Shown here: positions 1 to 63,900 of the stretch, piece after piece
Numbering within the stretch: position 1 is the first letter of the stretch
Layout of the letters: each line of letters starts with the position of its first letter
Source: Clostridia bacterium
Lineage (GTDB): Bacteria > Bacillota > Clostridia > Oscillospirales > Acutalibacteraceae
Length of the DNA stretch: 63,900 nucleotides
Assembly (NCBI GenBank): GCA_017503135.1
Contig: JAFVTQ010000005.1
Coordinates: forward strand, 1 to 63,900
Reading direction: 5' to 3'
Notes under the pieces: model-generated
What the model saw: the letters and a program-made list of their open reading frames with translations, nothing else
Told to the model about the DNA's origin: nothing
The model's database searches: none
Made by a program: the position numbers and the translations under genes

Positions 1-663
1 AAAGCAAAAGCAGTTGCAACATTAAACAGCGCTACAGCAGCAGCTAAGAGTAAGAGCTACACATGGGAAAGAAAATGTTATTTCACACAACCACTTGATG
101 TAGGTAGTGCAACAAGCACACTCAACGGTATTATTCAAAGGGTTGACCCAAATGCTAACATTGACTCAGTTGTTGGTGGCTTTATCGGTCGTACAGGCGA
201 AAAGAATGACCCAGCATGGACAGCTGAGGTTGTAAACGGTCAACGTCCTGCTGAAGGCACAAAAATGACTGAAGACAAGTATCTTATGATTGCAACAAAG
301 CTTACAGCAAGCGATGTTACTTCATACACAGTTGACGGTAACAAATACACATTTAACCTTGCTACTTGCAAAAATCCACAGAAAGATGGCAAGAATGCCC
401 TTAACCACGTAACAAATGACTTCATCACACTTGGTGAGGTTCAAAAAGGTGTTAAGGATGCTTTAGGTGCACTCAGCTTCCTCCTTAGTGTTGATAGCTT
501 GGATGCTGACTATGAATCAATCGTTGTTACAGCAGAAATTAAAGATGGCAACCTTGTGAATTTCAGCATTTCATATCATATGAATGTTAAATCTCTTAAA
601 CTCTCAGTAGCTGAGGGTACTGGTGCAGGCGATATGATTTGCACATACAAAAACTTCAAGTAA
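1..663 (+). CDS. Surface/secreted protein of unknown function, C-terminal part
   Basis: The reading frame is open from base 1 to the TAA at 661-663, so the first ~220 residues seen here are the C-terminal part of a longer protein whose start lies outside the window. The visible part is soluble and mixed alpha/beta, with no membrane segment and two cysteines. I do not recognise a named family. Its order of elements resembles the C-terminal domain of the protein at 60893-61855: a Ser/Ala/Lys-rich lead-in, an acidic stretch ending in Trp, a beta strand with DGNKYTFNLA, a KNPQKDG-type loop, then paired strands ending in a KDGN turn. Both are therefore probably members of one extracytoplasmic domain family in this genome. 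A strong terminator follows, so it is not co-transcribed with the pilus genes. Confidence 0.75.
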   Translation, partial: KAKAVATLNSATAAAKSKSYTWERKCYFTQPLDVGSATSTLNGIIQRVDPNANIDSVVGGFIGRTGEKNDPAWTAEVVNGQRPAEGTKMTEDKYLMIATKLTASDVTSYTVDGNKYTFNLATCKNPQKDGKNALNHVTNDFITLGEVQKGVKDALGALSFLLSVDSLDADYESIVVTAEIKDGNLVNFSISYHMNVKSLKLSVAEGTGAGDMICTYKNFK

Positions 664-683
664 TTAAATACTTTTACTTATTC

Positions 684-722
684 AATCCCGAAGAGAACTA
701 CGGTTCTTTTCGGGATTTTTTG
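684..722 (+). terminator. Rho-independent terminator after the left-edge gene
   Basis: A 15-bp stem (684-698 with 703-717, one G-U pair) with a 4-nt loop is followed by a T run to 722. It separates the left-edge gene from the pilus operon. Confidence 0.9.
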
Positions 723-815
723 TCCAAAACTCTTGCCAAAAACTAATGCTGAAAAGATATGTCAAAATATACAAAATATAATATTCAAATTGTACGAAAA
801 AAAGCAAAATAAGGG

Positions 816-844
816 TTGATTTTAACGCTTTTTGGTAGTAAAAT
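816..844 (+). promoter_or_regulatory. Probable sigma-A promoter of the type IV pilus operon
   Basis: TTGATT (816-821) and TAAAAT (839-844) are separated by 17 bp. Transcription would start near 851, leaving a leader of about 110 nt before the first pilus gene. This leader contains the palindromes annotated next. Confidence 0.6.
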
Positions 845-846
845 AA

Positions 847-866
847 TTGTGTATAAATATACACAA
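847..866. promoter_or_regulatory. Perfect 20-bp palindrome on the predicted pilus start site
   Basis: TTGTGTATAAATATACACAA has perfect 9-bp arms around a central AA. It begins 2 bp after the -10 box and covers the predicted +1. That is a typical place for a repressor operator, although a 5'-end RNA hairpin is also possible. A smaller inverted repeat, GAGTAGTCTACTC, follows at 871-883 with six T residues and could act as a weak early terminator. Confidence 0.55.
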
Positions 867-910
867 TAGGGAGTAGTCTACTCTTTTTTAGGATAGTCGG
901 TTTGTAAAGC

Positions 911-929
911 TTATCCACAATATATTGTG
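911..929. promoter_or_regulatory. DnaA-box match joined to palindrome CACAATATATTGTG
   Basis: TTATCCACA (911-919) is an exact match to the consensus DnaA box. It overlaps the perfect 14-bp palindrome CACAATATATTGTG (916-929). The same 14-mer occurs upstream of the S10 operon at 28268-28281. Function is inferred only from symmetry and recurrence. Confidence 0.5.
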
Positions 930-958
930 TTGAACTTAATTCGGGAGGCGTTTTCCTT

Positions 959-1480
959 ATGAATATGAATATGGATATTAAAGATTTAATCGCAAAACTT
1001 AAATCAGGAAGTGGTAAAAGCAGCACAAAAGCAGGTGGAAGCAGCTTTACAGCTTTCTTTGATAAGAACCCAAAAATGAAGATAATTATTCCGGCAGTGC
1101 TTGTTGCTATTTCAGTGCTCGTTGCACTTGTGATTATTATCTCAACAAATTCACCTGAAATTGACACAACACCAGTTGGCGGTGGCGAGGCTCAGAATGT
1201 TGATGTTCTTCCACAAGATGTCAGAGACTTAGAAGATATCGAAATCGAAGGTGGCAATGTTTTTGATGAGGTTGACGTTGCAAACGCTAAAATTACAGCA
1301 ATTATCAAAAACTCTGACGGGTACTATACAGCAGTTATGGAAACAAAAACAAATTCATATTCAACACTTAATGTTGGCGACTACATAAATGGCTCATCAT
1401 GGATGGTTGAAGATATTACAGACGATGGCGTGTTAATCGCACTTGGCGAAAAGAAAGTTGAAATCAAATACGGTAAATAA
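959..1480 (+). CDS. PilP-like type IV pilus membrane protein
   Basis: First gene of the pilus operon (173 aa), with SD GGGAGG at 943-948 and the ATG at 959. It has a Lys/Ser-rich cytoplasmic N-terminus, one transmembrane helix at about residues 40-62, an acidic linker, and a compact C-terminal beta domain at about 105-173. The C-terminal pattern (AKITAI, a turn, then strand, NVGDYINGSSWMVEDITDDGVLI) resembles the small beta domain of PilP and GspC, which link PilN/O to the secretin. In this monoderm context it could bridge the inner complex to the LysM/secretin-N protein encoded next. The family assignment is by pattern only and needs a profile search. Role in the pilus locus is likely from position. 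Confidence 0.6.
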   Translation: MNMNMDIKDLIAKLKSGSGKSSTKAGGSSFTAFFDKNPKMKIIIPAVLVAISVLVALVIIISTNSPEIDTTPVGGGEAQNVDVLPQDVRDLEDIEIEGGNVFDEVDVANAKITAIIKNSDGYYTAVMETKTNSYSTLNVGDYINGSSWMVEDITDDGVLIALGEKKVEIKYGK

Positions 1481-1544
1481 ATCGTATTGAAATAAATTTT
1501 GCAATCATTTTATTAACATAAAAGTTTTTTAGGGGGAACTAAAA

Positions 1545-3323
1545 ATGAAAGGTTCTAAGAAGTTCGGCAAATCAATTCTTGTAGTTGCTTTGTCACTGAT
1601 TCTCATTTTCAGTGCGGTGGCACCACTCACTGTTATGGGTTCAGAAAATTATGGTGGCGGTTCAAACGGAACTGGTCTTGGTCAATATCGTTACTACTCG
1701 GTTAAGAGTGGTGATACAATGGCTTCAGTTGCACAGAAGAATGGTATCACAATCAGCGATATTATGACTTATAACAATCTTGATAGTAATGATACTCTTT
1801 ACAGAGGTCAAGTGCTCAAGCTCCCGATTACATCAGCTAATGCACCATCAAGCATTGTTTCATCAAAGATTACAATCAAAGCTAAAGACGCAAGCGTTAA
1901 AGACGTTGTTTCAGCAATTGCTTACAATGCAGGCTACACAGTAATCTTTAAGGGAACAGATTCAAAAATCAGCGTTGAGTTTGAAGATATGTCTCCAATG
2001 AAGGCTCTTGACTATGTTACAAGATTTGCAGGCCTTTCATATCTCAAAGATGGCAACACTCTTTTAATCTCAACTCCAGATGACCTTAACACAACATTTG
2101 TTGACACTCTTGTGCTTACAAAGTTTACACTTAAGTACATTACTCATGGTGAACTTACAGGTCAGGCAAGTGCTCTTGGTCTTTCAAGCATGAAAATAGT
2201 TTCTCAGTCAAACAATCAAAGAGAAATCTGGATTAGTGCATATCCAAAAGAAATGGCAAAACTCAAGGAACTCATCGAAATTCTCGATGCAAGTGAAAAT
2301 ATCAGTGTAGGCAGCAACAGTATTGCGTCTGCATTTACCCCTATCAAACTTGACTATATTTCAGCTTCTGAATTCTCAAGTCTTCTTGGTAATCTTGGTC
2401 TTCACACGGGTATTACCATGTCTTCATATCCAATGACATTGTTCGTATATGTAAGTGGTGTTCAGCTTTCTGATATTATGACAATCAAAAAGGTTGTTGA
2501 CACAGAAGAAGCACTCAGCAACGTCCTCGGTGGTAATGGCACAACAACTCCTGATGGCTCAACAGGTGATGCAACTCCAGCTCCGGATGATTCAACTGGC
2601 AACACAACACCAGCTCCAGACGATTCAACAAATACAACTCCAAATCCTGATGATTCAACAAATCCTGATGACTCAACAACAGAAGAACCAGTTGTAGAAC
2701 CAACAGTGTTTGAAAAAATTGACCTTGTGAACATTACAAGAAATGATGCGGAAGCTCTTATTGGTAAATCAGGCGAAAATGTTTCAACTTATGGTCATGA
2801 AAGAATGACAAAATCTCTCTGGCTCTTTGGTACTCAGAGCGCAATCGACGCAGTTAAAGCACTTATCACAGCAGTTGATGAAAATGTTGCTTCTGCAGCA
2901 GATACTGTTCATACATACACAGCTCAGAATTGCACAGTTGACGAACTAATGAATCGTCTCCAAGGCGTAACTTATGAAAATGTTGCATTCTATCAATATG
3001 ACCATTCAGATATCACAAATAACATTATTGTTTATTGTGATGACACAACTTGGAACAATGAAATCTTGCCATTGCTCGAAAAACTTGATTCAGTTGATGG
3101 TGCAAATGTTAAGACATGGATTCCTGTAACATCAGCAAAAGATGATGCAGTAGCAACATTGAAAGAAAAGGTAGACACATTGAAAGGCCTTTATCCAGAG
3201 GCATTCAACGGCATTGCTATCGAATACATTTATATGGATGGAAAGACTGTTGTTTACGCAAATGCAACTTCAGCAGAGGCAACACGAATTAAGAATGTCA
3301 TATTAGCATTTGATCAGGCATAA
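1545..3323 (+). CDS. LysM protein with secretin-type N domains, no secretin barrel
   Basis: 592 aa; SD AGGGGG precedes the ATG. Order of parts: signal peptide or N-terminal anchor (residues ~8-32); a LysM domain (~48-93, YSVKSGDTMASVAQKNGIT..., ending GQVLKLPI) for binding peptidoglycan; an STN/N0-like domain (~103-170); secretin N-type alpha/beta repeats to ~320; a Thr/Pro/Asp-rich linker (~330-385) made of PDDST-type repeats; then three more N-type repeats to the end. The conserved C-terminal beta-barrel domain of PilQ/GspD secretins is absent. That fits a cell with no outer membrane. I infer a wall-anchored ring or guide through which the pilus passes, working with the PilP-like protein upstream. 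Known: PilQ carries similar N domains. Inference: function without the barrel. Confidence 0.75.
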   Translation: MKGSKKFGKSILVVALSLILIFSAVAPLTVMGSENYGGGSNGTGLGQYRYYSVKSGDTMASVAQKNGITISDIMTYNNLDSNDTLYRGQVLKLPITSANAPSSIVSSKITIKAKDASVKDVVSAIAYNAGYTVIFKGTDSKISVEFEDMSPMKALDYVTRFAGLSYLKDGNTLLISTPDDLNTTFVDTLVLTKFTLKYITHGELTGQASALGLSSMKIVSQSNNQREIWISAYPKEMAKLKELIEILDASENISVGSNSIASAFTPIKLDYISASEFSSLLGNLGLHTGITMSSYPMTLFVYVSGVQLSDIMTIKKVVDTEEALSNVLGGNGTTTPDGSTGDATPAPDDSTGNTTPAPDDSTNTTPNPDDSTNPDDSTTEEPVVEPTVFEKIDLVNITRNDAEALIGKSGENVSTYGHERMTKSLWLFGTQSAIDAVKALITAVDENVASAADTVHTYTAQNCTVDELMNRLQGVTYENVAFYQYDHSDITNNIIVYCDDTTWNNEILPLLEKLDSVDGANVKTWIPVTSAKDDAVATLKEKVDTLKGLYPEAFNGIAIEYIYMDGKTVVYANATSAEATRIKNVILAFDQA

Positions 3324-3335
3324 TTAAAGTAATCT

Positions 3336-3356
3336 GGGGTGCGAAACTCGCACCCC
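3336..3356 (+). other. Intercistronic hairpin between the LysM/secretin-N gene and pilT
   Basis: GGGGTGCGA pairs perfectly with TCGCACCCC around a 3-nt loop. No T run follows, so this looks like an mRNA stability or processing hairpin, not a terminator. It could set different levels of the first two genes relative to pilT onward. Confidence 0.6.
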
Positions 3357-3409
3357 TATACCCGCCTATAAAAGCATTTTTATTTTTTGAAGAAGAGAGA
3401 TGAAAAGTC

Positions 3410-4510
3410 ATGCAATTTTCCGGTAAACCAAGTAACTATCCGGTTACATTAGAAGACCTTCTCAGACTTACCGTTGAAAAAAAAGGTTCCGACCTTCATA
3501 TTGTCAGTGGTATTCCACCTTGCATCCGTATAAATGGTGACTTGGTAAGACAAGAAGAATTACCAAGAATGTTTCCTGAAGATGTTGAAGCTCTTCTTCT
3601 TCAAGTTATTTCAGAAGACCAGAAACGCGAGCTAGAACTTGAGTGGGAACTTGACCTTGCTATTTCAGTCCCTAAATGTGCTCGTTTTAGAGGTAATGTT
3701 ATTATTCAGCGTAGTTCTATAGCAGCAGTTTTCAGAGCAATTCCTTTTGACATTCCAGAACTTGATAAATTGGGGCTTCCTGCTGATGTTAAGAGACTTT
3801 GCAACCTTCCTCGCGGTCTTGTTCTTGTTACAGGCCCAACAGGTAGTGGTAAATCAACAACTCTTGCGGCAATGCTTAACTACATAAATGAACGTTACGA
3901 AACAAACATCGTAACGGTTGAAGACCCTATCGAATTTTTACACACACATAAAAAATCAACAATCAGACAGAGAGAAATCGGAACAGATACAAAAAGCTTT
4001 GCAAATGCTCTACGTACAGTTCTTCGTCACGACCCTGACACCATTATGATTGGTGAAATGCGTGACCCTGAAAGTATTCAAATTGCGGTTACAGCAGCTG
4101 AAACAGGACATTTGGTTTTCTCAACACTCCACACTCAGACTGCTCCACTTACAATTTCGAGAATTATTGACTCTTTCCCAGCTGAACAAAAAGCACAAAT
4201 TCGTTCACAGCTCGCAAACTCATTGAAAGCAGTTATTTCTCAACAACTTATTCCGACAATTAACGGTAAAGGCAGAGTTGCTGCCGTTGAATATATGGTT
4301 GATACTCCAGCGATTAAAAACCTTATTCGTGAAGAGAAGGAACATCAACTTTATGCAACAATGCAAACAGGTCAGATGCAAGGTATGCAGACTATGGACC
4401 AGGCTTTGCTTAATCTTCTTAAACAACAGAAAATAACAAAGGATTCAGTGATTGAGTTCTGTGTTGACCAGAAAGAAGTTTTAAGACTTATGGCCACAAT
4501 GGGCTATTAA
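3410..4510 (+). CDS. pilT: Type IV pilus retraction ATPase PilT
   Basis: 366 aa, the usual PilT length. Hexameric cytoplasmic ATPase that powers pilus retraction. It has the PilT N-terminal domain (GSDLHIVSG), Walker A GPTGSGKST near residue 142, the Asp box (TVEDPIE), Walker B with DTIMIGEMRD near 209, the His box (FSTLHT), and the PilT-specific C-terminal signature IKNLIRE near 302, which PilB lacks. Its presence implies that the pili retract, so twitching or DNA uptake is plausible. It is placed ahead of pilC and far from pilB. Confidence 0.95.
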   Translation: MQFSGKPSNYPVTLEDLLRLTVEKKGSDLHIVSGIPPCIRINGDLVRQEELPRMFPEDVEALLLQVISEDQKRELELEWELDLAISVPKCARFRGNVIIQRSSIAAVFRAIPFDIPELDKLGLPADVKRLCNLPRGLVLVTGPTGSGKSTTLAAMLNYINERYETNIVTVEDPIEFLHTHKKSTIRQREIGTDTKSFANALRTVLRHDPDTIMIGEMRDPESIQIAVTAAETGHLVFSTLHTQTAPLTISRIIDSFPAEQKAQIRSQLANSLKAVISQQLIPTINGKGRVAAVEYMVDTPAIKNLIREEKEHQLYATMQTGQMQGMQTMDQALLNLLKQQKITKDSVIEFCVDQKEVLRLMATMGY

Positions 4511-4537
4511 TCACCTTAATTTAAGGGGGGAAATCTC

Positions 4538-5746
4538 TTGGCAGCATTTACTTATGACGGTTTAAACCGACAAGGTCAAAATGTTCACGGCGAAGTTATT
4601 GCTGATAACTCGTCCCAAGCTATAAATAAACTCCGTGAAGCAGGTATTATTGTTACGGAGATGAAAGAAAAGGCAAATAATGCTAACAAAATGTCATCAA
4701 AATCAGGTGGCAAGGTTACAACGGAAGATGTTGCTGTTTTCTGTCGACAGTTAGCAGTTATGCTTTCAGCCGGTGTTCCAATTACAAGAGCGCTTGCAAC
4801 ACTTTCAAAACAAACAGAAAATGGCAAATTTGCAAACGCAATTGATACTGTTGCAAAAAATGTTGAAGGTGGTATGCCACTTTCAGATGCCTTTAAAGAA
4901 TACCCTAAAATTTTCTCACCACTGTTTATCGCCATGATTGCAGCAGGTGAAACTGGTGGTATCATGGAACAATCTCTTGTCAGTCTTGCTGACCAGATGC
5001 AGAAAGAAAAAAATCTTCAGAAAAACATCAAATCTGCGTTCTCGTACCCACGAAGTGTTGGTATTATGGCGGTTGTAATTTTGATTGCCATGCTCTATTT
5101 CATGGTTCCAACTTTCAAGAAGATGATGAAAGATGGAATGGAGCTTAATGCACTTTCGCAGTTTATTTTTGACGCTTCTGACAGCTTGATTAACAATACA
5201 GGAACATGGTTCTTGGTTGCAGTTGCAATTGTTGGTGGAATTATTTTGATAATGAAAAGTCCGCCAGCTCATCTCTTGTGGGAAAACACAAAACTTACAA
5301 TGCCAGTGTTCGGTTCGTTTATGACGAAGATGGTAGTTGCTCGTTTCTGTAGAACATTTGCAACACTTCTTGCTGGTGGCGTTACTGCTGTTGAAGCAAT
5401 GAAGAGTGCAGGACCTACAGCAGGTAGCGATAAGTTAGCAAAAGCAGTTTCAGATGCTATTTCAGATATTGAAGAAGGCTCTCCAATATCGAATGCACTT
5501 GAAAAAAGTGGTTTGTTCCCACCAATGGTTACAGGTATGGTGGCTATCGGTGAAGAGTCTGGTGCTCTGCCTGAACTTCTCGACAAGGTTGCAGAATTCT
5601 TTGAAGAAGACGTTGAAAACACATCTCGTAACTTAAGAGCGATGATTGAACCAATTGCCCTTGTTTTTGTTGGTATTGTTGTTGGTGGCATGCTTATTGC
5701 CCTTTACGTTCCAATGCTTACAGCATCTACATCAATGGGTTCATAA
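4538..5746 (+). CDS. pilC: Type IV pilus platform protein PilC
   Basis: 402 aa polytopic inner-membrane protein of the GspF/PilC family. It is the platform on which PilB and PilT act to insert or remove pilin subunits. Two homologous T2SSF domains are visible (about residues 65-190 and 265-390), each with GVPITRAL / GVTAVEAM-type starts, plus three hydrophobic segments near 170-190, 220-240 and 370-395. The start codon is TTG at 4538 behind a strong SD (AAGGGGGG); the next residues, AAFTYDGLNRQG, match the usual PilC N-terminus. Confidence 0.95.
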   Translation: MAAFTYDGLNRQGQNVHGEVIADNSSQAINKLREAGIIVTEMKEKANNANKMSSKSGGKVTTEDVAVFCRQLAVMLSAGVPITRALATLSKQTENGKFANAIDTVAKNVEGGMPLSDAFKEYPKIFSPLFIAMIAAGETGGIMEQSLVSLADQMQKEKNLQKNIKSAFSYPRSVGIMAVVILIAMLYFMVPTFKKMMKDGMELNALSQFIFDASDSLINNTGTWFLVAVAIVGGIILIMKSPPAHLLWENTKLTMPVFGSFMTKMVVARFCRTFATLLAGGVTAVEAMKSAGPTAGSDKLAKAVSDAISDIEEGSPISNALEKSGLFPPMVTGMVAIGEESGALPELLDKVAEFFEEDVENTSRNLRAMIEPIALVFVGIVVGGMLIALYVPMLTASTSMGS

Positions 5747-5782
5747 AAAGAAAGTTATCCGTATATATAGGAGAATGATATT

Positions 5783-6754
5783 ATGGCTAAAACAAAAAGC
5801 ATAATTGGTTGTGAAATAACAACCAATGAAATCAGAGCCGTTGAACTTACAAAAGACAATGGTGTTTATAAAATCCTTGCAATGGGCTATATGCCGTTGG
5901 AAGAGGGCATTGTTGAAGAGGGATTCATCAGAGATGCTGACCGTTTTAATACAGCAATAACACAGTTAATTGCTTCTGGTAATTTCCAGACAACTGAAAT
6001 TGCTGTTGCGGTTAATAACGAAAATGTTCTTATGAGGTTTGCATCTTTCCCTAAAGTTGACAGTGATAAACTTCGCAATATGGTTCTTTTGCAGGCTCAG
6101 GAATTTATTCCTATTCCTATTCAGGAAATGGAAGTGGACTATGTTGTTGCAGGTGAAACAAAAGACGACGACGATGTTCCACAGACAAATGTTATGCTTA
6201 TAGCTGCAAGAAGACAGATGCTTGAAGGTTATATCAATATTTTTACAGCATCAAAGCTTCAGATTCAGGATATCGACTCATCACTTCTTGCTTATTGCCG
6301 TGGTATCAACGAAATCTGTAATGGAGCTAAATATGGTGTCGTGAATCTTACAGACGATGTGTTGAACTATATTGTTGTTCATGGTAGTGAAATTTCAATG
6401 GTTCGTTCAATTACAATACCTGAAAAAATGCGCAATGCGGTTTCTTCAATTTTTAAAAACTCACGAGATGAGTCTTATAGTGAAGAAGAATTAGAATCAG
6501 TAAGTGCATTCCTTATGCAAGAAACTTCTTCAACTATCAGTTATTATTCAATGCAGAACAATATACCAATGGATAAAATTTATCTTATTGTAAACTCAAC
6601 AGCAACACCAAAAATTTTGGCTAGTTTACAAGAAAACATTTATGTTCCAATGGAAGTTCCACAGTTCTATCCATCACTTCAGTCAATGAGTGTTACACCT
6701 TTGGGTGAGTATGCAAGTTGTATTGGAGTTGCAATGTCAGGTTTGGAGGGATAA
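5783..6754 (+). CDS. pilM: Type IV pilus assembly protein PilM
   Basis: 323 aa cytoplasmic actin-like ATPase. It has the nucleotide-binding beginning GCEITTNEIRAVEL, the vNNENVLMRFASFPKV segment typical of PilM, and the EFIPIPIQEMEVDYVV motif. It binds the cytoplasmic N-terminus of PilN and couples the motors to the alignment complex. It is followed after 3 nt by pilN, the standard pilMNO order. PilN N-terminal residues MFKVSLLPASYRK fit the PilM-binding motif. Confidence 0.92.
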   Translation: MAKTKSIIGCEITTNEIRAVELTKDNGVYKILAMGYMPLEEGIVEEGFIRDADRFNTAITQLIASGNFQTTEIAVAVNNENVLMRFASFPKVDSDKLRNMVLLQAQEFIPIPIQEMEVDYVVAGETKDDDDVPQTNVMLIAARRQMLEGYINIFTASKLQIQDIDSSLLAYCRGINEICNGAKYGVVNLTDDVLNYIVVHGSEISMVRSITIPEKMRNAVSSIFKNSRDESYSEEELESVSAFLMQETSSTISYYSMQNNIPMDKIYLIVNSTATPKILASLQENIYVPMEVPQFYPSLQSMSVTPLGEYASCIGVAMSGLEG

Positions 6755-6757
6755 GTT

Positions 6758-7459
6758 TTGTTTAAGGTTAGTTTGTTGCCTGCAAGTTATAGAAAATTAC
6801 TTGATGGCAAAAAGAAAAAAGATATTATTCTTAAAATTGCTTTAATTGCTTTGTTCTGTATGTTGGTTATTTATGTGGGGCTTTTTGTTAGAACCTTAAT
6901 TTTAAAAGGTCAGATAAAAGACATAAATAGACAAAACTCTGTAATTACAGCAGAAATTAATGAATTACAGCAGTATAAAGTTATATATGATGACCTCATG
7001 ATTGCTCAGAATAGATTGGAAACTATCAAGGCTAAAAATCCGAGTGCATTGAAGTTTATGACATTAATTCAGTCAAATCGTCCAGAATATATAAAAATTA
7101 AGGCGATATCATTAAATGATTGGCAGAACAATCCGGTTTGTGTTATTGAAGGCGAACTTTCAGCAGCGCAAAAAATCCGTGATGCAGTTGACCATCTTCG
7201 TGCTTACGAGGAGTTCCTTAAGACTAATGAAGCTTTTGCAGATTTTGTGACAGAAGTAAAAGTCTTGAATGATATGCCAATTATTGACGATGATAAAAGC
7301 GAAGGAACATATTCTTTTAGAATATTTATTTCGCTCGGTGGTGCAATTCAAATGGATGCATCTGGCAATTTGGTTACTACAACAACCACAACAACTACAA
7401 CCACAACAACTACTACAGCACCAGCGACACAGGCAACTGAGTCAACTACTGCAGAATAA
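6758..7459 (+). CDS. pilN: Type IV pilus assembly protein PilN with poly-threonine tail
   Basis: 233 aa bitopic protein. It has a short cytoplasmic N-terminus with the PilM-binding motif (LLPASYRK), one membrane helix (~25-47), an extracytoplasmic coiled coil (~50-100) and an alpha/beta domain. The start is TTG (6758) with SD TTGGAGGG, inside the end of pilM. The C-terminus is odd: a run of 15 threonines followed by APATQATESTTAE, encoded by mixed ACA/ACT/ACC codons near 7375-7420. Such Thr-rich tails are common O-glycosylation or wall-spanning linkers. PilN proteins normally lack one. Confidence 0.85.
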   Translation: MFKVSLLPASYRKLLDGKKKKDIILKIALIALFCMLVIYVGLFVRTLILKGQIKDINRQNSVITAEINELQQYKVIYDDLMIAQNRLETIKAKNPSALKFMTLIQSNRPEYIKIKAISLNDWQNNPVCVIEGELSAAQKIRDAVDHLRAYEEFLKTNEAFADFVTEVKVLNDMPIIDDDKSEGTYSFRIFISLGGAIQMDASGNLVTTTTTTTTTTTTTTAPATQATESTTAE

Positions 7460-7474
7460 GAGGAGGATTTACAA

Positions 7475-8026
7475 ATGAATACAAATATCAATCTTTCTCA
7501 AATTAAAGAAAAAATCAATGGCAATGTTATCATAACTATTGTTTTAATTCTTTTGGCGGTAGTTCTTGGTTATGTATGTTGGTTAACATTTGACAAAGGT
7601 GTGAATTTAGAGGCAGATGTCTCAAAACACATCACAGAGTATAACGACAACAGAAATTTATTGAAGAGTCTTAAAAATCTTCAAGCTAACTCAGATTATT
7701 ATGCAGCACAAAAAGAAAAGTATGATGACGTTATTGCTGATGCTGATACATACAACACAGTTGATTATTATGTTGAACTTACAGAACTTTGCGAAAAATA
7801 TGAGTTAACTATCAAAGAAATCACAATTGGTGAATTAGTGCCAACGGGTAGCGTTAAATCGGCTACTTCAACCATTGCTGTTGAAGGCGATGAGATTAAT
7901 GTTAAACAGATGGCTGAATTTATTGTTTCACAACAAGAAATTGCAAGAATTGACACAATTGCAATGGCTGAACAAGAAGACGGAAGCGTTGTTGCATCAC
8001 TTGTAATTGTTAACTTCACTAAATAA
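7475..8026 (+). CDS. pilO: Type IV pilus assembly protein PilO
   Basis: 183 aa; strong SD AGAGGAGG. One membrane helix (~18-38), a coiled-coil stretch (~50-100) and a small ferredoxin-like C-terminal domain ending QEDGSVVASLVIVNF. The topology and the place directly after pilN identify it as PilO, although sequence conservation in this family is low. Forms the PilN-PilO heterodimer of the alignment complex. Confidence 0.82.
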   Translation: MNTNINLSQIKEKINGNVIITIVLILLAVVLGYVCWLTFDKGVNLEADVSKHITEYNDNRNLLKSLKNLQANSDYYAAQKEKYDDVIADADTYNTVDYYVELTELCEKYELTIKEITIGELVPTGSVKSATSTIAVEGDEINVKQMAEFIVSQQEIARIDTIAMAEQEDGSVVASLVIVNFTK

Positions 8027-8065
8027 ATATTAGCACAAAATCCAAAAAGAAAGATAGGTTTTAAA

Positions 8066-9751
8066 ATGGGTGATATTATAATCCCCGGCAGTATTTGCGC
8101 AAGACTTATAGATGCCGGTATAATAAATGAAAACCAACTTAAAGAGGCTCTTGAAATTCAGAAAACAAGTAAGCAACTTATCGGTACAATTCTTACTCAG
8201 TTGGGATATTGTACAGAAGAAGATATTGCAAAGACTCTTGCCAAAAAAACAGGCTACAAGTTTGTTTCGATTGATGAAGTTGGCGTGAATATTGCAGTGG
8301 CAAACCTTATTACACCTGAGTTTGCTCTCAGAAACAATGCTCTTCCTCTTTATGAAGAAGAAGGTGTTGTTTATGTTGCAATGCAAAATCCTAATGATAT
8401 TCTTTTGGTTGATAACCTTAGAATGATTACAGGGTATGAAATTTGTCCAGTTGTAGCAGCAGATATGGAGCTTGCTGTTGCTATTGAAAATTTTGCAAAT
8501 ATGAACAGTGGTGTCGAAGATTACGATGACGATGCAGAAGATACAACAGCTGCTGAATCTGAACAACTCGACATTGACGACAAGCCAACAGTTCAGCTTG
8601 TTAACCAGATTATCAACAACGCTATCAAAGCAGGTGCATCTGATATTCATATTGAAGCACTTGAAAAGTATATGAGAGTTCGCTTCAGAATTGACGGTGT
8701 TTTGCAAGAAATTATGCAGAACCCAATTAAAATGTATGCAGGTGTTATCTCAAGAATTAAGGTTATCGGCGGTATGGATATCGCTGAACGCCGTATTCCA
8801 CAAGACGGTCGTGCTACAGTTAAATTTGAAGACAAAACAATGGACGTTCGTATTGCTTCAATGCCTACAGTTTATGGCGAAAAAGTCGTAATGCGTCTTT
8901 TGGAAAGAAACAGTTCTCAGGCTGTTACTATTAAGGACATTAAGTTCAGTCCACGTCAGTTTGATAGATTTGACCATGCTATTCGTATGCCTTATGGTTT
9001 CGTTCTCGTTACAGGACCTACTGGTAGTGGTAAATCAACAACTCTTTATGCGACTTTGGCAGAAATCAGTACAATTGAAAAGAACGTTATTACACTTGAA
9101 GACCCTGTTGAACGTCGTATGGCTGGTATCAATCAGGTTCAGATGAATAACCGTGCAGGTATGACTTTCGCAGCAGCTCTTCGTTCAGTTCTCCGTTCTG
9201 ACCCTGATATTGTCATGGTCGGTGAAATTCGTGATAGTGAGACTGCAAAAATTGCCGTTGAAGCTGCCCTTACAGGACACTTGGTTCTCTCAACACTACA
9301 TACAAACGACGCACCTGGTGCTGTTACTCGTCTTGATGAAATGGGTGTTGAACCATTCCTTACAGCGTCTTCACTTGTTGGCGTTCTTGCACAGCGTCTT
9401 GTTAGAAAACTCTGTCCAAAATGCCGTGAAGAATATGAAATTTCACACGCAGAACTCAAAAAGATTGTTCCTGACCTTGAAACTTATGGTTACAATCAAC
9501 CTTCATATAAGCTTTATAAAGCAAAGGGCTGTTTGACTTGTAACAACACAGGTTATAAGGGCCGTGAAGCTGTATTTGAGTTCCTTACAGTTACAGAAGA
9601 AATGAAACGTCTTATTCTTGATAGAGCAACAATCACAGAAGTTCGTGACCTTGCAGTTAAACAAGAAATGAAGACACTTAAAGACGAAGGTCTATATAAA
9701 ATGATGGAGGGTACAACCTCTCTCGAAGAAGTTTTACGTGTTATCGTATAA
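8066..9751 (+). CDS. pilB: Type IV pilus extension ATPase PilB
   Basis: 561 aa hexameric ATPase that drives pilus polymerisation. N-terminal GspE/MshEN-type domain (~residues 8-150) starting GDIIIPGSICARLIDAGIIN, a variant of the fold that can bind c-di-GMP in some PilB proteins; acidic linker; then the ATPase core with Walker A GPTGSGKST near 318, DPDIVMVGEIRD near 380, and a zinc tetracysteine (CPKC near 450 and CLTC near 489) that is characteristic of PilB/GspE and absent from PilT. Confidence 0.95.
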   Translation: MGDIIIPGSICARLIDAGIINENQLKEALEIQKTSKQLIGTILTQLGYCTEEDIAKTLAKKTGYKFVSIDEVGVNIAVANLITPEFALRNNALPLYEEEGVVYVAMQNPNDILLVDNLRMITGYEICPVVAADMELAVAIENFANMNSGVEDYDDDAEDTTAAESEQLDIDDKPTVQLVNQIINNAIKAGASDIHIEALEKYMRVRFRIDGVLQEIMQNPIKMYAGVISRIKVIGGMDIAERRIPQDGRATVKFEDKTMDVRIASMPTVYGEKVVMRLLERNSSQAVTIKDIKFSPRQFDRFDHAIRMPYGFVLVTGPTGSGKSTTLYATLAEISTIEKNVITLEDPVERRMAGINQVQMNNRAGMTFAAALRSVLRSDPDIVMVGEIRDSETAKIAVEAALTGHLVLSTLHTNDAPGAVTRLDEMGVEPFLTASSLVGVLAQRLVRKLCPKCREEYEISHAELKKIVPDLETYGYNQPSYKLYKAKGCLTCNNTGYKGREAVFEFLTVTEEMKRLILDRATITEVRDLAVKQEMKTLKDEGLYKMMEGTTSLEEVLRVIV

Positions 9752-9796
9752 TTATTTATTATTTTTACGATGCCATTTCAGAAAGGAGCAGACAAG

Positions 9797-11575
9797 ATGA
9801 AAAAATACCTTAAAAATAATGAAGGTATGGCTTTGCCTATGGTACTTATAATTATGGCAATTATAATGACTTTTACTACAGGTTTGGCGGTATTGGCTTA
9901 TAATTCATATGTGTCTGTTAGATGGATGAGTCAGGAGAAACAGGCTTATTACTTGGCACGTGCAGGTGTTGAAGCTGCCTCTTATGCTTATAGAGAAGCT
10001 GTGAGTAAAGCTAGCGGTGACACTACTTCTGATACAGGCAGATTCGTACAAGTTGGTGAAAATGGTGGTGATGAAGCTATCATTACATCAAGCAAAGTGT
10101 ATGCATATTACACCAAAAGCAGTAATGCTAACGACAATACCATTTGGGATGGCTTTGCTTTTTCGTTAGAAGCAGCATCGACAGAGAATCCAGGTTATTT
10201 TGGCTATTTTGAGGTTCAGATTGGCAATGGTGCAGATTTAGTTCGCACAAAAGACGAAACTGCTGATAAAGGTTATGTAGAAACTGAAACACCAGTTAAA
10301 GTGTTTAAGAGTGTGGGCCATATAGCTGAAAATAATATTGTTAGAACAGTTTATGGTTACATAACACCTACTGAAACCATTCAGGGTGAAACATTGTATG
10401 ATGAAAACGGTATTCTTAAAAGAGCTGTTGGAGCTGGCGCATTTACAAAAAAAGATGAAATCACTATCAGCTATGAAACACTTGATACAGAAGTGGGTAT
10501 TACCGGGCAAGATGGTTTCTTGACAAGACTTGCCAAAATTGCTAGGAGTTTATTTAAAGGCCTTATAAATCAAGTTTATAAGCAGTTTGCTAACTTGAAG
10601 GATGGCGACGGTAATTATATCTTCCCTAACTTCCCAAGAAACAGACATATTGATATGTATTCAAAAATAAGTGATTCAACACTTGTTTTGACCAAACCAG
10701 ATAATTCAAAGCTTATTAAGGGTGGTCCAAAGCTTAGTGAAACAGTTGGCAAAGATGGTATGCAGAATTATGGCGATAATTTCTATGTTATTTCGTCTGG
10801 CGAAAATCTATTCTTGCAAAATGTGGGCATTGATGCAACGCCTGAAAAGGGACAATACAACTCAATCGGTCTTTATGGTGACCAGATTATAATTGACGGT
10901 AATATTATACTTTATGCTTATATCACAAACCCTGACTCACTTGCGGGTAGTGTTTTGACATCAACAATTTCTCTTTTAGGTAACCGTTTCTGCTTGGGAA
11001 CAGTTATGTTGGGTCATGGTAGGGTTTATGATGAAAACGACCCTAAATTGTTCAAAGGAAAAGGCATCACCGATGAAAATGGTAAGGATGTTGCGGCAAA
11101 TAAAGTTTATTTCAACGGTAATGTCGTTTTAAAACTATATACACAAGGTGTGGGTGTTGAAACATATCGAATTTTCAATGCTGGTGATATGGCATATTTC
11201 TACGGTTCATTCGGTGAAAATACTACAACTAATACAAGCGCAGGCAAAATTGAATCAACATCAGCAGGTATTGACCTTTTGAAATATTTTGTTGACGCTG
11301 TTATTGAAGGTCGCGATGGTTATCATATTTATGGTGACGCCGTTAAAGAAAAAATGCAAAAACTTAGAGAAATCTATTATGGTACAGACTCACCATCATA
11401 TTTTGAAGGTAACACAGTCTTATTTAAGAGATTAGAGGTTACAACAGATAATAAAGGTAGTGTGTTGGTAAATGGTGAAAAGGGAAGAATTGATGAAATT
11501 GTTCCACCAATGCCAAGCTCTTCGGTTTCAATTAGTTGGGGTCAGCCACGAGCTTGGGACGTTTTCCACCAATAA
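9797..11575 (+). CDS. Large GspK/PilX-like minor pilin without Glu5
   Basis: 592 aa from the ATG at 9797, chosen because AAAGGAG (9782-9788) lies just upstream; an in-frame ATG at 9770 lies before that SD. The N-terminus MKKYLKNNEGMALPMVLIIM is a type III (prepilin) signal cleaved after Gly10, followed by a ~25-residue hydrophobic helix. The mature +5 residue is Met, not the conserved Glu. In characterised systems the minor pilin without Glu5 (GspK, PilX) caps the filament tip. The remainder is a large beta-rich ectodomain with no family that I recognise. Directly followed by the giant pilin. Confidence 0.8.
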   Translation: MKKYLKNNEGMALPMVLIIMAIIMTFTTGLAVLAYNSYVSVRWMSQEKQAYYLARAGVEAASYAYREAVSKASGDTTSDTGRFVQVGENGGDEAIITSSKVYAYYTKSSNANDNTIWDGFAFSLEAASTENPGYFGYFEVQIGNGADLVRTKDETADKGYVETETPVKVFKSVGHIAENNIVRTVYGYITPTETIQGETLYDENGILKRAVGAGAFTKKDEITISYETLDTEVGITGQDGFLTRLAKIARSLFKGLINQVYKQFANLKDGDGNYIFPNFPRNRHIDMYSKISDSTLVLTKPDNSKLIKGGPKLSETVGKDGMQNYGDNFYVISSGENLFLQNVGIDATPEKGQYNSIGLYGDQIIIDGNIILYAYITNPDSLAGSVLTSTISLLGNRFCLGTVMLGHGRVYDENDPKLFKGKGITDENGKDVAANKVYFNGNVVLKLYTQGVGVETYRIFNAGDMAYFYGSFGENTTTNTSAGKIESTSAGIDLLKYFVDAVIEGRDGYHIYGDAVKEKMQKLREIYYGTDSPSYFEGNTVLFKRLEVTTDNKGSVLVNGEKGRIDEIVPPMPSSSVSISWGQPRAWDVFHQ

Positions 11576-11592
11576 GAAAGGAGTGACTCATA

Positions 11593-14500
11593 ATGATTAA
11601 GAAATGGAATAATTATTTGCTTAATAAAAAGGGTATGTCCCTTGTTGAAGTTTTAACAGCAATGACAATTCTTACTCTTGTGATATTTTGTTTTGCTCCT
11701 TTGATGCTTGCATATATGGATACAATCAATATTGCGGGCGATAAAATGGAGCGTGTATATAAGGATGCCGGTAACCTTGAAGTTCTTTTAGGTAAGAACA
11801 GTCTTGATGGCAATTACACTGTTTCACTTGATACAGTTCCAATTATATTAACATCACCTGATGCTACTATTACTGTTGATGGCAACACTCAAAATGTTGC
11901 AGCGGCAGAATATCCTTCTTTCGTTAAAGCCTATGGTCTTACATCTGGCGGTACTTTCGCGAAAGATAAAGACGGCAACCCAATTGCTGGTGGCAATATA
12001 AACATAAGTACTGGTCAGTCAACTTTTTATACAGATAAAGCTGGTAGTGCTTCGGGAATTACCTTGTTCCCTTCTTCACTTACTGATGACTTTAAGGTTG
12101 CATATATTACAATTTATGGTGCAGACATTAACTTTGTGTTAGGCCAATGCGAGTTTGTTACAACAGGTCCAACTGAAGAAATTAAACTCAAAGAAGGCAC
12201 TGATTATGACCTTGAATACCATCCGGATAGAAAAAACCCAACTGATACAAACATTCTTTTGCTTACTGTTTATGGTGGTGGTGATAATATTTCTTTTGAA
12301 ACATCACCATTGGTGTTCAAGCATTTAGGTCAGCGATATGAAATTCAGATTGACGCACCTTCTATGATTATGGTTGGTGAAAAAGCACCTGACAATAATT
12401 ATTATTACTATGTATCTCGTGGTGAACTTGATGAAGACGGTAATCTTCTTATCCATCGTCGTGCTATGAACACAACAAATGACCCTAAAGGTGGCGGAAG
12501 AGTAACACTCACTTCTGCTATGAACGACGTTGAGTGGGTGCCTGTTGAAAGCGCCGATTCATATAGTAAAGATAGCAGTGGCGATTCTTATGGTTACTAT
12601 GTAATGTGCGGTGACAATGGTCAGGTTCGTCGTTTTTGGAAACGTCCTGACACAACAATAACAGTTGACGGTAAAACTGTAAAAGTCGACGGTAACTATT
12701 ATTGGGGCGGCGATTATACTTACTATACTGACTATGACTTTGTTCAGGTTAATGACAGCGACCCCGCACACATTAACTCTACAGATAAAAACGGTAATAC
12801 ATATGCGGACAGAGTTTATAGCACAGACACATCCTTTAAATTTATCGCTCAAAGAGACGCAACCAACACAAAATCTGGCTTCAACGTAGGTTCAAAAGAA
12901 TACGCAATTGCAGGTGTTGTTAATACTTCAACTGCACTTTTGAGAGTTTTGTCAGTTGTTTCTGTTACAAGAGCTGATGATGGTGAGTTCTATGGCAGAG
13001 ATGGTGAAATCTATTTCTATGAACTTAACGGCAACAACATTGGCGTTTATCCAACTGTTACTGAAGCACGTAACAAGGCAGGCTCTTTCCAAGGCTATAC
13101 TGTAAAAACATGGGTTAACACTATTGGTAAAGATACTGGTAACCCTGCTCATGGTTGGCTTGAAACAAAAGATAACTCATATTTTGATGTTAATGGTGTT
13201 GACACATCTTCAGTAAATACAGATTCTTATCCAATCACATTGACTTCTGTTGATGCAATTCGTATCACAGGTACAGGCACATCTCATAAAAAGAATGTTA
13301 CAGATTCCAGCGAAGGTAGTTACTATTTCACATCAACAGGTGATGGTGATACAATTGCTGAAGGCGCAACAACAAATATGAACTATCCACAAGAAAACTA
13401 TACACTTTATTGCGGATATATCCCTGCTATGATGGACTTGTTTGCATCAAGAACAGGTTCAACAGGTTCTTATTTCGAACCTGTTGAATGGAAGGGTACA
13501 TATGGTCATGAAGAAGATAGTAAGGGTACATTCTATGAAATACCTTCTGCTTCGGGCATCACCAGAGCGGGTAATAGAAAAACAGTTAAAAATAATATTC
13601 ACCTTTATACATTCTGGCGTATGACTCTTGGTGTTACACCTTATTTAACAAGTGGTTCAGACCTTAATATTGACACTTCAAAACAGGGTAATCTTGCATT
13701 CTATCGAGAATCAGGCGACTGTGACGAGTATCTTGTTCACTATCCATACACAAATCTTCAATATGCTATTACTGGTAAATTCTACGACCAAGAAACATTT
13801 ACAAATAATAGAAATAATGTTGAATCTCTTTTCAAAAATGCTAAAAACGACAAATATGAAATAGCGTCACCTAATATTTTGATTAACCAGTTAAGTGGAG
13901 CTCATCAAAACGTAACAAATGGTGAGATTGTTGATATTACAGTTTCATATCTTTCACATCCATTTGCTGTAGCTGTTGCTGCTAACCCAACTGATGACAT
14001 TGTTTATGACTATTCAAATAACAAGGATGCCGGTCAGATTTTCTATTGGCATAACCGTCGTGAAACAATTACATTCCTTGACTCAGCAAGTACAATGGTA
14101 CCAAGCGGTGAAAACGATATTCCAGTTTCATTGATGGTTGGTTATCTTCTTGGTGGTACTGTTGAATACGGTCCAAGTGGTGACAAAACATTCGTTAATG
14201 TTGGTTCAGTTATGAACAACGGCATCGTTTTCATTCGTGCGGGTGACTATACAGTTAAAAAGCAAAACGCTTCTAACGCACAGACTTATGAATATCAGGC
14301 AACTGATAGCACTGGCTACCAACTTAGTAGTGAGTCAAACGTTTTCCATCAGTTCTATTATTTGAATTCAAGAGCAAAGCTTCCTGGTTCATTTCTTGGT
14401 ATTGATACTAACAGAGAAGATACAGGTCACCATGGCGAGTATTCTGACGAACCTACAAAGGGTCATAATATTGGTAACCTTTATGGTGCTGACTATTGGC

Positions 14501-15507
14501 AGATTAACCGTCATATTCAGTATCGTTCTCTTACAGGTGCGACAGCGGCAGATAAAAGCACCGCTTCATCGAGCTATGAATATCTTCGTTCACACCCAAT
14601 GTCAAACACAAAGGTTAATTGTGTTGCGTGGGGTACAACTTGGAATGGTTACCCAGAAGCAATGTGGGGAACTGAAAATGGTACAGTTCTTTCTTGGTGG
14701 GTAAATACAAGCAAAGTTGCTAATGAAGCTGCACAGGATTGGAATGACCGTTCAGTTGATGCTGAAATTCAGTCATATAAATGGATTGATAATATAAACG
14801 GTGTTACTTTTGCTGTAACAAGTAAAGAGTATAAAGATACTGTTGGTTCAGCTGCATGGGGAACTGGAAGCACTACCGGTGCATCATTTACTCCTGGTTC
14901 AGATAGATTCAAATATTTTTATGATAAAGGCACTCAGGCAACAGGCTCTTGGGGCTCAATTGGATTCATCAACACTCTTGAAACAATTAATGATATTGAA
15001 TTTGCTGATGACATCTGGATTGCAGCAGGTGACCAGAGCAATAAAGACCCTGACGATTATTGCGCAAGCGGAAGTTTAGCACAAAGTGATGCTGGATTAA
15101 AAGCAAACTCTCATAGAGCTGTTATTAAGCCATATAGTAACTCTGGTTCAGGCTCATGGGTAAATGTTCGTTATTGGGTTGACCTTGTTGATGACGGAAC
15201 AAGCAAACAGTCAGATACCAACTCAACTTATCACTGGCGCGCAGTTAAAATTTCAGATGATAAAAACTGCAATATTGTTCAGATTAACAATGTTAATGGT
15301 ATGTGGATTGCTACCGGATATAAGGACGCTAATAACAATGATGAGTTCGATGATGGCGAACAGACAGTTATTAGCTGGACTTATGACCCATTGGTTCCAT
15401 ATGGCGAAGAAGGTGGCTGGAGTACAGATGTTAAAATGTACGATGGCACAACAGAACTTCCACTTTCGGCAATGGGTGGTATCAACTCATGTGCAACAAG
15501 AGACTAA
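11593..15507 (+). CDS. Giant modular pilin / putative tip adhesin (1304 aa)
   Basis: SD AAAGGAGTGA and ATG at 11593. Residues 1-14 are a prepilin leader ending KKG, then MSLVEVLTAM with Glu at mature +5 and a hydrophobic helix to ~40, so it is processed by PilD and enters the pilus. The ectodomain, ~1250 residues, is Tyr/Trp/Asn/Gly-rich. The C-terminal ~320 residues repeat a pattern of NGVTFAVTS, DDIWIAAGDQ and NGMWIATGYKD blade-like strands, suggesting a beta-propeller. A DANNNDEFDDGE acidic loop looks calcium-binding. Known: some Gram-positive T4P carry modular tip pilins with grafted adhesion domains. I infer adhesion to host or food surfaces; the ligand is unknown. Far larger than any ordinary pilin. 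Confidence 0.8.
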   Translation: MIKKWNNYLLNKKGMSLVEVLTAMTILTLVIFCFAPLMLAYMDTINIAGDKMERVYKDAGNLEVLLGKNSLDGNYTVSLDTVPIILTSPDATITVDGNTQNVAAAEYPSFVKAYGLTSGGTFAKDKDGNPIAGGNINISTGQSTFYTDKAGSASGITLFPSSLTDDFKVAYITIYGADINFVLGQCEFVTTGPTEEIKLKEGTDYDLEYHPDRKNPTDTNILLLTVYGGGDNISFETSPLVFKHLGQRYEIQIDAPSMIMVGEKAPDNNYYYYVSRGELDEDGNLLIHRRAMNTTNDPKGGGRVTLTSAMNDVEWVPVESADSYSKDSSGDSYGYYVMCGDNGQVRRFWKRPDTTITVDGKTVKVDGNYYWGGDYTYYTDYDFVQVNDSDPAHINSTDKNGNTYADRVYSTDTSFKFIAQRDATNTKSGFNVGSKEYAIAGVVNTSTALLRVLSVVSVTRADDGEFYGRDGEIYFYELNGNNIGVYPTVTEARNKAGSFQGYTVKTWVNTIGKDTGNPAHGWLETKDNSYFDVNGVDTSSVNTDSYPITLTSVDAIRITGTGTSHKKNVTDSSEGSYYFTSTGDGDTIAEGATTNMNYPQENYTLYCGYIPAMMDLFASRTGSTGSYFEPVEWKGTYGHEEDSKGTFYEIPSASGITRAGNRKTVKNNIHLYTFWRMTLGVTPYLTSGSDLNIDTSKQGNLAFYRESGDCDEYLVHYPYTNLQYAITGKFYDQETFTNNRNNVESLFKNAKNDKYEIASPNILINQLSGAHQNVTNGEIVDITVSYLSHPFAVAVAANPTDDIVYDYSNNKDAGQIFYWHNRRETITFLDSASTMVPSGENDIPVSLMVGYLLGGTVEYGPSGDKTFVNVGSVMNNGIVFIRAGDYTVKKQNASNAQTYEYQATDSTGYQLSSESNVFHQFYYLNSRAKLPGSFLGIDTNREDTGHHGEYSDEPTKGHNIGNLYGADYWQINRHIQYRSLTGATAADKSTASSSYEYLRSHPMSNTKVNCVAWGTTWNGYPEAMWGTENGTVLSWWVNTSKVANEAAQDWNDRSVDAEIQSYKWIDNINGVTFAVTSKEYKDTVGSAAWGTGSTTGASFTPGSDRFKYFYDKGTQATGSWGSIGFINTLETINDIEFADDIWIAAGDQSNKDPDDYCASGSLAQSDAGLKANSHRAVIKPYSNSGSGSWVNVRYWVDLVDDGTSKQSDTNSTYHWRAVKISDDKNCNIVQINNVNGMWIATGYKDANNNDEFDDGEQTVISWTYDPLVPYGEEGGWSTDVKMYDGTTELPLSAMGGINSCATRD

Positions 15508-15517
15508 TTTAAAAACA

Positions 15518-15549
15518 TCAGGGCAGGAAGAAACTGCTTCTTGCCCTGA
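15518..15549 (+). other. Intercistronic hairpin after the giant pilin gene
   Basis: TCAGGGCAGGAAG (15518-15530) pairs with CTTCTTGCCCTGA (15537-15549), 13 bp with one G-U pair and a 6-nt loop. No T run follows, and the next SD begins about 12 nt downstream. It probably protects or separates mRNA segments, or partly hides the next translation start. Confidence 0.6.
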
Positions 15550-15572
15550 CTTCTCTAAAATGGGGTGAGTAA

Positions 15573-16871
15573 ATGTTTAAACTCATACATAAAAACAGAA
15601 AAGGTTTCTCTTTGGTAGAACTGTTAGTTTGTGTGGCTGTTCTTGGTTTGGTTATACCTTTGGCGGGCAACATACTTTACAATTTAATAAACTTTCATGA
15701 CACAATTGTTGACCGCTGGGATGTGCAAACAGCTGTCGACTTGACTTGTAATGACCTTGAAAACAACAAAGATGGTCTTACTAATGCGTTTCAGGTTGAC
15801 CTTATTTACGACCCCGTTATTGAAGAAGGCGTAATTCTGGATAAAGCAACTGGCTATATTGTGTGGAAAAACGGTGCTAATTCTAGCAAGGTTATGCTTC
15901 AAGAAGGCATCGGTGTTAATACCGAAGAACATAAAAGCAATGTATATACTTATATATTCTCTGCTAAAACATGGGATACAGAAGGCCTTTATTTAGGTGA
16001 ACTTCTCTATATGCGTAGCTATGGTGACACTAGAAGTCATCTCTTGTTGAGCGATTATGGATTGGGGAATATTCCTGTAGGTGTAAGTTTTTCGTTAGGA
16101 ACAACAAAAAGTTTAATTACACAAGCCGGCAATGACCCGTTCTATACACAAAATACTATAACAATGCATTTTCGTTCTGGCAAAGAGGACATTGAATATG
16201 GCTATGACACATCATTTGCTATCGTCAATATTGACACAAGCACAAGGCCAATAAATTACAGTGGTGGAAAGCTTGTTACTGAACTTGCGTGGCTTGATAC
16301 TGATTCAAAAACTCCAATAGCTTATGTTGCAGGTTGGGACAATTATGAACTTAACTATAAAAACAGTAATTTGACTACTGACAATGGTTTCCCAGTTGCA
16401 ACTGTTGAACAAGACGGCACAACATATTATGAAACAGGTTATGTGAATGCTGCTGGTGAGAGAGCTGTAATTGAAGATACTTTCCAGATGGAATATGAAG
16501 ACGCAAACGGTAACACTCAAACAGTTGAAGCTCCTGTTATTGCCCGTGAAGGCAATGTTTTAAGATATAAATCTCCAACAGCTGAGAAAACTCATGGTGC
16601 AGCTGAAGAAAAAGGTGCTCCAACAAATGTTGCAAGCTGTCTTACAAGTTTTGCAATGATGGACTCAAACTTAAGAGATGAAGTTCTTGGCAATATCAGA
16701 ATGTTCCGTGATAATGTTCTTCGTGGAACAGAGTTTGGTGATTGGTTTATTCATCAGTATTATTATGTATGGTCACCATTCTTGATTGAACACACAGCAT
16801 TCTTGAAACCTGTTTATCAAACTGTTTTGATTCCGGTTTCTTATGTGTGTGAATTTATAGCGAAATTATAA
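15573..16871 (+). CDS. PilW/GspJ-like minor pilin
   Basis: 432 aa. Prepilin leader MFKLIHKNRKG, then FSLVELLVCVAVLGLVIPLA with Glu at mature +5, as in GspJ/PilW-type pseudopilins, followed by a large beta-rich ectodomain. The SD GGGGTGAG precedes the ATG. It is the last gene of the long pilus transcript. Together with the two upstream genes it gives three large pilins, consistent with a K/I/J-type tip complex. A short hydrophobic segment at the C-terminus (about 415-432) is unusual and might pack against the tip partners. Confidence 0.8.
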   Translation: MFKLIHKNRKGFSLVELLVCVAVLGLVIPLAGNILYNLINFHDTIVDRWDVQTAVDLTCNDLENNKDGLTNAFQVDLIYDPVIEEGVILDKATGYIVWKNGANSSKVMLQEGIGVNTEEHKSNVYTYIFSAKTWDTEGLYLGELLYMRSYGDTRSHLLLSDYGLGNIPVGVSFSLGTTKSLITQAGNDPFYTQNTITMHFRSGKEDIEYGYDTSFAIVNIDTSTRPINYSGGKLVTELAWLDTDSKTPIAYVAGWDNYELNYKNSNLTTDNGFPVATVEQDGTTYYETGYVNAAGERAVIEDTFQMEYEDANGNTQTVEAPVIAREGNVLRYKSPTAEKTHGAAEEKGAPTNVASCLTSFAMMDSNLRDEVLGNIRMFRDNVLRGTEFGDWFIHQYYYVWSPFLIEHTAFLKPVYQTVLIPVSYVCEFIAKL

Positions 16872-16930
16872 TAAACAGTTAAGACGGGATGTGTAAAAAA
16901 TATCTCGTCTTTTTTGTTTACTTTTTTATA

Positions 16931-16959
16931 TTGACTATTTTTGACAAATGGTATATAAT
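16931..16959 (+). promoter_or_regulatory. Promoter of the first major pilin gene
   Basis: TTGACT (16931-16936), 17 bp, TATAAT (16954-16959). This near-consensus site gives the pilin its own transcript apart from the assembly genes, as expected for an abundant subunit. Confidence 0.75.
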
Positions 16960-16968
16960 TTATTTGAC

Positions 16969-16987
16969 GGGGTACGGTATATTCCCG
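16969..16987 (+). promoter_or_regulatory. Pilin leader element GGGTACGG...TTCCCG, copy 1
   Basis: GGGTACGG (16970-16977) followed by TTCCCG (16982-16987) in the predicted 5' leader; GGG and CCC can close a small hairpin. The same pair of blocks, with the same internal distance, lies upstream of the second pilin gene. Confidence 0.5.
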
Positions 16988-17014
16988 TTAATCCCAAAAA
17001 AGAGGGTAATTAAA

Positions 17015-17422
17015 ATGAGAAAGTTACATAATAAAAAAGGTTTTTCACTTGTTGAATTAATGATTGTTGTTGTTATCATGGGTATTTTGATTGCAGTTGC
17101 AATTCCACTCTATGGCGCAGTTACAGCAAACGCTGAAAAGAGAACCTGCCAATCTAATATGGAAAATATGCACTCAATGTTTGCAAAATATTGTGTTATG
17201 GATAAAGATAATACAGCAACAACATTATTGCCAAACGGCTCATATAGCACAAAAGCAGGTTCAACAGACACAATTGCACAAGAGTTTCTTGAAAGCTTTG
17301 AAAACGACGAGCTTCCACACTGCTCGGTTGACGGTCATTATTATTTGCTTACAAAGGTGGATTCATATACTGTTGAAATCAAATGCGTTGATGAAAATGG
17401 TAACGAAACTGCACACAACTAA
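17015..17422 (+). CDS. pilA: PilA-type pilin, copy 1
   Basis: 135 aa from the ATG at 17015 behind AGAGGG; an in-frame upstream ATG would give an implausible 42-residue extension that reads through the promoter. Prepilin leader MRKLHNKKG, then FSLVELMIVVVIMGILIAVAIPLYGA, nearly identical to the second pilin for about 35 residues. The mature head is short with cysteines in RTCQSN, KYCVMD, PHCSVD and IKCVDE, able to form disulfides. Either a major or an alternative pilin. Confidence 0.92.
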   Translation: MRKLHNKKGFSLVELMIVVVIMGILIAVAIPLYGAVTANAEKRTCQSNMENMHSMFAKYCVMDKDNTATTLLPNGSYSTKAGSTDTIAQEFLESFENDELPHCSVDGHYYLLTKVDSYTVEIKCVDENGNETAHN

Positions 17423-17491
17423 TTGATTTAGGCAAAACTGACAAACATATAACAACTTAATTGGCAATTTCGACAAATTTCAAAAAAAGGC

Positions 17492-17520
17492 TTTACAAAT
17501 AACTTGATTTGTAGTAGTAT
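17492..17520 (+). promoter_or_regulatory. Probable promoter of the second major pilin gene
   Basis: TTTACA (17492-17497), 17 bp, TAGTAT (17515-17520). It is weaker than the copy upstream of the first pilin, and the shared leader block starts only 2 bp after this -10, so the true start may differ. Confidence 0.5.
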
Positions 17521-17522
17521 AA

Positions 17523-17592
17523 GGGTACGGAAAGTTCCCGCTTTTTAAAACTTGGTATTCAGGTTCGGATGGACCTTAATATAAAACTATTA
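17523..17592 (+). promoter_or_regulatory. Structured leader of the second pilin gene, element copy 2
   Basis: GGGTACGG (17523-17530) and TTCCCG (17535-17540) repeat the element seen before the first pilin. A second hairpin, GGTTC GGAT GGACC, follows at 17562-17575. The ~100-nt leader ends in the SD AAAGGAG before the ATG at 17622. No known riboswitch was recognised. Confidence 0.45.
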
Positions 17593-17621
17593 TAATTCTT
17601 TAATTAAAGGAGAAAATTATT

Positions 17622-18044
17622 ATGAGAAAAATGATGAACAAAAAAGGCTTCTCACTCGTTGAGCTTATGATCGTTGTTGTTATCATGGGTATCCTTATTG
17701 CAGTTGCTATTCCACTTTATGGTGCAATCACAACAAACGCAAACAACAAGACATGTGCAACAAACATCAAGACAATCAAGACAGCAGCAGCTAACTACTA
17801 TGCATCTTATGACCAGACAGCTATTGGTTCAGAAGCTGACCTCTTAGGCCTTATGGAAGACAAAAACAACCTTCCTACATGCCCAGTTGGCGACGCTTAC
17901 ACAATCTATATCAACCAGAGCACAGGTGCTGCAACAGTAGTTTGTGACGGCTCTGACGATGGTCATACACCTACAGATAATGGCTCAGGTACAGCTCCAG
18001 CTGATTTAACAGGTTATGTAACAATTGGTGGTAGCCAAGGCTAA
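17622..18044 (+). CDS. pilA: PilA-type pilin, copy 2 (probable major pilin)
   Basis: 140 aa. Leader MRKMMNKKG and mature FSLVELMIVVVIMGILIAVAIPLYGAI with Glu5. The head carries cysteines in KTCATN, PTCPVG and VVCDGS at places matching copy 1, and ends in a Gly/Ser/Thr-rich tail. It has the strongest codon bias towards the abundant-protein pattern (few rare codons, strong SD), a long leader and a strong terminator, so I favour it as the main filament subunit. The tandem pair may allow mixed or switched pili. Confidence 0.92.
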   Translation: MRKMMNKKGFSLVELMIVVVIMGILIAVAIPLYGAITTNANNKTCATNIKTIKTAAANYYASYDQTAIGSEADLLGLMEDKNNLPTCPVGDAYTIYINQSTGAATVVCDGSDDGHTPTDNGSGTAPADLTGYVTIGGSQG

Positions 18045-18070
18045 TAGTTTGTTTTAAACATTACATAAAG

Positions 18071-18097
18071 AGCGAGGGGTAATCCCCTCGCTTTTTT
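18071..18097 (+). terminator. Terminator after the pilin genes
   Basis: AGCGAGGGG / CCCCTCGCT, a 9-bp perfect stem with loop TAAT, followed by a T run to 18097. Confidence 0.95.
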
Positions 18098-18098
18098 A

Positions 18099-18127
18099 TT
18101 GACCTTAACACAAAAATATAGTAGAAT
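18099..18127 (+). promoter_or_regulatory. Promoter of the YfhO-family gene
   Basis: TTGACC (18099-18104), 17 bp, TAGAAT (18122-18127), directly after the pilin terminator. No clear SD is seen before the ATG at 18181. Confidence 0.65.
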
Positions 18128-18180
18128 ATAATAAATAAAACTCTTGATAAAAACTATTTACAAATGAAAGCTGGAATATT

Positions 18181-21027
18181 ATGAAAACCAAAAAACAAAT
18201 GCCATATATATGGTTAGGACCAATAATCACTTTAGGCATAATGCTTGTGCTTTATGCTATTAGCGGTATTTATCCTTTTGGCCCTCTTACAACTGCATTT
18301 TCAGATGGGTTTTCACAATATATACCATTTTTGACAGAGCTTAAATCTAAACTTATTGAAGGCGATTCATTATTTTTTACATGGCATGTTGCTAATGGCT
18401 CAAACTTTTGGGCTATAATCAGTTATTATCTTGCTTCTCCTTTGAATTTAATTGCTTTGTTTTTTCCAGTTGAAAATATGGACGAAGCTTTTTCCGTTAT
18501 TACTTTAATAAAACCATCAATAATGGCATTGACTTTTAGTATATTCTTAAAACATACATATAAAAAGAACGATTTGTCATTAGCAATTTTCTCAATTCTC
18601 TGGGCGTTGTCAGGCTTTATGATTGGTGGAAATTTCATCACATCATGGTATGATGCAATAATTTGGTTCCCTCTTGTGATAATGGGTCTTCAAAAAATGA
18701 TGGACGGCAAAAGTGCATGGCAATATTCTTTGTTTTTAGGGCTCACAATTGTTTCAAATTTTTATATGGGATGGATGACTTGCATATTTAGTGTGATATA
18801 TTTCATATACACATTTATTTCAAATGATGAAGTTTCGTATGATGGCGTAGCAGGTCAAGAAGGAACTGAAGATGAAGCAATTAATGTTTTTGTAATTTTA
18901 CAGAATTCTTATTTATTAAAAAGTGGATTTAAATTTGCTTTTTCTTCATTGTTAGCAGGTGGAATTTCTGCAGTAATGGTGTTGCCATTTGCAAGTGCTT
19001 TGCAGAATACTGGCAAAGGTACAGTTACAGAATCTACTTTTAGCTTTAGTGGTGACGGAATTTTTGGAATTTTTGCATCACATATTTTCCCATTTAAAAA
19101 TAATATAACAACATTAGGAAGCACAGAATGTATATTTGCTTTCTGTGGAATTGCAACAATTATATTGGCGTTTGCTTATTTCTTTACTAAGGGCATTTCG
19201 AAACGTCAAAAATTTGGCAACCTATTCTTGTTGATAATAATGTGGTTGAGCATTATATTCCACGTCTTTTATTTCGTATGGCACGGCTTCGGTGAGCCTG
19301 TCGGCATAATGTATAGATTTGCGTTTATTTATAGCTTTGTGCTTTTGAAAATTGCCATCGAAGCATATTGCAACTTAGAAAAACTTTCTAAATTCGGCAT
19401 TTTAATTGGTACAGCTTTTGCGTTATTCTGCATTGTTTCAATATATTTAAACAATATGTTTAAAGTGCTTTTTGCATCTGCAGAGCTTGTTATTGCTATA
19501 GTCGCTTTTATAGCAATATTTACAGCAATATTGCTTTTATATAAGAAATTTAAATCTCAAAAGGTTTTCACAATAATTCTTTTAGTTTGTATAGTTATTG
19601 AAAGCATAGTTTTTAACGTTAACAAATTAAATACTATGGACGTTGAAGAACCTCTTGAAGAATATGAAATTATAGAATTGTTAGAGTCTGTAATCAAAGA
19701 AAATGAAAAAGCTTGCTTCTCAAGTGGCAATACAACATATAAAGATATGTTGATGTATGGTGCAATGTACGGCTATAACAGTTATGAAAGCTATTCATCT
19801 TTGTCCGATGGTGATTTCACTATTACAATGAATAATTTTGGTAGTTATAGTAACTATCTAAATATGCAGAATGGTGCTATTGAGCAGACACCTGTATTCA
19901 ACATGATGTTCCCAACAAAATATTATGTTGATGGAACAAACAGAATTACCGAAACTACATATAGAACTAAAATAGCTGATAACGGCAAATATATTCTTTA
20001 TCAGAATAATTATACAATGCCATTTATGTATACAATCAGTGGCAACATAGTGGATTGGTCACCGTTCTCATATCCGATAATTGTTGACAACCTTAATGCT
20101 GTTGCTAAGACAATCAGTAATACTAACGAAAATGTCACAACTTATAATGTTACTCAAAACTTTAGTTTTGAAAACTGTAAAAAGATTTCAGCTGCTGACC
20201 GTGTTGATTCTGATAATGAAAATGCAGGCACACAGCATAGCCATGACCATGATGATATTGAAAGCACAACTTCTAATGAATATGCAGAATATTATGAGTT
20301 CTTAGAAAATAGAATGTATAGTTATTCATATGAAGTTTTGGATATGAAAATTCCTGCTTATGTTACATTTGATTCAGTTGCACAAGCGGATGGTATTATG
20401 TATATTTATGTGGATACCCGTGAGCTTACCGATTTAACTATAACTCTTAATGGCAAGACAATTGAGTACAACTTGTTTGGTATGAGAGATGGTACAGTTT
20501 ATGAACTAGGTGAAGTGAAAAAAGGTGATGTAGCAACAATCAGAATTGGTGGATATCGTGACAACGGCCTTGAAAACGGCAATGTTTATGTGTTACAGCA
20601 AAGTAGCTTCACTGCAACATCATTCACAGTTGATATGGAAAAATTCGAAAACGCATACAACAAACTTGATGCTATGAGTGACACTGAAATGCTTGAATTC
20701 TCTGACACTTATGTTAAGGCAAAAGTTACAAGCTATGAAGATGGAGCTCTTTACATTCCAACAACTTATGACGAGGGTTGGACAATTCTCATTGATGGTG
20801 TTGAAACTCCTCTCTATGAGCATGAAAGCCATATTCTTATGACTGCAATTTCAAAGGGTGAACACATTGTTGAGATGAAATATTGTCCGGTTGGTTTTGT
20901 GCCGGGTGCAATAATCACAGGTGTGAGTGTAGTAATTCTTGTTGCGTGGGCAATAATTGCCACAAAACGCTTTAAAAAGAAAGAAGAATATGCTACAATA
21001 AATGAAACAAGTGTGAATGAGGAATAA
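18181..21027 (+). CDS. YfhO-family polytopic membrane protein
   Basis: 948 aa. The N-terminal half holds about 12 membrane helices with YfhO hallmarks (FPFGPLTTAFSDGFSQYIPF, then the ISYYLASPLNLI region). A long extracytoplasmic part follows, and a last helix lies near residues 910-935. The family has the GT-C glycosyltransferase fold; in Bacillus YfhO is linked to lipoteichoic acid glycosylation. An unusual His/Asp cluster (HSHDHDD, near residue 684) may bind metal. Placed between the pilin genes and the prepilin peptidase (3 nt before it), so glycosylation of pilins or of the Thr-rich tails is a reasonable guess, but not shown. Confidence 0.82.
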   Translation: MKTKKQMPYIWLGPIITLGIMLVLYAISGIYPFGPLTTAFSDGFSQYIPFLTELKSKLIEGDSLFFTWHVANGSNFWAIISYYLASPLNLIALFFPVENMDEAFSVITLIKPSIMALTFSIFLKHTYKKNDLSLAIFSILWALSGFMIGGNFITSWYDAIIWFPLVIMGLQKMMDGKSAWQYSLFLGLTIVSNFYMGWMTCIFSVIYFIYTFISNDEVSYDGVAGQEGTEDEAINVFVILQNSYLLKSGFKFAFSSLLAGGISAVMVLPFASALQNTGKGTVTESTFSFSGDGIFGIFASHIFPFKNNITTLGSTECIFAFCGIATIILAFAYFFTKGISKRQKFGNLFLLIIMWLSIIFHVFYFVWHGFGEPVGIMYRFAFIYSFVLLKIAIEAYCNLEKLSKFGILIGTAFALFCIVSIYLNNMFKVLFASAELVIAIVAFIAIFTAILLLYKKFKSQKVFTIILLVCIVIESIVFNVNKLNTMDVEEPLEEYEIIELLESVIKENEKACFSSGNTTYKDMLMYGAMYGYNSYESYSSLSDGDFTITMNNFGSYSNYLNMQNGAIEQTPVFNMMFPTKYYVDGTNRITETTYRTKIADNGKYILYQNNYTMPFMYTISGNIVDWSPFSYPIIVDNLNAVAKTISNTNENVTTYNVTQNFSFENCKKISAADRVDSDNENAGTQHSHDHDDIESTTSNEYAEYYEFLENRMYSYSYEVLDMKIPAYVTFDSVAQADGIMYIYVDTRELTDLTITLNGKTIEYNLFGMRDGTVYELGEVKKGDVATIRIGGYRDNGLENGNVYVLQQSSFTATSFTVDMEKFENAYNKLDAMSDTEMLEFSDTYVKAKVTSYEDGALYIPTTYDEGWTILIDGVETPLYEHESHILMTAISKGEHIVEMKYCPVGFVPGAIITGVSVVILVAWAIIATKRFKKKEEYATINETSVNEE

Positions 21028-21029
21028 TT

Positions 21030-21857
21030 ATGAACTTTCTTTTAGCTACAAAAATTTTCTATACGGTTATTGTGTTCCTTTTTGGTACTTTAATCGGTAG
21101 TTTTCTTAATGTGCTTATTTACAGAATTCCAAAAGGCGAGAATTTTGTTACAGAAAACAGTCATTGTATGAGTTGTAATCACCGACTTTATGCAAAGGAT
21201 TTAGTTCCGCTTTTCAGTTGGCTTTTCCTTGGTGGTAAATGCCGTTATTGCAAGGCAAAAATTTCTGTGCAATACCCAATAGTTGAAGCAATCAACGGGA
21301 TTATGTATGCACTCATATTTTGGTTCATCTGTGATGCAACCCCAAGAATTGCACTTTTTGGTTACTGTGCAGCATTCTCTGCGTTGCTCGTTGCAACAGT
21401 TATCGACTGGCGCACAATGGAGATTCCAGACTCAATGTGGATTACCGTTTTAATCGGTGGTGTAATCACTTATATCGACGAATTGGTTGCAGAAGGGTTT
21501 GACCTTGATTGCTTGTTAGAACGCGTTATAGGCTTTTTTGCGGCAAGTGGCGTACTCTTCTTGCTTGCAGTCATCACCAAAGGTGGAATGGGTGGTGGCG
21601 ACATCAAACTGATGGCTGCCGTCGGCTTTATGCTTGGCTGGAAAGTCGTGCTTCTCGCACTTGTTATGGGTGGATTTATCGGCACACTCTATCTTGTCTT
21701 TATGGCTATTAAGAATAAAGGTAAAGTGCCAAGAAAAGTTCCATTTGCACCACATCTCTCACTTGCAACTGTGATTTGTATGTTTGTTGGTTCAAATATT
21801 ATTGAGTGGTATTTAGCACTCTGTGGAATAGTTTCTCATCATAATCACATTCACTAA
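21030..21857 (+). CDS. pilD: Prepilin peptidase PilD (type IV leader peptidase)
   Basis: 275 aa A24 aspartic peptidase with ~7-8 membrane helices. It has the N-terminal methyltransferase-type domain with both zinc cysteine pairs (CMSC and CRYC), the GSFLNVLIYRIP signature, and the two catalytic aspartates in VIDWRTMEIPDSM and GGMGGGDIKLMAA. It cleaves and N-methylates the five prepilins encoded upstream. The start follows the YfhO stop by 2 nt, so the two genes are probably translationally coupled. Confidence 0.95.
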   Translation: MNFLLATKIFYTVIVFLFGTLIGSFLNVLIYRIPKGENFVTENSHCMSCNHRLYAKDLVPLFSWLFLGGKCRYCKAKISVQYPIVEAINGIMYALIFWFICDATPRIALFGYCAAFSALLVATVIDWRTMEIPDSMWITVLIGGVITYIDELVAEGFDLDCLLERVIGFFAASGVLFLLAVITKGGMGGGDIKLMAAVGFMLGWKVVLLALVMGGFIGTLYLVFMAIKNKGKVPRKVPFAPHLSLATVICMFVGSNIIEWYLALCGIVSHHNHIH

Positions 21858-21864
21858 AATACAT

Positions 21865-21908
21865 AAAAAATTCCCCTACTCAATTCGAGTAGGGGATTCT
21901 TTTTTTTG
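21865..21908. terminator. Bidirectional terminator between pilD and the aldolase gene
   Basis: CCCCTACTC (21873-21881) and GAGTAGGGG (21887-21895) form the stem. A T run follows on the plus strand and an A run (21865-21870) serves the minus strand, so it can end both convergent transcripts. Confidence 0.92.
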
Positions 21909-21913
21909 TCTGA

Positions 21914-23134
21914 TTATTTACCAGCTTGTTTTGAATATTTGAGTCTATAAACAAGATTCATAATTCTTGTTTCAACTGGGTTGATTGGCTTTGCTTTGCC
22001 ATAGAGCTTTGTGCAAACCTGAATTTTAGCACCCTTATTAGTGATAAATTCGATAGCACCAGCATCGTATTCGCTACCAGCAACACAAAGAGCACCGTTG
22101 TTATCAAGAAGAACAGCATTTCTGCCCTTAAGTTTTTTAACAACTTTCTTTGATGTTGCAAGTGAATTGTTAGGATTATAACCTGCGTGTTTAACAGTAA
22201 CACCAACAATCTGAGCAAAGTCATCAATCAATGGACGCATTGTTTTGCCCATTTTTGAGCAAGCAACTGTGAATGGGTCCTTTGTGTGATAAATAAAGTT
22301 AACATCATCACGGTTTTTATAAACTGCACGGTGGAGTTCGATTGATTCTTCACAACCGTCACCTGCGATAACGTTACCTGTTTCAATATCAATTCTTGTG
22401 ATAGCGCCGTCACCGTCAACAAGTGAAATGTTGAATACAGAGCCGTCGCGTTCACTCTTGCAAGCAGGGAATTCAGGTGCAGAGAGTGGCTTTTTAACAA
22501 AGTTGGCAACAACATAATCATTGATAGCTTCAAGACCATTTGCAACTGTGCCTGTGAGTGATTCATATTTTGTGATTACAAACTGTTCGCAAATGTCTTC
22601 AACTCGTTTTGCAACATTAAATGCATCGTCATAGTCAACACCCATACAAACTGCACCGTGGTGAGCCATAACAGCAGCTTTTGAATCTGAACGAGTAATT
22701 GCATCAATTACGCCTTTGCGAAGTTTCTTTGTGCCTGGAAGACCATAAGATGCGATAGGAAGATTATCACCAACTACCTGTGCGTTTTCACCGTCAATAC
22801 CATTGATATCCATACCAATAGCTGAAACGATTGAAGCGTTAACCTGATGAGTATGAATAACAAATCCGATTTCAGGTCGAAGCTTATAACAAGCAGCGTG
22901 AATACCTTTTTCACTTGATGGCTTGATTTCGCCTTCATATTCAAGGTCTTCAATATTAACAAGCACGATTTCTTCAGGTGTGAGTGTTTCATAAGCACGG
23001 CCTGATGGAGTGATTACGAATTGTGTATCACTGATTCTGCAAGAAATGTTACCCCATGTACGAGCGATAAGACCTGATTCAATAAGCTCTTTACCAGCTT
23101 TGATAACAAGTTCTTTTGCTTGCATAATTTCCAT
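21914..23134 (-). CDS. Tandem class II aldolase/adducin-like protein
   Basis: 406 aa from the ATG at 23134 with SD GAGGTG; the GTG at 23143 is part of that SD. Two class II aldolase/adducin domains are fused. Domain 1 (~1-195) has the metal site (HTHQVNAS and AHHGAV) and the ISCR/TPSGR phosphate-loop region. Domain 2 (~205-395) keeps the fold but has YHTKDPF for the HxH and DNNGALC in place of the last His, so it is probably non-catalytic. These enzymes are Zn-dependent aldolases, epimerases or dehydratases acting on sugar phosphates. The substrate is unknown. It lies downstream of a class III aminotransferase on the same strand. Confidence 0.8.
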   Translation of the reverse strand: MEIMQAKELVIKAGKELIESGLIARTWGNISCRISDTQFVITPSGRAYETLTPEEIVLVNIEDLEYEGEIKPSSEKGIHAACYKLRPEIGFVIHTHQVNASIVSAIGMDINGIDGENAQVVGDNLPIASYGLPGTKKLRKGVIDAITRSDSKAAVMAHHGAVCMGVDYDDAFNVAKRVEDICEQFVITKYESLTGTVANGLEAINDYVVANFVKKPLSAPEFPACKSERDGSVFNISLVDGDGAITRIDIETGNVIAGDGCEESIELHRAVYKNRDDVNFIYHTKDPFTVACSKMGKTMRPLIDDFAQIVGVTVKHAGYNPNNSLATSKKVVKKLKGRNAVLLDNNGALCVAGSEYDAGAIEFITNKGAKIQVCTKLYGKAKPINPVETRIMNLVYRLKYSKQAGK

Positions 23135-23166
23135 AATTTTCACCTCGTTTAATTAGTGTGAATAAA

Positions 23167-23191
23167 GGCGAGCGAAGGTCTTTCGCCCGCC
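23167..23191 (-). other. Intercistronic hairpin, aminotransferase-aldolase
   Basis: GGCG-GCGAA / TTCGC-CGCC imperfect stem with one internal mismatch. No strong T run follows on the minus strand, so it is more likely a processing or stability element than a terminator. Confidence 0.5.
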
Positions 23192-23209
23192 AATAAAGTA
23201 TAACCTGAA

Positions 23210-24697
23210 TTATTCAGCAGGTTTAACTGCAACATTTGCCAAAACTTTGTCGAAGCACTGAAGTGCCTGGTCAATCATCTTAGGTGTGTATGCAGCTGAT
23301 GTGTAGAGACGGCTACCAGCAAGAGTAACAAGTCCTTCTGCCATGTAAGCAGCGCCCATGTATTGCATTTCTTTCTTTCTTTCGCTTGTTGCTGAAAGAA
23401 CACCAGGAATTGTCCAAGGACGTTTCCAGTCAACAACATAGTGCATTGTACCAACTGTTTCAAGGTGACATACAGAACCTTCGTTCCATGCAACGAATGG
23501 AAGACCATATTTTGCGATGATTTCCTGAAGACCTGTTGTAAGTCTGTCACCCATTTCGCCAGCTTTCTGACATGCATTCTGCTTGTCGATTTCTTCAAGA
23601 GTGAAGTAACCTGCGCAGCATGAAAGTGGGTTAGCAGTCATTGTACCGCCTGTGAATGCTTTCTTAATCTTCATACCTGAATCATCAAGACCAGCACCAA
23701 GATATTTCATATATTCTTTCTTACCGCCGACACCACCAGCGCCTGGATATCCACCAGCGATAACTTTACCGAAGATTGTAAGGTCAGGAGAAACGCCGAA
23801 GTAACCCTGAGCACCAGCCATACCGATACGGAAACCTGTAACAACTTCATCGAATACGAGAAGAGCGCCATATTTACGGCAGAGTCTTTCAACGCCTTTG
23901 TTGAAGTCGTAATCAAGTGGAGTTGTACCACTTTCAGGACCGATTGGTTCAATAAATACAGCTGCTGTGCCGCCACGAAGAAGGTTAGCACGAAGCTTTC
24001 TTTCAAGGTCATCAAGGTCACCAGGGAAGAATTCCTGAGTGTGCTTGAAGAGATAAAGTGGAACACCACTTGCCTGTGTGAATTTAGAACCAGGAACACG
24101 GATACCATAACCGAGCTGGTCTGACCAACCGTGGTATGCGCCACCCATTTTAAGAATGTTCTTCTTACCTGTTGCAAGACGAGCAACACGAACTGCTGTC
24201 ATACAAGCTTCAGTACCTGAACCCTGCATACGGAACATCTGAACTGTTTCAACAGAGTCAGAAATCTTTTTAGCAAGTTTGTATTCGAATTCGTGGAAAA
24301 GACCTGTTGAAGGACCACATGTGTTAAGAAGGTCAATAACCTGGTCACGAACTACCTTAGGGTTTGAACCAAGAACTGTTGGGCCACCAGCCTGAAGGAA
24401 GTCGAAGTATTTGTTGCCGTCAGCATCATAGAGATATGCGCCTTCTGCTTTTGTGAAAGCAAGAGGGAATGGATAGTTGAAAGCAAGGTTATGCTGAACA
24501 CCGCCAGGGATGATAGCTTTTGCTTCGTCAACTAATTCCTTTGACTTAACACATTTTTTGCCATAATATTCTTCTTCATACTGTTTGAGAACTTCTGGCT
24601 TGATTGTGTAGATTGGTTTGCTGATAAGCTCATCAAGCTGTCTGTTGATAGCTGCAGCATCATGATAATGAGTGATTGCGAATCTTGTATCTGCCAT
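23210..24697 (-). CDS. Class III PLP aminotransferase, GSA-aminomutase-like
   Basis: 495 aa from the ATG at 24697 (MADTRFAITH), since the upstream ATG at 24712 overlaps the SD GGAGGG. It is fold type I and PLP-dependent, with the GSGTEA cofactor-phosphate loop, DEVVTGFR, and the Schiff-base Lys near residue 310 in IFGKVIAGGYPGAGG. The family includes glutamate-1-semialdehyde aminomutase and omega-transaminases. It has an extra ~60-residue N-terminal segment, and no haem genes are nearby, so a haem role is unlikely. With the aldolase it probably forms a two-gene catabolic or biosynthetic unit for an amino-sugar-like or amino-alcohol substrate. The exact reaction cannot be told from sequence. 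Confidence 0.82.
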   Translation of the reverse strand: MADTRFAITHYHDAAAINRQLDELISKPIYTIKPEVLKQYEEEYYGKKCVKSKELVDEAKAIIPGGVQHNLAFNYPFPLAFTKAEGAYLYDADGNKYFDFLQAGGPTVLGSNPKVVRDQVIDLLNTCGPSTGLFHEFEYKLAKKISDSVETVQMFRMQGSGTEACMTAVRVARLATGKKNILKMGGAYHGWSDQLGYGIRVPGSKFTQASGVPLYLFKHTQEFFPGDLDDLERKLRANLLRGGTAAVFIEPIGPESGTTPLDYDFNKGVERLCRKYGALLVFDEVVTGFRIGMAGAQGYFGVSPDLTIFGKVIAGGYPGAGGVGGKKEYMKYLGAGLDDSGMKIKKAFTGGTMTANPLSCCAGYFTLEEIDKQNACQKAGEMGDRLTTGLQEIIAKYGLPFVAWNEGSVCHLETVGTMHYVVDWKRPWTIPGVLSATSERKKEMQYMGAAYMAEGLVTLAGSRLYTSAAYTPKMIDQALQCFDKVLANVAVKPAE

Positions 24698-24764
24698 AAT
24701 TTTACCCTCCATTTATTTGGAATTTTTAGAACTCACCTATTAAGGTGGATAATCGTTCATACTA

Positions 24765-24792
24765 ATTATAACACGTAAAATTGTTATGTCAA
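24765..24792 (-). promoter_or_regulatory. Promoter of the aminotransferase-aldolase operon
   Basis: On the minus strand, TTGACA (24792-24787), 16 bp, TATAAT (24770-24765). The ~60-nt leader contains a small hairpin (CACCT / AGGTG, 24734-24747). Confidence 0.7.
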
Positions 24793-24869
24793 ACCTTTTT
24801 TGTAAAAACATGTTATTTAATAGATGAAAACTAACTACGCTTGTCAAAATCGCATAAAATCAAGGCCAG

Positions 24870-25031
24870 TTTAGATAAAAATCATCTAAACAATAAAAAC
24901 AAAGCCTTTTATAATAATAAAAAAGCCGTACTTTTTTGTAAAAGTTATACAACAAAAAGTACGGCTTTATATGAGTAATATAGAATTTTTAGATTTTAAG
25001 CAAATTTTAGACAGAAAACATCTAAACACTA
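24870..25031. repeat. Pair of 26-bp imperfect direct repeats around a hairpin
   Basis: TTTAGATAAAAATCATCTAA (24870-24889, repeat to 24895) and TTTAGACAGAAAACATCTAA (25006-25025, repeat to 25031) match at about 22 of 26 positions and are themselves partly palindromic. They bracket the long inverted repeat at 24922-24968. The right copy includes the stop codon of the alcohol dehydrogenase. Nothing else is seen in this ~310-bp gap besides the promoter. Confidence 0.5.
24916..24968 (-). terminator. Terminator of the alcohol dehydrogenase gene
   Basis: A perfect 15-bp inverted repeat with the core GCCGTAC / GTACGGC (24922-24936 and 24954-24968), followed on the minus strand by a T-rich run. Confidence 0.75.
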
Positions 25032-26141
25032 TTTTTGAAACAATTTTTTGACTAAAATTCCTGCATCTTCATTGTTAAAAGCAGTAGGGGAGTTCTTAAA
25101 GTTTTTAAGTGTTGCCCATCTGTCAACATAGTTTGCAATCTGTTCATCAGAAACTGTAAAGTCAAATAAACAGAAATCACAGAAAAGAGCGTTCAATGAT
25201 TCAAAGTCAGTATTCATTGTGTTCATCAATTTGTTATAGAGGTCAGAATCAGCTTTTTCTGCTTCTTTAAGATATTGTGGAAGAAATACAGCACAAGCGA
25301 GACCGTGTGGCACATTGAAATCTTCTGTGAGTGCATATCCCATTCCGTGTGGGAAGCCTGTGCCACCCTTATTAAGTGCAAAGCCTGCATAGAGCGATGC
25401 AAAATAGAGAATGTTTCTTTCTTCTTCGCTAGGCAATTCTTTCGTCTTATTCATTTTATCAAGCAATGGATAAATCATTTTTGCTGACAAAAGTGAAAAT
25501 TTTATTGATAAGAAATCTGCTCTTGGTGAAAACATTGACTCAACGGCATGGCAAAGAGCATCAAGTGCAGTTGAAACTGTTACAGAGTATGGCATTGAAT
25601 AAGTGTATTTTGCATCAGCAATTACATATTTAGCATAATAATTTTTGCCACCTATACTTTGTTTGCGACCATCTTTTCTTGTAAGCACAGAAACACCTGA
25701 AACTTCACTACCTGTGCCAGAAGTTGTGCCGATAAGTACAAGTGGTAATGGCGAATTCTCAACAACCGTAGTATAAATGTCATCATCAACAATATTCTCA
25801 TTTGTCGCATAAACGCAAACAGCTTTAGCTGCGTCGAGTGGTGAACCACCGCCGATACCAACAATAAAATTAGCGCTTATATCTCTAGCCAACTTGCCAC
25901 CGTTATAGCAGTCAACAGTCAATGGGTTTTCTGTGATTTCATCATATATTTCATATTCGATATTCAGTTCGCTAAAAAGGTTTGTTATATCGTCAAGTGC
26001 ACCTGATTTTTTAGCGGAAGTTTTTCCTGTAACTATAAGACACTTTTTGCCCAGTTCAGAGAAAATGCTTTTATTCTGATTTAAAACATCTTCGCCACTT
26101 AAAATATTAACAGGCATGTAAAAATTGAAAGCACAATTCAT
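25029..26141 (-). CDS. Iron-containing alcohol dehydrogenase
   Basis: 370 aa from the ATG at 26141 (MNCAFNFYMPVNIL), with SD AAAGGA 9 nt away; upstream in-frame starts lie before or on that SD. Group III Fe-ADH: N-terminal NAD(P)-binding part with GIGGGSPLDAAKA and GTTSGTGSEVS, then the helical metal-binding part with His in DALCHAVE, HGMGYAL and HGLACAV. It probably reduces or oxidises a small aldehyde/alcohol. Single gene with its own promoter and terminator. It may serve the neighbouring aminotransferase-aldolase route or redox balance in fermentation. Confidence 0.88.
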   Translation of the reverse strand: MNCAFNFYMPVNILSGEDVLNQNKSIFSELGKKCLIVTGKTSAKKSGALDDITNLFSELNIEYEIYDEITENPLTVDCYNGGKLARDISANFIVGIGGGSPLDAAKAVCVYATNENIVDDDIYTTVVENSPLPLVLIGTTSGTGSEVSGVSVLTRKDGRKQSIGGKNYYAKYVIADAKYTYSMPYSVTVSTALDALCHAVESMFSPRADFLSIKFSLLSAKMIYPLLDKMNKTKELPSEEERNILYFASLYAGFALNKGGTGFPHGMGYALTEDFNVPHGLACAVFLPQYLKEAEKADSDLYNKLMNTMNTDFESLNALFCDFCLFDFTVSDEQIANYVDRWATLKNFKNSPTAFNNEDAGILVKKLFQK

Positions 26142-26163
26142 TGATATCATTCCTTTCGAGAGT

Positions 26164-26192
26164 ATTCTATCACAAAACACAAAGAAAAGCAA
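26164..26192 (-). promoter_or_regulatory. Possible proximal promoter of the alcohol dehydrogenase
   Basis: Minus-strand TTGCTT (26192-26187), 17 bp, TAGAAT (26169-26164), placed after the terminator at 26196-26226. It would give a leader of about 16 nt. Confidence 0.4.
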
Positions 26193-26195
26193 AGC

Positions 26196-26226
26196 AAAAC
26201 TCCCTGCCGAACTAGTCAACAGGGAG
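26196..26226 (-). terminator. Minus-strand terminator/attenuator upstream of the alcohol dehydrogenase
   Basis: CTCCCTG (26226-26220 on the minus strand) pairs with CAGGGAG (26206-26200), followed by TTTTGCTTTGC. It ends the candidate RNA at 26196-26422, or acts as an attenuator for the dehydrogenase. Confidence 0.55.
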
Positions 26227-26422
26227 CTTTATTTATGAGAAAAATTATTATGACCTAATTAAGCGACTTGGAAATCAAGTCTATATATTAAAAATTCTTG
26301 TGGGTGGGAAAATAGGGATTGGTGTTATACTTTATGAAAAAGGAAAGGGAAAATTTGTTGGGGATTGGAAAAACCCACCTCACAAGAATTCTGGACACCA
26401 GAAACTTCATTTATTCTGTTGT
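26196..26422 (-). ncRNA. Candidate structured small RNA or leader RNA
   Basis: Reading the minus strand from a strong promoter, the ~227-nt transcript holds four hairpins: CTGG/CCAG (26401-26391); a 16-bp stem with one bulged base (26390-26374 with 26308-26293) closing a 65-nt loop; GACTTG/CAAGTC (26281-26265); and the terminal hairpin with T run. The large loop contains two CCAATCCC blocks 46 nt apart. No known RNA family was recognised; 6S RNA size is similar, but no closing stem or central bubble was found. It could be an independent sRNA or a riboswitch-like leader of the alcohol dehydrogenase. Confidence 0.45.
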
Positions 26423-26428
26423 GGCTAT

Positions 26429-26457
26429 ATAATAACACTAAAAAAACAAAAAGTCAA
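26429..26457 (-). promoter_or_regulatory. Strong minus-strand promoter of the candidate RNA
   Basis: Minus-strand TTGACT (26457-26452), 17 bp, TATTAT (26434-26429). No protein-coding start lies within 280 nt downstream, so it drives an RNA or a long leader. The stretch 26458-26743 beyond it is very AT-rich and shows nothing I can support. Confidence 0.6.
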
Positions 26458-26743
26458 GTGTTTTTGCACAACAAAATTATTAAATGTTTGTGAATATTGC
26501 ACAAAGAAACTTTTAACTGATTTGTTTACAATAAACTCTAAACTTGTTATCTGGATTTTAAATTTTTATGCAGAATTAACAAAAACAGAAAAGATTTTAA
26601 CTTTTTTGAGAAATTTTTATTTGTTAGACAATTTAAAACTATAAAAATCTTTGTGCAAATTTTTTATAAAATAATTTAAAAATCTAATTTTTATCCCCAA
26701 AAGACTATATTTGTAAACAAACTATTAATTTTTAAAAACTATC

Positions 26744-26772
26744 TTGCAATGCATAATAGTATGTGCTAATAT
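26744..26772 (+). promoter_or_regulatory. Promoter of the PadR operon with a possible operator
   Basis: TTGCAA (26744-26749), 17 bp, TAATAT (26767-26772). The spacer contains the imperfect dyad TGCATA...TATGTGC, which resembles the ATGC/ATGT half-sites of PadR operators, so self-repression is plausible. Confidence 0.55.
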
Positions 26773-26825
26773 ATTATTGTAAACTGGTGAAAAACTATAT
26801 ACATATTATATAAAGGAGGGCGCTT

Positions 26826-27137
26826 ATGAATACGCAGTTCAAAAAAGGCGTGCTTGAGCTTTGCGCACTAACATTGCTGTTAGAAGAAGATAAATATGGC
26901 TATGAGCTTGCAGATATGTTGGGTAAAAAAATGACCGTGTCAGAAGGCAGCGTTTATCCAATGCTAAAAAGATTGCAAACTGACGGTTACTTTGAAACTT
27001 ATCTTAAAGAGTCGCCCAATGGACCTGCAAGAAAATATTATCGTATAACAATCAGTGGCAAACAACGTCAGGCAATGCTACTTAAACAATGGACGGAGTT
27101 TACAGACCAAGTCAACTCATTTTTTGAGGGGGTATAA
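26826..27137 (+). CDS. PadR-family transcriptional regulator
   Basis: 103 aa; strong SD AAAGGAGGG. Short (s1-type) PadR with a winged helix (LELCALTLLLEEDKYGYELADML, GSVYPMLKRLQTDGYFETYL) and a single C-terminal dimer helix. It starts an operon PadR - HAAS membrane protein - small membrane protein - PspC-like protein. In this common arrangement PadR represses its own operon until an envelope-active compound is present. Inducer unknown. Confidence 0.92.
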   Translation: MNTQFKKGVLELCALTLLLEEDKYGYELADMLGKKMTVSEGSVYPMLKRLQTDGYFETYLKESPNGPARKYYRITISGKQRQAMLLKQWTEFTDQVNSFFEGV

Positions 27138-27139
27138 AT

Positions 27140-27628
27140 ATGAATAAAATAGACTTTTTGAATGAACTTTATTATTATCTCGGGCCATTACCGAAAAAAG
27201 AAAAAGAAGAAATAATTGCAGATTTTCGCGAACACTTCCGTGAAGGTGCGTTAGCAGGTAAAACTGATGAACAAATCTGCAACGAGTTAGGAACACCATT
27301 TGAATGTGCAAAGCAGTATGTCGGTGATGCAATCGAGCAAAAGACAGTAACACCGGACGGCAAAAAGAAACACAGCAAAACATTCTGGACAGTTGCTCTT
27401 GTGTGGAATATAGTCCAAGCGTTTATCTCAATACCTATTACATTTGGATTATTTCTTGCAGGCGCAATAATGATTGTTGTTTTCTGCTTCACCGTACCTA
27501 TGGTAGCATCAACAGCGTTCCTTGTGTTTGCAATCGCATCAACAACAGCAGTAATTTGCCTTGCAGTTATCACTTTGCTCTGGGCAATAATTGAAATCAA
27601 GTTTTGTATTGAAAGAATAAATAAGTAA
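27140..27628 (+). CDS. HAAS/DUF1700 membrane protein
   Basis: 162 aa, 2 nt after padR, so translationally coupled. N-terminal HAAS-type helical domain (~1-68: FLNELYYYLGPLPKKEKEEIIADFREHF, then NELGTPFECAKQYVGD), then about three membrane helices (~80-155). HAAS domains pair with PadR regulators and pass signals between the regulator and a membrane output. Confidence 0.85.
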   Translation: MNKIDFLNELYYYLGPLPKKEKEEIIADFREHFREGALAGKTDEQICNELGTPFECAKQYVGDAIEQKTVTPDGKKKHSKTFWTVALVWNIVQAFISIPITFGLFLAGAIMIVVFCFTVPMVASTAFLVFAIASTTAVICLAVITLLWAIIEIKFCIERINK

Positions 27629-27640
27629 GGAGAGATGATT

Positions 27641-27835
27641 ATGAAAAAAGCATTGATAGCATTTGTTGTTCTTTTTGTCATTTCACTCTTTATAGCAATC
27701 GTGAGTTTTTTAGTTTGCGGTGGCGAACTCATAAAAACTGGTGTTGAGTATGGTGTTGAAGCATACAGAGAATACAAAGCAGAAAAAGAAACTCAAAATG
27801 ACATAATGGCAATGATTGAAATGCCAAAAATTTAG
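27641..27835 (+). CDS. Small single-pass membrane protein
   Basis: 64 aa from the ATG at 27641, chosen because SD AAGGAGAG (27627-27634) abuts the earlier ATG at 27635. One N-terminal hydrophobic helix (~3-25), then a charged extracytoplasmic or cytoplasmic helix rich in Glu/Lys/Tyr. No family recognised. Its place in the PadR-PspC operon suggests a role in envelope sensing. Confidence 0.65.
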   Translation: MKKALIAFVVLFVISLFIAIVSFLVCGGELIKTGVEYGVEAYREYKAEKETQNDIMAMIEMPKI

Positions 27836-27874
27836 TGTTATAATAAACATATAAACGAAAAAGGAGAAATTAAA

Positions 27875-28123
27875 ATGTTTAAAGAAAAGAAACTTTATAG
27901 AAGCACTAATAAGATGATTGGTGGCGTTTGCGCAGGTATTGCGGAGTTTTTTGATATCGACCCAACAATCGTAAGAGTTGTTTATGCACTCTTCGCTCTC
28001 TTTACAGCAGGATTCCCTGGTACACTTGTTTACATTATTCTTTTGGTAATCATTCCACAACGCCCATTCCCAGATTATCAATATAATGAATTTGAAGAAA
28101 ACAAAACAAATGATAATCAATAA
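27875..28123 (+). CDS. PspC-domain membrane protein
   Basis: 82 aa; SD AAAGGAG. Typical PspC domain: KKLYRSTNKMIGGVCAGIAEFFDIDPTIVRVVYALFALFT, then GFPGTLVYIILLVIIPQ, an amphipathic start and one or two membrane helices. It is linked to the phage-shock / envelope-stress response in many bacteria. Last gene of the PadR operon, followed by a terminator. Confidence 0.92.
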   Translation: MFKEKKLYRSTNKMIGGVCAGIAEFFDIDPTIVRVVYALFALFTAGFPGTLVYIILLVIIPQRPFPDYQYNEFEENKTNDNQ

Positions 28124-28141
28124 AATAATCTCAAAAAATCG

Positions 28142-28172
28142 ATACGGCAGGTGAAAACTTGCCGTATTTTTT
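28142..28172 (+). terminator. Terminator of the PadR-PspC operon
   Basis: ATACGGCAGGT / ACTTGCCGTAT, 11 bp with one G-U pair and a GAAA tetraloop, followed by a T run. Confidence 0.92.
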
Positions 28173-28267
28173 ATGCTTTTTTGGGTGTTTTTGCTATACC
28201 TATTATATATAGGGGGATTTTAATGTCTGTTTTGACTTTACTTTTTGTGGTGACTTTTTATGAAAAA

Positions 28268-28281
28268 CACAATATATTGTG
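28268..28281. promoter_or_regulatory. Palindrome CACAATATATTGTG upstream of the S10 operon
   Basis: An exact second copy of the 14-bp palindrome found at 916-929 in the pilus leader. It lies about 60 bp upstream of the S10 -35 box in a non-coding gap, so it is a candidate protein-binding site. Confidence 0.5.
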
Positions 28282-28310
28282 GCAAAAAATATGCATAAAA
28301 ATTTTCTGCG

Positions 28311-28356
28311 ATTTTCACAAAGTTTTTTCAAAAAAGTTATTGCATTTTCACAAAGT
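28311..28356 (+). repeat. 13-bp direct repeats ATTTTCACAAAGT at the S10 promoter
   Basis: Identical 13-mers at 28311-28323 and 28344-28356, 33 bp (about three helical turns) apart. The second lies in the spacer between the -35 and -10 boxes. This layout suits a regulator binding the same face of DNA. Confidence 0.55.
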
Positions 28357-28368
28357 ATGTGTTATTAT
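28340..28368 (+). promoter_or_regulatory. Promoter of the S10 ribosomal operon
   Basis: TTGCAT (28340-28345), 17 bp, TATTAT (28363-28368). The start would fall around 28373-28376, at GGGCACGC. The stretch 28173-28339 before it holds only the repeats listed. Confidence 0.75.
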
Positions 28369-28372
28369 ACTA

Positions 28373-28684
28373 GGGCACGCGTGGGAATGGGTGAATTGTG
28401 CCCATTTGCAGAAAGCGTGCGATATGCGATGAAGTGGTAGGTGGCTGCACGATGATGCAGGGAATTACCATGGAGTATGTCTGATTTTAAATCGGGCGAC
28501 CAATAATGCTTTCAAAACCTTAAAGCGTAAACCCAACTGCGCTCTAACGGTACTTGCAGGGAGCATTCTGCGCTATTTTACGCCGTCCGAAAAATCAGAA
28601 CCGATTTTTCGGTTTTAAAAATGGCAGGGTTGAAACACCCGGCTAGGTTGCAAGTAAAATAACGTGCCCAGAAAATTAGGAGGA
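28373..28684 (+). promoter_or_regulatory. Long structured leader RNA of the S10 operon
   Basis: About 310 nt with many stems. The first nucleotides, GGGCACG (28373-28379), can pair with CGTGCCC (28663-28669), 7 nt before the SD. Alternatively GCACGC (28375-28380) pairs with GCGTGC (28415-28420) around an AATGGG/CCCATT hairpin. Others: TGGTA/TACCA enclosing CTGCA/TGCAG (near 28434-28471); GCGTAAA/TTTACGC (28525-28531 with 28577-28583); and CCGAAAAATC/GATTTTTCGG (28587-28612) followed by TTTT, a possible attenuator. In E. coli L4 controls its S10 leader; a similar role here is inferred. Confidence 0.65.
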
Positions 28685-28691
28685 AAACAAA

Positions 28692-29009
28692 ATGGCAGCA
28701 ACAAAAGGCAAGAAAATCAGAATCAGACTTAAGGGTTATGACCATGACCTCGTAGACAAGGCAGCTGAAAAGATTGTTGAAACAGCAAAACGTACAGGTG
28801 CTCAGGTTTCAGGTCCAGTTCCACTCCCAACAGAGAAGGAAGTTGTTACAATCCTTCGCGCTGTTCATAAGTATAAGGACAGCCGTGAACAGTTTGAACA
28901 AAGAACACACAAAAGGCTTATCGACATTTTAAGACCTTCAAACAAAACTGTTGAAGCTCTTACAAGTCTTGAGCTTCCTGCTGGTGTTGATATCGAGATT
29001 AAACTTTAA
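28692..29009 (+). CDS. rpsJ: 30S ribosomal protein S10
   Basis: 105 aa, full length, with [24 protein letters not shown] and RTHKRLIDI signatures. First gene of the S10 operon, behind SD TTAGGAGGA. Also known elsewhere as a transcription antitermination factor (NusE). Confidence 0.98.
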
Positions 29010-29080
29010 TCTTTAAGAACAAGACACCAAGCAAGGTCAAGTCGGTGAATACCGACCAATAACCAAAGGAGGAAAATACT

Positions 29081-29713
29081 ATGAAAAAAGGTCTTATCGG
29101 TAAAAAAATCGGTATGACACAGCTTTTCGACGAAAACGGTAAAGTAATTCCTGTTACAGTTGTTGAAGCTGGTCCTTGCACAGTAGTGCAAAAGAAAACT
29201 ATCGAAAACGATGGTTACGAAGCAATTCAGGTTGGCTTCGGCGACGTTAAGGTTCAGAGAGTGAACAAGCCAATGGCTGGTCACTTCAAGAAGGCTGACG
29301 TTGCTCCAAAGAAAGTTCTCAAAGAGTTCAGACTCGAGAACATTGCAGACGTTAACGTAGGTGACGTTCTTAAAGCAGACATCTTCGCAGTAGGCGATAG
29401 AGTTGATGTTGTAGGAACAAGCAAAGGTAAGGGTACAGCAGGTGTAATTAAGCGTTGGAACTTCTCACGTCTTAAGGAAACACACGGTACAGGCCCTGTT
29501 CACCGTCACGGTGGTTCACTCGGCGTTATCGACCCAGCTCGTATCTTCAAAGGCAAGAAAATGGCTGGTCACCTTGGTACAGAAAAAGTTACAGTTCAGA
29601 ACCTTGACATTGTTAAGGTAGACGTTGAAAACAACCTTATCGCTATTAAGGGCGCTATTCCAGGTCCTAAGAACGGTATCGTAGTTATCGCAGACACAGT
29701 TAAATCAAAGTAA
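29081..29713 (+). CDS. rplC: 50S ribosomal protein L3
   Basis: 210 aa. Starts [18 protein letters not shown] and has the [17 protein letters not shown] and HRHGGSLG loop that reaches the peptidyl-transferase centre. SD AAAGGAGGA. Confidence 0.98.
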
Positions 29714-29730
29714 GAGAGGAGAGTTAAGTA

Positions 29731-30354
29731 ATGGCTAAATTAGCAGTAGTAAATACAAAGGGCAAGAAAGTTTCTGACATCGAGCTCAACGACGGCATTT
29801 TCGCTATCGAGCCAAACAAGTCAGCTATGCACCTTGTAGTAGTTAATTACCTTGCACATCAGCGTCAGGGTACACAGTCAACTCTCACTCGTGCAGAGGT
29901 GTCTGGTGGCGGTAAAAAACCATGGAGACAAAAGGGAACAGGTAGAGCTCGTCAGGGTTCAACAAGAGCTCCACAATGGACACATGGTGGTATCACATTT
30001 GGTCCTAAGCCACGCGCTTACGGATTCTCAATCAACAAGAAGGTAAGAAGACTTGCTATGAAGTCAGCTCTTTCTGCAAAGGTTGCAGCTGATGAAATGA
30101 TTGTTCTTGATTCATTCGATATGGATGCTATCAAAACAAAGGAGATGGCAACAGTTCTTGGCGCTGTTAAAGCAGCAAAGAAAACTCTTATCGTTCTTCC
30201 AGAGAAAAACGACGTAGTTTATAAGAGTGCTAGAAACATCGAAGGTGTTAATGTTACTCTCGTAAACACACTTAACGTTTATGACATCCTTAACTGCGGC
30301 ACAATCGTAGTTCTCAAGGATGCAGTTGCAAAAATTGAGGAGGTTTACGCATAA
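29731..30354 (+). CDS. rplD: 50S ribosomal protein L4
   Basis: 207 aa. The extended loop [23 protein letters not shown] lines the exit tunnel. It is the best candidate to bind the operon leader if this operon is autoregulated as in E. coli. Its last base overlaps the rplW start. Confidence 0.98.
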
Positions 30355-30647
30355 TGAAACTTGCACAGGAAATTATCCTCGCTCCCGTTATTACAGAAGA
30401 GTCAATGATGGGTACTGCAGAAAAGAAATACACATTCAAAGTTGCTAAGGATGCAACTAAGGTTGACATCAAAAAAGCTGTTGAAACACTTTTCGGCGTA
30501 AAAGTTGAAAAAGTTAACACAATGAACGTTCGTGGTCAGCTCAGACGCTACGGCAGATTTGAAGGCTACAAGGCTTCTTGGAAAAAGGCTATCGTAACAT
30601 TGACAGCAGATTCAAAGACAATCGAATTCTTTGACGGAATGATGTAA
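30354..30647 (+). CDS. rplW: 50S ribosomal protein L23
   Basis: 97 aa. It has the APVITEESM and YTFKVAKDATKVDIKKAVETLFGVKV signatures of L23, at the tunnel exit where trigger factor and SRP dock. Start overlaps the rplD stop (TAATG), so the genes are coupled. Confidence 0.98.
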   Translation: MKLAQEIILAPVITEESMMGTAEKKYTFKVAKDATKVDIKKAVETLFGVKVEKVNTMNVRGQLRRYGRFEGYKASWKKAIVTLTADSKTIEFFDGMM

Positions 30648-30658
30648 TGATTTTGAGG

Positions 30659-30706
30659 TCAGGCGGTAAGGTATGGAGTTTCGACATACTCCGCAAAGCT
30701 TCCTGA
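30659..30706 (+). promoter_or_regulatory. Structured intercistronic region rplW-rplB
   Basis: TCAGG (30659-30663) pairs with CCTGA (30702-30706), enclosing two mutually exclusive inner hairpins, GTATG/CATAC (30671-30689) and GGAGT/ACTCC (30675-30692). No T run. The 111-nt gap is unusually long for this operon. Confidence 0.45.
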
Positions 30707-30758
30707 CAGGCTTTCGAGCCACTCCCAACTTTTAAAATAAACAAAGGAGATGAAAGAT

Positions 30759-31589
30759 ATGTCGATTAAAGTCTATAAACCGACTACAAATGCTAGACGT
30801 AATATGTCGGTTACAGATTATTCCGAGCTTTCAAAGGTAGCTCCTGAGAGAAGTCTTCTTGCTCCTCTCAAAAAGCACTCAGGCCGTAACAGCTACGGAA
30901 GAATAACAGTTCGTCATCACGGTGGCGGCAACCGCAGAAAGTACCGTATTATCGACTTCAAGAGAGATAAGATGGGCGCTGCAACAGTATTAACACTTGA
31001 ATATGACCCAAACCGTTCAGCTCATATTGCACTTGTTCAGTATGAAGACGGTGAGAAGAGATACATTCTCGCTCCAGTTGGTCTCAAAGTTGGCGATGTA
31101 GTTTCAGCAGGTGCTGACGCTGATATCAAACCAGGTAACGCACTTCCTCTTACAAACATCCCAACAGGTACATTCGTACACAACGTTGAACTTTACCCAG
31201 GTAGAGGCGGTCAGTTAGCAAGAGCAGCTGGTAATGCAGCTCAGCTTATGGCTAAAGAAGGCATCTATGCACTTCTCAGACTTCCATCAGGTGAACTTAG
31301 AAACGTTCCTGCAACATGTATGGCAACAGTTGGTACAGTTGGTAATGCTGACCACGAAAATGTTAAAATCGGTAAAGCAGGTCGTACACGTCACATGGGC
31401 ATCCGTCCAACAGTTCGTGGTTCTGTTATGAACCCTAACGACCACCCTCACGGTGGTGGTGAAGGTAAGTCACCAATCGGTCGTCCAGGTCCTTGCACAC
31501 CATGGGGTAAACCAGCTCTTGGTTACAAGACAAGAAACAAGAAGAAGAGTTCCGACAAGCTTATCGTAAAGCGTCGTAACGGCAAATAA
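30759..31589 (+). CDS. rplB: 50S ribosomal protein L2
   Basis: 276 aa from the ATG at 30759 ([16 protein letters not shown]); the ATG at 30750 overlaps SD AAAGGAG. It contains [15 protein letters not shown], with the histidine implicated in peptidyl-transferase function, and the basic C-terminus. Confidence 0.97.
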
Positions 31590-31611
31590 TCGGGAAAGGA
31601 GCTGTCATTAA

Positions 31612-31893
31612 ATGAGTAGAAGTACTAAAAAAGGACCTTATGTAGAAGCTAGTCTTATGAAGAAGGTCGAAGCAATGAATGCAAATGGCGAGAAAATCGC
31701 TATTAAGACATGGAGCCGCAGCTCAACAATTTTCCCAGAATTTGTTGGTCACACCTTTGCGGTACATGATGGCAGAAAACATGTTCCTGTATATGTTACA
31801 GAAGACATGGTTGGTCATAAATTAGGCGAATTTGCACCTACAAGAACTTATAGAGGTCATGCAGGTTCAAAAACATCAAATAACGGTAAATAA
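31612..31893 (+). CDS. rpsS: 30S ribosomal protein S19
   Basis: 93 aa. [39 protein letters not shown] and [16 protein letters not shown] are all diagnostic. It sits at the 30S head. Confidence 0.98.
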
Positions 31894-31915
31894 GCAGAAA
31901 GGAGTGTATTGAACA

Positions 31916-32248
31916 ATGGAAGCAAACGCAAAAGTAACTTTTGTGCGCATTGCACCACGTAAGGTAAAGATTGTTCTTGACCTTATCAGAAATAAGCCTT
32001 GTGATGAAGCTATGGCGATTCTTAAATACACACCTAAGGCTGCGTGTGAACCGCTTTACAAGCTTCTCAAATCTGCAATGGCTAATGCAGAAATGAAGAA
32101 CATGGATGTTACAAGACTCTATGTTGCAGCTTGCTCAGTTGACCAGGGTCCAACTCTCAAGAGAATCAGACCTCGCGACAAGGGTAGAGCATATAGAATC
32201 AACAAGAAAACATCACACATTAACATTACACTTAAGGAAGCAGAATAA
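31916..32248 (+). CDS. rplV: 50S ribosomal protein L22
   Basis: 110 aa. It has [16 protein letters not shown] and the beta-hairpin [24 protein letters not shown] that extends into the exit tunnel and affects macrolide binding. Confidence 0.98.
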
Positions 32249-32263
32249 GGAGGAGGTTAAGTT

Positions 32264-32935
32264 ATGGGCCAGAAAGTTAATCCAACCGGTTTAAGAATCG
32301 GCGTTATTAAAGACTGGGAATCACGTTGGTATGCAAACAAGTCAAACTTCGGTGACACACTTGTTTCTGACTACGAACTTCGTGAATATCTCCTTAAGAC
32401 ACTCGCTCCTGCAGGTGTTCCAAAGGTAGAAATCGAAAGAGATGCGAAAAGAGTTCGCGTTAACATTCACTGCGCAAAGCCTGGTATGGTAATCGGTCGC
32501 CAGGGTGCAGAAATCGAAAAACTTAAAGAAACATGTAAGAAAATGCTTGGCGGCGATAAAGAAGTTTTCATCAATATCGTTGAAGTTAAGCAGCCAGACC
32601 TTAATGCACAGCTCGTTGCTGAAAACATTGCTTCACAGCTTGAAAGAAGAATTTCTTTCAGAAGAGCTCTTAAGCAGTCAATCGGCAGAACAATGAGACT
32701 TGGTGCAAAGGGTATCAAAACTCAGGTTAGCGGTCGTATCGGCGGTGCTGAAATCGCTCGTTCAGAGTCTTATCATGAAGGTACTATTCCTCTTCAGACA
32801 ATCCGTGCAGACATCGATTACGGTTTTGCAGAAGCAAACACAACATACGGTAAAATCGGCGTTAAAGTATGGATTTACAAAGGTGAAGTTCTTCACGAAA
32901 GCCGCAAATCTAAGAAAGAAGGAGGCACAAAATAA
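32264..32935 (+). CDS. rpsC: 30S ribosomal protein S3
   Basis: 223 aa. [13 protein letters not shown] start, KH domain with [16 protein letters not shown], and the C-terminal domain [12 protein letters not shown]. The stop overlaps the rplP start (TAATG). Confidence 0.98.
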
Positions 32936-33360
32936 TGCTTTTACCTAAGAGAGTAAAATACCGTCGCGTTCACAGAGGACGTTTGACAGGTAAAGCTTCA
33001 AGAGGTACAACAGTTACTTATGGTGACTTCGGTCTTGTGTCTCTTGAACCAGCATGGATTACATCTAACCAAATCGAAGCAGCTCGTATTGCGATGACTC
33101 GTTACATCAAGCGTGGCGGTCAGGTTTGGATTAAGATTTTCCCAGACAAGCCAATTACAGAAAAACCAGCTGAAACTCGAATGGGTTCAGGTAAAGGTTC
33201 TCCTGAATATTGGGTAGCAGTAGTTAAGCCAGGTCGCGTAATGTTCGAGATTAAAGGCGTTTCAGAGGAAGTTGCTCGTGAGGCTATGCGTCTTGCAGCT
33301 ATGAAACTTCCAGTTAAATGTAAGTTTGTAACTAAAGAAGAACAGGGTGGTGAGCAGTAA
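32935..33360 (+). CDS. rplP: 50S ribosomal protein L16
   Basis: 141 aa. [21 protein letters not shown] and the [29 protein letters not shown] region that contacts A-site tRNA. It overlaps its neighbours by one base at both ends. Confidence 0.98.
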
Positions 33361-33563
33361 TGAAAGCAAGCGAGATTAGAAAGCTCTCTCCTAAGGAGTT
33401 GGATGCTAAGCTCTTAGAGCTTAAAGACGAACTTTTCAAGCTTCGTTTTCAACAAGCCATCAACCAACTCGAAAATCCTATGAGAATCAGTGCTGTAAAG
33501 AAGGATATCGCAAGAGTTAAAACAGTAATTCGCGACATCGAACTTCACGGCAGTGAATCTTAA
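33360..33563 (+). CDS. rpmC: 50S ribosomal protein L29
   Basis: 67 aa. Two-helix protein [31 protein letters not shown], usual size. Start overlaps the L16 stop codon. Confidence 0.97.
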
Positions 33564-33583
33564 GGAAAGGGAGGGCGTTCAAT

Positions 33584-33838
33584 ATGGAAAGAAACCTCAG
33601 AAAAACACAGGTCGGCATCGTAACAAGCGATAAGATGGATAAAACTGTTGTTGTTTCAATCAAGGACAGAGTTAAGCATCCACTTTACAGCAAAATCGTT
33701 AACAAAACAGTGAAGATTAAAGCTCACGATGAAAATAACGAATGCGGTGTAGGCGATAGAGTATTAGTAATGGAAACACGTCCACTTTCAAAAGATAAGA
33801 GATGGCGTGTTGCTGAAATTATCGAGAAAGCTAAGTAA
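33584..33838 (+). CDS. rpsQ: 30S ribosomal protein S17
   Basis: 84 aa OB-fold protein, with [18 protein letters not shown] and [13 protein letters not shown]. Confidence 0.98.
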
Positions 33839-33856
33839 TTAAAGGAGGCAATCATT

Positions 33857-34225
33857 GTGATACAGCAACAAACTTACCTCAAGGTTGCCGACAACACAGG
33901 TGCAAAAGAAATTATGTGCATCCGAGTTCTCGGTGGTTCAGGTAGAAGATATGCTAACATCGGCGACGTTATCGTAGCATCTGTTAAAAAAGCAGCACCA
34001 GGCGGCGTTGTTAAAAAAGGCGATGTTGTGAAAGCAGTCGTTGTTCGTTCAGTAAAAGGCGTTCGCAGAGATGACGGAACATATATCCGTTTCGATGAAA
34101 ACGCAGCAGTTATTATTAAAGAAGACAAAAACCCAAAAGGTACTCGTATCTTTGGGCCAGTAGCAAGAGAGCTTCGTGATAAGGACTATATGAAAATCCT
34201 TTCACTCGCTCCAGAAGTACTTTAA
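33857..34225 (+). CDS. rplN: 50S ribosomal protein L14
   Basis: 122 aa. GTG start at 33857 behind [30 protein letters not shown] and [24 protein letters not shown] are diagnostic. Confidence 0.98.
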
Positions 34226-34238
34226 GGAGGTGCCCTAA

Positions 34239-34556
34239 ATGAATAAAGTTCACGTTAGAACAGGTGACGAAGTTATCGTTATCAACGGCAAAGACCGTGG
34301 CAAGAAGGGCAAAGTCCTTGAAGTTAGCCCTTCAGAAGGCAAAGTAATCGTTGAAGGCGTAAACATGGTATCTAAGCACGTTAAACCTCGCAAGATGGGT
34401 GAACAGGGCGGTATCATCAAGGCAGAAAGTGCTCTTTACGCTGACAAAGTTCAGCTTGTATGTCCTAAGTGCAAAGCAGCTACAAGAGTTGGTCACGAAG
34501 GCACAGGCAAAGATAAAGTTCGCGTTTGCAAAAAGTGCGGCGCAAAGTTTGAATAA
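34239..34556 (+). CDS. rplX: 50S ribosomal protein L24
   Basis: 105 aa. KOW motif ([23 protein letters not shown]) and a C-terminal four-cysteine ribbon (CPKC and CKKC) that can bind zinc. Confidence 0.98.
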
Positions 34557-34570
34557 GGAGGAACAATAAA

Positions 34571-35113
34571 ATGGCAGTAAGACTTAGAGAAATGTATAAA
34601 GCTGACGTTGTTCCTGCTCTTCAAAAGAAGTTCAATTACAAGAGCGTAATGCAGATTCCAAAGCTTGATAAAGTTATTATCAACGTAGGCTGCGGTGAAG
34701 CTAAGGACAACGCAAAAGTTGTAGACGCAATTATCAATGACCTTTCACAAATCACAGGTCAGAAACCTGTTAAGTGTGCAGCTAAGAAATCAGTTGCTAA
34801 CTTCAAACTTCGTGAAGGTATGACAATCGGCGTTAAAGTTACTCTTCGTGGTGACAAGATGTATGAATTTGTTGACAGATTCTTCAATCTTGCTCTTCCA
34901 AGAGTTCGTGACTTCAGAGGTATCAACCCTAACTCATTTGATGGTCGTGGTAACTACTCAATGGGCGTTAAAGAACAGTTGATTTTCCCTGAAATCGATT
35001 ATGATAAGATTGACAAAGTTCGTGGCATGGATATTTGCTTCGTAACAACAGCTAACACAGACGAAGAAGCACGTGAGCTCTTAACACTCATGGGTGCTCC
35101 ATTCGCTAAATAA
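34571..35113 (+). CDS. rplE: 50S ribosomal protein L5
   Basis: 180 aa. It has [38 protein letters not shown] and the [14 protein letters not shown] region. Binds 5S rRNA. Confidence 0.98.
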
Positions 35114-35126
35114 GGAGGGGTAGACA

Positions 35127-35312
35127 GTGGCAAAGACAGCGATGAAAGTTAAGCAGCAGAGAGCTGCAAAGTATTCAACAAGAGCTTACAACAGATGTAA
35201 AATCTGTGGTAGACCACATGCTTACCTCCGTAAATATGGCGTTTGCCGTATTTGCTTCAGAGAGTTAGCACACGCAGGTCAGATTCCTGGCGTGAAAAAA
35301 TCAAGCTGGTAA
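35127..35312 (+). CDS. rpsZ: 30S ribosomal protein S14 type Z
   Basis: 61 aa from a GTG at 35127 behind AAGGAGGGG. Zinc-binding form with CKIC and CRIC. This is the only S14 in the window, so growth depends on zinc unless a zinc-free paralogue lies elsewhere. Confidence 0.96.
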
Positions 35313-35347
35313 TAGAGCAATCTAAAATTTATAGGAGGTAACTCATT

Positions 35348-35746
35348 ATGCAAATTACAGATGCAATCGGTGATATGCTCACCAGAATCCGTAATGCGAA
35401 TTCCGCAAAGCATGATACAGTGAAAGTGCCTGCATCAAACATGAAGAAAGCGATTGCTCAAATTCTTGTTGATGAAGGTTACATCAAAGGATTTACAGTA
35501 GAAGAAGACGGTAAGCAAGGCGTAATTGAAATCGCTCTTAAATACGGTCCTAACAAATCAAGCGTAATTACAGGTATCAGAAGAGTTTCAAAACCTGGTT
35601 TACGTATTTACACAAACTGTGAAGACATGCCAAAGGTAATGAAAGGTCTTGGTATTGCAATCCTTTCAACATCTAAGGGTGTTATGACAGATAAAGAAGC
35701 TCGCAAGCTCAACGTGGGCGGCGAAGTTCTCGCATTCGTTTGGTAA
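35348..35746 (+). CDS. rpsH: 30S ribosomal protein S8
   Basis: 132 aa. [20 protein letters not shown] at the start and [33 protein letters not shown] at the end. In E. coli it is the repressor of the spc genes. Confidence 0.98.
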
Positions 35747-35760
35747 GGAGGGTACAGTAA

Positions 35761-36303
35761 ATGTCACGTATAGGCAGAAACCCTATCGCAGTTCCTGCAG
35801 GGGTAGAAGTTAAAGTAGATGGCAGCACTGTTACCGTTAAAGGCCCTAAGGGCACACTTACAAGAACAGTGCACAGCAATATGAAGGTTGAACTCGATGG
35901 CGCAGTTGTTACAGTTGCTCGTCCTGACGATTCAAACCTCAACAAATCACTCCACGGTCTCACACGTACACTCATCGCTAACATGATTGAAGGCGTTGAA
36001 AAGGGTTATTCAAAAGAACTTGAAGTTAACGGCGTTGGTTACCGTGTAGCAGTTCAGGGTAAGGACCTTGTTCTTAACATTGGTTTCTCACATCAGGTAA
36101 TTATGCCTGCTCCAGAAGGAATCACAGTTGAGACTCCTACACCTAACAAGATTGTTATCTCAGGTCCTGACAAGCAGAAGGTTGGTCAGTTCGCAGCAGA
36201 AGTTCGCGAAAAGAGACCACCAGAGCCATATAAGGGCAAGGGTATCAAGTATGTTGACGAACATATCCGTCGTAAAGAAGGTAAAGCCGGTAAGGGCAAA
36301 TAA
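35761..36303 (+). CDS. rplF: 50S ribosomal protein L6
   Basis: 180 aa. [17 protein letters not shown], two alpha/beta repeats and the C-terminal [19 protein letters not shown] signature. Confidence 0.98.
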
Positions 36304-36321
36304 TAGGAGGAGAGTAAAGCT

Positions 36322-36681
36322 ATGGTTAACAGACCAGATACAAAGGCAGCAAGACTCAAGAGACATAAGAGAGTCCGCGCCAAGATTTCAGGCACTGCAG
36401 AGTGCCCACGCCTTAATGTGTTCCGTTCTCTCCAGCATATCTATGCTCAGTTGATTGACGACGTTGCAGGTGTAACACTTGTAAGCGCTTCATCAACAGA
36501 GAAGGACTTCGCAAATTACGGCGGTAATAAAGATGCAGCTAAAGAAGTTGGTAAACTTCTTGCTGAAAGAGCAAAAGAAAAGAACATCACAGATGTTGTA
36601 TTTGACAGAGGCGGCTACGTTTACACAGGTAGAGTAGCAGCTCTCGCAGAAGGTGCCCGTGAGGGCGGCCTCAACTTCTAA
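36322..36681 (+). CDS. rplR: 50S ribosomal protein L18
   Basis: 119 aa 5S rRNA-binding protein: [22 protein letters not shown] and [28 protein letters not shown]. Confidence 0.98.
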
Positions 36682-36699
36682 GGAAAGGAGAAATTTAAA

Positions 36700-37200
36700 A
36701 TGGCTATTATTGACGCATCAACACTCGAACTTCAGGAAAGAGTAGTTGCTATCAACCGTGTTTCTAAAACAGTTAAGGGCGGCCGTATTATGAAATTCTC
36801 CGCTTTGGTTGTTGTAGGTGACGGTAACGGTATCGTAGGCTTCGGTCTTGGTAAATCAGGCGAAGTTCCAGATGCTATCCGTAAGGGTATTGAAGCTGCT
36901 AAGAAGAACCTTATCAAAGTTTCTCTTAAAGGCACAACAATCCCACATGAAATTACAGGTAAATTCGGTGCAGGCGTAGTTCTTATGAAACCTGCTGCAC
37001 CTGGTACTGGTGTTATCGCTGGTGGCCCTGTTCGTGCCGTTGTTGAAATGGTAGGTATCAAGGACATCCGTTCAAAAGCACTTCGTTCAAACAATCCTTG
37101 CAACGTAGTTAGAGCAACTATCGACGGTCTTTCAAAGATCCGTACAGCAGAAGAAGTTGCTGCTATTCGTGGCAAATCAGTTAAAGAGATTACAGAATAA
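36700..37200 (+). CDS. rpsE: 30S ribosomal protein S5
   Basis: 166 aa. [31 protein letters not shown], and [15 protein letters not shown] in the second domain. Affects decoding fidelity. Confidence 0.98.
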
Positions 37201-37215
37201 GGAGGGTGGAGAATT

Positions 37216-37395
37216 ATGGCAAACATTCAGATTAAACTCGTAAAGAGCCTTATCGGAAGTAAAAAAGACCAAATCGCCACCGCTCATGCACTTGGTCTCC
37301 GCAAAATTGGGGATGTAACTTGTCAGCCAGACAACGCACAGACTCAGGGTAAGATTAAGAAGATTTCACATCTTTTAGAGGTAACTAAGGCTTAA
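37216..37395 (+). CDS. rpmD: 50S ribosomal protein L30
   Basis: 59 aa, found by reading the gap between rpsE and rplO. ATG at 37216 behind GGAGGGTGG, with [20 protein letters not shown] and ALGLRKIGD, which are diagnostic; ends in TAA at 37393-37395. Usual length and position for L30. Confidence 0.96.
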
Positions 37396-37409
37396 GGAGG
37401 TGCACAAAA

Positions 37410-37850
37410 ATGAAATTGCACGAACTTTCACCTGCAGCTGGTTCAAAGAAAGACGTTAAGCGTATCGGTCGTGGTGCTGCTTCAGGTCAGGGTAAAACAG
37501 CTGGTAAAGGTCACAAGGGTCAGAAGGCCCGTGCAGGTAGAGGTATGAGAATCGGCTTCGAAGGTGGCCAGATGCCTTTACAGAGAAGACTTCCAAAGCG
37601 TGGTTTCAACAATATCTTCGCTAAGGAAATCGCTACTGTTAACGTTTCAGCACTCAATGCTTTTGAGGATGGTGCAACAGTAGATATCGAGGCACTCGTT
37701 AACGCAGGCCTTGTTAAGAAAGCTCTTGATGGAGTTAAAGTATTAGGAAATGGCGAGCTCAGCAAAAAACTTACTGTTAAAGTAAACGCATACTCTGATG
37801 CTGCAAAGCAGAAGATTGAGGCAGTAGGCGGAAAGGCTGAGGTGATTTAA
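37410..37850 (+). CDS. rplO: 50S ribosomal protein L15
   Basis: 146 aa. Basic Gly-rich N-terminus ([25 protein letters not shown]), then the folded domain ([16 protein letters not shown]). Standard place before secY. Confidence 0.98.
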
Positions 37851-37852
37851 CA

Positions 37853-39178
37853 GTGTTCCAGACATTTATTAACGCTTGGAAAATTGTTGACCTCCGTAAA
37901 AAACTTCTTTTTACAGCGCTCATCATTTTCATTTATAGAATTGGTTCAGCGTTGCCAGTTCCATTCGTTGACATTGCGTCAAACGGACTCTTTGGTGAAG
38001 AAGCTGCAGGTACATTCTTGACATACCTTTCAATGATGACAGGTAATGCTTTCAACTATGGTACATTGTTCGCTCTCTCAATTACACCATATATTAACGC
38101 ATCAATTATTATTCAGCTTCTTGCAGTTGCAATTCCTGCACTTCAAAAGCTTTCTAAAGAAGGCGAAGAAGGCAGAAAGAAGATGAATAAAATCACTCGT
38201 TATTCAGCTATTGCATTGGGTCTCTTGCAGAGTATTGCTTACTACTTCTTCATCAAATCACAAGGTTTCCTTGTAGGCGATGCAAACGGTAAGGCATTCA
38301 CAGGTTTCTCAGCAGTTCTTCAGGCAGTTGTAGTAATTCTTTGCTACACAGCAGGTACAGCACTTGTTATGTGGCTTGGCGAACGTATCAACGAAAAGGG
38401 TATCGGTAATGGTATCTCAATGATTCTTTTCGCTGGTATCGTAGCTCGTATGCCAACAACAATTTACAACCTTTATCAATACTTTGACAGAGGTGGCGCT
38501 TACTTCGTACTCGTGCCAATCGCAGCAGCAGCTCTTATTGGTATGATTTTCTTCATCGTTTGGATGGATAATGCAGAAAGAAGAATCCCAGTTCAATATG
38601 CAAAGCGTGTTGTAGGTCGTAAGATGTACGGCGGACAGAGCACACATATGCCAATTAAGGTTAATATGTGCGGTGTTCTTCCAGTTATCTTCGCATCATC
38701 AATTCTTTCAATTCTTCCTACAATAGCTATGTTTGCTCCTGGTGAAAAAGATAGTTTCTGGTACAATCTTACAACAGTATGGCTTGGTCAGACACACCCA
38801 TTCTATGGAACAATCTATTTCATCTTTATCATTTTCTTTGCTTATTTCTATGCGGCTATCCAGTATAACCCAATTGAAATGGCAGATAACCTTCGTAAGA
38901 ACAGTGGTTCAATCCCAGGCATCCGTCCTGGCAAACCAACTTCAACTTACATCACAAAGGTTCTTAACAGAATGACACTTATTGGTGCACTTCTTCTCAG
39001 TGTAGTTGCAATGTTCCCAATTGTTTATTCACAGTTTGCTGGTCTCTTCACAGAGAACGGTATGAACCTTGCAGTCGGTGGTACATCAATTATCATTATG
39101 GTTGGTGTTGCTCTTGAAACTCAGAAGCAGCTCGAAAGCCAGATGATGATGCGTCACTATAAAGGCTTCCTTGATTAA
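37853..39178 (+). CDS. secY: Preprotein translocase subunit SecY
   Basis: 441 aa, ten membrane helices. GTG start at 37853, 2 nt after the rplO stop, with SD GAGGTGATT inside the rplO end. Signatures: SALPVPFVDI, LSITPYINASIIIQLL, GIGNGISMILFAGI and the R/K-rich cytosolic loops (AERRIPVQYAKRVVGRKMYGG). Main protein-export pore, also needed to insert the prepilins. Confidence 0.98.
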   Translation: MFQTFINAWKIVDLRKKLLFTALIIFIYRIGSALPVPFVDIASNGLFGEEAAGTFLTYLSMMTGNAFNYGTLFALSITPYINASIIIQLLAVAIPALQKLSKEGEEGRKKMNKITRYSAIALGLLQSIAYYFFIKSQGFLVGDANGKAFTGFSAVLQAVVVILCYTAGTALVMWLGERINEKGIGNGISMILFAGIVARMPTTIYNLYQYFDRGGAYFVLVPIAAAALIGMIFFIVWMDNAERRIPVQYAKRVVGRKMYGGQSTHMPIKVNMCGVLPVIFASSILSILPTIAMFAPGEKDSFWYNLTTVWLGQTHPFYGTIYFIFIIFFAYFYAAIQYNPIEMADNLRKNSGSIPGIRPGKPTSTYITKVLNRMTLIGALLLSVVAMFPIVYSQFAGLFTENGMNLAVGGTSIIIMVGVALETQKQLESQMMMRHYKGFLD

Positions 39179-39195
39179 TATCGGAGGTAAATGAT

Positions 39196-39828
39196 ATGAA
39201 CTTAATCCTTCTCGGCGCTCCAGGCGCAGGAAAAGGCACACAAGCAGAGAAGATTTGTGAAAAATTCAATATTCCTGCTGTGTCAACAGGTAATATCATC
39301 AGAGAAGCACTTAAAAACGGCACAGATATGGGACTCAAAGCTAAGTCCTATATCGATGCCGGCAAATTAGTGCCAGATGATGTTGTTATTGGTATTATCA
39401 AAGAGAGACTTGCAGAGAGTGACTGTGCAAATGGTTTCATTCTCGATGGTTTCCCAAGAACAATACCTCAAGCAGAAGCTCTCGATAATATGGGCATCGT
39501 AATCGACAAGGTTGTTGATATCGAAGTTCCAGACGAAAAGATTGCTGCTCGTCTTGGTGGTAGAAGAGTTTGCCTTAAATGTGGCGCAACTTATCACCTT
39601 GAGTACAAGAAACCAGCAAAAGATGGCATCTGCGACGTTTGTGGTGATGAACTTGTTCAGCGTAAGGACGACAGTCCTGAAACAGTGCTTGATAGACTTA
39701 ATGTTTATCACGAACAGACAGAACCACTTAAAGACTACTATGCAAAGACAGGTAAGCTTGTTATAGTAGAAGGACAAGAAGAAGTTGCTGATACAACTGC
39801 TCTTGTTTTCAAAGTTTTGGAGGATTAA
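39196..39828 (+). CDS. adk: Adenylate kinase
   Basis: 210 aa. GAPGAGKGTQAE P-loop, VSTGNIIREAL, GFPRTIPQAEAL, and a LID domain with a four-cysteine zinc site (CLKC and CDVC), as in Gram-positive enzymes. Interconverts AMP, ATP and ADP. Followed after 1 nt by map. Confidence 0.97.
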   Translation: MNLILLGAPGAGKGTQAEKICEKFNIPAVSTGNIIREALKNGTDMGLKAKSYIDAGKLVPDDVVIGIIKERLAESDCANGFILDGFPRTIPQAEALDNMGIVIDKVVDIEVPDEKIAARLGGRRVCLKCGATYHLEYKKPAKDGICDVCGDELVQRKDDSPETVLDRLNVYHEQTEPLKDYYAKTGKLVIVEGQEEVADTTALVFKVLED

Positions 39829-39829
39829 C

Positions 39830-40579
39830 ATGATAGTGCTTAGAACTGCAAAAGAAATTGATATGATGCGCAAAGCGTGTCAAATTTCAGCAGAAGCATT
39901 ACAGATAGCAGGTGAAGCGGTCAAGCCTGGTGTTACAACATACGAGATTGACCAGATAGCTTACCGTTATATTAAAAAGCAAGGTGCAGAACCAAACTTC
40001 TTAAATTATAACGGATTTCCTGCTACGGCATGTATTTCCATAAATGACGAGGTCATTCATGGCATTCCGTCTAAGAACAGAGTGCTTAAAGAGGGCGATA
40101 TAGTGAGTATCGACCTTGGGGCTAAGGTGAATGGCTATAACGGCGATAATGCTGCTACATTTGCTTGCGGAACAATTTCCGATGAAGCAAAGCGGCTGTG
40201 CGATACAACTCGTGAGAGCCTTTATTTAGGTATCGAACAAGCTATCGCAGGCAACAGAATCGGTGATATAGCATTTGCAATTCAGTCCTATTGTGAAGAG
40301 AGAGGTTTTTCAGTTGTCCGTGAGTTTACAGGACATGGAATTGGAACTCACCTTCACGAAGACCCGTCCGTTCCGAATTACGGAACACAGGGAAGAGGTC
40401 AAAGACTTCTACCTGGAATGACAATTGCAATCGAGCCAATGGTAAATATGGGTTCAAAAGCAATTAAATGTTTGCCTGACGGTTGGACCGTCAAAACGCT
40501 TGACGGCAAACTGTCCGCTCACTTTGAACACACAATTGCGATTACAAAAGGTGAGCCAATGATACTTACAAAACTTTGA
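39830..40579 (+). CDS. map: Methionine aminopeptidase type I
   Basis: 249 aa from the ATG at 39830 (MIVLRTAKEIDMMRKA), with SD GGAGGA in the end of adk; the longer in-frame ORF would overlap adk by 44 nt. Metal ligands are seen in SIDLGAKVNGYNGD, TGHGIGTHLHE, EPMVN and HFEHTIAI. Removes the initiator Met from new proteins. Confidence 0.97.
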   Translation: MIVLRTAKEIDMMRKACQISAEALQIAGEAVKPGVTTYEIDQIAYRYIKKQGAEPNFLNYNGFPATACISINDEVIHGIPSKNRVLKEGDIVSIDLGAKVNGYNGDNAATFACGTISDEAKRLCDTTRESLYLGIEQAIAGNRIGDIAFAIQSYCEERGFSVVREFTGHGIGTHLHEDPSVPNYGTQGRGQRLLPGMTIAIEPMVNMGSKAIKCLPDGWTVKTLDGKLSAHFEHTIAITKGEPMILTKL

Positions 40580-40590
40580 TGAGGTGACTT

Positions 40591-40848
40591 ATGAAGCTTT
40601 GTAAAGGTGATTTGGTGCTTTGTAATGCAGGTCGCGAGAAAGACAGATTTATGTGTGTGACAGCATTTGACGAAAAGTATGTATATGTCTGTGATGGCAA
40701 AGAGAGAAAGCTTGACAATCCGAAGCGAAAAAATCTCAAGCACATTATAAAAACAGATAAAAAACTTTCCGAAGAGATGTTCTCAACGGACAGAGCATTG
40801 AGAAAAGCATTATCGAAAGAGGTTAACTTATGGCAAAACAAGACATGA
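40591..40848 (+). CDS. KOW-domain RNA-binding protein (L14e-like)
   Basis: 85 aa. KOW-like N-terminus ([32 protein letters not shown]), then a basic Lys-rich tail. Small KOW proteins of this type are usual between map and infA in Clostridia. Presumed ribosome- or rRNA-associated; exact role unknown. Overlaps infA by 19 nt. Confidence 0.82.
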
Positions 40849-41048
40849 TTGAAGTTGACGGTACAGTCGTTGAAGTTCTTCCTAATACAAACTTTATAGT
40901 AGAACTTGAAAACGGACACAAAGTACACGCTCGAATTTCGGGTAAACTTCGTATGAACTACATCAGAATTCTTCAGGGTGACAAGGTAACGGTTGAACTT
41001 TCACCATATGACCTTAACAACGGAAGAATTACATGGCGTTCAAAGTAA
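40830..41048 (+). CDS. infA: Translation initiation factor IF-1
   Basis: 72 aa S1/OB-fold protein: [43 protein letters not shown]. Full length. SD AAAGAGGT lies inside the KOW gene. Confidence 0.98.
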
Positions 41049-41082
41049 GAATTTGACAGCATTTTTTAGGAGGTAATTTATA

Positions 41083-41196
41083 ATGAAAGTCAGACCTTCT
41101 GTCAAGAAAATTTGCGAAAAGTGCAAAGTAATTAAACGCAAGGGCAAAATCATGGTTATCTGTGAAAACCCTAAGCACAAGCAGCGTCAAGGCTAA
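41083..41196 (+). CDS. rpmJ: 50S ribosomal protein L36
   Basis: 37 aa, found by reading the gap after infA. ATG at 41083 behind [28 protein letters not shown], with zinc ligands CxxC, a third Cys (VICEN) and His (KHKQRQG). Standard place and size. Confidence 0.97.
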
Positions 41197-41314
41197 GATA
41201 AATTTTAATAAAGTTGCTACTGCAGAGTAACTTGAATTTATCTTGAGCGTTTTCGCTCAATCGTTTCTAAAGTACTAAGGAACGATACAAAATTTGAAAA
41301 GGCTTTAAATAGCC
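41197..41314 (+). promoter_or_regulatory. Tandem hairpins upstream of rpsM (alpha operon)
   Basis: Four stems in a row: GATAAATT/AATTTATC (41197-41242) with AAGTT/AACTT inside; the perfect TTGAGCG-TTTT-CGCTCAA (41243-41260); TCGTT/AACGA (41261-41285); GGCT/AGCC (41301-41314). No strong terminator. In E. coli the matching site binds S4 and controls rpsM-rpoA; here S4 is also in the operon, so a similar role is possible. Confidence 0.5.
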
Positions 41315-41344
41315 GCATTTTTGAAAATGGAGGTGCAACTGTAA

Positions 41345-41713
41345 ATGGCTCGTATTTCAGGTGTTGACTTACCAAGAGAAAAGAGAATCGAAATCGGTCT
41401 CACATATATCTATGGTATTGGCAGAAAAACAGCTAGTGACATTGTTGCTGCAACAGGCATTAATCCAGACACACGTGTTAAGGATTTGACTGAAGAAGAC
41501 GTTTCAAAGCTTCGTGAGTACATCGAACACAACGTAACAGTTGAAGGTGACCTCAGAAGAGAAACAGCATTTGATATTAAAAGACTTGTTGAAATTGGTT
41601 GCTACAGAGGTGTTCGTCACCGCAAGAATCTCCCAGTAAGAGGTCAGCGTTCAAAGACAAACGCTCGTACACGTAAGGGACCAAAGAAGACAATCGCTAA
41701 CAAGAAGAAGTAA
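41345..41713 (+). CDS. rpsM: 30S ribosomal protein S13
   Basis: 122 aa. [30 protein letters not shown] and the basic tail [23 protein letters not shown]. First gene of the alpha group. Confidence 0.98.
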
Positions 41714-41730
41714 GAAGGAGGGGCTAAATA

Positions 41731-42132
41731 ATGGCAAAGCAAGTTAAAAAAGGCGCTGTAACACGCAGACGTCGTGAAAAGAAAAACATTGAAAAAGGCG
41801 CAGTTCATATTCAGTCCACCTTCAACAATACTATCGTTACAATCACTGATACACAGGGTAACGCAGTATCATGGGCAAGCGCAGGTGAAATGGGCTTCAG
41901 AGGCTCAAGAAAATCAACACCATTCGCTGCTCAGACAGCTGCTGAAACAGCAGCTAAGGTTGCGATTGACCACGGTATGAAAACCGTAGAAGTATACGTT
42001 AAGGGCCCAGGTTCAGGACGTGAAGCTGCAATCCGTGCATTGCAGACAGTAGGTCTTGAAGTTACAATGATTAAAGACGTAACTCCAATTCCTCACAACG
42101 GCTGCCGCCCACCTAAGAGAAGACGTGTATAA
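41731..42132 (+). CDS. rpsK: 30S ribosomal protein S11
   Basis: 133 aa. [39 protein letters not shown] and [11 protein letters not shown] at the end. Confidence 0.98.
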
Positions 42133-42155
42133 CAGAAATTTGGAGGTAACAGATT

Positions 42156-42782
42156 ATGGCAAGATATACCGGTGCGGTTTGTAAGCTCTGCCGTCGTGAA
42201 GGTAAGAAACTCTTCCTTAAAGGCGACCGTTGCTATACTGGTAAATGCGCTCTCGAAAGACGTTCATACGCTCCTGGACAGCATGGCCAGAACCGCAAAA
42301 AAGTTTCTGAATATGGTATGCAGCTTCGTGCAAAGCAGACAGCTAAGCGCTACTACGGTATTCAGGAAGGACAGTTCTATAAATATTTCTTGATGGCTGA
42401 AAAGCGTCAGGGTATTGTCGGTGAAAACCTTTTAAGAATTTGTGAAAGCCGTCTTGATAACGTTGTTTATCTTCTCGGATGGGCTTCATCTCGTGCAGAA
42501 GCAAGACAGCTCACAATTCATGCACACTTCCGTGTAAACGGTAAGAAGGTTGACGTTCCATCATACCTTCTTAAAGCAGGTGATGTAGTATCAGTTAAGG
42601 ATGCAAGCAAAGACAGCGTTAAAATCAAGGCTGTTCTTGAAGCAAATGCATCTCGCCCTGTTCCTGCATGGCTTGATAAGAATGCAGAAGAACTTTCAGC
42701 AAAAATTGCAAGACTTCCAGAAAGAGAAGAAATTGCAGTTCCAGTTGAAGAACATCTTATCGTCGAGCTTTATTCAAAATAA
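42156..42782 (+). CDS. rpsD: 30S ribosomal protein S4
   Basis: 208 aa. Zinc-binding form, with cysteines in CKLC and CYTGKC near residues 9-31, the [24 protein letters not shown] signature, and the S4 RNA-binding fold ([23 protein letters not shown]). Possible autoregulator through the hairpins upstream of rpsM. Confidence 0.98.
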
Positions 42783-42845
42783 TAGGCTTGAAATTTATAT
42801 TTTATACTATGCAGAACTATCTGTACTCAGTTAGGAGGGTTTTGA

Positions 42846-43796
42846 ATGATAGGAATTGAGAAGCCCAGCATTGAAGCACTTGATTTAACTGCTGACGGAA
42901 CTTATGGCAAATTCGTCGTTGAACCACTTGAAAGAGGATATGGTACAACACTTGGTAACAGCCTTAGACGTGTTCTTTTGTCATCACTTCCAGGTTATGC
43001 AATTACTTCGGTAAAAATTGACGGTGTTCTTCATGAATTCTCAACCATTGACGGTGTGAAAGAAGACGTAACTGAAATCGTTTTGAATCTTAAAGGTGTA
43101 ATCCTTAAAATTCACGGTGACGGACCAAAAACAATTTATATCGACGCAAGTGGCAAATGCGAAGTTACAGCAGGTGACATTCAGGTTGATTCAGACGTTG
43201 AAATTCTTAATCCTGAACACCTCATCGCTACTCTTGAAGATGGAGCTTCACTTAAGATGGAGCTCACAGCTGATAGAGGCAGAGGGTATGTTTCAGCAGA
43301 AAGAAACAAACAACTTATGCAGCCAGTTATCGGCGTAATCGCAATAGATTCAATTTACACACCTGTATTAAAAGTAAACTATACAGTTGAAAATACTCGT
43401 GTTGGTCAGATTACTGACTATGACAAGCTTTCACTTGAAGCTTGGACAGACGGAACAATTTCAGCGCAAGAGGCCGTTTCTCTCGGCGCAAAAATCCTTA
43501 CAGACCACCTCAATCTCTTTGTTGACCTTTCAGATGAAGCAAGAGAAACAGAGACAATGATTGACAAACCAGACGATGTTAAGGGCAAAACACTTGAAAT
43601 GACAATTGAAGAACTTGACCTTTCAGTTCGTTCATTCAACTGTCTCAAGCGTGCAAGCATCAACACAGTTGAAGACTTAACAAATCGTTCAGAAGAAGAT
43701 ATGATGAGAGTTAGAAACCTTGGTAGAAAATCTCTTGACGAGGTTATAGCAAAGCTTGATTCTCTCGGTCTTACTCTTCGTAAGGATGACGAATAA
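42846..43796 (+). CDS. rpoA: RNA polymerase alpha subunit
   Basis: 316 aa. N-terminal assembly domain ([28 protein letters not shown]), flexible linker, and C-terminal domain with two HhH-like motifs ([34 protein letters not shown]) that contact UP elements and activators. SD GGAGGG. Confidence 0.98.
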
Positions 43797-43813
43797 TAAA
43801 GGAGTGATTTCGA

Positions 43814-44161
43814 ATGCCAGGAACAAGAAAACTCGGCAGAACAAGCGATCACCGCAAGGCTATGCTCAGAGGTATGGTAACATATCTTATCGAGAACGGT
43901 CAGATTGAAACAACAGTAACCAGAGCTAAAGAAGTTAGAGCTATGGCTGAAAAGATGATTACAATTGCAAAAGATAGCAGTCTTCACTCAAAGAGACAGG
44001 TTTATTCTTTCATCACAAAAGAAGCAGTTGCTAAAAAGTTGATGGATGAAGTTGCACCAAAGTTTGCTGATAAGAACGGTGGTTACACTAGAATTATCAA
44101 AACAGGTCCAAGAAGAGGCGACGCTGCTGAAATGTGCATCATTGAACTCATCAATGACTAA
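43814..44161 (+). CDS. rplQ: 50S ribosomal protein L17
   Basis: 115 aa. [34 protein letters not shown] and the [14 protein letters not shown] end. Last gene of the ribosomal cluster; the usual followers (ecfA, truA, rplM, rpsI) are not here. Confidence 0.98.
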
Positions 44162-44192
44162 TGCGGTAAGGCTTTAATAAACCATAAAATCA

Positions 44193-44224
44193 ACCCCTTG
44201 GGAGTTTCCAAGGGGTGTTTTTTT
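44193..44224 (+). terminator. Terminator of the ribosomal cluster
   Basis: ACCCCTTGG / CCAAGGGGT, perfect 9 bp with a 6-nt loop, followed by a T-rich run. Confidence 0.95.
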
Positions 44225-44256
44225 ATATAAAAATATTTAGCGCAACAAACCATTGC

Positions 44257-44286
44257 TTGACATATTCTTGCGTTTATGCAATTATA
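44257..44286 (+). promoter_or_regulatory. Promoter of the small membrane protein pair
   Basis: TTGACA (44257-44262), 18 bp, ATTATA (44281-44286). Before the first gene lies a 6-codon ORF with its own SD (ATG at 44310, stop TAA 44328-44330), a possible leader peptide or remnant. Confidence 0.45.
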
Positions 44287-44352
44287 GAGATAGAAAGTAG
44301 GTGATAATTATGCAGAATAAAGCCTTGTAATATTATTTTAAGGAGTGATTTT

Positions 44353-44787
44353 ATGAGAAGAAAATTTGATATTTTCTCTTTTTTAGCTATATTTTTTGTT
44401 GTATGGTATCTTTTAACATCAACTATTTATATTTTGGAATATTATGCTAATATCAAGTTGGTGACTTTGTTAGGAGAAAGCCTAACATATCCCTTGATGT
44501 TTGTTGCAACTTTGGGTGGTGCGTTTATAGGTGAAGCTCATTTCATTATAATTGCATGGTCTCCGATAGTTGCTTTGATAATTGGTATTGCTGGTTGGGT
44601 TTCAAGAGAAAGAAATGGAAAATATTTTTTGATATTACCATGTCTATCATTGGTTGCACAGCTATTATTGTTCTTTGTTCAAGGCACAGAATTTTTTGCA
44701 TTTTTATATTACATTTTCCCAATATTTTCAATGTTCTTTTTGCTGCTTTGGGCATTTATAGAGGTATTAATACTTATAAGAGGATAA
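44353..44787 (+). CDS. Small polytopic membrane protein, unknown function
   Basis: 144 aa; SD AAGGAGTGA. Four predicted helices (~10-32, 50-80, 88-112, 115-142), short basic loops, no conserved motif that I recognise. Very AT-rich. Its SD region is nearly the same as that of the next gene, as if both arose by duplication, but the proteins differ. Not close to any named family by eye. Confidence 0.65.
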   Translation: MRRKFDIFSFLAIFFVVWYLLTSTIYILEYYANIKLVTLLGESLTYPLMFVATLGGAFIGEAHFIIIAWSPIVALIIGIAGWVSRERNGKYFLILPCLSLVAQLLLFFVQGTEFFAFLYYIFPIFSMFFLLLWAFIEVLILIRG

Positions 44788-44826
44788 TTTACAGAACCTT
44801 ATAATATTAAATTAAGAGGTGATTTT

Positions 44827-45285
44827 ATGAATAAAAAACTTAAAATAGGATATATTGCACTTTGTGTTATATGTATTCTTAATTTTATATATGATAATCA
44901 TATAATTATTGCGAGCACGCATATCGGTCAAGTTTCGGGAGGAATTTTAGGAAAGACTCAGGATTTTCTATTTAGTCTTGGCGTGCCGTTATTAATTCTT
45001 TGCAGATTTATACCGCTTATTGTTTCTATAATAGTTTCGGTAATAGTTTTTAAATTTTATAGAAACTCGTTAACCAAAGCAACTGCAAATCTCGCAATAT
45101 TCGGATTTGTACCATATTTATTGTTTAATGTATTAACTTCAGGTTTGGGAACAAAGATAGCACTTGCTTTGAATATGATGATTGCACTTAATTGGATAAT
45201 GATTGCTGTTGGTATCATAAAAGTCATTTATTCAATAATAGTGATTGTGTTTATGTTGAAAGATATAAAACGATTATCTGCATAA
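44827..45285 (+). CDS. Small polytopic membrane protein, unknown function
   Basis: 152 aa; SD AGAGGTGA. Four hydrophobic helices (~5-25, 50-78, 88-112, 118-145). No motif recognised. Probably co-transcribed with the gene at 44353 and ended by the bidirectional terminator that follows. Confidence 0.65.
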   Translation: MNKKLKIGYIALCVICILNFIYDNHIIIASTHIGQVSGGILGKTQDFLFSLGVPLLILCRFIPLIVSIIVSVIVFKFYRNSLTKATANLAIFGFVPYLLFNVLTSGLGTKIALALNMMIALNWIMIAVGIIKVIYSIIVIVFMLKDIKRLSA

Positions 45286-45302
45286 GATGGTTAAAGAAAA
45301 AG

Positions 45303-45331
45303 GGGACTGTGAGTTTTCACAGTCCCTTAAT
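45303..45331. terminator. Bidirectional terminator
   Basis: GGGACTGTGA / TCACAGTCCC, 10 bp, loop GTTT, with T runs on both strands. It ends the membrane protein pair (plus) and the nagA operon (minus). Confidence 0.92.
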
Positions 45332-45333
45332 TT

Positions 45334-45624
45334 TTATTTATCTTTATATTTCACTTGCAAAAACTTATCAAACTCGCGATAAAAATATGCCGAGCCAACC
45401 ACAAATGAAACTAAAGTGAATATGAGATAAAGTGCAAGATTACTATTGCAACCGAAGTAAGAGCCACAATACATCTTGCAAAGAATTGCTGTTTCTGCAC
45501 TTATAATTGACATAATGAGAAATACTGAATATGCAAGGCAGAAAACAACTTTGCCATAAGTAGTCTTTGCAAATTCTCTGAAATACTTTTTAAGGTCTTT
45601 GTTCTTTAAATCGTAGATTGTCAT
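45334..45624 (-). CDS. Small membrane protein downstream of nagA
   Basis: 96 aa; SD GGAGGAA lies in the nagA end, and the start is 2 nt after the nagA stop. Charged N-terminus, two hydrophobic helices (~24-46, 60-82), charged C-terminus. Last gene of the phosphodiesterase-nagA operon. Function unknown. Confidence 0.7.
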   Translation of the reverse strand: MTIYDLKNKDLKKYFREFAKTTYGKVVFCLAYSVFLIMSIISAETAILCKMYCGSYFGCNSNLALYLIFTLVSFVVGSAYFYREFDKFLQVKYKDK

Positions 45625-45626
45625 AA

Positions 45627-46790
45627 TTATTCCTCCACAAATTTACCCATAACCATAATTTTTTGAATATTAATGTTATCGTCAAAAAGAAGAATATCAG
45701 CGTCATATCCCTCTTTGATATAACCTTTTTGATTATCAATGCCAATTACTTTTGCAGGGGTAGAAGAAGCCATTTTAACTGCATCATAAATTGGTGCACC
45801 CACTTCCTTGTACATATTTCGCACAAGCATATCAGTTGTAGCCGCACTACCCGCAAGACAACTTCTGTCGGCAAGCTTCATAACATTGTCTTCATATACC
45901 ACTTCAAGACCGTTTTCCTGCAAACAGATTTCACCGTCTTTAAGGTTGCTTGCTGCAAATTCAAGTCCGTCAGTAATGAGATACATTCCGTCCGCACCCT
46001 TGGTCTTATAAATAAGTTTAAGCACGCCCAATGGCAAATGTCTTAAATCTGCAATAACCTGAACTGTGTATCTGTCGTCAACAAGTCCCGCTTCAACTGC
46101 ACCGGCTACACGGAAAATTCCACGCTTGAAACAACTTGTCGATGCGTTATAAATATGTGTAAAATCTGAAAATCCGTGGTCGAGAGCATCAATAGTTGTG
46201 TCATAGTCTGCTTTAGTGTGAGCAACTGATACAACGATACCTTTTTCTTTCAGCTTTTCACCAAGCTGGAATGCACCGTCAATTTCAGGCGCAACACCCA
46301 TAATACGAACTTTATCCCAACACTCAATTAATGGAGTTGGGTCATCTTTTAAAGGTGAGAGAATATTTTCTTCACTTTGTGCACCCTTGTTTTCAGGATT
46401 TAAGTATGGTCCTTCAAAATGAACACCTAAAATGTTTGAGTCAGTGCAAGTTTCACTGGCTTTTTTTATATATTCTGTGACCTCTAACAACTGTTTAACA
46501 GGGGCTGCAAGAGTTGTGGGGAGAATACTTGTTGTGCCGTGCAAAGCGTGTGCTTTTGCCATTTTGCAAAGTTTATCGCTATCGCAACACATTGCAGAAA
46601 TTCCACCACCACCGTGTACGTGCAAATCAATAAAACCTGCTGAAAGATAAAGACCATCACAGTCAATGATTTCTGCATCTGCGTCTATTGTTTCTGCAAT
46701 TTTAACGATTTTACTTTCGTCAACAAGCACAGAAAGTTTTTTAACCTCATTTTCTAAAATTACATTTGCGTTTTTAAAAAGTATCATCAT
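45627..46790 (-). CDS. nagA: N-acetylglucosamine-6-phosphate deacetylase
   Basis: 387 aa from the ATG at 46790, which overlaps the upstream TGA stop (ATGA), so the genes are coupled; longer in-frame starts lie within that gene. Amidohydrolase with the metal site HVHGGGG (~residue 58), the catalytic HFEGPYLNPENKGA, SVAHTKADYD, THIYNAS and the catalytic Asp in YLITDGLEFA. Makes glucosamine-6-phosphate for amino-sugar use or wall recycling. No nagB is adjacent. Confidence 0.92.
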   Translation of the reverse strand: MMILFKNANVILENEVKKLSVLVDESKIVKIAETIDADAEIIDCDGLYLSAGFIDLHVHGGGGISAMCCDSDKLCKMAKAHALHGTTSILPTTLAAPVKQLLEVTEYIKKASETCTDSNILGVHFEGPYLNPENKGAQSEENILSPLKDDPTPLIECWDKVRIMGVAPEIDGAFQLGEKLKEKGIVVSVAHTKADYDTTIDALDHGFSDFTHIYNASTSCFKRGIFRVAGAVEAGLVDDRYTVQVIADLRHLPLGVLKLIYKTKGADGMYLITDGLEFAASNLKDGEICLQENGLEVVYEDNVMKLADRSCLAGSAATTDMLVRNMYKEVGAPIYDAVKMASSTPAKVIGIDNQKGYIKEGYDADILLFDDNINIQKIMVMGKFVEE

Positions 46791-47248
46791 TTCACCTTCA
46801 TTCCAATACATATTATGCCTTTATCGGTGATGTCAATTACACCGTATTCATCATCATATAAAGCACCGGGGCAGAAAGTATATATCCCGTCGCTATAATC
46901 CGTTTGTTGACGGTGAGTATGCCCATAAAGTGCGATTTTACAGTTGTTTTCACGGGCTTTGATAAGAAGTCCCGCTAAACTGCTTTTAACATATTCATAA
47001 TGCCCGTGGGTTATATAAATATTTTCATTATTTTCGGTAATAATCTGTCTTAATGGGTATTCGCAATGGAAATCATTATTGCCTTTTACCGAGTAGATAC
47101 GCTTGTCACCAATGAATTGTTTGCAATATTCAAAATCACGATGACCGTCGCCCAAAAAGATAATTGTCTCGGCATCAGGTTGTGCTTCGATTGCTTTTTT
47201 CATGGGCTTATATTGTCCGTGAGAATCAGAAAAAACAAGTATTCGCAA
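46787..47248 (-). CDS. Metallophosphoesterase, YfcE/MJ0936 type
   Basis: 153 aa. I place the start at TTG (47248), giving MRILVFSDSHG, with SD AAGGGG 8 nt before; upstream in-frame codons lie before that SD. Calcineurin-like fold: FSDSHG, FLGDGHRD, VKGNNDF, THGHY and YGHTHR provide the two-metal site. Small phosphodiesterases of this group hydrolyse phosphodiester bonds in vitro; the natural substrate is unknown. Confidence 0.88.
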   Translation of the reverse strand: MRILVFSDSHGQYKPMKKAIEAQPDAETIIFLGDGHRDFEYCKQFIGDKRIYSVKGNNDFHCEYPLRQIITENNENIYITHGHYEYVKSSLAGLLIKARENNCKIALYGHTHRQQTDYSDGIYTFCPGALYDDEYGVIDITDKGIICIGMKVK

Positions 47249-47285
47249 GCATATCACCCCTTGAACAAGCATATTATCTATTAAC

Positions 47286-47314
47286 ATTATATATCAATTT
47301 GGTGGTGTTTTCAA
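47286..47314 (-). promoter_or_regulatory. Promoter of the phosphodiesterase-nagA operon
   Basis: Minus-strand TTGAAA (47314-47309), 17 bp, TATAAT (47291-47286). It runs divergently to, and its -35 box touches, the start of the gene at 47314. Confidence 0.65.
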
Positions 47315-47526
47315 TGAGTAATGAAAATTTTAACAAAATCGTTGATGATATGAAAAATCAAAAAAGCAGACAAGATGCACAAGACTATCTTATGAAACAG
47401 TTAAAACCCGACCAAAGCAAGAGATTGCAAGAGTTGTTAAGTGATAAAAATGCTATGGAGCAAATGCTCTCAACTCCACAAGCGCAAGAATTGTTAAAGA
47501 AGTTTACGGAGGGTAAGAATGGCTGA
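47314..47526 (+). CDS. Small helical protein of unknown function (1 of 3)
   Basis: 70 aa from the ATG at 47314 (MSNENFNKIVDDMKNQKS); longer in-frame starts overlap the divergent gene. Charged and helical, with no cysteine. Overlaps the next gene by 8 nt. The three genes to 48242 overlap in series and must be translated together. No family recognised. The first two share a DLKPLL / QLKPDQ style helical repeat and may form a complex. Confidence 0.68.
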   Translation: MSNENFNKIVDDMKNQKSRQDAQDYLMKQLKPDQSKRLQELLSDKNAMEQMLSTPQAQELLKKFTEGKNG

Positions 47527-47845
47527 TTTACAAGAACTTTTGTCGTCAATAAGTGATGAAGATATGGCAAAACTTAAAAATGTTGCAGAATCATTGATGG
47601 GCAATACAGCACCCAAAGAACAACCCAAAAAGACTGCACCAATGCTACCATTTGATGAAAATATGATGAGCAAACTGATGTCTGTTATGGGGCAAATGAA
47701 TAAAGAAGACAGTCGCACAAGACTAATTCTAGATTTAAAACCGTTGCTTAACGAAGATAGGCGTAAAAAGGCAGATGAAGCAATAAAATTTTTGCAGTTG
47801 ATGGATACATTGCCACTATTGAAGGGGATGTTTGGGAATGAGTAA
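47519..47845 (+). CDS. Small helical protein of unknown function (2 of 3)
   Basis: 108 aa; SD GGAGGG inside the previous gene. Acidic N-terminal helices, a Pro/Lys linker (~30-45), then a conserved-looking helical part: TRLILDLKPLLNEDRRKKADEAIKFLQLMDTLPLL. No membrane segment. Overlaps the next gene by 8 nt. Confidence 0.72.
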   Translation: MADLQELLSSISDEDMAKLKNVAESLMGNTAPKEQPKKTAPMLPFDENMMSKLMSVMGQMNKEDSRTRLILDLKPLLNEDRRKKADEAIKFLQLMDTLPLLKGMFGNE

Positions 47846-48242
47846 CTATTCGTATTCAGAAATACAGAGTATGCAGAAAAAAGCTCTTGAAAGAGTTCGT
47901 GAAATGCGAAAAAATTCTGAAAAACTGTTAGAAGAGACAGAAACAACACCATATATAAAGCCTAAACAGTTTTTTGAAGAGTCAAATCAACAGGTAAAGC
48001 CTAAAATAACAAATATGCCACCGAATTTTCCTGAGAATACATCTTATCCTGATTTTAAAGAGTTTTTTAAGAAAGAAGAGCAGAAAGAACAAATCAAAAA
48101 CACAAATATTTCTGTGGAAAAGGCAAAAAACAACATTTTAGATGAGCCTGACAAAGCCATAATTCTAGGACTTATTATGCTCTTAAAAAGTGAAGGCGCA
48201 GACGAAATGCTCATAATGGCATTAATGTATATTTTATCTTAA
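47838..48242 (+). CDS. Small protein with hydrophobic C-terminus (3 of 3)
   Basis: 134 aa from the ATG at 47838 (SD AAGGGG); a TTG at 47832 is also possible. It has a coiled-coil-like N-terminus (~5-40), a polar Lys/Gln/Pro-rich middle, and a C-terminal hydrophobic helix pair (KAIILGLIMLLKSEGADEMLIMALMYIL) that could anchor the complex to a membrane. No family recognised. Confidence 0.7.
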   Translation: MSNYSYSEIQSMQKKALERVREMRKNSEKLLEETETTPYIKPKQFFEESNQQVKPKITNMPPNFPENTSYPDFKEFFKKEEQKEQIKNTNISVEKAKNNILDEPDKAIILGLIMLLKSEGADEMLIMALMYILS

Positions 48243-48271
48243 TAAAGGGTGAAAAATCCCTTTATTTTTTT
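48242..48271 (+). terminator. Terminator after the three-gene set
   Basis: ATAAAGGG / CCCTTTAT, 8 bp, followed by a T run. Confidence 0.8.
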
Positions 48272-48283
48272 GTAAAATTATGG

Positions 48284-48312
48284 TTGATAAATAAAATATT
48301 ATAGTATATAAT
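48284..48312 (+). promoter_or_regulatory. Promoter of the symporter gene
   Basis: TTGATA (48284-48289), 17 bp, TATAAT (48307-48312). Transcription would start near 48319-48320. Confidence 0.7.
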
Positions 48313-48349
48313 TGGCTTTGTGAGTTTTTTAACGAAAGTGGCAAATGAT

Positions 48350-49771
48350 ATGGGATTTTCAGAATTTTTGAAAACAGTTGAAAATTTTGTGTGGGGCATT
48401 CCTTTGCTTGTGATAATTGTCGCAGGTGGTGTGCTGCTCACAGTCAGACTTCGTGGCATTCAAATCAGAAGACTTAATCTGGCTCTTAAATGGATGTTTA
48501 CCAAAGAAGAAGGTGCAACAGGTAATGTTTCTTCGTTTGGTGCATTGTGTACTGCTTTATCTGCAACTATAGGTACAGGTAATATTGTTGGTGTTGCAAC
48601 TGCAATTTGTCTTGGTGGGCCAGGTGCGTTATTCTGGCTTTTTATAGCAGGTCTTTTGGGTCTTGCAACAAAATATGCCGAAGGTATGTTGGCTATTAAA
48701 TATCGTGAAACTGCACCCGATGGGCACACTTATGGTGGTCCATTCTGCTATATCGAAAAGGGTATGGGCAAAAAGTGGCGTTGGCTTGCAAAGACTTTCG
48801 CAGTCTGTGGAACTTGTGCTGCAATTCTTGGTATCGGCACATTCACACAGGTTAACAGTATTTCAACAGCTATTCTTGATTTCTGTTGTCCTGACAAAAC
48901 AAAAATGTGGTCTTTGCCATTTGTGGGCGATGTTACTGCAACAAGTGTTGTAACAGTAATTATTGCAGTGTCTCTCACTACTTGCGTTGCAATGGTGCTC
49001 TTAGGTGGAATTCAGAGAATTTCAAATGTAGCTTCTTTTGTTGTTCCATTTATGGCTGTTACATATATTGTTTTTTCTTTTATTCTTGTGTTTGCAAATA
49101 TGAGAGAAATTCCACAAGCATTTGCAACTGTTATAAAAGGCGCATTTGACCCAGCATCAGTAACTGGTGGCGCAATAGGTTCAATTTTTATTGCAATGCA
49201 ACACGGTATTTCAAAAGGCGTTTTCTCAAATGAAGCTGGTCTTGGTTCTGCGCCAATCGCAGCGGCGGCAGCAAGAGCAAAAGAACCCGTTCGTCAAGGC
49301 CTTGTAACAATGAATGGTGCATTTATTACTAATATTATCTGTCTTATGACAGGTCTTGTTCTTGTTACAACAGATGCATGGCAAACAGGCTTAGAGGGAT
49401 ATTCAGTTACTCGTTATGCATTCACAGAAGGAATGCCATTCTTTAATGCAGACATTGTTTCATTCATTCTTTCAATGTCTTTGGTATTCTTTGCATTCAC
49501 AACTATTATCGGTTGGGATTACTATGCAGAATCATGTGTTGAATATCTTTCAAATGGCAATCAAAAAGCAGTTAAGATTTCAAAATATGTCTATATTTTA
49601 GCAGTATTTATAGGCGCATTTATGACAGTTAAAGATGTGTGGACTATAGCAAATATCTTTAATGGTGTTATGGCATTGCCAAATATGATAGCATTGTTTG
49701 CATTGTCAGGCATTGTAGCCAAAGACACAAAGGAATTCTTTGCACAAGGCAAACACAAACTGCAGAAATAA
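48350..49771 (+). CDS. Alanine/glycine:sodium symporter (AGCS family)
   Basis: 473 aa from the ATG at 48350 with SD-like AAAGTGG (48335-48341). A GTG at 48320 lies at the predicted transcript start and would be leaderless, so I prefer the ATG. About 11 membrane helices. AGCS marks: VTGNVSSFGALCTALSATIGTGNIVGVATA near the start, the GGPGALFW loop, and NEAGLGSAPIAAAAA. Imports alanine or glycine with Na+ or H+. Single gene. Confidence 0.93.
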   Translation: MGFSEFLKTVENFVWGIPLLVIIVAGGVLLTVRLRGIQIRRLNLALKWMFTKEEGATGNVSSFGALCTALSATIGTGNIVGVATAICLGGPGALFWLFIAGLLGLATKYAEGMLAIKYRETAPDGHTYGGPFCYIEKGMGKKWRWLAKTFAVCGTCAAILGIGTFTQVNSISTAILDFCCPDKTKMWSLPFVGDVTATSVVTVIIAVSLTTCVAMVLLGGIQRISNVASFVVPFMAVTYIVFSFILVFANMREIPQAFATVIKGAFDPASVTGGAIGSIFIAMQHGISKGVFSNEAGLGSAPIAAAAARAKEPVRQGLVTMNGAFITNIICLMTGLVLVTTDAWQTGLEGYSVTRYAFTEGMPFFNADIVSFILSMSLVFFAFTTIIGWDYYAESCVEYLSNGNQKAVKISKYVYILAVFIGAFMTVKDVWTIANIFNGVMALPNMIALFALSGIVAKDTKEFFAQGKHKLQK

Positions 49772-49780
49772 AAGAAAAAT

Positions 49781-49808
49781 GAGGTCTTTAATTTGACCTC
49801 GCTTTTTT
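49781..49808 (+). terminator. Terminator after the symporter gene
   Basis: GAGGTC / GACCTC around an 8-nt loop, then GC and six T residues. Confidence 0.82.
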
Positions 49809-49846
49809 GTAACGCAAATTTAAATTTGTCTAACTGTATTATAAAT

Positions 49847-49881
49847 AAAAATTCCCACTCTCAACTGAGAATGGGAATTCT
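49847..49881 (-). terminator. Terminator of the two-component operon
   Basis: ATTCCCACTCTCA / TGAGAATGGGAAT, 13 bp with one weak pair; an A-rich run on the plus strand provides the T run for the minus strand. Confidence 0.88.
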
Positions 49882-49885
49882 TATT

Positions 49886-50698
49886 TTATATTCCTTTTAT
49901 TTCATAAAACTTATTTCGGATTTTGGTGGTGGTTGGTTTTGCGAATGAGTAACCCGTCATATATTCACCGTGGAATGTGTCAACATTCTCCCTTGGGTTT
50001 TCAAGAAAAGCATAGTAGTCACAAGTAAATTTTGAAACATCAATGCTTCTTTGATTTCTCTCGTCAACGAAGATGTCCGAAATCCCCGCATCTGAAAGTG
50101 AAGAACGAAGACTTTTGAGCATTTTTCTGAAAAGGGATTGAACAGTTTCGTCATATTCTCTATCTGGCCACAATGCGCTGACGGCTTGTTCAGTACTCAC
50201 AGCGCCACCTTGACGGTCAACGAGCAAAGCCATAAATTCTTTAGCTTTTGCGCTTGAGAAATAAACAGGTTTGTTATTGACGAAAATATCAAAATACCCA
50301 AAGGTTTTAACGCTGACTTCTTTCTTTGGAATTGTGTCAGACATTTTTTGCGCTTTTTCAATTTCATTGAAAACTGCGTCATCGTCATAGGGTTTTAAGA
50401 TATAGCCGATAGCATTTACCTGATATGCGTCATAGGCATATTCTTTAAAGCCAGTAACAAAAATAATTTTAGTGTCACCACTTATAGTGTTAATGCGCTT
50501 TGCTAAGTCAAGACCAGTCATAATGGGCATTTCGATATCGAGAAAGGCAATATCAACATCGCTGTTTTGTGCAATAAAAACCAATGCATCTGCAGGATTA
50601 TCAAAAGTAACGGCTTCACGAATTGCGTGGTGAGAAGTGCAGATGTCATAAAGCTCTTCTGTCGCCATTCTTTCGTCGTCAACAATCATTACGCGCAT
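49886..50698 (-). CDS. Response regulator with winged-helix (SARP-like) output
   Basis: 270 aa from the ATG at 50698 (MRVMIVDDE), 7 nt after SD AAAGGAG; the ATG at 50704 is too close to that SD. Receiver domain (1-~118) with acidic DD, phospho-Asp in FLDIEMP, Thr in VTGFKEYA and Lys in LKPYDD. The output (~130-240) looks like an OmpR/SARP winged helix (FGYFDIFVNNKPVYFSSAKAKEFMALLV). Kinases of the LytS type usually pair with LytTR or AraC outputs, so this pairing is less common. Confidence 0.88.
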   Translation of the reverse strand: MRVMIVDDERMATEELYDICTSHHAIREAVTFDNPADALVFIAQNSDVDIAFLDIEMPIMTGLDLAKRINTISGDTKIIFVTGFKEYAYDAYQVNAIGYILKPYDDDAVFNEIEKAQKMSDTIPKKEVSVKTFGYFDIFVNNKPVYFSSAKAKEFMALLVDRQGGAVSTEQAVSALWPDREYDETVQSLFRKMLKSLRSSLSDAGISDIFVDERNQRSIDVSKFTCDYYAFLENPRENVDTFHGEYMTGYSFAKPTTTKIRNKFYEIKGI

Positions 50699-50700
50699 AG

Positions 50701-52569
50701 TCATTCTCCTTTCGGAATTTTAATGGTGATTTTTGTGCCAACATCGATTTGACTATCAATTACAATTTGTGCATTCACCATTGTTTTAAGTCGGTTAGTA
50801 ACATTTGAAAGTCCCACATGGGCGTGGTTATCGTCAGGTGTATAATCGGGATTTTGTGGGTCAAAACCTATGCCGTTATCTTCGATTATAACATAATAGT
50901 AGTCGTCTAAAAGCTTTGTCGAAAGCTTAACTGTGCCACCTTCAGCTTTTTTGGTAACACCGTGTTTAATGGCATTTTCAACAAGTGGTTGAATTGTAAG
51001 TGATGGCACATTGAATTCAACAAACTCTGTGTCATAGATTATCTCGATTTTATCGCCAAATCTTAAAAGTTCAATGTCACAATAGTTCTTAATATGCTCT
51101 AATTCTTCTCTAAATGGGATAGGAGTCTTTTGCGTTATGGACTCCATATTTCCTCTTAAATATTTAGAAAAGGAAATAACGGCTTTTTCAGCGGCTTTAG
51201 GGTCGCGTTTAATAAGATATTTGATAGTGTTAAGCGCATTATAAAGGAAATGTGGTTGAATTTGTGAAATCATAATAGCCGTGTTAGCCATATGAAGTTC
51301 TTTATCCAATTCGGCTGCTCTTAATGATGCCTCGTGAATTTTAGAAATCTTATCAAAGAAAACATTTGTGAAAATAAGGATAAATACTGTAAAAAGTACG
51401 GGCATAAAATATGACGAAGCAAATGGTATGAGTCCGTTAGTATAGCAACAGTCAATCATAATACCTGACACAAGTGCTATATATCCGAAAAGATAAGCAG
51501 TTGAATATGGCACCTTTCTTGCAACGCTGTCTGCAAGGTGATTTATAAGAATAATATCAAAAGGTAAGGTTGCTACCTGAATAATGATATAATAATAAGG
51601 ATTAAAGAATATTGATGGGAAAATTGTTGTAATGATTGTGCAGAGTACGGTGCTTAATGCAACTGCAATAAATGTTTTTTTGCCAATTTTCATATCAAGT
51701 GTGTCAGAATAGAAAAGCAAAGACACAAGCTTGATAATGAATGTTGACATACAAATAAGTAAGGTTATACGTTCATAGTTGATGGTTGTAAACAAGAAAT
51801 TGAAAGCCGTGTAGCCTTCTGTTGAAATCATCATTCTTATTGCTACCAAGAAACAAAGAAGTGGCAACCATTTTGATGAGAACAAGTTGTGATTCTTTAT
51901 TGAATAGAACAAAATGAAAAATCCAAGAAAGAAAACGATGCCGAAAATGAATGAACGAGTTGCCTTTGCTATATCTGCGAACTGCATTGTGAATGAATAG
52001 TCAGCAATAACAGGGTTCATATAAATACCCGGCATCAATTCACAGGTTACTTCAATAATGATGTTGTATTCTTTGCCACTTTCAAACTGAATAGGAATAG
52101 CGTTAAGGGACATATCAGCTGATGCTTTTGAGTTGGTGAAAGAGCCACTTTGTGTCACTAATTCACCATTGACAAAAACCTGATAAACACCTGCAAAGTT
52201 AGGAATATAAACAATAGCATTATTAAGGTCAAGACCTTTAATGTTCATCATGTATGAGCAATGACAACCGTTGCTTTCATCACTGGTAGAAAGTGTCGAC
52301 AAAGATGGAGGAATTTGCACAAAACTACCATTTAATTCAGCATTTTCAGTAATAATGTGACCATCAAATCTAAGCCATTCACCTGAAAGATAGATAGCGC
52401 GATTTTTATCGGGGCGAATATTTGAAAAATCGGCTTTACCTTCTATAAAATCTGGAGTGTTTGAAATGGTTTTATTAATTACGCCACATAAAAAAGGAAC
52501 TGCTATTAAAAATGCCATAAATAAAACAGAAAAAACAAAAATAATATTCGTTTTATTTCGTTGCTTCAA
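50701..52569 (-). CDS. LytS-type sensor histidine kinase with 7TMR-DISM module
   Basis: 622 aa from TTG at 52569 (MKQRNKTNIIFVFSVLF), since the predicted transcript start lies near 52594 and the longer frame begins upstream of it. N-terminal helix, a jelly-roll extracytoplasmic domain (~45-195, 7TMR-DISM-like), seven helices (~200-400), then the His_kinase domain with SQIQPHFLYNALNTI (phospho-His) and an ATPase with PLVENAIKHG and DNGIGFD. The extracytoplasmic part probably binds a sugar or another ligand. Its stop overlaps the regulator region, so the two are coupled. Confidence 0.88.
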   Translation of the reverse strand: MKQRNKTNIIFVFSVLFMAFLIAVPFLCGVINKTISNTPDFIEGKADFSNIRPDKNRAIYLSGEWLRFDGHIITENAELNGSFVQIPPSLSTLSTSDESNGCHCSYMMNIKGLDLNNAIVYIPNFAGVYQVFVNGELVTQSGSFTNSKASADMSLNAIPIQFESGKEYNIIIEVTCELMPGIYMNPVIADYSFTMQFADIAKATRSFIFGIVFFLGFFILFYSIKNHNLFSSKWLPLLCFLVAIRMMISTEGYTAFNFLFTTINYERITLLICMSTFIIKLVSLLFYSDTLDMKIGKKTFIAVALSTVLCTIITTIFPSIFFNPYYYIIIQVATLPFDIILINHLADSVARKVPYSTAYLFGYIALVSGIMIDCCYTNGLIPFASSYFMPVLFTVFILIFTNVFFDKISKIHEASLRAAELDKELHMANTAIMISQIQPHFLYNALNTIKYLIKRDPKAAEKAVISFSKYLRGNMESITQKTPIPFREELEHIKNYCDIELLRFGDKIEIIYDTEFVEFNVPSLTIQPLVENAIKHGVTKKAEGGTVKLSTKLLDDYYYVIIEDNGIGFDPQNPDYTPDDNHAHVGLSNVTNRLKTMVNAQIVIDSQIDVGTKITIKIPKGE

Positions 52570-52600
52570 AATCTCGCCCCCAAACTCATAATATAGGTCT

Positions 52601-52629
52601 ATTATAAATGAAATGGTGCCATAAAACAA
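52601..52629 (-). promoter_or_regulatory. Promoter of the two-component operon
   Basis: Minus-strand TTGTTT (52629-52624), 17 bp, TATAAT (52606-52601). Divergent from the alaS promoter 22 bp away. Confidence 0.6.
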
Positions 52630-52650
52630 TAGTTTTGTAAAGATATTTTA

Positions 52651-52679
52651 TTGACATCTTGCCCTTATAATTGTATAAT
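52651..52679 (+). promoter_or_regulatory. Promoter of alaS
   Basis: TTGACA (52651-52656), 17 bp, TATAAT (52674-52679); full consensus. No T-box leader fits in the ~30-nt 5' region. Confidence 0.88.
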
Positions 52680-52716
52680 TTATTGAATATATTTTTATAA
52701 AATAGGAGTAGTCTGT

Positions 52717-55350
52717 ATGAAATGGACAGGTCTTAATGAATTAAGAGAAAAATACCTTGCATTCTTTGAAAGCAAAGACCATTTGCGTCTTCCTAGCTTT
52801 TCACTTGTACCACAAGGGGATAAGAGTATTCTTCTTATTAATGCAGGTATGACACCAATGAAAAAATACTTTACAGGAGAAGTAACACCACCTAAAAAGC
52901 GTGTTACAACCTGTCAAAAATGTATCAGAACACCTGACATTGAGAATGTTGGTAAAACTGCTCGTCACGGAACATATTTCGAGATGCTCGGCAACTTCTC
53001 ATTCGGTGATTATTTCAAACACGAAGCAACAGCATGGGCATGGGAATTCTTCACAAAAGTACTTGAAATTCCTGAAGAATTACTTTATGTCAGCGTTTAT
53101 CTTGAAGATGATGAGGCTTATGACATCTGGACTAAAGAAGTAGGCGTTGACCCATCACATATGGTTCGTTTCGGTAAGGAGGATAACTTCTGGGAGCACG
53201 GTGCAGGTCCTTGCGGTCCTTGTTCAGAAATCTACTTTGACCGTGGTGCTTCAAAGGGCTGTGGCAGCCCTGACTGTAAGGTTGGTTGCGATTGTGACCG
53301 TTTTATTGAAGTATGGAACCTTGTTTTCACACAGTTTGAAAATGACGGTAACAATAACTATACCCGTCTTGCAAATCCTAACATTGATACAGGTATGGGA
53401 CTTGAGCGTCTTGCTTGCATCATGCAGAATGTTGACAATCTCTTTGAGGTTGACACAGTTCAGAACATTATGAAGCACATCATTGATATTTCAGGTATTG
53501 AATATCATAAAGATGCTAAAAAGGACATTTCACTTCGTGTTATTACTGACCATATCCGTAGCACAACATTTATGGTTGGTGACGGAGTTCTTCCGTCAAA
53601 CTCTGGTCGTGGTTATGTTCTTCGCCGTCTTCTTCGTCGTGCTGCTCGTCACGGAAGACTTATCGGTATTGACAGACCATTTCTCGCTGAAGTTTGTGAA
53701 ACTGTAATCAAGGAAAATGCAAACGCATATCCTAACCTTGTTGAAAAGCAGGATTATATAAAGAAAGTTATCGCAATGGAAGAAGAAAGTTTCTATAAGA
53801 CTATTGATAGTGGTCTTGGTTTGCTTAACGAAATGATGGTAAACTCAAAAGATGGTGTACTTTCAGGTGAAGATGCTTTCAAACTTCAGGATACATTCGG
53901 CTTCCCAATCGACCTTACAAAAGAAATCGTAGCTGAAAATAATATGACAGTTGACGAAGACGCTTTCAAGAAATTCGTTGAAGAAGCAAGAATGAAAGCA
54001 AAGTCAGTTAAGCGTGACGGTGCTGAAACAGACTGGAGAAACACAGGCGTTTCATTCAAAGATATCGCAAAAACAGAATTCACAGGATATACAGAAAATA
54101 ACACAGACGCAACAATTCTTGCTCTCGTTTCAAACGGAGAAAGAGTGGATTTCGTTGAGTCAGGTGACGCTATTCTCGTTCTTGATAAAACATCTTTCTA
54201 TGCAGAAAGTGGTGGACAAGCAGGGGATAAAGGTGTAATCACAATCGGTGAAAGCACATTCGAAGTTGTTAACACAACAAAGGATGCTGACGGTGTTGTT
54301 CTTCATCACGGTACACTCACAGGTGATGCTATCAAGGTTGGAGATAATGCAGTTTCTTCATACAACGAAGAAAACAGAAAAGCAACAATGAGAAACCATA
54401 CATCTGCTCACCTTCTTCAAGCAGCACTTCGTACTGTACTCGGTACTCACGTTGAACAAGCAGGTCAACTTGTAGATGCAAATGAAGTTCGTTTTGACTT
54501 TACTCATTTTACAGGTATGACAGGGGACGAACTTAAAAAAGTTGAAGACCTTGTTAACGAAGAAATCCTTAATGCAACAGAAATGGTAATCCGTGAAATG
54601 CCGATTGACGAGGCAAAGGCTATGGGTGCTATGGCATTGTTCGGTGAAAAATACGGAGATGTTGTAAGGGTAGTAAAAGCAGGTGACTTCTCAACAGAAC
54701 TCTGTGGTGGTACTCATGTTGATAATACAGGCAAAATCGGTCTTTTCAAAATTGTTTCTGAATCATCAGTTGCAGCAGGTGTTCGCAGAATTCAGGCTGT
54801 AACAGGTAAGAATGTTCTTAAATATATTGACGAAAAGAATAATCTTCTCTTTGCAACAGCCGAAAGCTTTAAAGTAGGCAATGTATCTGCACTTCCAACA
54901 AAAGCAGTTGCGGTAGCAAACGACCTTAAGGCAAAAGAAAAGGAAATTGCAACACTCAAAGCAGAAATCAACTCATTCAAGACTGCAGGAATTATGGCAG
55001 GTGCTATTGATGTGAATGGTGTTCAGCTCGTAGTTTACTATGCAGGTGAACTTGATGCTAACGGACTTCGCTCTATGGCTGAAACTGCAAGAGATTCTGC
55101 ACCTAACACAGTTGCAATTATTGCTGGTTCAAATGCAGAAAAGGGTACTTGCTCATTTGCTTGTGCTTGCGGTAAAGACGCAATCACAATGGGTGCCCAC
55201 GCAGGCAACATTGTTCGTGAAGTAGCAAAAGTTGCAGGCGGTAGCGGTGGCGGTAAGCCCGATATGGCTATGGCAGGCGGTAAAGAAATTTCAAAGATTG
55301 ATGACGCTTTAATGTCTGCTAACGAAATTCTTAAATCAATGGTTAAATAA
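52717..55350 (+). CDS. alaS: Alanyl-tRNA synthetase
   Basis: 877 aa, full length. Class II catalytic core (FFESKDHLRLPSFSLVP, GMTPMKKYFTG, RHGTYFEMLGNFSFGDYFK), the tRNA recognition part, the editing domain with zinc ligands HTSAHLLQAAL and CGGTHVDN, and the C-terminal DHHA1 part (GSGGGKPDMAMAGG). Charges tRNA-Ala. It lies 12 nt upstream of the HIT protein gene. Confidence 0.98.
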   Translation: MKWTGLNELREKYLAFFESKDHLRLPSFSLVPQGDKSILLINAGMTPMKKYFTGEVTPPKKRVTTCQKCIRTPDIENVGKTARHGTYFEMLGNFSFGDYFKHEATAWAWEFFTKVLEIPEELLYVSVYLEDDEAYDIWTKEVGVDPSHMVRFGKEDNFWEHGAGPCGPCSEIYFDRGASKGCGSPDCKVGCDCDRFIEVWNLVFTQFENDGNNNYTRLANPNIDTGMGLERLACIMQNVDNLFEVDTVQNIMKHIIDISGIEYHKDAKKDISLRVITDHIRSTTFMVGDGVLPSNSGRGYVLRRLLRRAARHGRLIGIDRPFLAEVCETVIKENANAYPNLVEKQDYIKKVIAMEEESFYKTIDSGLGLLNEMMVNSKDGVLSGEDAFKLQDTFGFPIDLTKEIVAENNMTVDEDAFKKFVEEARMKAKSVKRDGAETDWRNTGVSFKDIAKTEFTGYTENNTDATILALVSNGERVDFVESGDAILVLDKTSFYAESGGQAGDKGVITIGESTFEVVNTTKDADGVVLHHGTLTGDAIKVGDNAVSSYNEENRKATMRNHTSAHLLQAALRTVLGTHVEQAGQLVDANEVRFDFTHFTGMTGDELKKVEDLVNEEILNATEMVIREMPIDEAKAMGAMALFGEKYGDVVRVVKAGDFSTELCGGTHVDNTGKIGLFKIVSESSVAAGVRRIQAVTGKNVLKYIDEKNNLLFATAESFKVGNVSALPTKAVAVANDLKAKEKEIATLKAEINSFKTAGIMAGAIDVNGVQLVVYYAGELDANGLRSMAETARDSAPNTVAIIAGSNAEKGTCSFACACGKDAITMGAHAGNIVREVAKVAGGSGGGKPDMAMAGGKEISKIDDALMSANEILKSMVK

Positions 55351-55362
55351 GAGGTGACTATT

Positions 55363-55701
55363 ATGGATTGTCTTTTTTGTAAAATAGCAAACGGTGAAAT
55401 TCCATCAAATAAGGTTTATGAGGACGATAAAATTCTCGCATTCCGTGATATTGCACCACAGGCAGATGTTCACGTGCTTGTAATTCCCAAAGACCACGTT
55501 GCAAGTAGTGCAAATGACATTACAATGGAAAACTGTGAAATCGTTGGCTATATCTTCGCAAAGATTCCTGAAATTGCTCGTCTTGCAGGTGTTGACAGTT
55601 ACAGAATTATCAACAACTGTGGTGACAAAGCAGGACAAACTGTAAAGCACATCCATTTCCACATTTTAAGTGGGGATAACCTTTCAGAAAAGCTTATATA
55701 A
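55363..55701 (+). CDS. HIT-family (HinT-like) nucleotide-binding hydrolase
   Basis: 112 aa from the ATG at 55363 (MDCLFCKIANGEIPSNKVYED); the GTG at 55354 is part of SD GAGGTG. Catalytic triad HIHFHIL in GQTVKHIHFHIL. Zinc-type CxxC at the N-terminus. Purine nucleoside phosphoramidase type, thought to hydrolyse aminoacyl-adenylates that synthetases release, which fits its place behind alaS. Confidence 0.94.
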   Translation: MDCLFCKIANGEIPSNKVYEDDKILAFRDIAPQADVHVLVIPKDHVASSANDITMENCEIVGYIFAKIPEIARLAGVDSYRIINNCGDKAGQTVKHIHFHILSGDNLSEKLI

Positions 55702-55707
55702 AATTAA

Positions 55708-55735
55708 GGGTGAGAGTTTAACTCTCACCCTTTTT
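55708..55735. terminator. Terminator between the HIT gene and the maturase gene
   Basis: GGGTGAGAG / CTCTCACCC, 9 bp or more with a TTTAA loop, then five T. The A/T-rich side on the minus strand suggests that it also ends the convergent maturase transcript. Confidence 0.88.
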
Positions 55736-55767
55736 CCTTGTACAAATTCGAATTCGTCAAATAAAAT

Positions 55768-56862
55768 TTATTTCTTTTCATTTATAAACGCTCTGAAAAG
55801 TGGCAGACATGATGAGAAGAATTTTTTATATGCCTCACAATAATCTCTGTCGGCTCTTGTGCGTTTGCATCCACCACCACGGCAAATAGGGTAGTATTTA
55901 CATTGCTTGCATTTCTCGGGCACATAGAGACTCTCTCTTAAAAATTCTATAGCCTTGTCACAATGTGCCAAGGCATCAAAGTTTTCATTCTCGTCATTCA
56001 CATTGCCCAGATGCCATTCGTCCGTGCAATAGAAGTCACAAGGGTAAACGTTGCCGTTGCCTTCAACAACAAATTGATGCATACAGTGTCCGCACATTCC
56101 GCATTGCTCGGTCTTGTTACCAAGAAAAAGATGCACAAGATTATCAAAGTAGCGAATGCTTGTGTATTGACCACGAACATAGTCTTTTACATAATAGTTG
56201 AACCCTTTTATGAGATAATTTGCATATTGCTCATTGGTCATATAAAGTTCACTTTCACTCTTGTCATCAAAAGGTCGAAGACAAGGGATAAATTGTAGAT
56301 ATCTAAATCCTTTACCACGGAAAAACTTATAAATTTCTTCAATATTATCGGCACAATGTCCTGTTAAAACAGTGAGAATGTTGAAATCCACACCATATCT
56401 CTTAAACTTTTCAGCGGTATTGAGAATTTTATAAAATGTGTTTTCTCTTTTCTCATCAACACGGAATTTATTATGCTCAAAATTACCATCAAGGCTTAAT
56501 CCCACAAGGAATTTATTGTCACGGAAAAATTCACACCACTCGTCAGTTACTAATGTGCCGTTAGTTTGAATACTTAAAAAAATCTGACTGCCTAATTTGT
56601 TCGCAGACTTAACCTTCTGGACGAAATGCTTGAAATAGGGGATACCTGCAATTAAAGGCTCACCACCCTGAAAAGCGAAAGCAACACTTTCACCATTGGC
56701 AAAGCGCAAGGCTTTTTCTATTAAATTGTCTGCTGTGTCCTGTGTCATAACACCAAAGGATGAAACCTCACGAAGCTCAGTGACATTGTGATAAAAACAA
56801 TATTCACATCGCATGTTGCAAAGGCTAGACGCAGGCTTAATCATAATTGAAAGTGGTGGCAT
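55768..56862 (-). CDS. Anaerobic sulfatase-maturating radical SAM enzyme
   Basis: 364 aa; SD AGGAG. Radical SAM [4Fe-4S] motif CNMRCEYC (residues 15-22), the GGEPL motif, and a SPASM region with CGMCGHC, YPCDFYC and CKQCKYYPICRGGGC for two auxiliary clusters, as in anSMEs. Converts an active-site Cys (or Ser) of a sulfatase to formylglycine. The next gene upstream on the same strand encodes a Cys-type sulfatase, the obvious substrate. Confidence 0.9.
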   Translation of the reverse strand: MPPLSIMIKPASSLCNMRCEYCFYHNVTELREVSSFGVMTQDTADNLIEKALRFANGESVAFAFQGGEPLIAGIPYFKHFVQKVKSANKLGSQIFLSIQTNGTLVTDEWCEFFRDNKFLVGLSLDGNFEHNKFRVDEKRENTFYKILNTAEKFKRYGVDFNILTVLTGHCADNIEEIYKFFRGKGFRYLQFIPCLRPFDDKSESELYMTNEQYANYLIKGFNYYVKDYVRGQYTSIRYFDNLVHLFLGNKTEQCGMCGHCMHQFVVEGNGNVYPCDFYCTDEWHLGNVNDENENFDALAHCDKAIEFLRESLYVPEKCKQCKYYPICRGGGCKRTRADRDYCEAYKKFFSSCLPLFRAFINEKK

Positions 56863-56882
56863 AAAATACTCCTAATTGCAAA

Positions 56883-56902
56883 CCCCACAGAAAACTGTGG
56901 GG
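56883..56902 (-). other. Hairpin between sulfatase and maturase genes
   Basis: CCCCACAG / CTGTGGGG with an AAAA/TTTT loop. Only three T follow on the minus strand, so it is probably a partial terminator or a stability element that lowers maturase output relative to sulfatase. Confidence 0.6.
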
Positions 56903-56911
56903 TCAGTTTAA

Positions 56912-58969
56912 TTAAAGTTCGTTGTAATAATCGTAGTTGATACCACGACGATTTGCTTTGAAGTTATCCATAACTTCATCCATTTTCTCGTTCATTTCTG
57001 CTGCGATTTCAGGATATGTGCTTGTTCTGTTATAGCTTTCGCTGATATCGTCATTGAGAATGAAGAGCCAATTCTTTCTTGTCTTGTCGAAGAATGCAGG
57101 GTTATCATTCTGCATCTTACGGAAATACTTGAATGTTACGAATTCGTTATCGATAAGAACAGGATATTTATAATCTTTATATTCTTCACGATTAAGAACA
57201 TCGGTTGTTGAAACTGTGTATTGAATAGCTTTAAGCTTTTCACGTTTCATATGAAGAATTGGATGGTCTTCGTTGTGAATTGCAGTGTCTTCTGTAAGCA
57301 CTGGCAACATTGAAACACCATCAATAGTTCTGTCTGCAGGAAGATAACTCTTCTGACCATTGTTGCCTGTGATTCCACAAAGGTCAATAAGTGTTGGGAA
57401 CATATCAGCAAGAACAGAAGATTGCTTTCTTGTTGAGCCAGCTTCCCAAAGTCCACCATTATTTGCCCACTTAATCATAAATGGAACTTTCTGACCTGCT
57501 TCGTATGCCATATACTTACCACCGCGAAGTTCACCAGTTGAACCTTCAAGTGCAGGACCGTTATCACTTGTGAAGACGATAATAGTGTCATCCATTACAC
57601 CAAGTTCTTCAAGTGTGTTGAAGAGCTCACCAAGATAATAGTCAAACTCTGTAACACAATCAACATATGTACCCATACCTGTTTTGCCGTCAAAGTCGTC
57701 ACCTGCAAAAACAGGACCGTGTGGCCATGGAGTAGCATAATATGCAAAAAATGGCTCGTCAGAATTTGTAACCTTATCTGTAATCCAGTCATTGATTTCT
57801 TCGTGAATCCATTCACTAAGTTTACTCTGGTCTTTCTTGCCGTCAACAAACATTTCGTCAACACCGTGAACGATTTCATATTCACCATTTTCTTCTTCTA
57901 CATAATAGAATGGAGTCATATCGTTAACATGGTGGCTACCATAGAAATAGTCAAAGCCTTGGTTTGTTGGAAGATATTCGCCATAGTCACCCAAATGCCA
58001 TTTGCCGAATGCACCGGTGTTGTATCCGGCATTCTGGAACACTTCTGCAATAGTAATTTCGTCACCAAGCATGCCATCGCAGTTGTTACCCATTTCTATA
58101 GAGTTAAAGATACGAGTTGATGCAAATGGTGAAAGTGTATCGAATGTAGGATAAATAACATTATCTGCATATCCACGGAATGGATAGCGACCTGTCATAA
58201 GGCTGAAACGAGCAGGTGAGCAAACTGAATAGCTTGAATAGAAGTTATCAAAGTTAACGCCTTCTTCACCAATACGGTCAATGTTTGGTGTAGCAAAGTC
58301 GCCACCATTGATTGAAACGTCAGCCCAACCCAAGTCGTCCATAAGAATAAAGAGAACATTAGGTTTGTTTTCTGTGTTTTTATCAAGCTTGTTAAGATAA
58401 TCATCATGACCTTCCCAAAGTCTGTCAACATTAGGTTCAGAACGAAGGTTCATTGTGATAACATAGAAAGATGATGTTGCAGCAAGAATCAAACTGATAA
58501 TGCTTGTGATTACAACATGAGCACCTTTTTTCTCGAACTGCTTTTTACCAACGAAGTAAAGAGCAAGAAGAGCAAGAACACAAGGAAGAATAATTAAAAT
58601 ATTTCCACCTAATCTTACAAAGAAATTAAAATTATCATTACCTGCTGTCAATGTGTTTTCAAGAGTGCTCCAACCAGCTTTGCCTGACATAAATGCACCA
58701 AAGCCTGCATCTGCACCCCAAATTGAGAAATAAAGGACAATAGCAAGACCATTGATTGCATATGTAATGAAGTTCCAGATATAAAGCTTTTTGAAAATGA
58801 AGATTCCCAACATCATAAGAGCCACAACAATGCACATAAATGCAACGTTAACAACAGCAACGATATTAAGTCGCATAATGAGCAAAGCGAGAGCTAAAAC
58901 AATGCCGATTGCCATAACAATCATAGGGAAAACTTTTTTTGATTTGTCAAAGACAATTCCCTTTTTCAT
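56912..58969 (-). CDS. Membrane-anchored cysteine-type sulfatase
   Basis: 685 aa from the ATG at 58969 with SD AAAAGGAG. N-terminal part (~10-165) holds about five membrane helices; then a sulfatase domain (~185-550) starting NKPNVLFILMDDLGWADVS with metal ligands DD, the formylglycine motif CSPAR (Cys near residue 250, consensus C-x-P-[SA]-R) and GKWHLG. Known: LtaS-like enzymes share the membrane layout but use Thr; this protein has the arylsulfatase active site, so it is no LTA synthase. It faces outside and probably removes sulfate from host or diet glycans near the cell surface. Confidence 0.9.
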   Translation of the reverse strand: MKKGIVFDKSKKVFPMIVMAIGIVLALALLIMRLNIVAVVNVAFMCIVVALMMLGIFIFKKLYIWNFITYAINGLAIVLYFSIWGADAGFGAFMSGKAGWSTLENTLTAGNDNFNFFVRLGGNILIILPCVLALLALYFVGKKQFEKKGAHVVITSIISLILAATSSFYVITMNLRSEPNVDRLWEGHDDYLNKLDKNTENKPNVLFILMDDLGWADVSINGGDFATPNIDRIGEEGVNFDNFYSSYSVCSPARFSLMTGRYPFRGYADNVIYPTFDTLSPFASTRIFNSIEMGNNCDGMLGDEITIAEVFQNAGYNTGAFGKWHLGDYGEYLPTNQGFDYFYGSHHVNDMTPFYYVEEENGEYEIVHGVDEMFVDGKKDQSKLSEWIHEEINDWITDKVTNSDEPFFAYYATPWPHGPVFAGDDFDGKTGMGTYVDCVTEFDYYLGELFNTLEELGVMDDTIIVFTSDNGPALEGSTGELRGGKYMAYEAGQKVPFMIKWANNGGLWEAGSTRKQSSVLADMFPTLIDLCGITGNNGQKSYLPADRTIDGVSMLPVLTEDTAIHNEDHPILHMKREKLKAIQYTVSTTDVLNREEYKDYKYPVLIDNEFVTFKYFRKMQNDNPAFFDKTRKNWLFILNDDISESYNRTSTYPEIAAEMNEKMDEVMDNFKANRRGINYDYYNEL

Positions 58970-59001
58970 CTTAATTCTCCTTTTAGAAACATAATACATA
59001 T

Positions 59002-59030
59002 ATTATATAGTAATTTTTTGAAATCTTCAA
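59002..59030 (-). promoter_or_regulatory. Promoter of the sulfatase-maturase operon
   Basis: Minus-strand TTGAAG (59030-59025), 17 bp, TATAAT (59007-59002). No operator seen by eye. Confidence 0.65.
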
Positions 59031-59043
59031 TATAACAATTCAA

Positions 59044-59076
59044 TAAAAAAAGGCAGCCTTTTTTTGCAGACTGCCT
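59044..59076 (-). terminator. Terminator of the acyltransferase operon
   Basis: AGGCAG (59051-59056) / CTGCCT (59071-59076), with a T-rich run on the minus strand from the A run at 59044-59050. Confidence 0.7.
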
Positions 59077-59081
59077 AATTT

Positions 59082-59819
59082 TTATTCGGTGTAGTTCTTT
59101 GAAAAGTTTAAAATCATATCATAAACTTTTTCGTTGAGTGTGTTGACATCACTTCTTGTCATACCCTCTGTGTTTATTGGGTCAAGAATGTTTACAGAAG
59201 CATTTACTCCTTTGCCAAGTTGATGACCGTTGCCCTCAAACATACGATGAATGTTGTGAAGATATACAGGTACAATGGTTACGCCTGTTTTTTTTGCGAT
59301 TTTAAAAGCACCATTTTTGAATGGTTCAGGAGTGTTTGAGAAAGTTCTTCGTCCTTCAGGAAAAATTGCCATTGAATAACCGTTATTGATATTTTCAGCG
59401 GTTTTGTTTATTGCATCAACTGATTGTCTTACATCAGTAACATCAATGGGCACACAGTTGAAGTGACTAAAAAGTTGTTTGATAAAGGGCATATTAGCCA
59501 TTGTTTTTCTCACAACAAACCCGAAAGGATAATCCTTGAGCGCATATAAAAGAACGGGGATATCAGCATAGCTCTGGTGGTTTGGAACAAAAAGCACGGG
59601 CTTATCTGTTGGAATTTTTTCAAGTCCGTTTACTTTTAAATTGCATTCTGCAACATTGATACAATATTCTGACCAACCCTGAACGGTTTTGGTTGCCAAT
59701 GCGAACTCTTTTTCTTTTTCTCCATTTTTTTCATAGACTTCCATTTTCTTTATGGCAGGGTGTACTTTTGTTAATCCATAAATTATTACTTTAATCCAAA
59801 ATTTTGTTGTTTCTGTCAT
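59082..59819 (-). CDS. PlsC-like acyltransferase
   Basis: 245 aa; SD-like AGAGTGA. LPLAT fold: catalytic NHQSYAD (NHx4D, ~residue 80), FVVRKTMANMPF, and FPEGRRTFSN (~150). Probable 1-acyl-glycerol-3-phosphate acyltransferase (lysophosphatidate to phosphatidate), the usual role of this group. The start is 4 nt after the carboxypeptidase stop, so the two share an operon. Confidence 0.85.
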   Translation of the reverse strand: MTETTKFWIKVIIYGLTKVHPAIKKMEVYEKNGEKEKEFALATKTVQGWSEYCINVAECNLKVNGLEKIPTDKPVLFVPNHQSYADIPVLLYALKDYPFGFVVRKTMANMPFIKQLFSHFNCVPIDVTDVRQSVDAINKTAENINNGYSMAIFPEGRRTFSNTPEPFKNGAFKIAKKTGVTIVPVYLHNIHRMFEGNGHQLGKGVNASVNILDPINTEGMTRSDVNTLNEKVYDMILNFSKNYTE

Positions 59820-59823
59820 GATT

Positions 59824-60687
59824 TCACTCTTTTTCTAAATATTCAATATATTCTTCAAGGCAAAGCCCAAGTTGGTTCATTTTCTTTGCGTGTTCAACAC
59901 CAACATATCTATAATGCCAAGGCTCATAAATAATTTCTGTTATATTGGTTTTATCTTTTGGATAACGAAGAATAAACCCATAGTTTTCTGCGTTTTCTGA
60001 AAGCCACTTGAATTGTGCTGTCTTTTCAAAATTTTCAGAAAGGTCTCTGTTACCTTTTACAAGAATGTCAATGGCTAAACCAAGATTATGTTCGCTTGTG
60101 CCAGGATATGCGCGGGATTTGTTTGTTTTCGCCTTTGCTTGTTCGAGGGTTAGCCCACTTTTCATATTATTATCAACAGAACGCACAAAATTACGGTTTT
60201 GTCTTACAATACTGCGATAACCTGAATAAAAATCTAACGGAACACCAGCTTTTTCAGCGGCTTCAAACATATCTTTAAGTGGTTGATAAGCCAACTTGTC
60301 AATAGCTAAAATATCAAAATCAGATTTATTGAGTATTGATTTATCAACGGCTTGTCCGTTGGACCAATAAACCAAATTCCACTCAAAATCTTCAGGAAGC
60401 TCGTTATAATTATTAACAAGAGCCAACGCTCTGCCGTGCTTGTTTATATCAGCAGGCTTTGCGTTTGGTGCACGGTATTTTGCATATTGATAAAAGGACT
60501 TGTTAGACGGTTTCGTAATTGTTGTAGTTGTAGAGGTTGTAGTAGAGGTTGTGGTAGTTGTTGAAGGCAAAGTTGCATCAACTGGCTTATATTCTTCTGG
60601 GTTAGGTTCTTTTAATAAACAGATGCCAATAACCAAAACAACAAGAAATAAAACCAACGCTATGATAATTTTAATTGTCTTATTCAT
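59824..60687 (-). CDS. VanY-like D,D-carboxypeptidase
   Basis: 287 aa from the ATG at 60687 with SD GGAGTG. One N-terminal membrane helix (~5-25), a Thr-rich linker (poly-Thr with Ser, ~40-58) and an M15/VanY peptidase domain with SEHNLGLAIDIL (HxxGxAxD zinc motif) and EPWHYRYVG. Cleaves the terminal D-Ala of peptidoglycan peptides. No van resistance genes are nearby, so it is likely a housekeeping wall enzyme. The Thr-rich linker resembles the tail of PilN in this genome. Confidence 0.9.
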   Translation of the reverse strand: MNKTIKIIIALVLFLVVLVIGICLLKEPNPEEYKPVDATLPSTTTTTSTTTSTTTTITKPSNKSFYQYAKYRAPNAKPADINKHGRALALVNNYNELPEDFEWNLVYWSNGQAVDKSILNKSDFDILAIDKLAYQPLKDMFEAAEKAGVPLDFYSGYRSIVRQNRNFVRSVDNNMKSGLTLEQAKAKTNKSRAYPGTSEHNLGLAIDILVKGNRDLSENFEKTAQFKWLSENAENYGFILRYPKDKTNITEIIYEPWHYRYVGVEHAKKMNQLGLCLEEYIEYLEKE

Positions 60688-60712
60688 GCTACCACACTCC
60701 ATATAATTTAAC

Positions 60713-60741
60713 ATTATACAGAATTAAGTTGATTTTTTCAA
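60713..60741 (-). promoter_or_regulatory. Promoter of the VanY-like gene
   Basis: Minus-strand TTGAAA (60741-60736), 17 bp, TATAAT (60718-60713). A small dyad (GTTGA/TCAAC, 60728-60742) overlaps the -35 box. Confidence 0.6.
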
Positions 60742-60822
60742 CACCTGTTACAACAATAACCCAAAATGTTAACAAATGCTTAACAAAATGGGTGAATAAA
60801 AGTTAATAATTCAATATTTATC

Positions 60823-60851
60823 TTGACTTTTTTGCGAATTTATTGTAAATT
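60823..60851 (+). promoter_or_regulatory. Promoter of the surface protein gene
   Basis: TTGACT (60823-60828), 17 bp, TAAATT (60846-60851). A symmetrical stem-loop (ACCCA...TGGGT with GTTAA/TTAAC inside) lies upstream at about 60760-60795. Confidence 0.5.
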
Positions 60852-60892
60852 TATAGGGTAAAGGTTTAATAATCGGAAAGGGGTACATTAAA

Positions 60893-61855
60893 ATGGCTAA
60901 AAAAATTATTACACCCGAAGAATATAAAGCAAAACAGGCTAAAAAAGCTGCTAAAAGAAAGAAGTTTTTTGAGCTCTTTTTAAAGACACTTGCACTCTGT
61001 CTTGCAATCGCATTGGTGTTCAGTGCATCAACAATTGCTTATACAAGACTTGAAATGCTTAATCCAAGCACTGAAGCTGCTAATACAGACGACGGCTTGA
61101 AAGACGGCTTTGAAGATACAGATTCAGGCTCAACTGATGCAGGCACAACTGATTCAGGAAACACAGGCAATTCAGGTAACTCAGGTTCAACAGATACTGG
61201 TGCAACAAATAACGGTGCTCAGGCAACACCAGACAAAGGCACATCAACTGCTGACCAAGAAATTCTTGATATGTTCAAGAAAGGCGTTGCTGCTGCTAGA
61301 ACAAAGTCATCATCAGTTATCCGTGTAAAAGACGGTGCTATTAACTATAAAGGTATTGTTAAAGCAGGCGGACTTTCAGATGTAGCAGCAGGTCTTATGG
61401 ATATGTTTATGGCTGGAAGCAGAGATGCTATCGAAGCAAAGAATGAAGATTGGGATAAGACAAAGCTTCCTGACCCAACTGCTCTTACACTTAACGGTAT
61501 TCAGAAGATTACACGCGAAGATAAAGGTAATACATATGTGATTACAGTTGTTGCAAAAGATGCAACAAATCCAAAAGAAGGCGCTGACGGTGTTGGTTCA
61601 GTTGCAGGTGTTATCGAAGAAAGCCAGATTACAGGGGCTATCGGTTCAGTTCCTGGTCTTGAACTCAACAACATCAATATTGCTTATGAAAATGTAACTG
61701 CAGTTGCAACAATCGACAAGGCAACAGGCAACTGTATCGCACTTGACCTTGATGCTCCTTGTGTTCTTGGTCTTGATGCAAAACTTTTTGTTGTTTCAAT
61801 TGACGGCGCACAGGTTGGTATTGAAGTTATCACAGAGTATAAGATTTCTTACTGA
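60893..61855 (+). CDS. Membrane-anchored surface protein of unknown function
   Basis: 320 aa; SD AAAGGGG. Lys-rich start (MAKKIITPEEYKAKQAKKAAKRKK), one membrane helix (~27-47), a Ser/Thr/Gly/Asp-rich linker (~60-120) with repeated DSGNTGNSG-like units, and a C-terminal beta-rich domain (~125-320). The latter matches the order of elements in the partial protein at 1-663 (acidic stretch ending in Trp, paired strands, KATGN turn), so both seem to share one domain. No named family recognised. Expected to sit outside the membrane. Followed by a bidirectional terminator. Confidence 0.75.
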   Translation: MAKKIITPEEYKAKQAKKAAKRKKFFELFLKTLALCLAIALVFSASTIAYTRLEMLNPSTEAANTDDGLKDGFEDTDSGSTDAGTTDSGNTGNSGNSGSTDTGATNNGAQATPDKGTSTADQEILDMFKKGVAAARTKSSSVIRVKDGAINYKGIVKAGGLSDVAAGLMDMFMAGSRDAIEAKNEDWDKTKLPDPTALTLNGIQKITREDKGNTYVITVVAKDATNPKEGADGVGSVAGVIEESQITGAIGSVPGLELNNINIAYENVTAVATIDKATGNCIALDLDAPCVLGLDAKLFVVSIDGAQVGIEVITEYKISY

Positions 61856-61870
61856 TTAAAACTTAAAAAC

Positions 61871-61907
61871 AAAGGACTTAACTCATTGAGTTAGGTCCTT
61901 TTTTGTT
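61871..61907. terminator. Bidirectional terminator before spoVT
   Basis: AAAGGACTTAACTC / GAGTTAGGTCCTTT, 14 bp with one G-U pair and an ATT loop; T run on the plus strand, T-rich on the minus strand. It ends the surface protein gene and spoVT. Confidence 0.9.
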
Positions 61908-62445
61908 ATTCTTCTGTTTGTTTTCCTAAAAATGATGCGGCAACAGAAATAAGTTTGATTTCTGTCTGTGTGGGCATACTACCATCAGAATTGAGCATAA
62001 GCACAACTGCGCCCGCAACATCGCCACCACCAATGATGGGATAGGCTATTCCTGCTTCTTTTTCGCTGTCTGCAAGGGGATATAATGCCTTAATGTCAGG
62101 GGATGCAACATAGTTCTCTCTGTCTTCCATCATATCTTCTAAAGCCGTTGAAATGCGTTTATCAAGTGCATCTTTTTTAGGCATACCCGAAACTGCAATA
62201 ACATGGTCACGGTCGGTGATAATAACAGGCAAGTTTGTCGCTCTGTTTAATACATCGGTGTATTGGCTGGCAAATTCTGACAATTCACCAATGGGCGAAT
62301 ATTTTTTAAAAATAACCTCACCATCAGATGCTGTGTAAATCTCCAACGGGTCTCCTTCACGGATTCGCATAGTCCTACGAATTTCTTTTGGAATAACAAC
62401 CCTTCCCAAATCGTCAATTCTTCTCACAATCCCAGTTGCTTTCAT
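61906..62445 (-). CDS. spoVT: Stage V sporulation protein T (SpoVT)
   Basis: 179 aa from the ATG at 62445 with SD GAAGGAG. AbrB-type swapped-hairpin DNA-binding N-terminus (MKATGIVRRIDDLGRVVIPKEIRRTMRIREGDPLEIYT), near identical to Bacillus SpoVT, then a GAF-like sensor domain (~55-179). In Bacillus it adjusts sigma-G genes in the forespore. It is the main evidence here that the organism is a spore former. No clear sigma-G promoter was seen by eye. Confidence 0.95.
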   Translation of the reverse strand: MKATGIVRRIDDLGRVVIPKEIRRTMRIREGDPLEIYTASDGEVIFKKYSPIGELSEFASQYTDVLNRATNLPVIITDRDHVIAVSGMPKKDALDKRISTALEDMMEDRENYVASPDIKALYPLADSEKEAGIAYPIIGGGDVAGAVVLMLNSDGSMPTQTEIKLISVAASFLGKQTEE

Positions 62446-62550
62446 ATATAAAATCTCCTTCAAATTCAAATGTTGATACTATTATTTGTGATTAAAGGGA
62501 ATTTATACTTAATCTTTTGCAATTCATGATGTCGTATATTTTTTACTTTT

Positions 62551-62591
62551 TGTCAAACACACTTGACACAGTGTTAAGGTTTTGTTAAAAT
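62551..62591 (+). promoter_or_regulatory. Promoter and operator of the XRE regulator
   Basis: TTGACA (62563-62568), 17 bp, TAAAAT (62586-62591), a full-strength promoter. A perfect dyad TGTCAA-N6-TTGACA (62551-62568) covers the -35 box, the expected place for self-control by the downstream HTH protein. Confidence 0.65.
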
Positions 62592-62624
62592 AAAAATGAA
62601 ATATTTTGAAAGGAGATGATAACG

Positions 62625-62819
62625 GTGGCAGAAAATCGAAAAATTATAATCGCTAGAGCCGAACTGGCTCTGACTCAAAAAGATTTAGCAAACGCCGTTG
62701 GAGTCTCCCGTCAAACAATAGTAAGCATAGAAAAAGGCAACTGCAATCCTTCTCTCAAACTATGTAAGGCAATATGTAGAGAATTGGGGAAATCCCTAAG
62801 CGATTTATTTGAGAACTAA
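62625..62819 (+). CDS. Small XRE-family transcriptional regulator
   Basis: 64 aa from GTG at 62625, 9 nt after SD AAAGGAG; an ATG at 62616 touches the SD. It is all helix-turn-helix: RAELALTQKDLANAVGVSRQTIVSIEKGNCNPSLKLCKAICRELGKSLSDLFEN, the YozG/Cro type. Size and position before a DNA methyltransferase fit a controller (C) protein of a restriction-modification system, but small XRE proteins have many roles. Confidence 0.88.
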   Translation: MAENRKIIIARAELALTQKDLANAVGVSRQTIVSIEKGNCNPSLKLCKAICRELGKSLSDLFEN

Positions 62820-62896
62820 GCGAAGTCCGTTTTATGGTACAGTAATTATTGTAAATTTTTAATAATAAAGAGCAAGCGTTTTAGAAAGGTGTTATC

Positions 62897-63900
62897 ATGA
62901 AAAAAAATGAAAATCGATACTTGGAAACAACCCGTCCAGCAATGTATCGTGCTTTAAAATATTGGGGTAAAAAACCCCATAATATTTGGAATGAAATAAT
63001 ATGCGAATATAGTAAACCAATGGATATTATTTTTGACCCTTTCGCAGGTTCGGGCTTGACATTCTTCGAAAGTATAAAAGCAGGTCGATTTCCCATCGTG
63101 AGTGATATTAACCCTTTAACAAACTTTCTTGTTGATGTATATTCCAGTTCAATAGATTATAGGGAACTTAATAACTATTTTGATAGAATAACAAAAAGTG
63201 TTTGCTCGATAAAAACTTATAAAGACACATATTTATGCAAATGTAAAAAATGTGGAAACGAAACTGACATCTATAATTATTTATTTGAAAAAGATGTGTG
63301 TACAAAAATTTCTTATAAATGCAAACACTGTGGAGCAACAATTTCTGAACCTATAAAGCACATACCAGAATGCGAAGAATTAAAATTTTGGTTGCCAAAT
63401 TATGATATTTCTAACTTTCAAACGATTTGTAAAAGTACATTAGAAAGATTTGGTGGAGCAGACATAAAAAATATTTGGCCTAAAAATGCATTGCAGATAT
63501 TGTCGGCTATTTTTCACTATATTTCTATAACCCCAGAACCTTATAGAAAGGTTTTGACATTTGCTTTTTTACAAACCGTACATTTAACAACAAAAATGTG
63601 TGCTGCTCGTTCGGAAAAAACCAACAGACCGTTATCAACTAGCTGGGGAAGACCCGCATATATGTACCTTAAAAACCGATTAGAGCAAAACCCGCTTATT
63701 CAATTCAAAAGGGCTTTTTCTGGCCCGAATGGTATTGTAAATGCATTCAATTCAAGAGACACCTATTTAAAACCATATAAATATAGTAGTGAGGTTTTGT
63801 TTTCTAATTCGATTTCGGGCATCTCTTTATATGGTGATGCAAAATCTTTACAATTACCCGAAAAATCGGTTGATTTAATCATTACTGACCCACCGTATGG
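62897..63900 (+). CDS. Zn-ribbon DNA methyltransferase (COG1743-like), N-terminal part
   Basis: The frame is open from the ATG at 62897 (SD AAAGGTG) to the window edge, 334 codons so far. The N-terminal segment RYLETTRPAMYRALKYWGKKPHNIWNEII (split, ~8-36) and DPFAGSGLTFFESIKAG (~46, SAM-binding motif I) are followed by a cysteine cluster (CKCKKCGN and CKHCGA) that could form a zinc ribbon, and by TDPPYG at the edge (catalytic motif IV for N6-adenine or N4-cytosine). The order motif I, long insert, motif IV resembles adenine methylases with a Zn ribbon of the COG1743 / DUF1156 type, which are often part of multi-gene defence systems. The catalytic end is not seen. Confidence 0.85.
   Translation, partial: MKKNENRYLETTRPAMYRALKYWGKKPHNIWNEIICEYSKPMDIIFDPFAGSGLTFFESIKAGRFPIVSDINPLTNFLVDVYSSSIDYRELNNYFDRITKSVCSIKTYKDTYLCKCKKCGNETDIYNYLFEKDVCTKISYKCKHCGATISEPIKHIPECEELKFWLPNYDISNFQTICKSTLERFGGADIKNIWPKNALQILSAIFHYISITPEPYRKVLTFAFLQTVHLTTKMCAARSEKTNRPLSTSWGRPAYMYLKNRLEQNPLIQFKRAFSGPNGIVNAFNSRDTYLKPYKYSSEVLFSNSISGISLYGDAKSLQLPEKSVDLIITDPPY

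Follow-up and report, generated by a model that had tools for sequence, protein, structure and literature searches.

Gene layout of the pilus cluster

The window, the 63,900-nucleotide stretch of DNA analysed here, is one contig (C2) of a 1.2 Mb genome assembled in six contigs and 75% complete. From position 959 onward it carries a same-strand type IVa pilus (T4aP) cluster that opens with a PilP-like gene and a gene for a barrel-less secretin-N protein, which we name SecN, and continues with PilT, PilC, PilM, PilN-like, PilO-like, PilB and prepilin genes (Table 1). The cluster holds a T4aP machine set of PilB, PilC, PilT, PilM, PilN, PilO and prepilins, with PilN and PilO counted through relatives; neither the PilN-like nor the PilO-like gene has a Pfam match of its own to PilN or PilO, respectively, and each is assigned via a related gene that does.

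Table 1. Genes, protein domains and supporting matches in the window
Feature	Position	Strand	Evidence
PilP/GspC-type protein	959..1480	+	173 aa ORF, exact fit
SecN, barrel-less secretin-N protein (name coined here)	1545..3323	+	592 aa ORF, exact fit
SecN: LysM	1695..1826	+	aa 51-94; Pfam PF01476 E=1.2e-13
SecN: secretin N0/STN	1863..2090	+	aa 107-182; STN; family profile to PilQ N0 4ar0, 4av2
SecN: N1-type repeat D2	2091..2294	+	aa 183-250; Secretin_N; hhalign
SecN: N1-type repeat D3	2316..2510	+	aa 258-322; hhalign to D2 98.5%
SecN: Thr/Pro/Asp-rich linker	2520..2705	+	about aa 326-387; translation
SecN: N1-type repeat D4	2706..2888	+	aa 388-448; hhalign to D2 98.7%
SecN: N1-type repeat D5	2904..3101	+	aa 454-519; hhalign to D2 95.3%
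SecN: N1-like repeat D6	3102..3320	+	aa 520-592, protein's end; hhalign to D2 85.1%
PilT retraction ATPase	3410..4510	+	TIGR01420 E=6.5e-141
PilC platform protein	4538..5746	+	T2SSF 2e-67
PilM	5783..6754	+	PF11104 2.7e-21; TIGR01175 2.9e-28, below its cut-off
PilN-like	6758..7459	+	matches L071 ORF 15500-16087 at 1e-10, itself Pfam PilN 6.8e-6
PilO-like	7475..8026	+	matches L085 ORF 15686-16282 at 1e-17, itself Pfam PilO 1.6e-5
PilB extension ATPase	8066..9751	+	T2SSE 1.2e-137; TIGR02538 6e-180, below its cut-off
Prepilin genes, whole block	9770..18044	+	five ORFs
Prepilin	9770-11575	+	by eye; Pfam N_methyl absent
Prepilin	11593-15507	+	Pfam N_methyl 0.0025, below cut-off
Prepilin	15573-16871	+	Pfam N_methyl 1.7e-6
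Prepilins	16889-17422 and 17622-18044	+	by eye
Prepilin-peptidase-like (PilD)	21030..21857	+	by eye from translation alone

Domain make-up of SecN

SecN begins with a signal-like N-terminus, hydrophobic as judged by hydropathy alone, followed by a LysM domain, an N0 domain, two N1-type repeats, the Thr/Pro/Asp linker and three more N1-type repeats that run to the end of the protein. The single sequence matches Secretin_N (4.5e-5) and STN (3e-4), both under the Pfam cut-off. Against the PDB, a family profile of 22 relatives (alignment A1) matches PilQ 4av2 (3.3e-12), PilQ 6w6m (1.7e-10) and GspD 5wq7 (1.7e-10), all aligning outside the LysM, as well as the N0 domain of PilQ 4ar0 (1.3e-11); LysM proteins rank first in this list because the profile contains LysM. 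Pfam finds Secretin_N in 21 of the 22 family members and STN in 12. Judged by these comparisons, in which the family profile firms up the single-sequence matches, SecN carries the N0 and Secretin_N domains of Secretin/PilQ.

The repeats were compared with each other by hhalign (alignment A7). Blocks D2, D3 and D4 match mutually at more than 98% probability, and D6 is the weakest repeat (90.5% to D4, 85.1% to D2, 35.7% to D3 and 19.7% to D5). As negative controls, the LysM and N0 blocks gave at most 11.5% against the rest. A linker as long as that of the window protein is seen in just three of the 22 rows of A1, all from the window genus.

The LysM is patchily distributed. Pfam finds it in 11 of the 22 SecN members, and our own motif pattern finds it in 15 of the 34 rows of a tree built from N0–N1, where its presence requires seven changes, at least four of them gains or losses that well-supported branches make unavoidable; the Pygmaiobacter copy is among those in which the pattern finds no LysM. 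An earlier note on this DNA had taken the LysM to be an addition that points to a role in the wall. The domain is indeed present in the window protein, but it cannot carry that argument because it is not general in the family. LysM is thus best described as a putative, optional wall anchor, and the conserved unit is PilP plus the stack of N domains.

The PilP-like protein

The protein encoded upstream of SecN consists of an N-terminal part, one transmembrane helix, with a hydropathy peak near residues 42-60, and a C-terminal HR-type domain. Alone, its sequence matches no Pfam family and reaches the TIGR03021 PilP model only below cut-off (E=0.0018). The family profile is more telling: the best five of its six PDB matches at E≤10 are PilP 2ivw (5e-6), PilP 4av2_M (8.7e-6), GspC 2lnv (3e-4), OutC (0.029) and GspC 3oss (0.23). 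At E≤1, Pfam finds PilP in 13 of 20 family members and T2SSC in six. In the deltaproteobacterial locus L094, the clostridial profile also matches (9e-7) the gene that immediately precedes PilQ.

GspC has one transmembrane helix plus an HR domain. Since the window PilP has a hydrophobic helix and contains no cysteine at all, its topology is GspC-like rather than that of a lipoprotein. One PilP relative, in L052, has a lipobox-like start by eye.

The earlier note had described a PilP-like partner, a LysM and secretin N-type repeats on both sides of the linker, all within a pilus locus, and had named Pfam and profile searches for STN, Secretin_N, LysM and PilP as a check. This description holds: the domain order is borne out by Pfam, PDB-profile and hhalign comparisons, the partner is recognised by its family profile and by Pfam in most members, the similarities are firm with family profiles, and the T4aP genes follow on the same strand.

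Distribution across genomes

Strong SecN matches (E≤2.3e-44) occur in 18 of 391 genomes of the class, and the same 18 are those with strong PilP matches (E≤2.3e-15). The SecN core profile, from which the LysM was removed, matches 19 of the 391; the nineteenth (G182) is a 51-residue edge match that we left out of the count. The PilP profile matches 45 of the 391 at 1e-3 and exactly 18 at 2.3e-15 or better; the other 27, lying between 4.6e-9 and 1e-3, were not taken as PilP. The match at 4.6e-9, in G287, covers an N-terminal part only and may come from a cut gene. The two matches fall on one fused ORF in G045 and G125. All strong pair genomes except G067 match the PilM model (17 of 18), a model that exceeds its cut-off in 191 of the 391 class genomes, a count inflated by other actin-like proteins. 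The PilP–SecN pair is a minority feature, and many Clostridia that carry pilus genes apparently manage without it.

The window SecN matches 15 of the 295 genomes of the window's order at 1e-6; in three of them (G352, G572 and G391) the match is confined to the LysM and its flank, and in one (G418) it covers the LysM and N0. Named carriers include records of Pygmaiobacter massiliensis, Thermoclostridium, Ruminiclostridium, Desulforudis and Desulfovirgula; one, L084, is the named strain P. massiliensis Marseille-P3336. Profiles A2, A9 and A10 include rows from many of the genomes found again, which inflates the E-values of those rows and not their presence; none of these profiles includes L048, L066 or the diderm L094, and the PilP profiles do not include L088. 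PilP and SecN are a family, not a broken gene.

Gene order and natural fusions

We examined 41 loci, leaving out L067-L070 (weak barrel matches), short loci and records repeating a contig. A SecN ORF was found in 40 (L065 has none under the longest-ORF rule), and removal of the diderms L093 and L094 leaves 38 barrel-less loci. PilP immediately precedes SecN in 33 of these and is fused to it in frame in three (L048, L066 and L088). It is neither adjoining nor fused in L089 and L090; in L089, the PilP-like gene sits beside PilM. The next gene downstream is a same-strand type IV pilus gene in 27 of the 38. The remaining 11 comprise four contig ends (L048, L053, L066 and L092), five loci of a group labelled f101, L088 and L089. 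Locus ORFs were picked by length without a gene finder, a procedure that gives rise to false neighbours in the GC-rich f101.

In the three fusions, the N0 match begins 9-18 residues past the PilP match, which places the HR domain right next to N0. A signal peptide belonging to SecN itself was seen in none of the three, and the PilP helix would therefore have to export SecN. These features are what a true fusion would look like, rather than a sequencing slip. Two of the fusions (L048 and L066) belong to one genus, g57, whereas the third (L088) groups on the tree with Desulforudis, Desulfovirgula and L091 with support 89/79; its Pfam matches are T2SSC (0.01), STN (0.007) and Secretin_N (2.8e-9). 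L066 is truncated by the contig start, and the L048 ORF breaks off near a contig end before the last domain is reached, with the rest on another contig. The PilP–N0 joint is unaffected in both.

The pair apart from pilus genes

Four of the six f101 genomes (G405, G423, G477 and G502, with completeness of 97%, 92%, 93% and 75%, respectively) have no PilC-family match, and all their T2SSE matches are below threshold; the other two, G454 and G440, have platform and ATPase matches over the cut-off. In the five f101 loci that have a SecN ORF, SecN homology is strong (1e-34 to 1e-38, from a profile built without any f101 row), and the adjoining PilP-like ORF matches more weakly (1e-8 to 3e-4). On the tree, the f101 rows cluster together at the end of a long branch (0.91 changes per column). 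Upstream of the pair in L062 and L063 lies a FemAB cell-wall gene on the opposite strand.

The pilus may have been lost in f101 with the pair left over, or the pair may have a second use there. The earlier note had reasoned that a PilQ is useless without an outer membrane; this is too strong, because four of the six f101 genomes keep the pair without a platform match.

Search for a barrel and an outer membrane

The secretin barrel (PF00263) has no match in the window's own genome, as far as its 75% complete assembly goes, and none over the cut-off in any of 28 carrier genomes or of seven further carriers reached through named loci. Omp85, which we used as a proxy for an outer membrane, is likewise absent from all 28 and all seven. 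Both diderm comparison genomes (L093 and L094) match PF00263 and Omp85, and the controls for PF00263 match it as well. Within the window genus, G610 and G638, both 99% complete, have neither an Omp85 nor a secretin match. The absent barrel and the one-membrane cell of the earlier note are in keeping with these searches. The carrier cells look monoderm, as judged from genome searches in which Omp85 is a proxy and many assemblies are draft or incomplete, so that the absences are not final.

Partial PF00263 matches below the cut-off occur in four of the 28 carriers (G235, G460, G376 and G045). We rejected them as true barrels: they lie on other contigs and cover model positions 123-168 only. Their neighbourhoods resemble transporter operons by eye. 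Artefactual truncation of a barrel by a frameshift was also rejected, since the relatives likewise end without one. L091, a metagenome-assembled genome labelled Sumerlaeota, lacks barrel and Omp85 as well, and its label may be wrong.

Discussion

The inner half of the secretin pore and its membrane connector are kept together in a pilus cluster. Such an arrangement points to a ring by which the pilus would be led across the cell wall. On balance, we consider it probable that PilP and SecN together form a wall collar of two parts, belonging to the T4aP of a one-membrane bacterium. The PilP–SecN contact, ring formation, pilus passage and wall binding that we infer would proceed as follows. PilP would be anchored in the membrane next to the PilM-N-O base, and its outer HR-type domain would grip SecN at N0, in the manner of PilP–PilQ and GspC–GspD. 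SecN would be exported and would use its N1-type ring domains to oligomerise, building a stack that encircles the pilus above the membrane and extends far enough to enter the wall. The LysM, where present, would pin the stack to peptidoglycan, taking on the job of AMIN in diderm PilQ. The lack of an outer membrane would account for the missing barrel.

The nearest parallel is PilP–PilQ of diderms such as Neisseria meningitidis and Pseudomonas aeruginosa, which has in common with the present pair the HR-type domain, N0/STN, Secretin_N, neighbouring genes and a T4aP operon. SecN differs in having no PF00263 barrel, no AMIN among its Pfam matches and five N1-type repeats; PilP differs in its transmembrane instead of lipid anchor, and the carrier genomes lack Omp85. 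GspC–GspD of type II secretion shares the GspC-like topology and several N domains in a row, whereas here there is no barrel, no PDZ-like part is seen, and the operon is that of a pilus with PilT. According to the available sections of PMC5285504, the PilP HR domain contacts PilQ N0 in diderms, and the machine depends for its localisation on AMIN domains, which bind peptidoglycan. Proteobacterial T4aP secretins mostly have 0-3 AMIN repeats, N0, Secretin_N and the barrel, as described in the part of PMC7545093 at hand. In comparison with that plan, only the barrel and AMIN are missing from the window SecN; its ring-type domains are increased in number, and a LysM stands at the place of AMIN. 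LysM is likewise tied to a pilus or archaellum machine in TsaP, FimV and the PilO-LysM of Chloroflexota, which are separate proteins or a PilO fusion in the excerpts available from PMC13319060 and PMC5285504, whereas here it sits on a secretin N stack and in part of the family only.

Several observations count against a collar: the LysM is patchy, the pair is present in only 18 of 391 genomes, the window PilP alone matches weakly, four of the six f101 genomes have the pair without a platform match or an ATPase match over the cut-off, PilP does not adjoin SecN in L089 and L090, and Streptococcus sanguinis is reported to have pili without these parts. A possible but unlikely alternative is that SecN acts as a monomeric wall anchor or surface protein, its N domains tying the PilM-N-O-P base to peptidoglycan against the force of retraction while the pilus exits via gaps in the wall. 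The LysM of the window protein and the long low-complexity linker in its genus would suit such a tether, as would the T4aP of S. sanguinis, which need no such part in the available account (PMC6916266). However, about half of the rows lack a LysM, and with it any recognised wall-binding part, and six ring-type domains per chain are much for a simple tether.

More broadly, PilP and a barrel-less stack could form a wall-crossing ring module that is not bound to the pilus, acting as a collar in most lineages and as a separate envelope conduit or scaffold in f101; we put this forward tentatively and would not expect it to hold. It is improbable, to a greater degree, that PilP and SecN are an envelope complex of their own, for example in wall synthesis, which joined the pilus operon in most lineages and whose main role is not pilus passage. 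The four f101 genomes with SecN and an upstream PilP-like ORF and without PilC or T2SSE over the cut-off point in that direction, as does the FemAB neighbour in L062 and L063, but a pilus gene follows directly in 27 of the 38 barrel-less loci, two f101 genomes do have platform and ATPase matches, and f101 is a single long-branch group, so that loss of the pilus with the pair left over is equally simple.

That the genes are a functionless, decaying relic of a diderm pilus system is very unlikely. The absence of the barrel, an in-frame stop in one copy (L044) and the L048 ORF, which ends before its last domain near a contig end, would fit a relic, yet the reading frames are open with conserved ends, co-occurrence is strict, three fusions exist and domains have changed repeatedly over many families. 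Strongly disfavoured, and rejected on the Omp85 and secretin searches, is an outer membrane with a true secretin elsewhere in the genome to which SecN is accessory, for which the 75% completeness of the assembly leaves room, but not the two 99% complete genomes of the same genus or the 28 carriers, with just four partial secretin matches below the cut-off. As a whole, the interpretation in the earlier note, a re-used wall conduit or ring, is partly supported.

Among the papers that bear on this question are Imam 2011 (PMC3244431), Antunes 2016 (PMC5007114), Pelicic 2019 (PMC6916266) and Denise 2019 (PMC6668835).

The nearest precedent is the PilQ homologues reported from Gram-positive pil operons of D. 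reducens, P. thermopropionicum and H. orenii, which may be related to SecN. PMC3244431, in the part available, calls these proteins PilQ and reads them as possible horizontal transfer; the text mentions neither PilP nor LysM, and the available part does not remark on a missing barrel. SecN relatives include Desulforudis and Desulfovirgula metagenome-assembled genomes. As far as their available sections go, PMC6916266 and a 2023 review (PMC10191384) state that secretin-side parts are missing in monoderm pili; the former adds that S. sanguinis makes T4aP without PilP or a secretin and calls the crossing of the thick monoderm wall an open question. In the available extracts, PMC5007114 considers it unclear whether Firmicutes possess a channel-forming protein, and PMC6668835 infers repeated secretin loss. 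The terms secretin, LysM and pilQ do not occur in the accessible portion of a paper on R. flavefaciens pili (PMC3672088). Among the literature matches listed, a set outside which most subscription papers lie, none describes monoderm pili in which PilP accompanies a secretin that lacks its barrel.

These strictly paired genes, in which the connector and the secretin's periplasmic half are preserved, bear on how a pilus passes a thick wall, and on what remains of the diderm machine once the outer membrane is lost. Because the pair is present in a named strain, P. massiliensis Marseille-P3336, the question is open to gene removal and imaging.

Divergent copies and other genes of the pilus cluster

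In a related group of six compared genomes (f101), the PilP/GspC-type protein and the barrel-less secretin-N protein (SecN) occur as a pair at five loci (L060-L064; genomes G405, G423, G502, G454 and G477), with no pilus genes in the retrieved stretch around the pair. Four of the six genomes lack both a PilC-type (platform protein) match and a match over the cut-off to the pilus ATPase model T2SSE. A FemAB gene lies upstream of the pair in L062 and L063, on the opposite strand.

A clostridial-type pilus operon with a LysM SecN is also present in a Candidatus Sumerlaeota MAG (L091). Since, in addition, neither the outer-membrane marker Omp85 nor a secretin barrel match was found in this 2.1-Mb genome, its taxon label or bin may be wrong.

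The SecN copy of L044/L073 (G101:C17) is split into two ORFs by an in-frame stop, reflecting either decay or a sequencing error. In G147, the N terminus of the PilP relative looks by eye like that of a lipoprotein; the other PilP relatives are transmembrane-anchored.

Within the window cluster, the C terminus of the PilN-like protein consists of a long threonine run and then a Thr/Ala/Ser-rich tail, and the multi-span protein looks YfhO-like by eye. The C-terminal part of the larger prepilin-like protein is very large, and we read this protein and its neighbor as giant modular minor pilins.

Coordinates of the proteins described
Protein	Position	Length (aa)	Remark
PilP relative (G147)	L052:9053-9481
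PilN-like	window 6758-7459
Prepilin-like	window 9770-11575	601	adjoins 1304-aa protein
Prepilin-like	window 11593-15507	1304	N_methyl (Pfam prepilin N-terminal family) 0.0025, below cut-off
Multi-membrane-span	window 18181-21027	948	between prepilins and prepilin-peptidase-like gene
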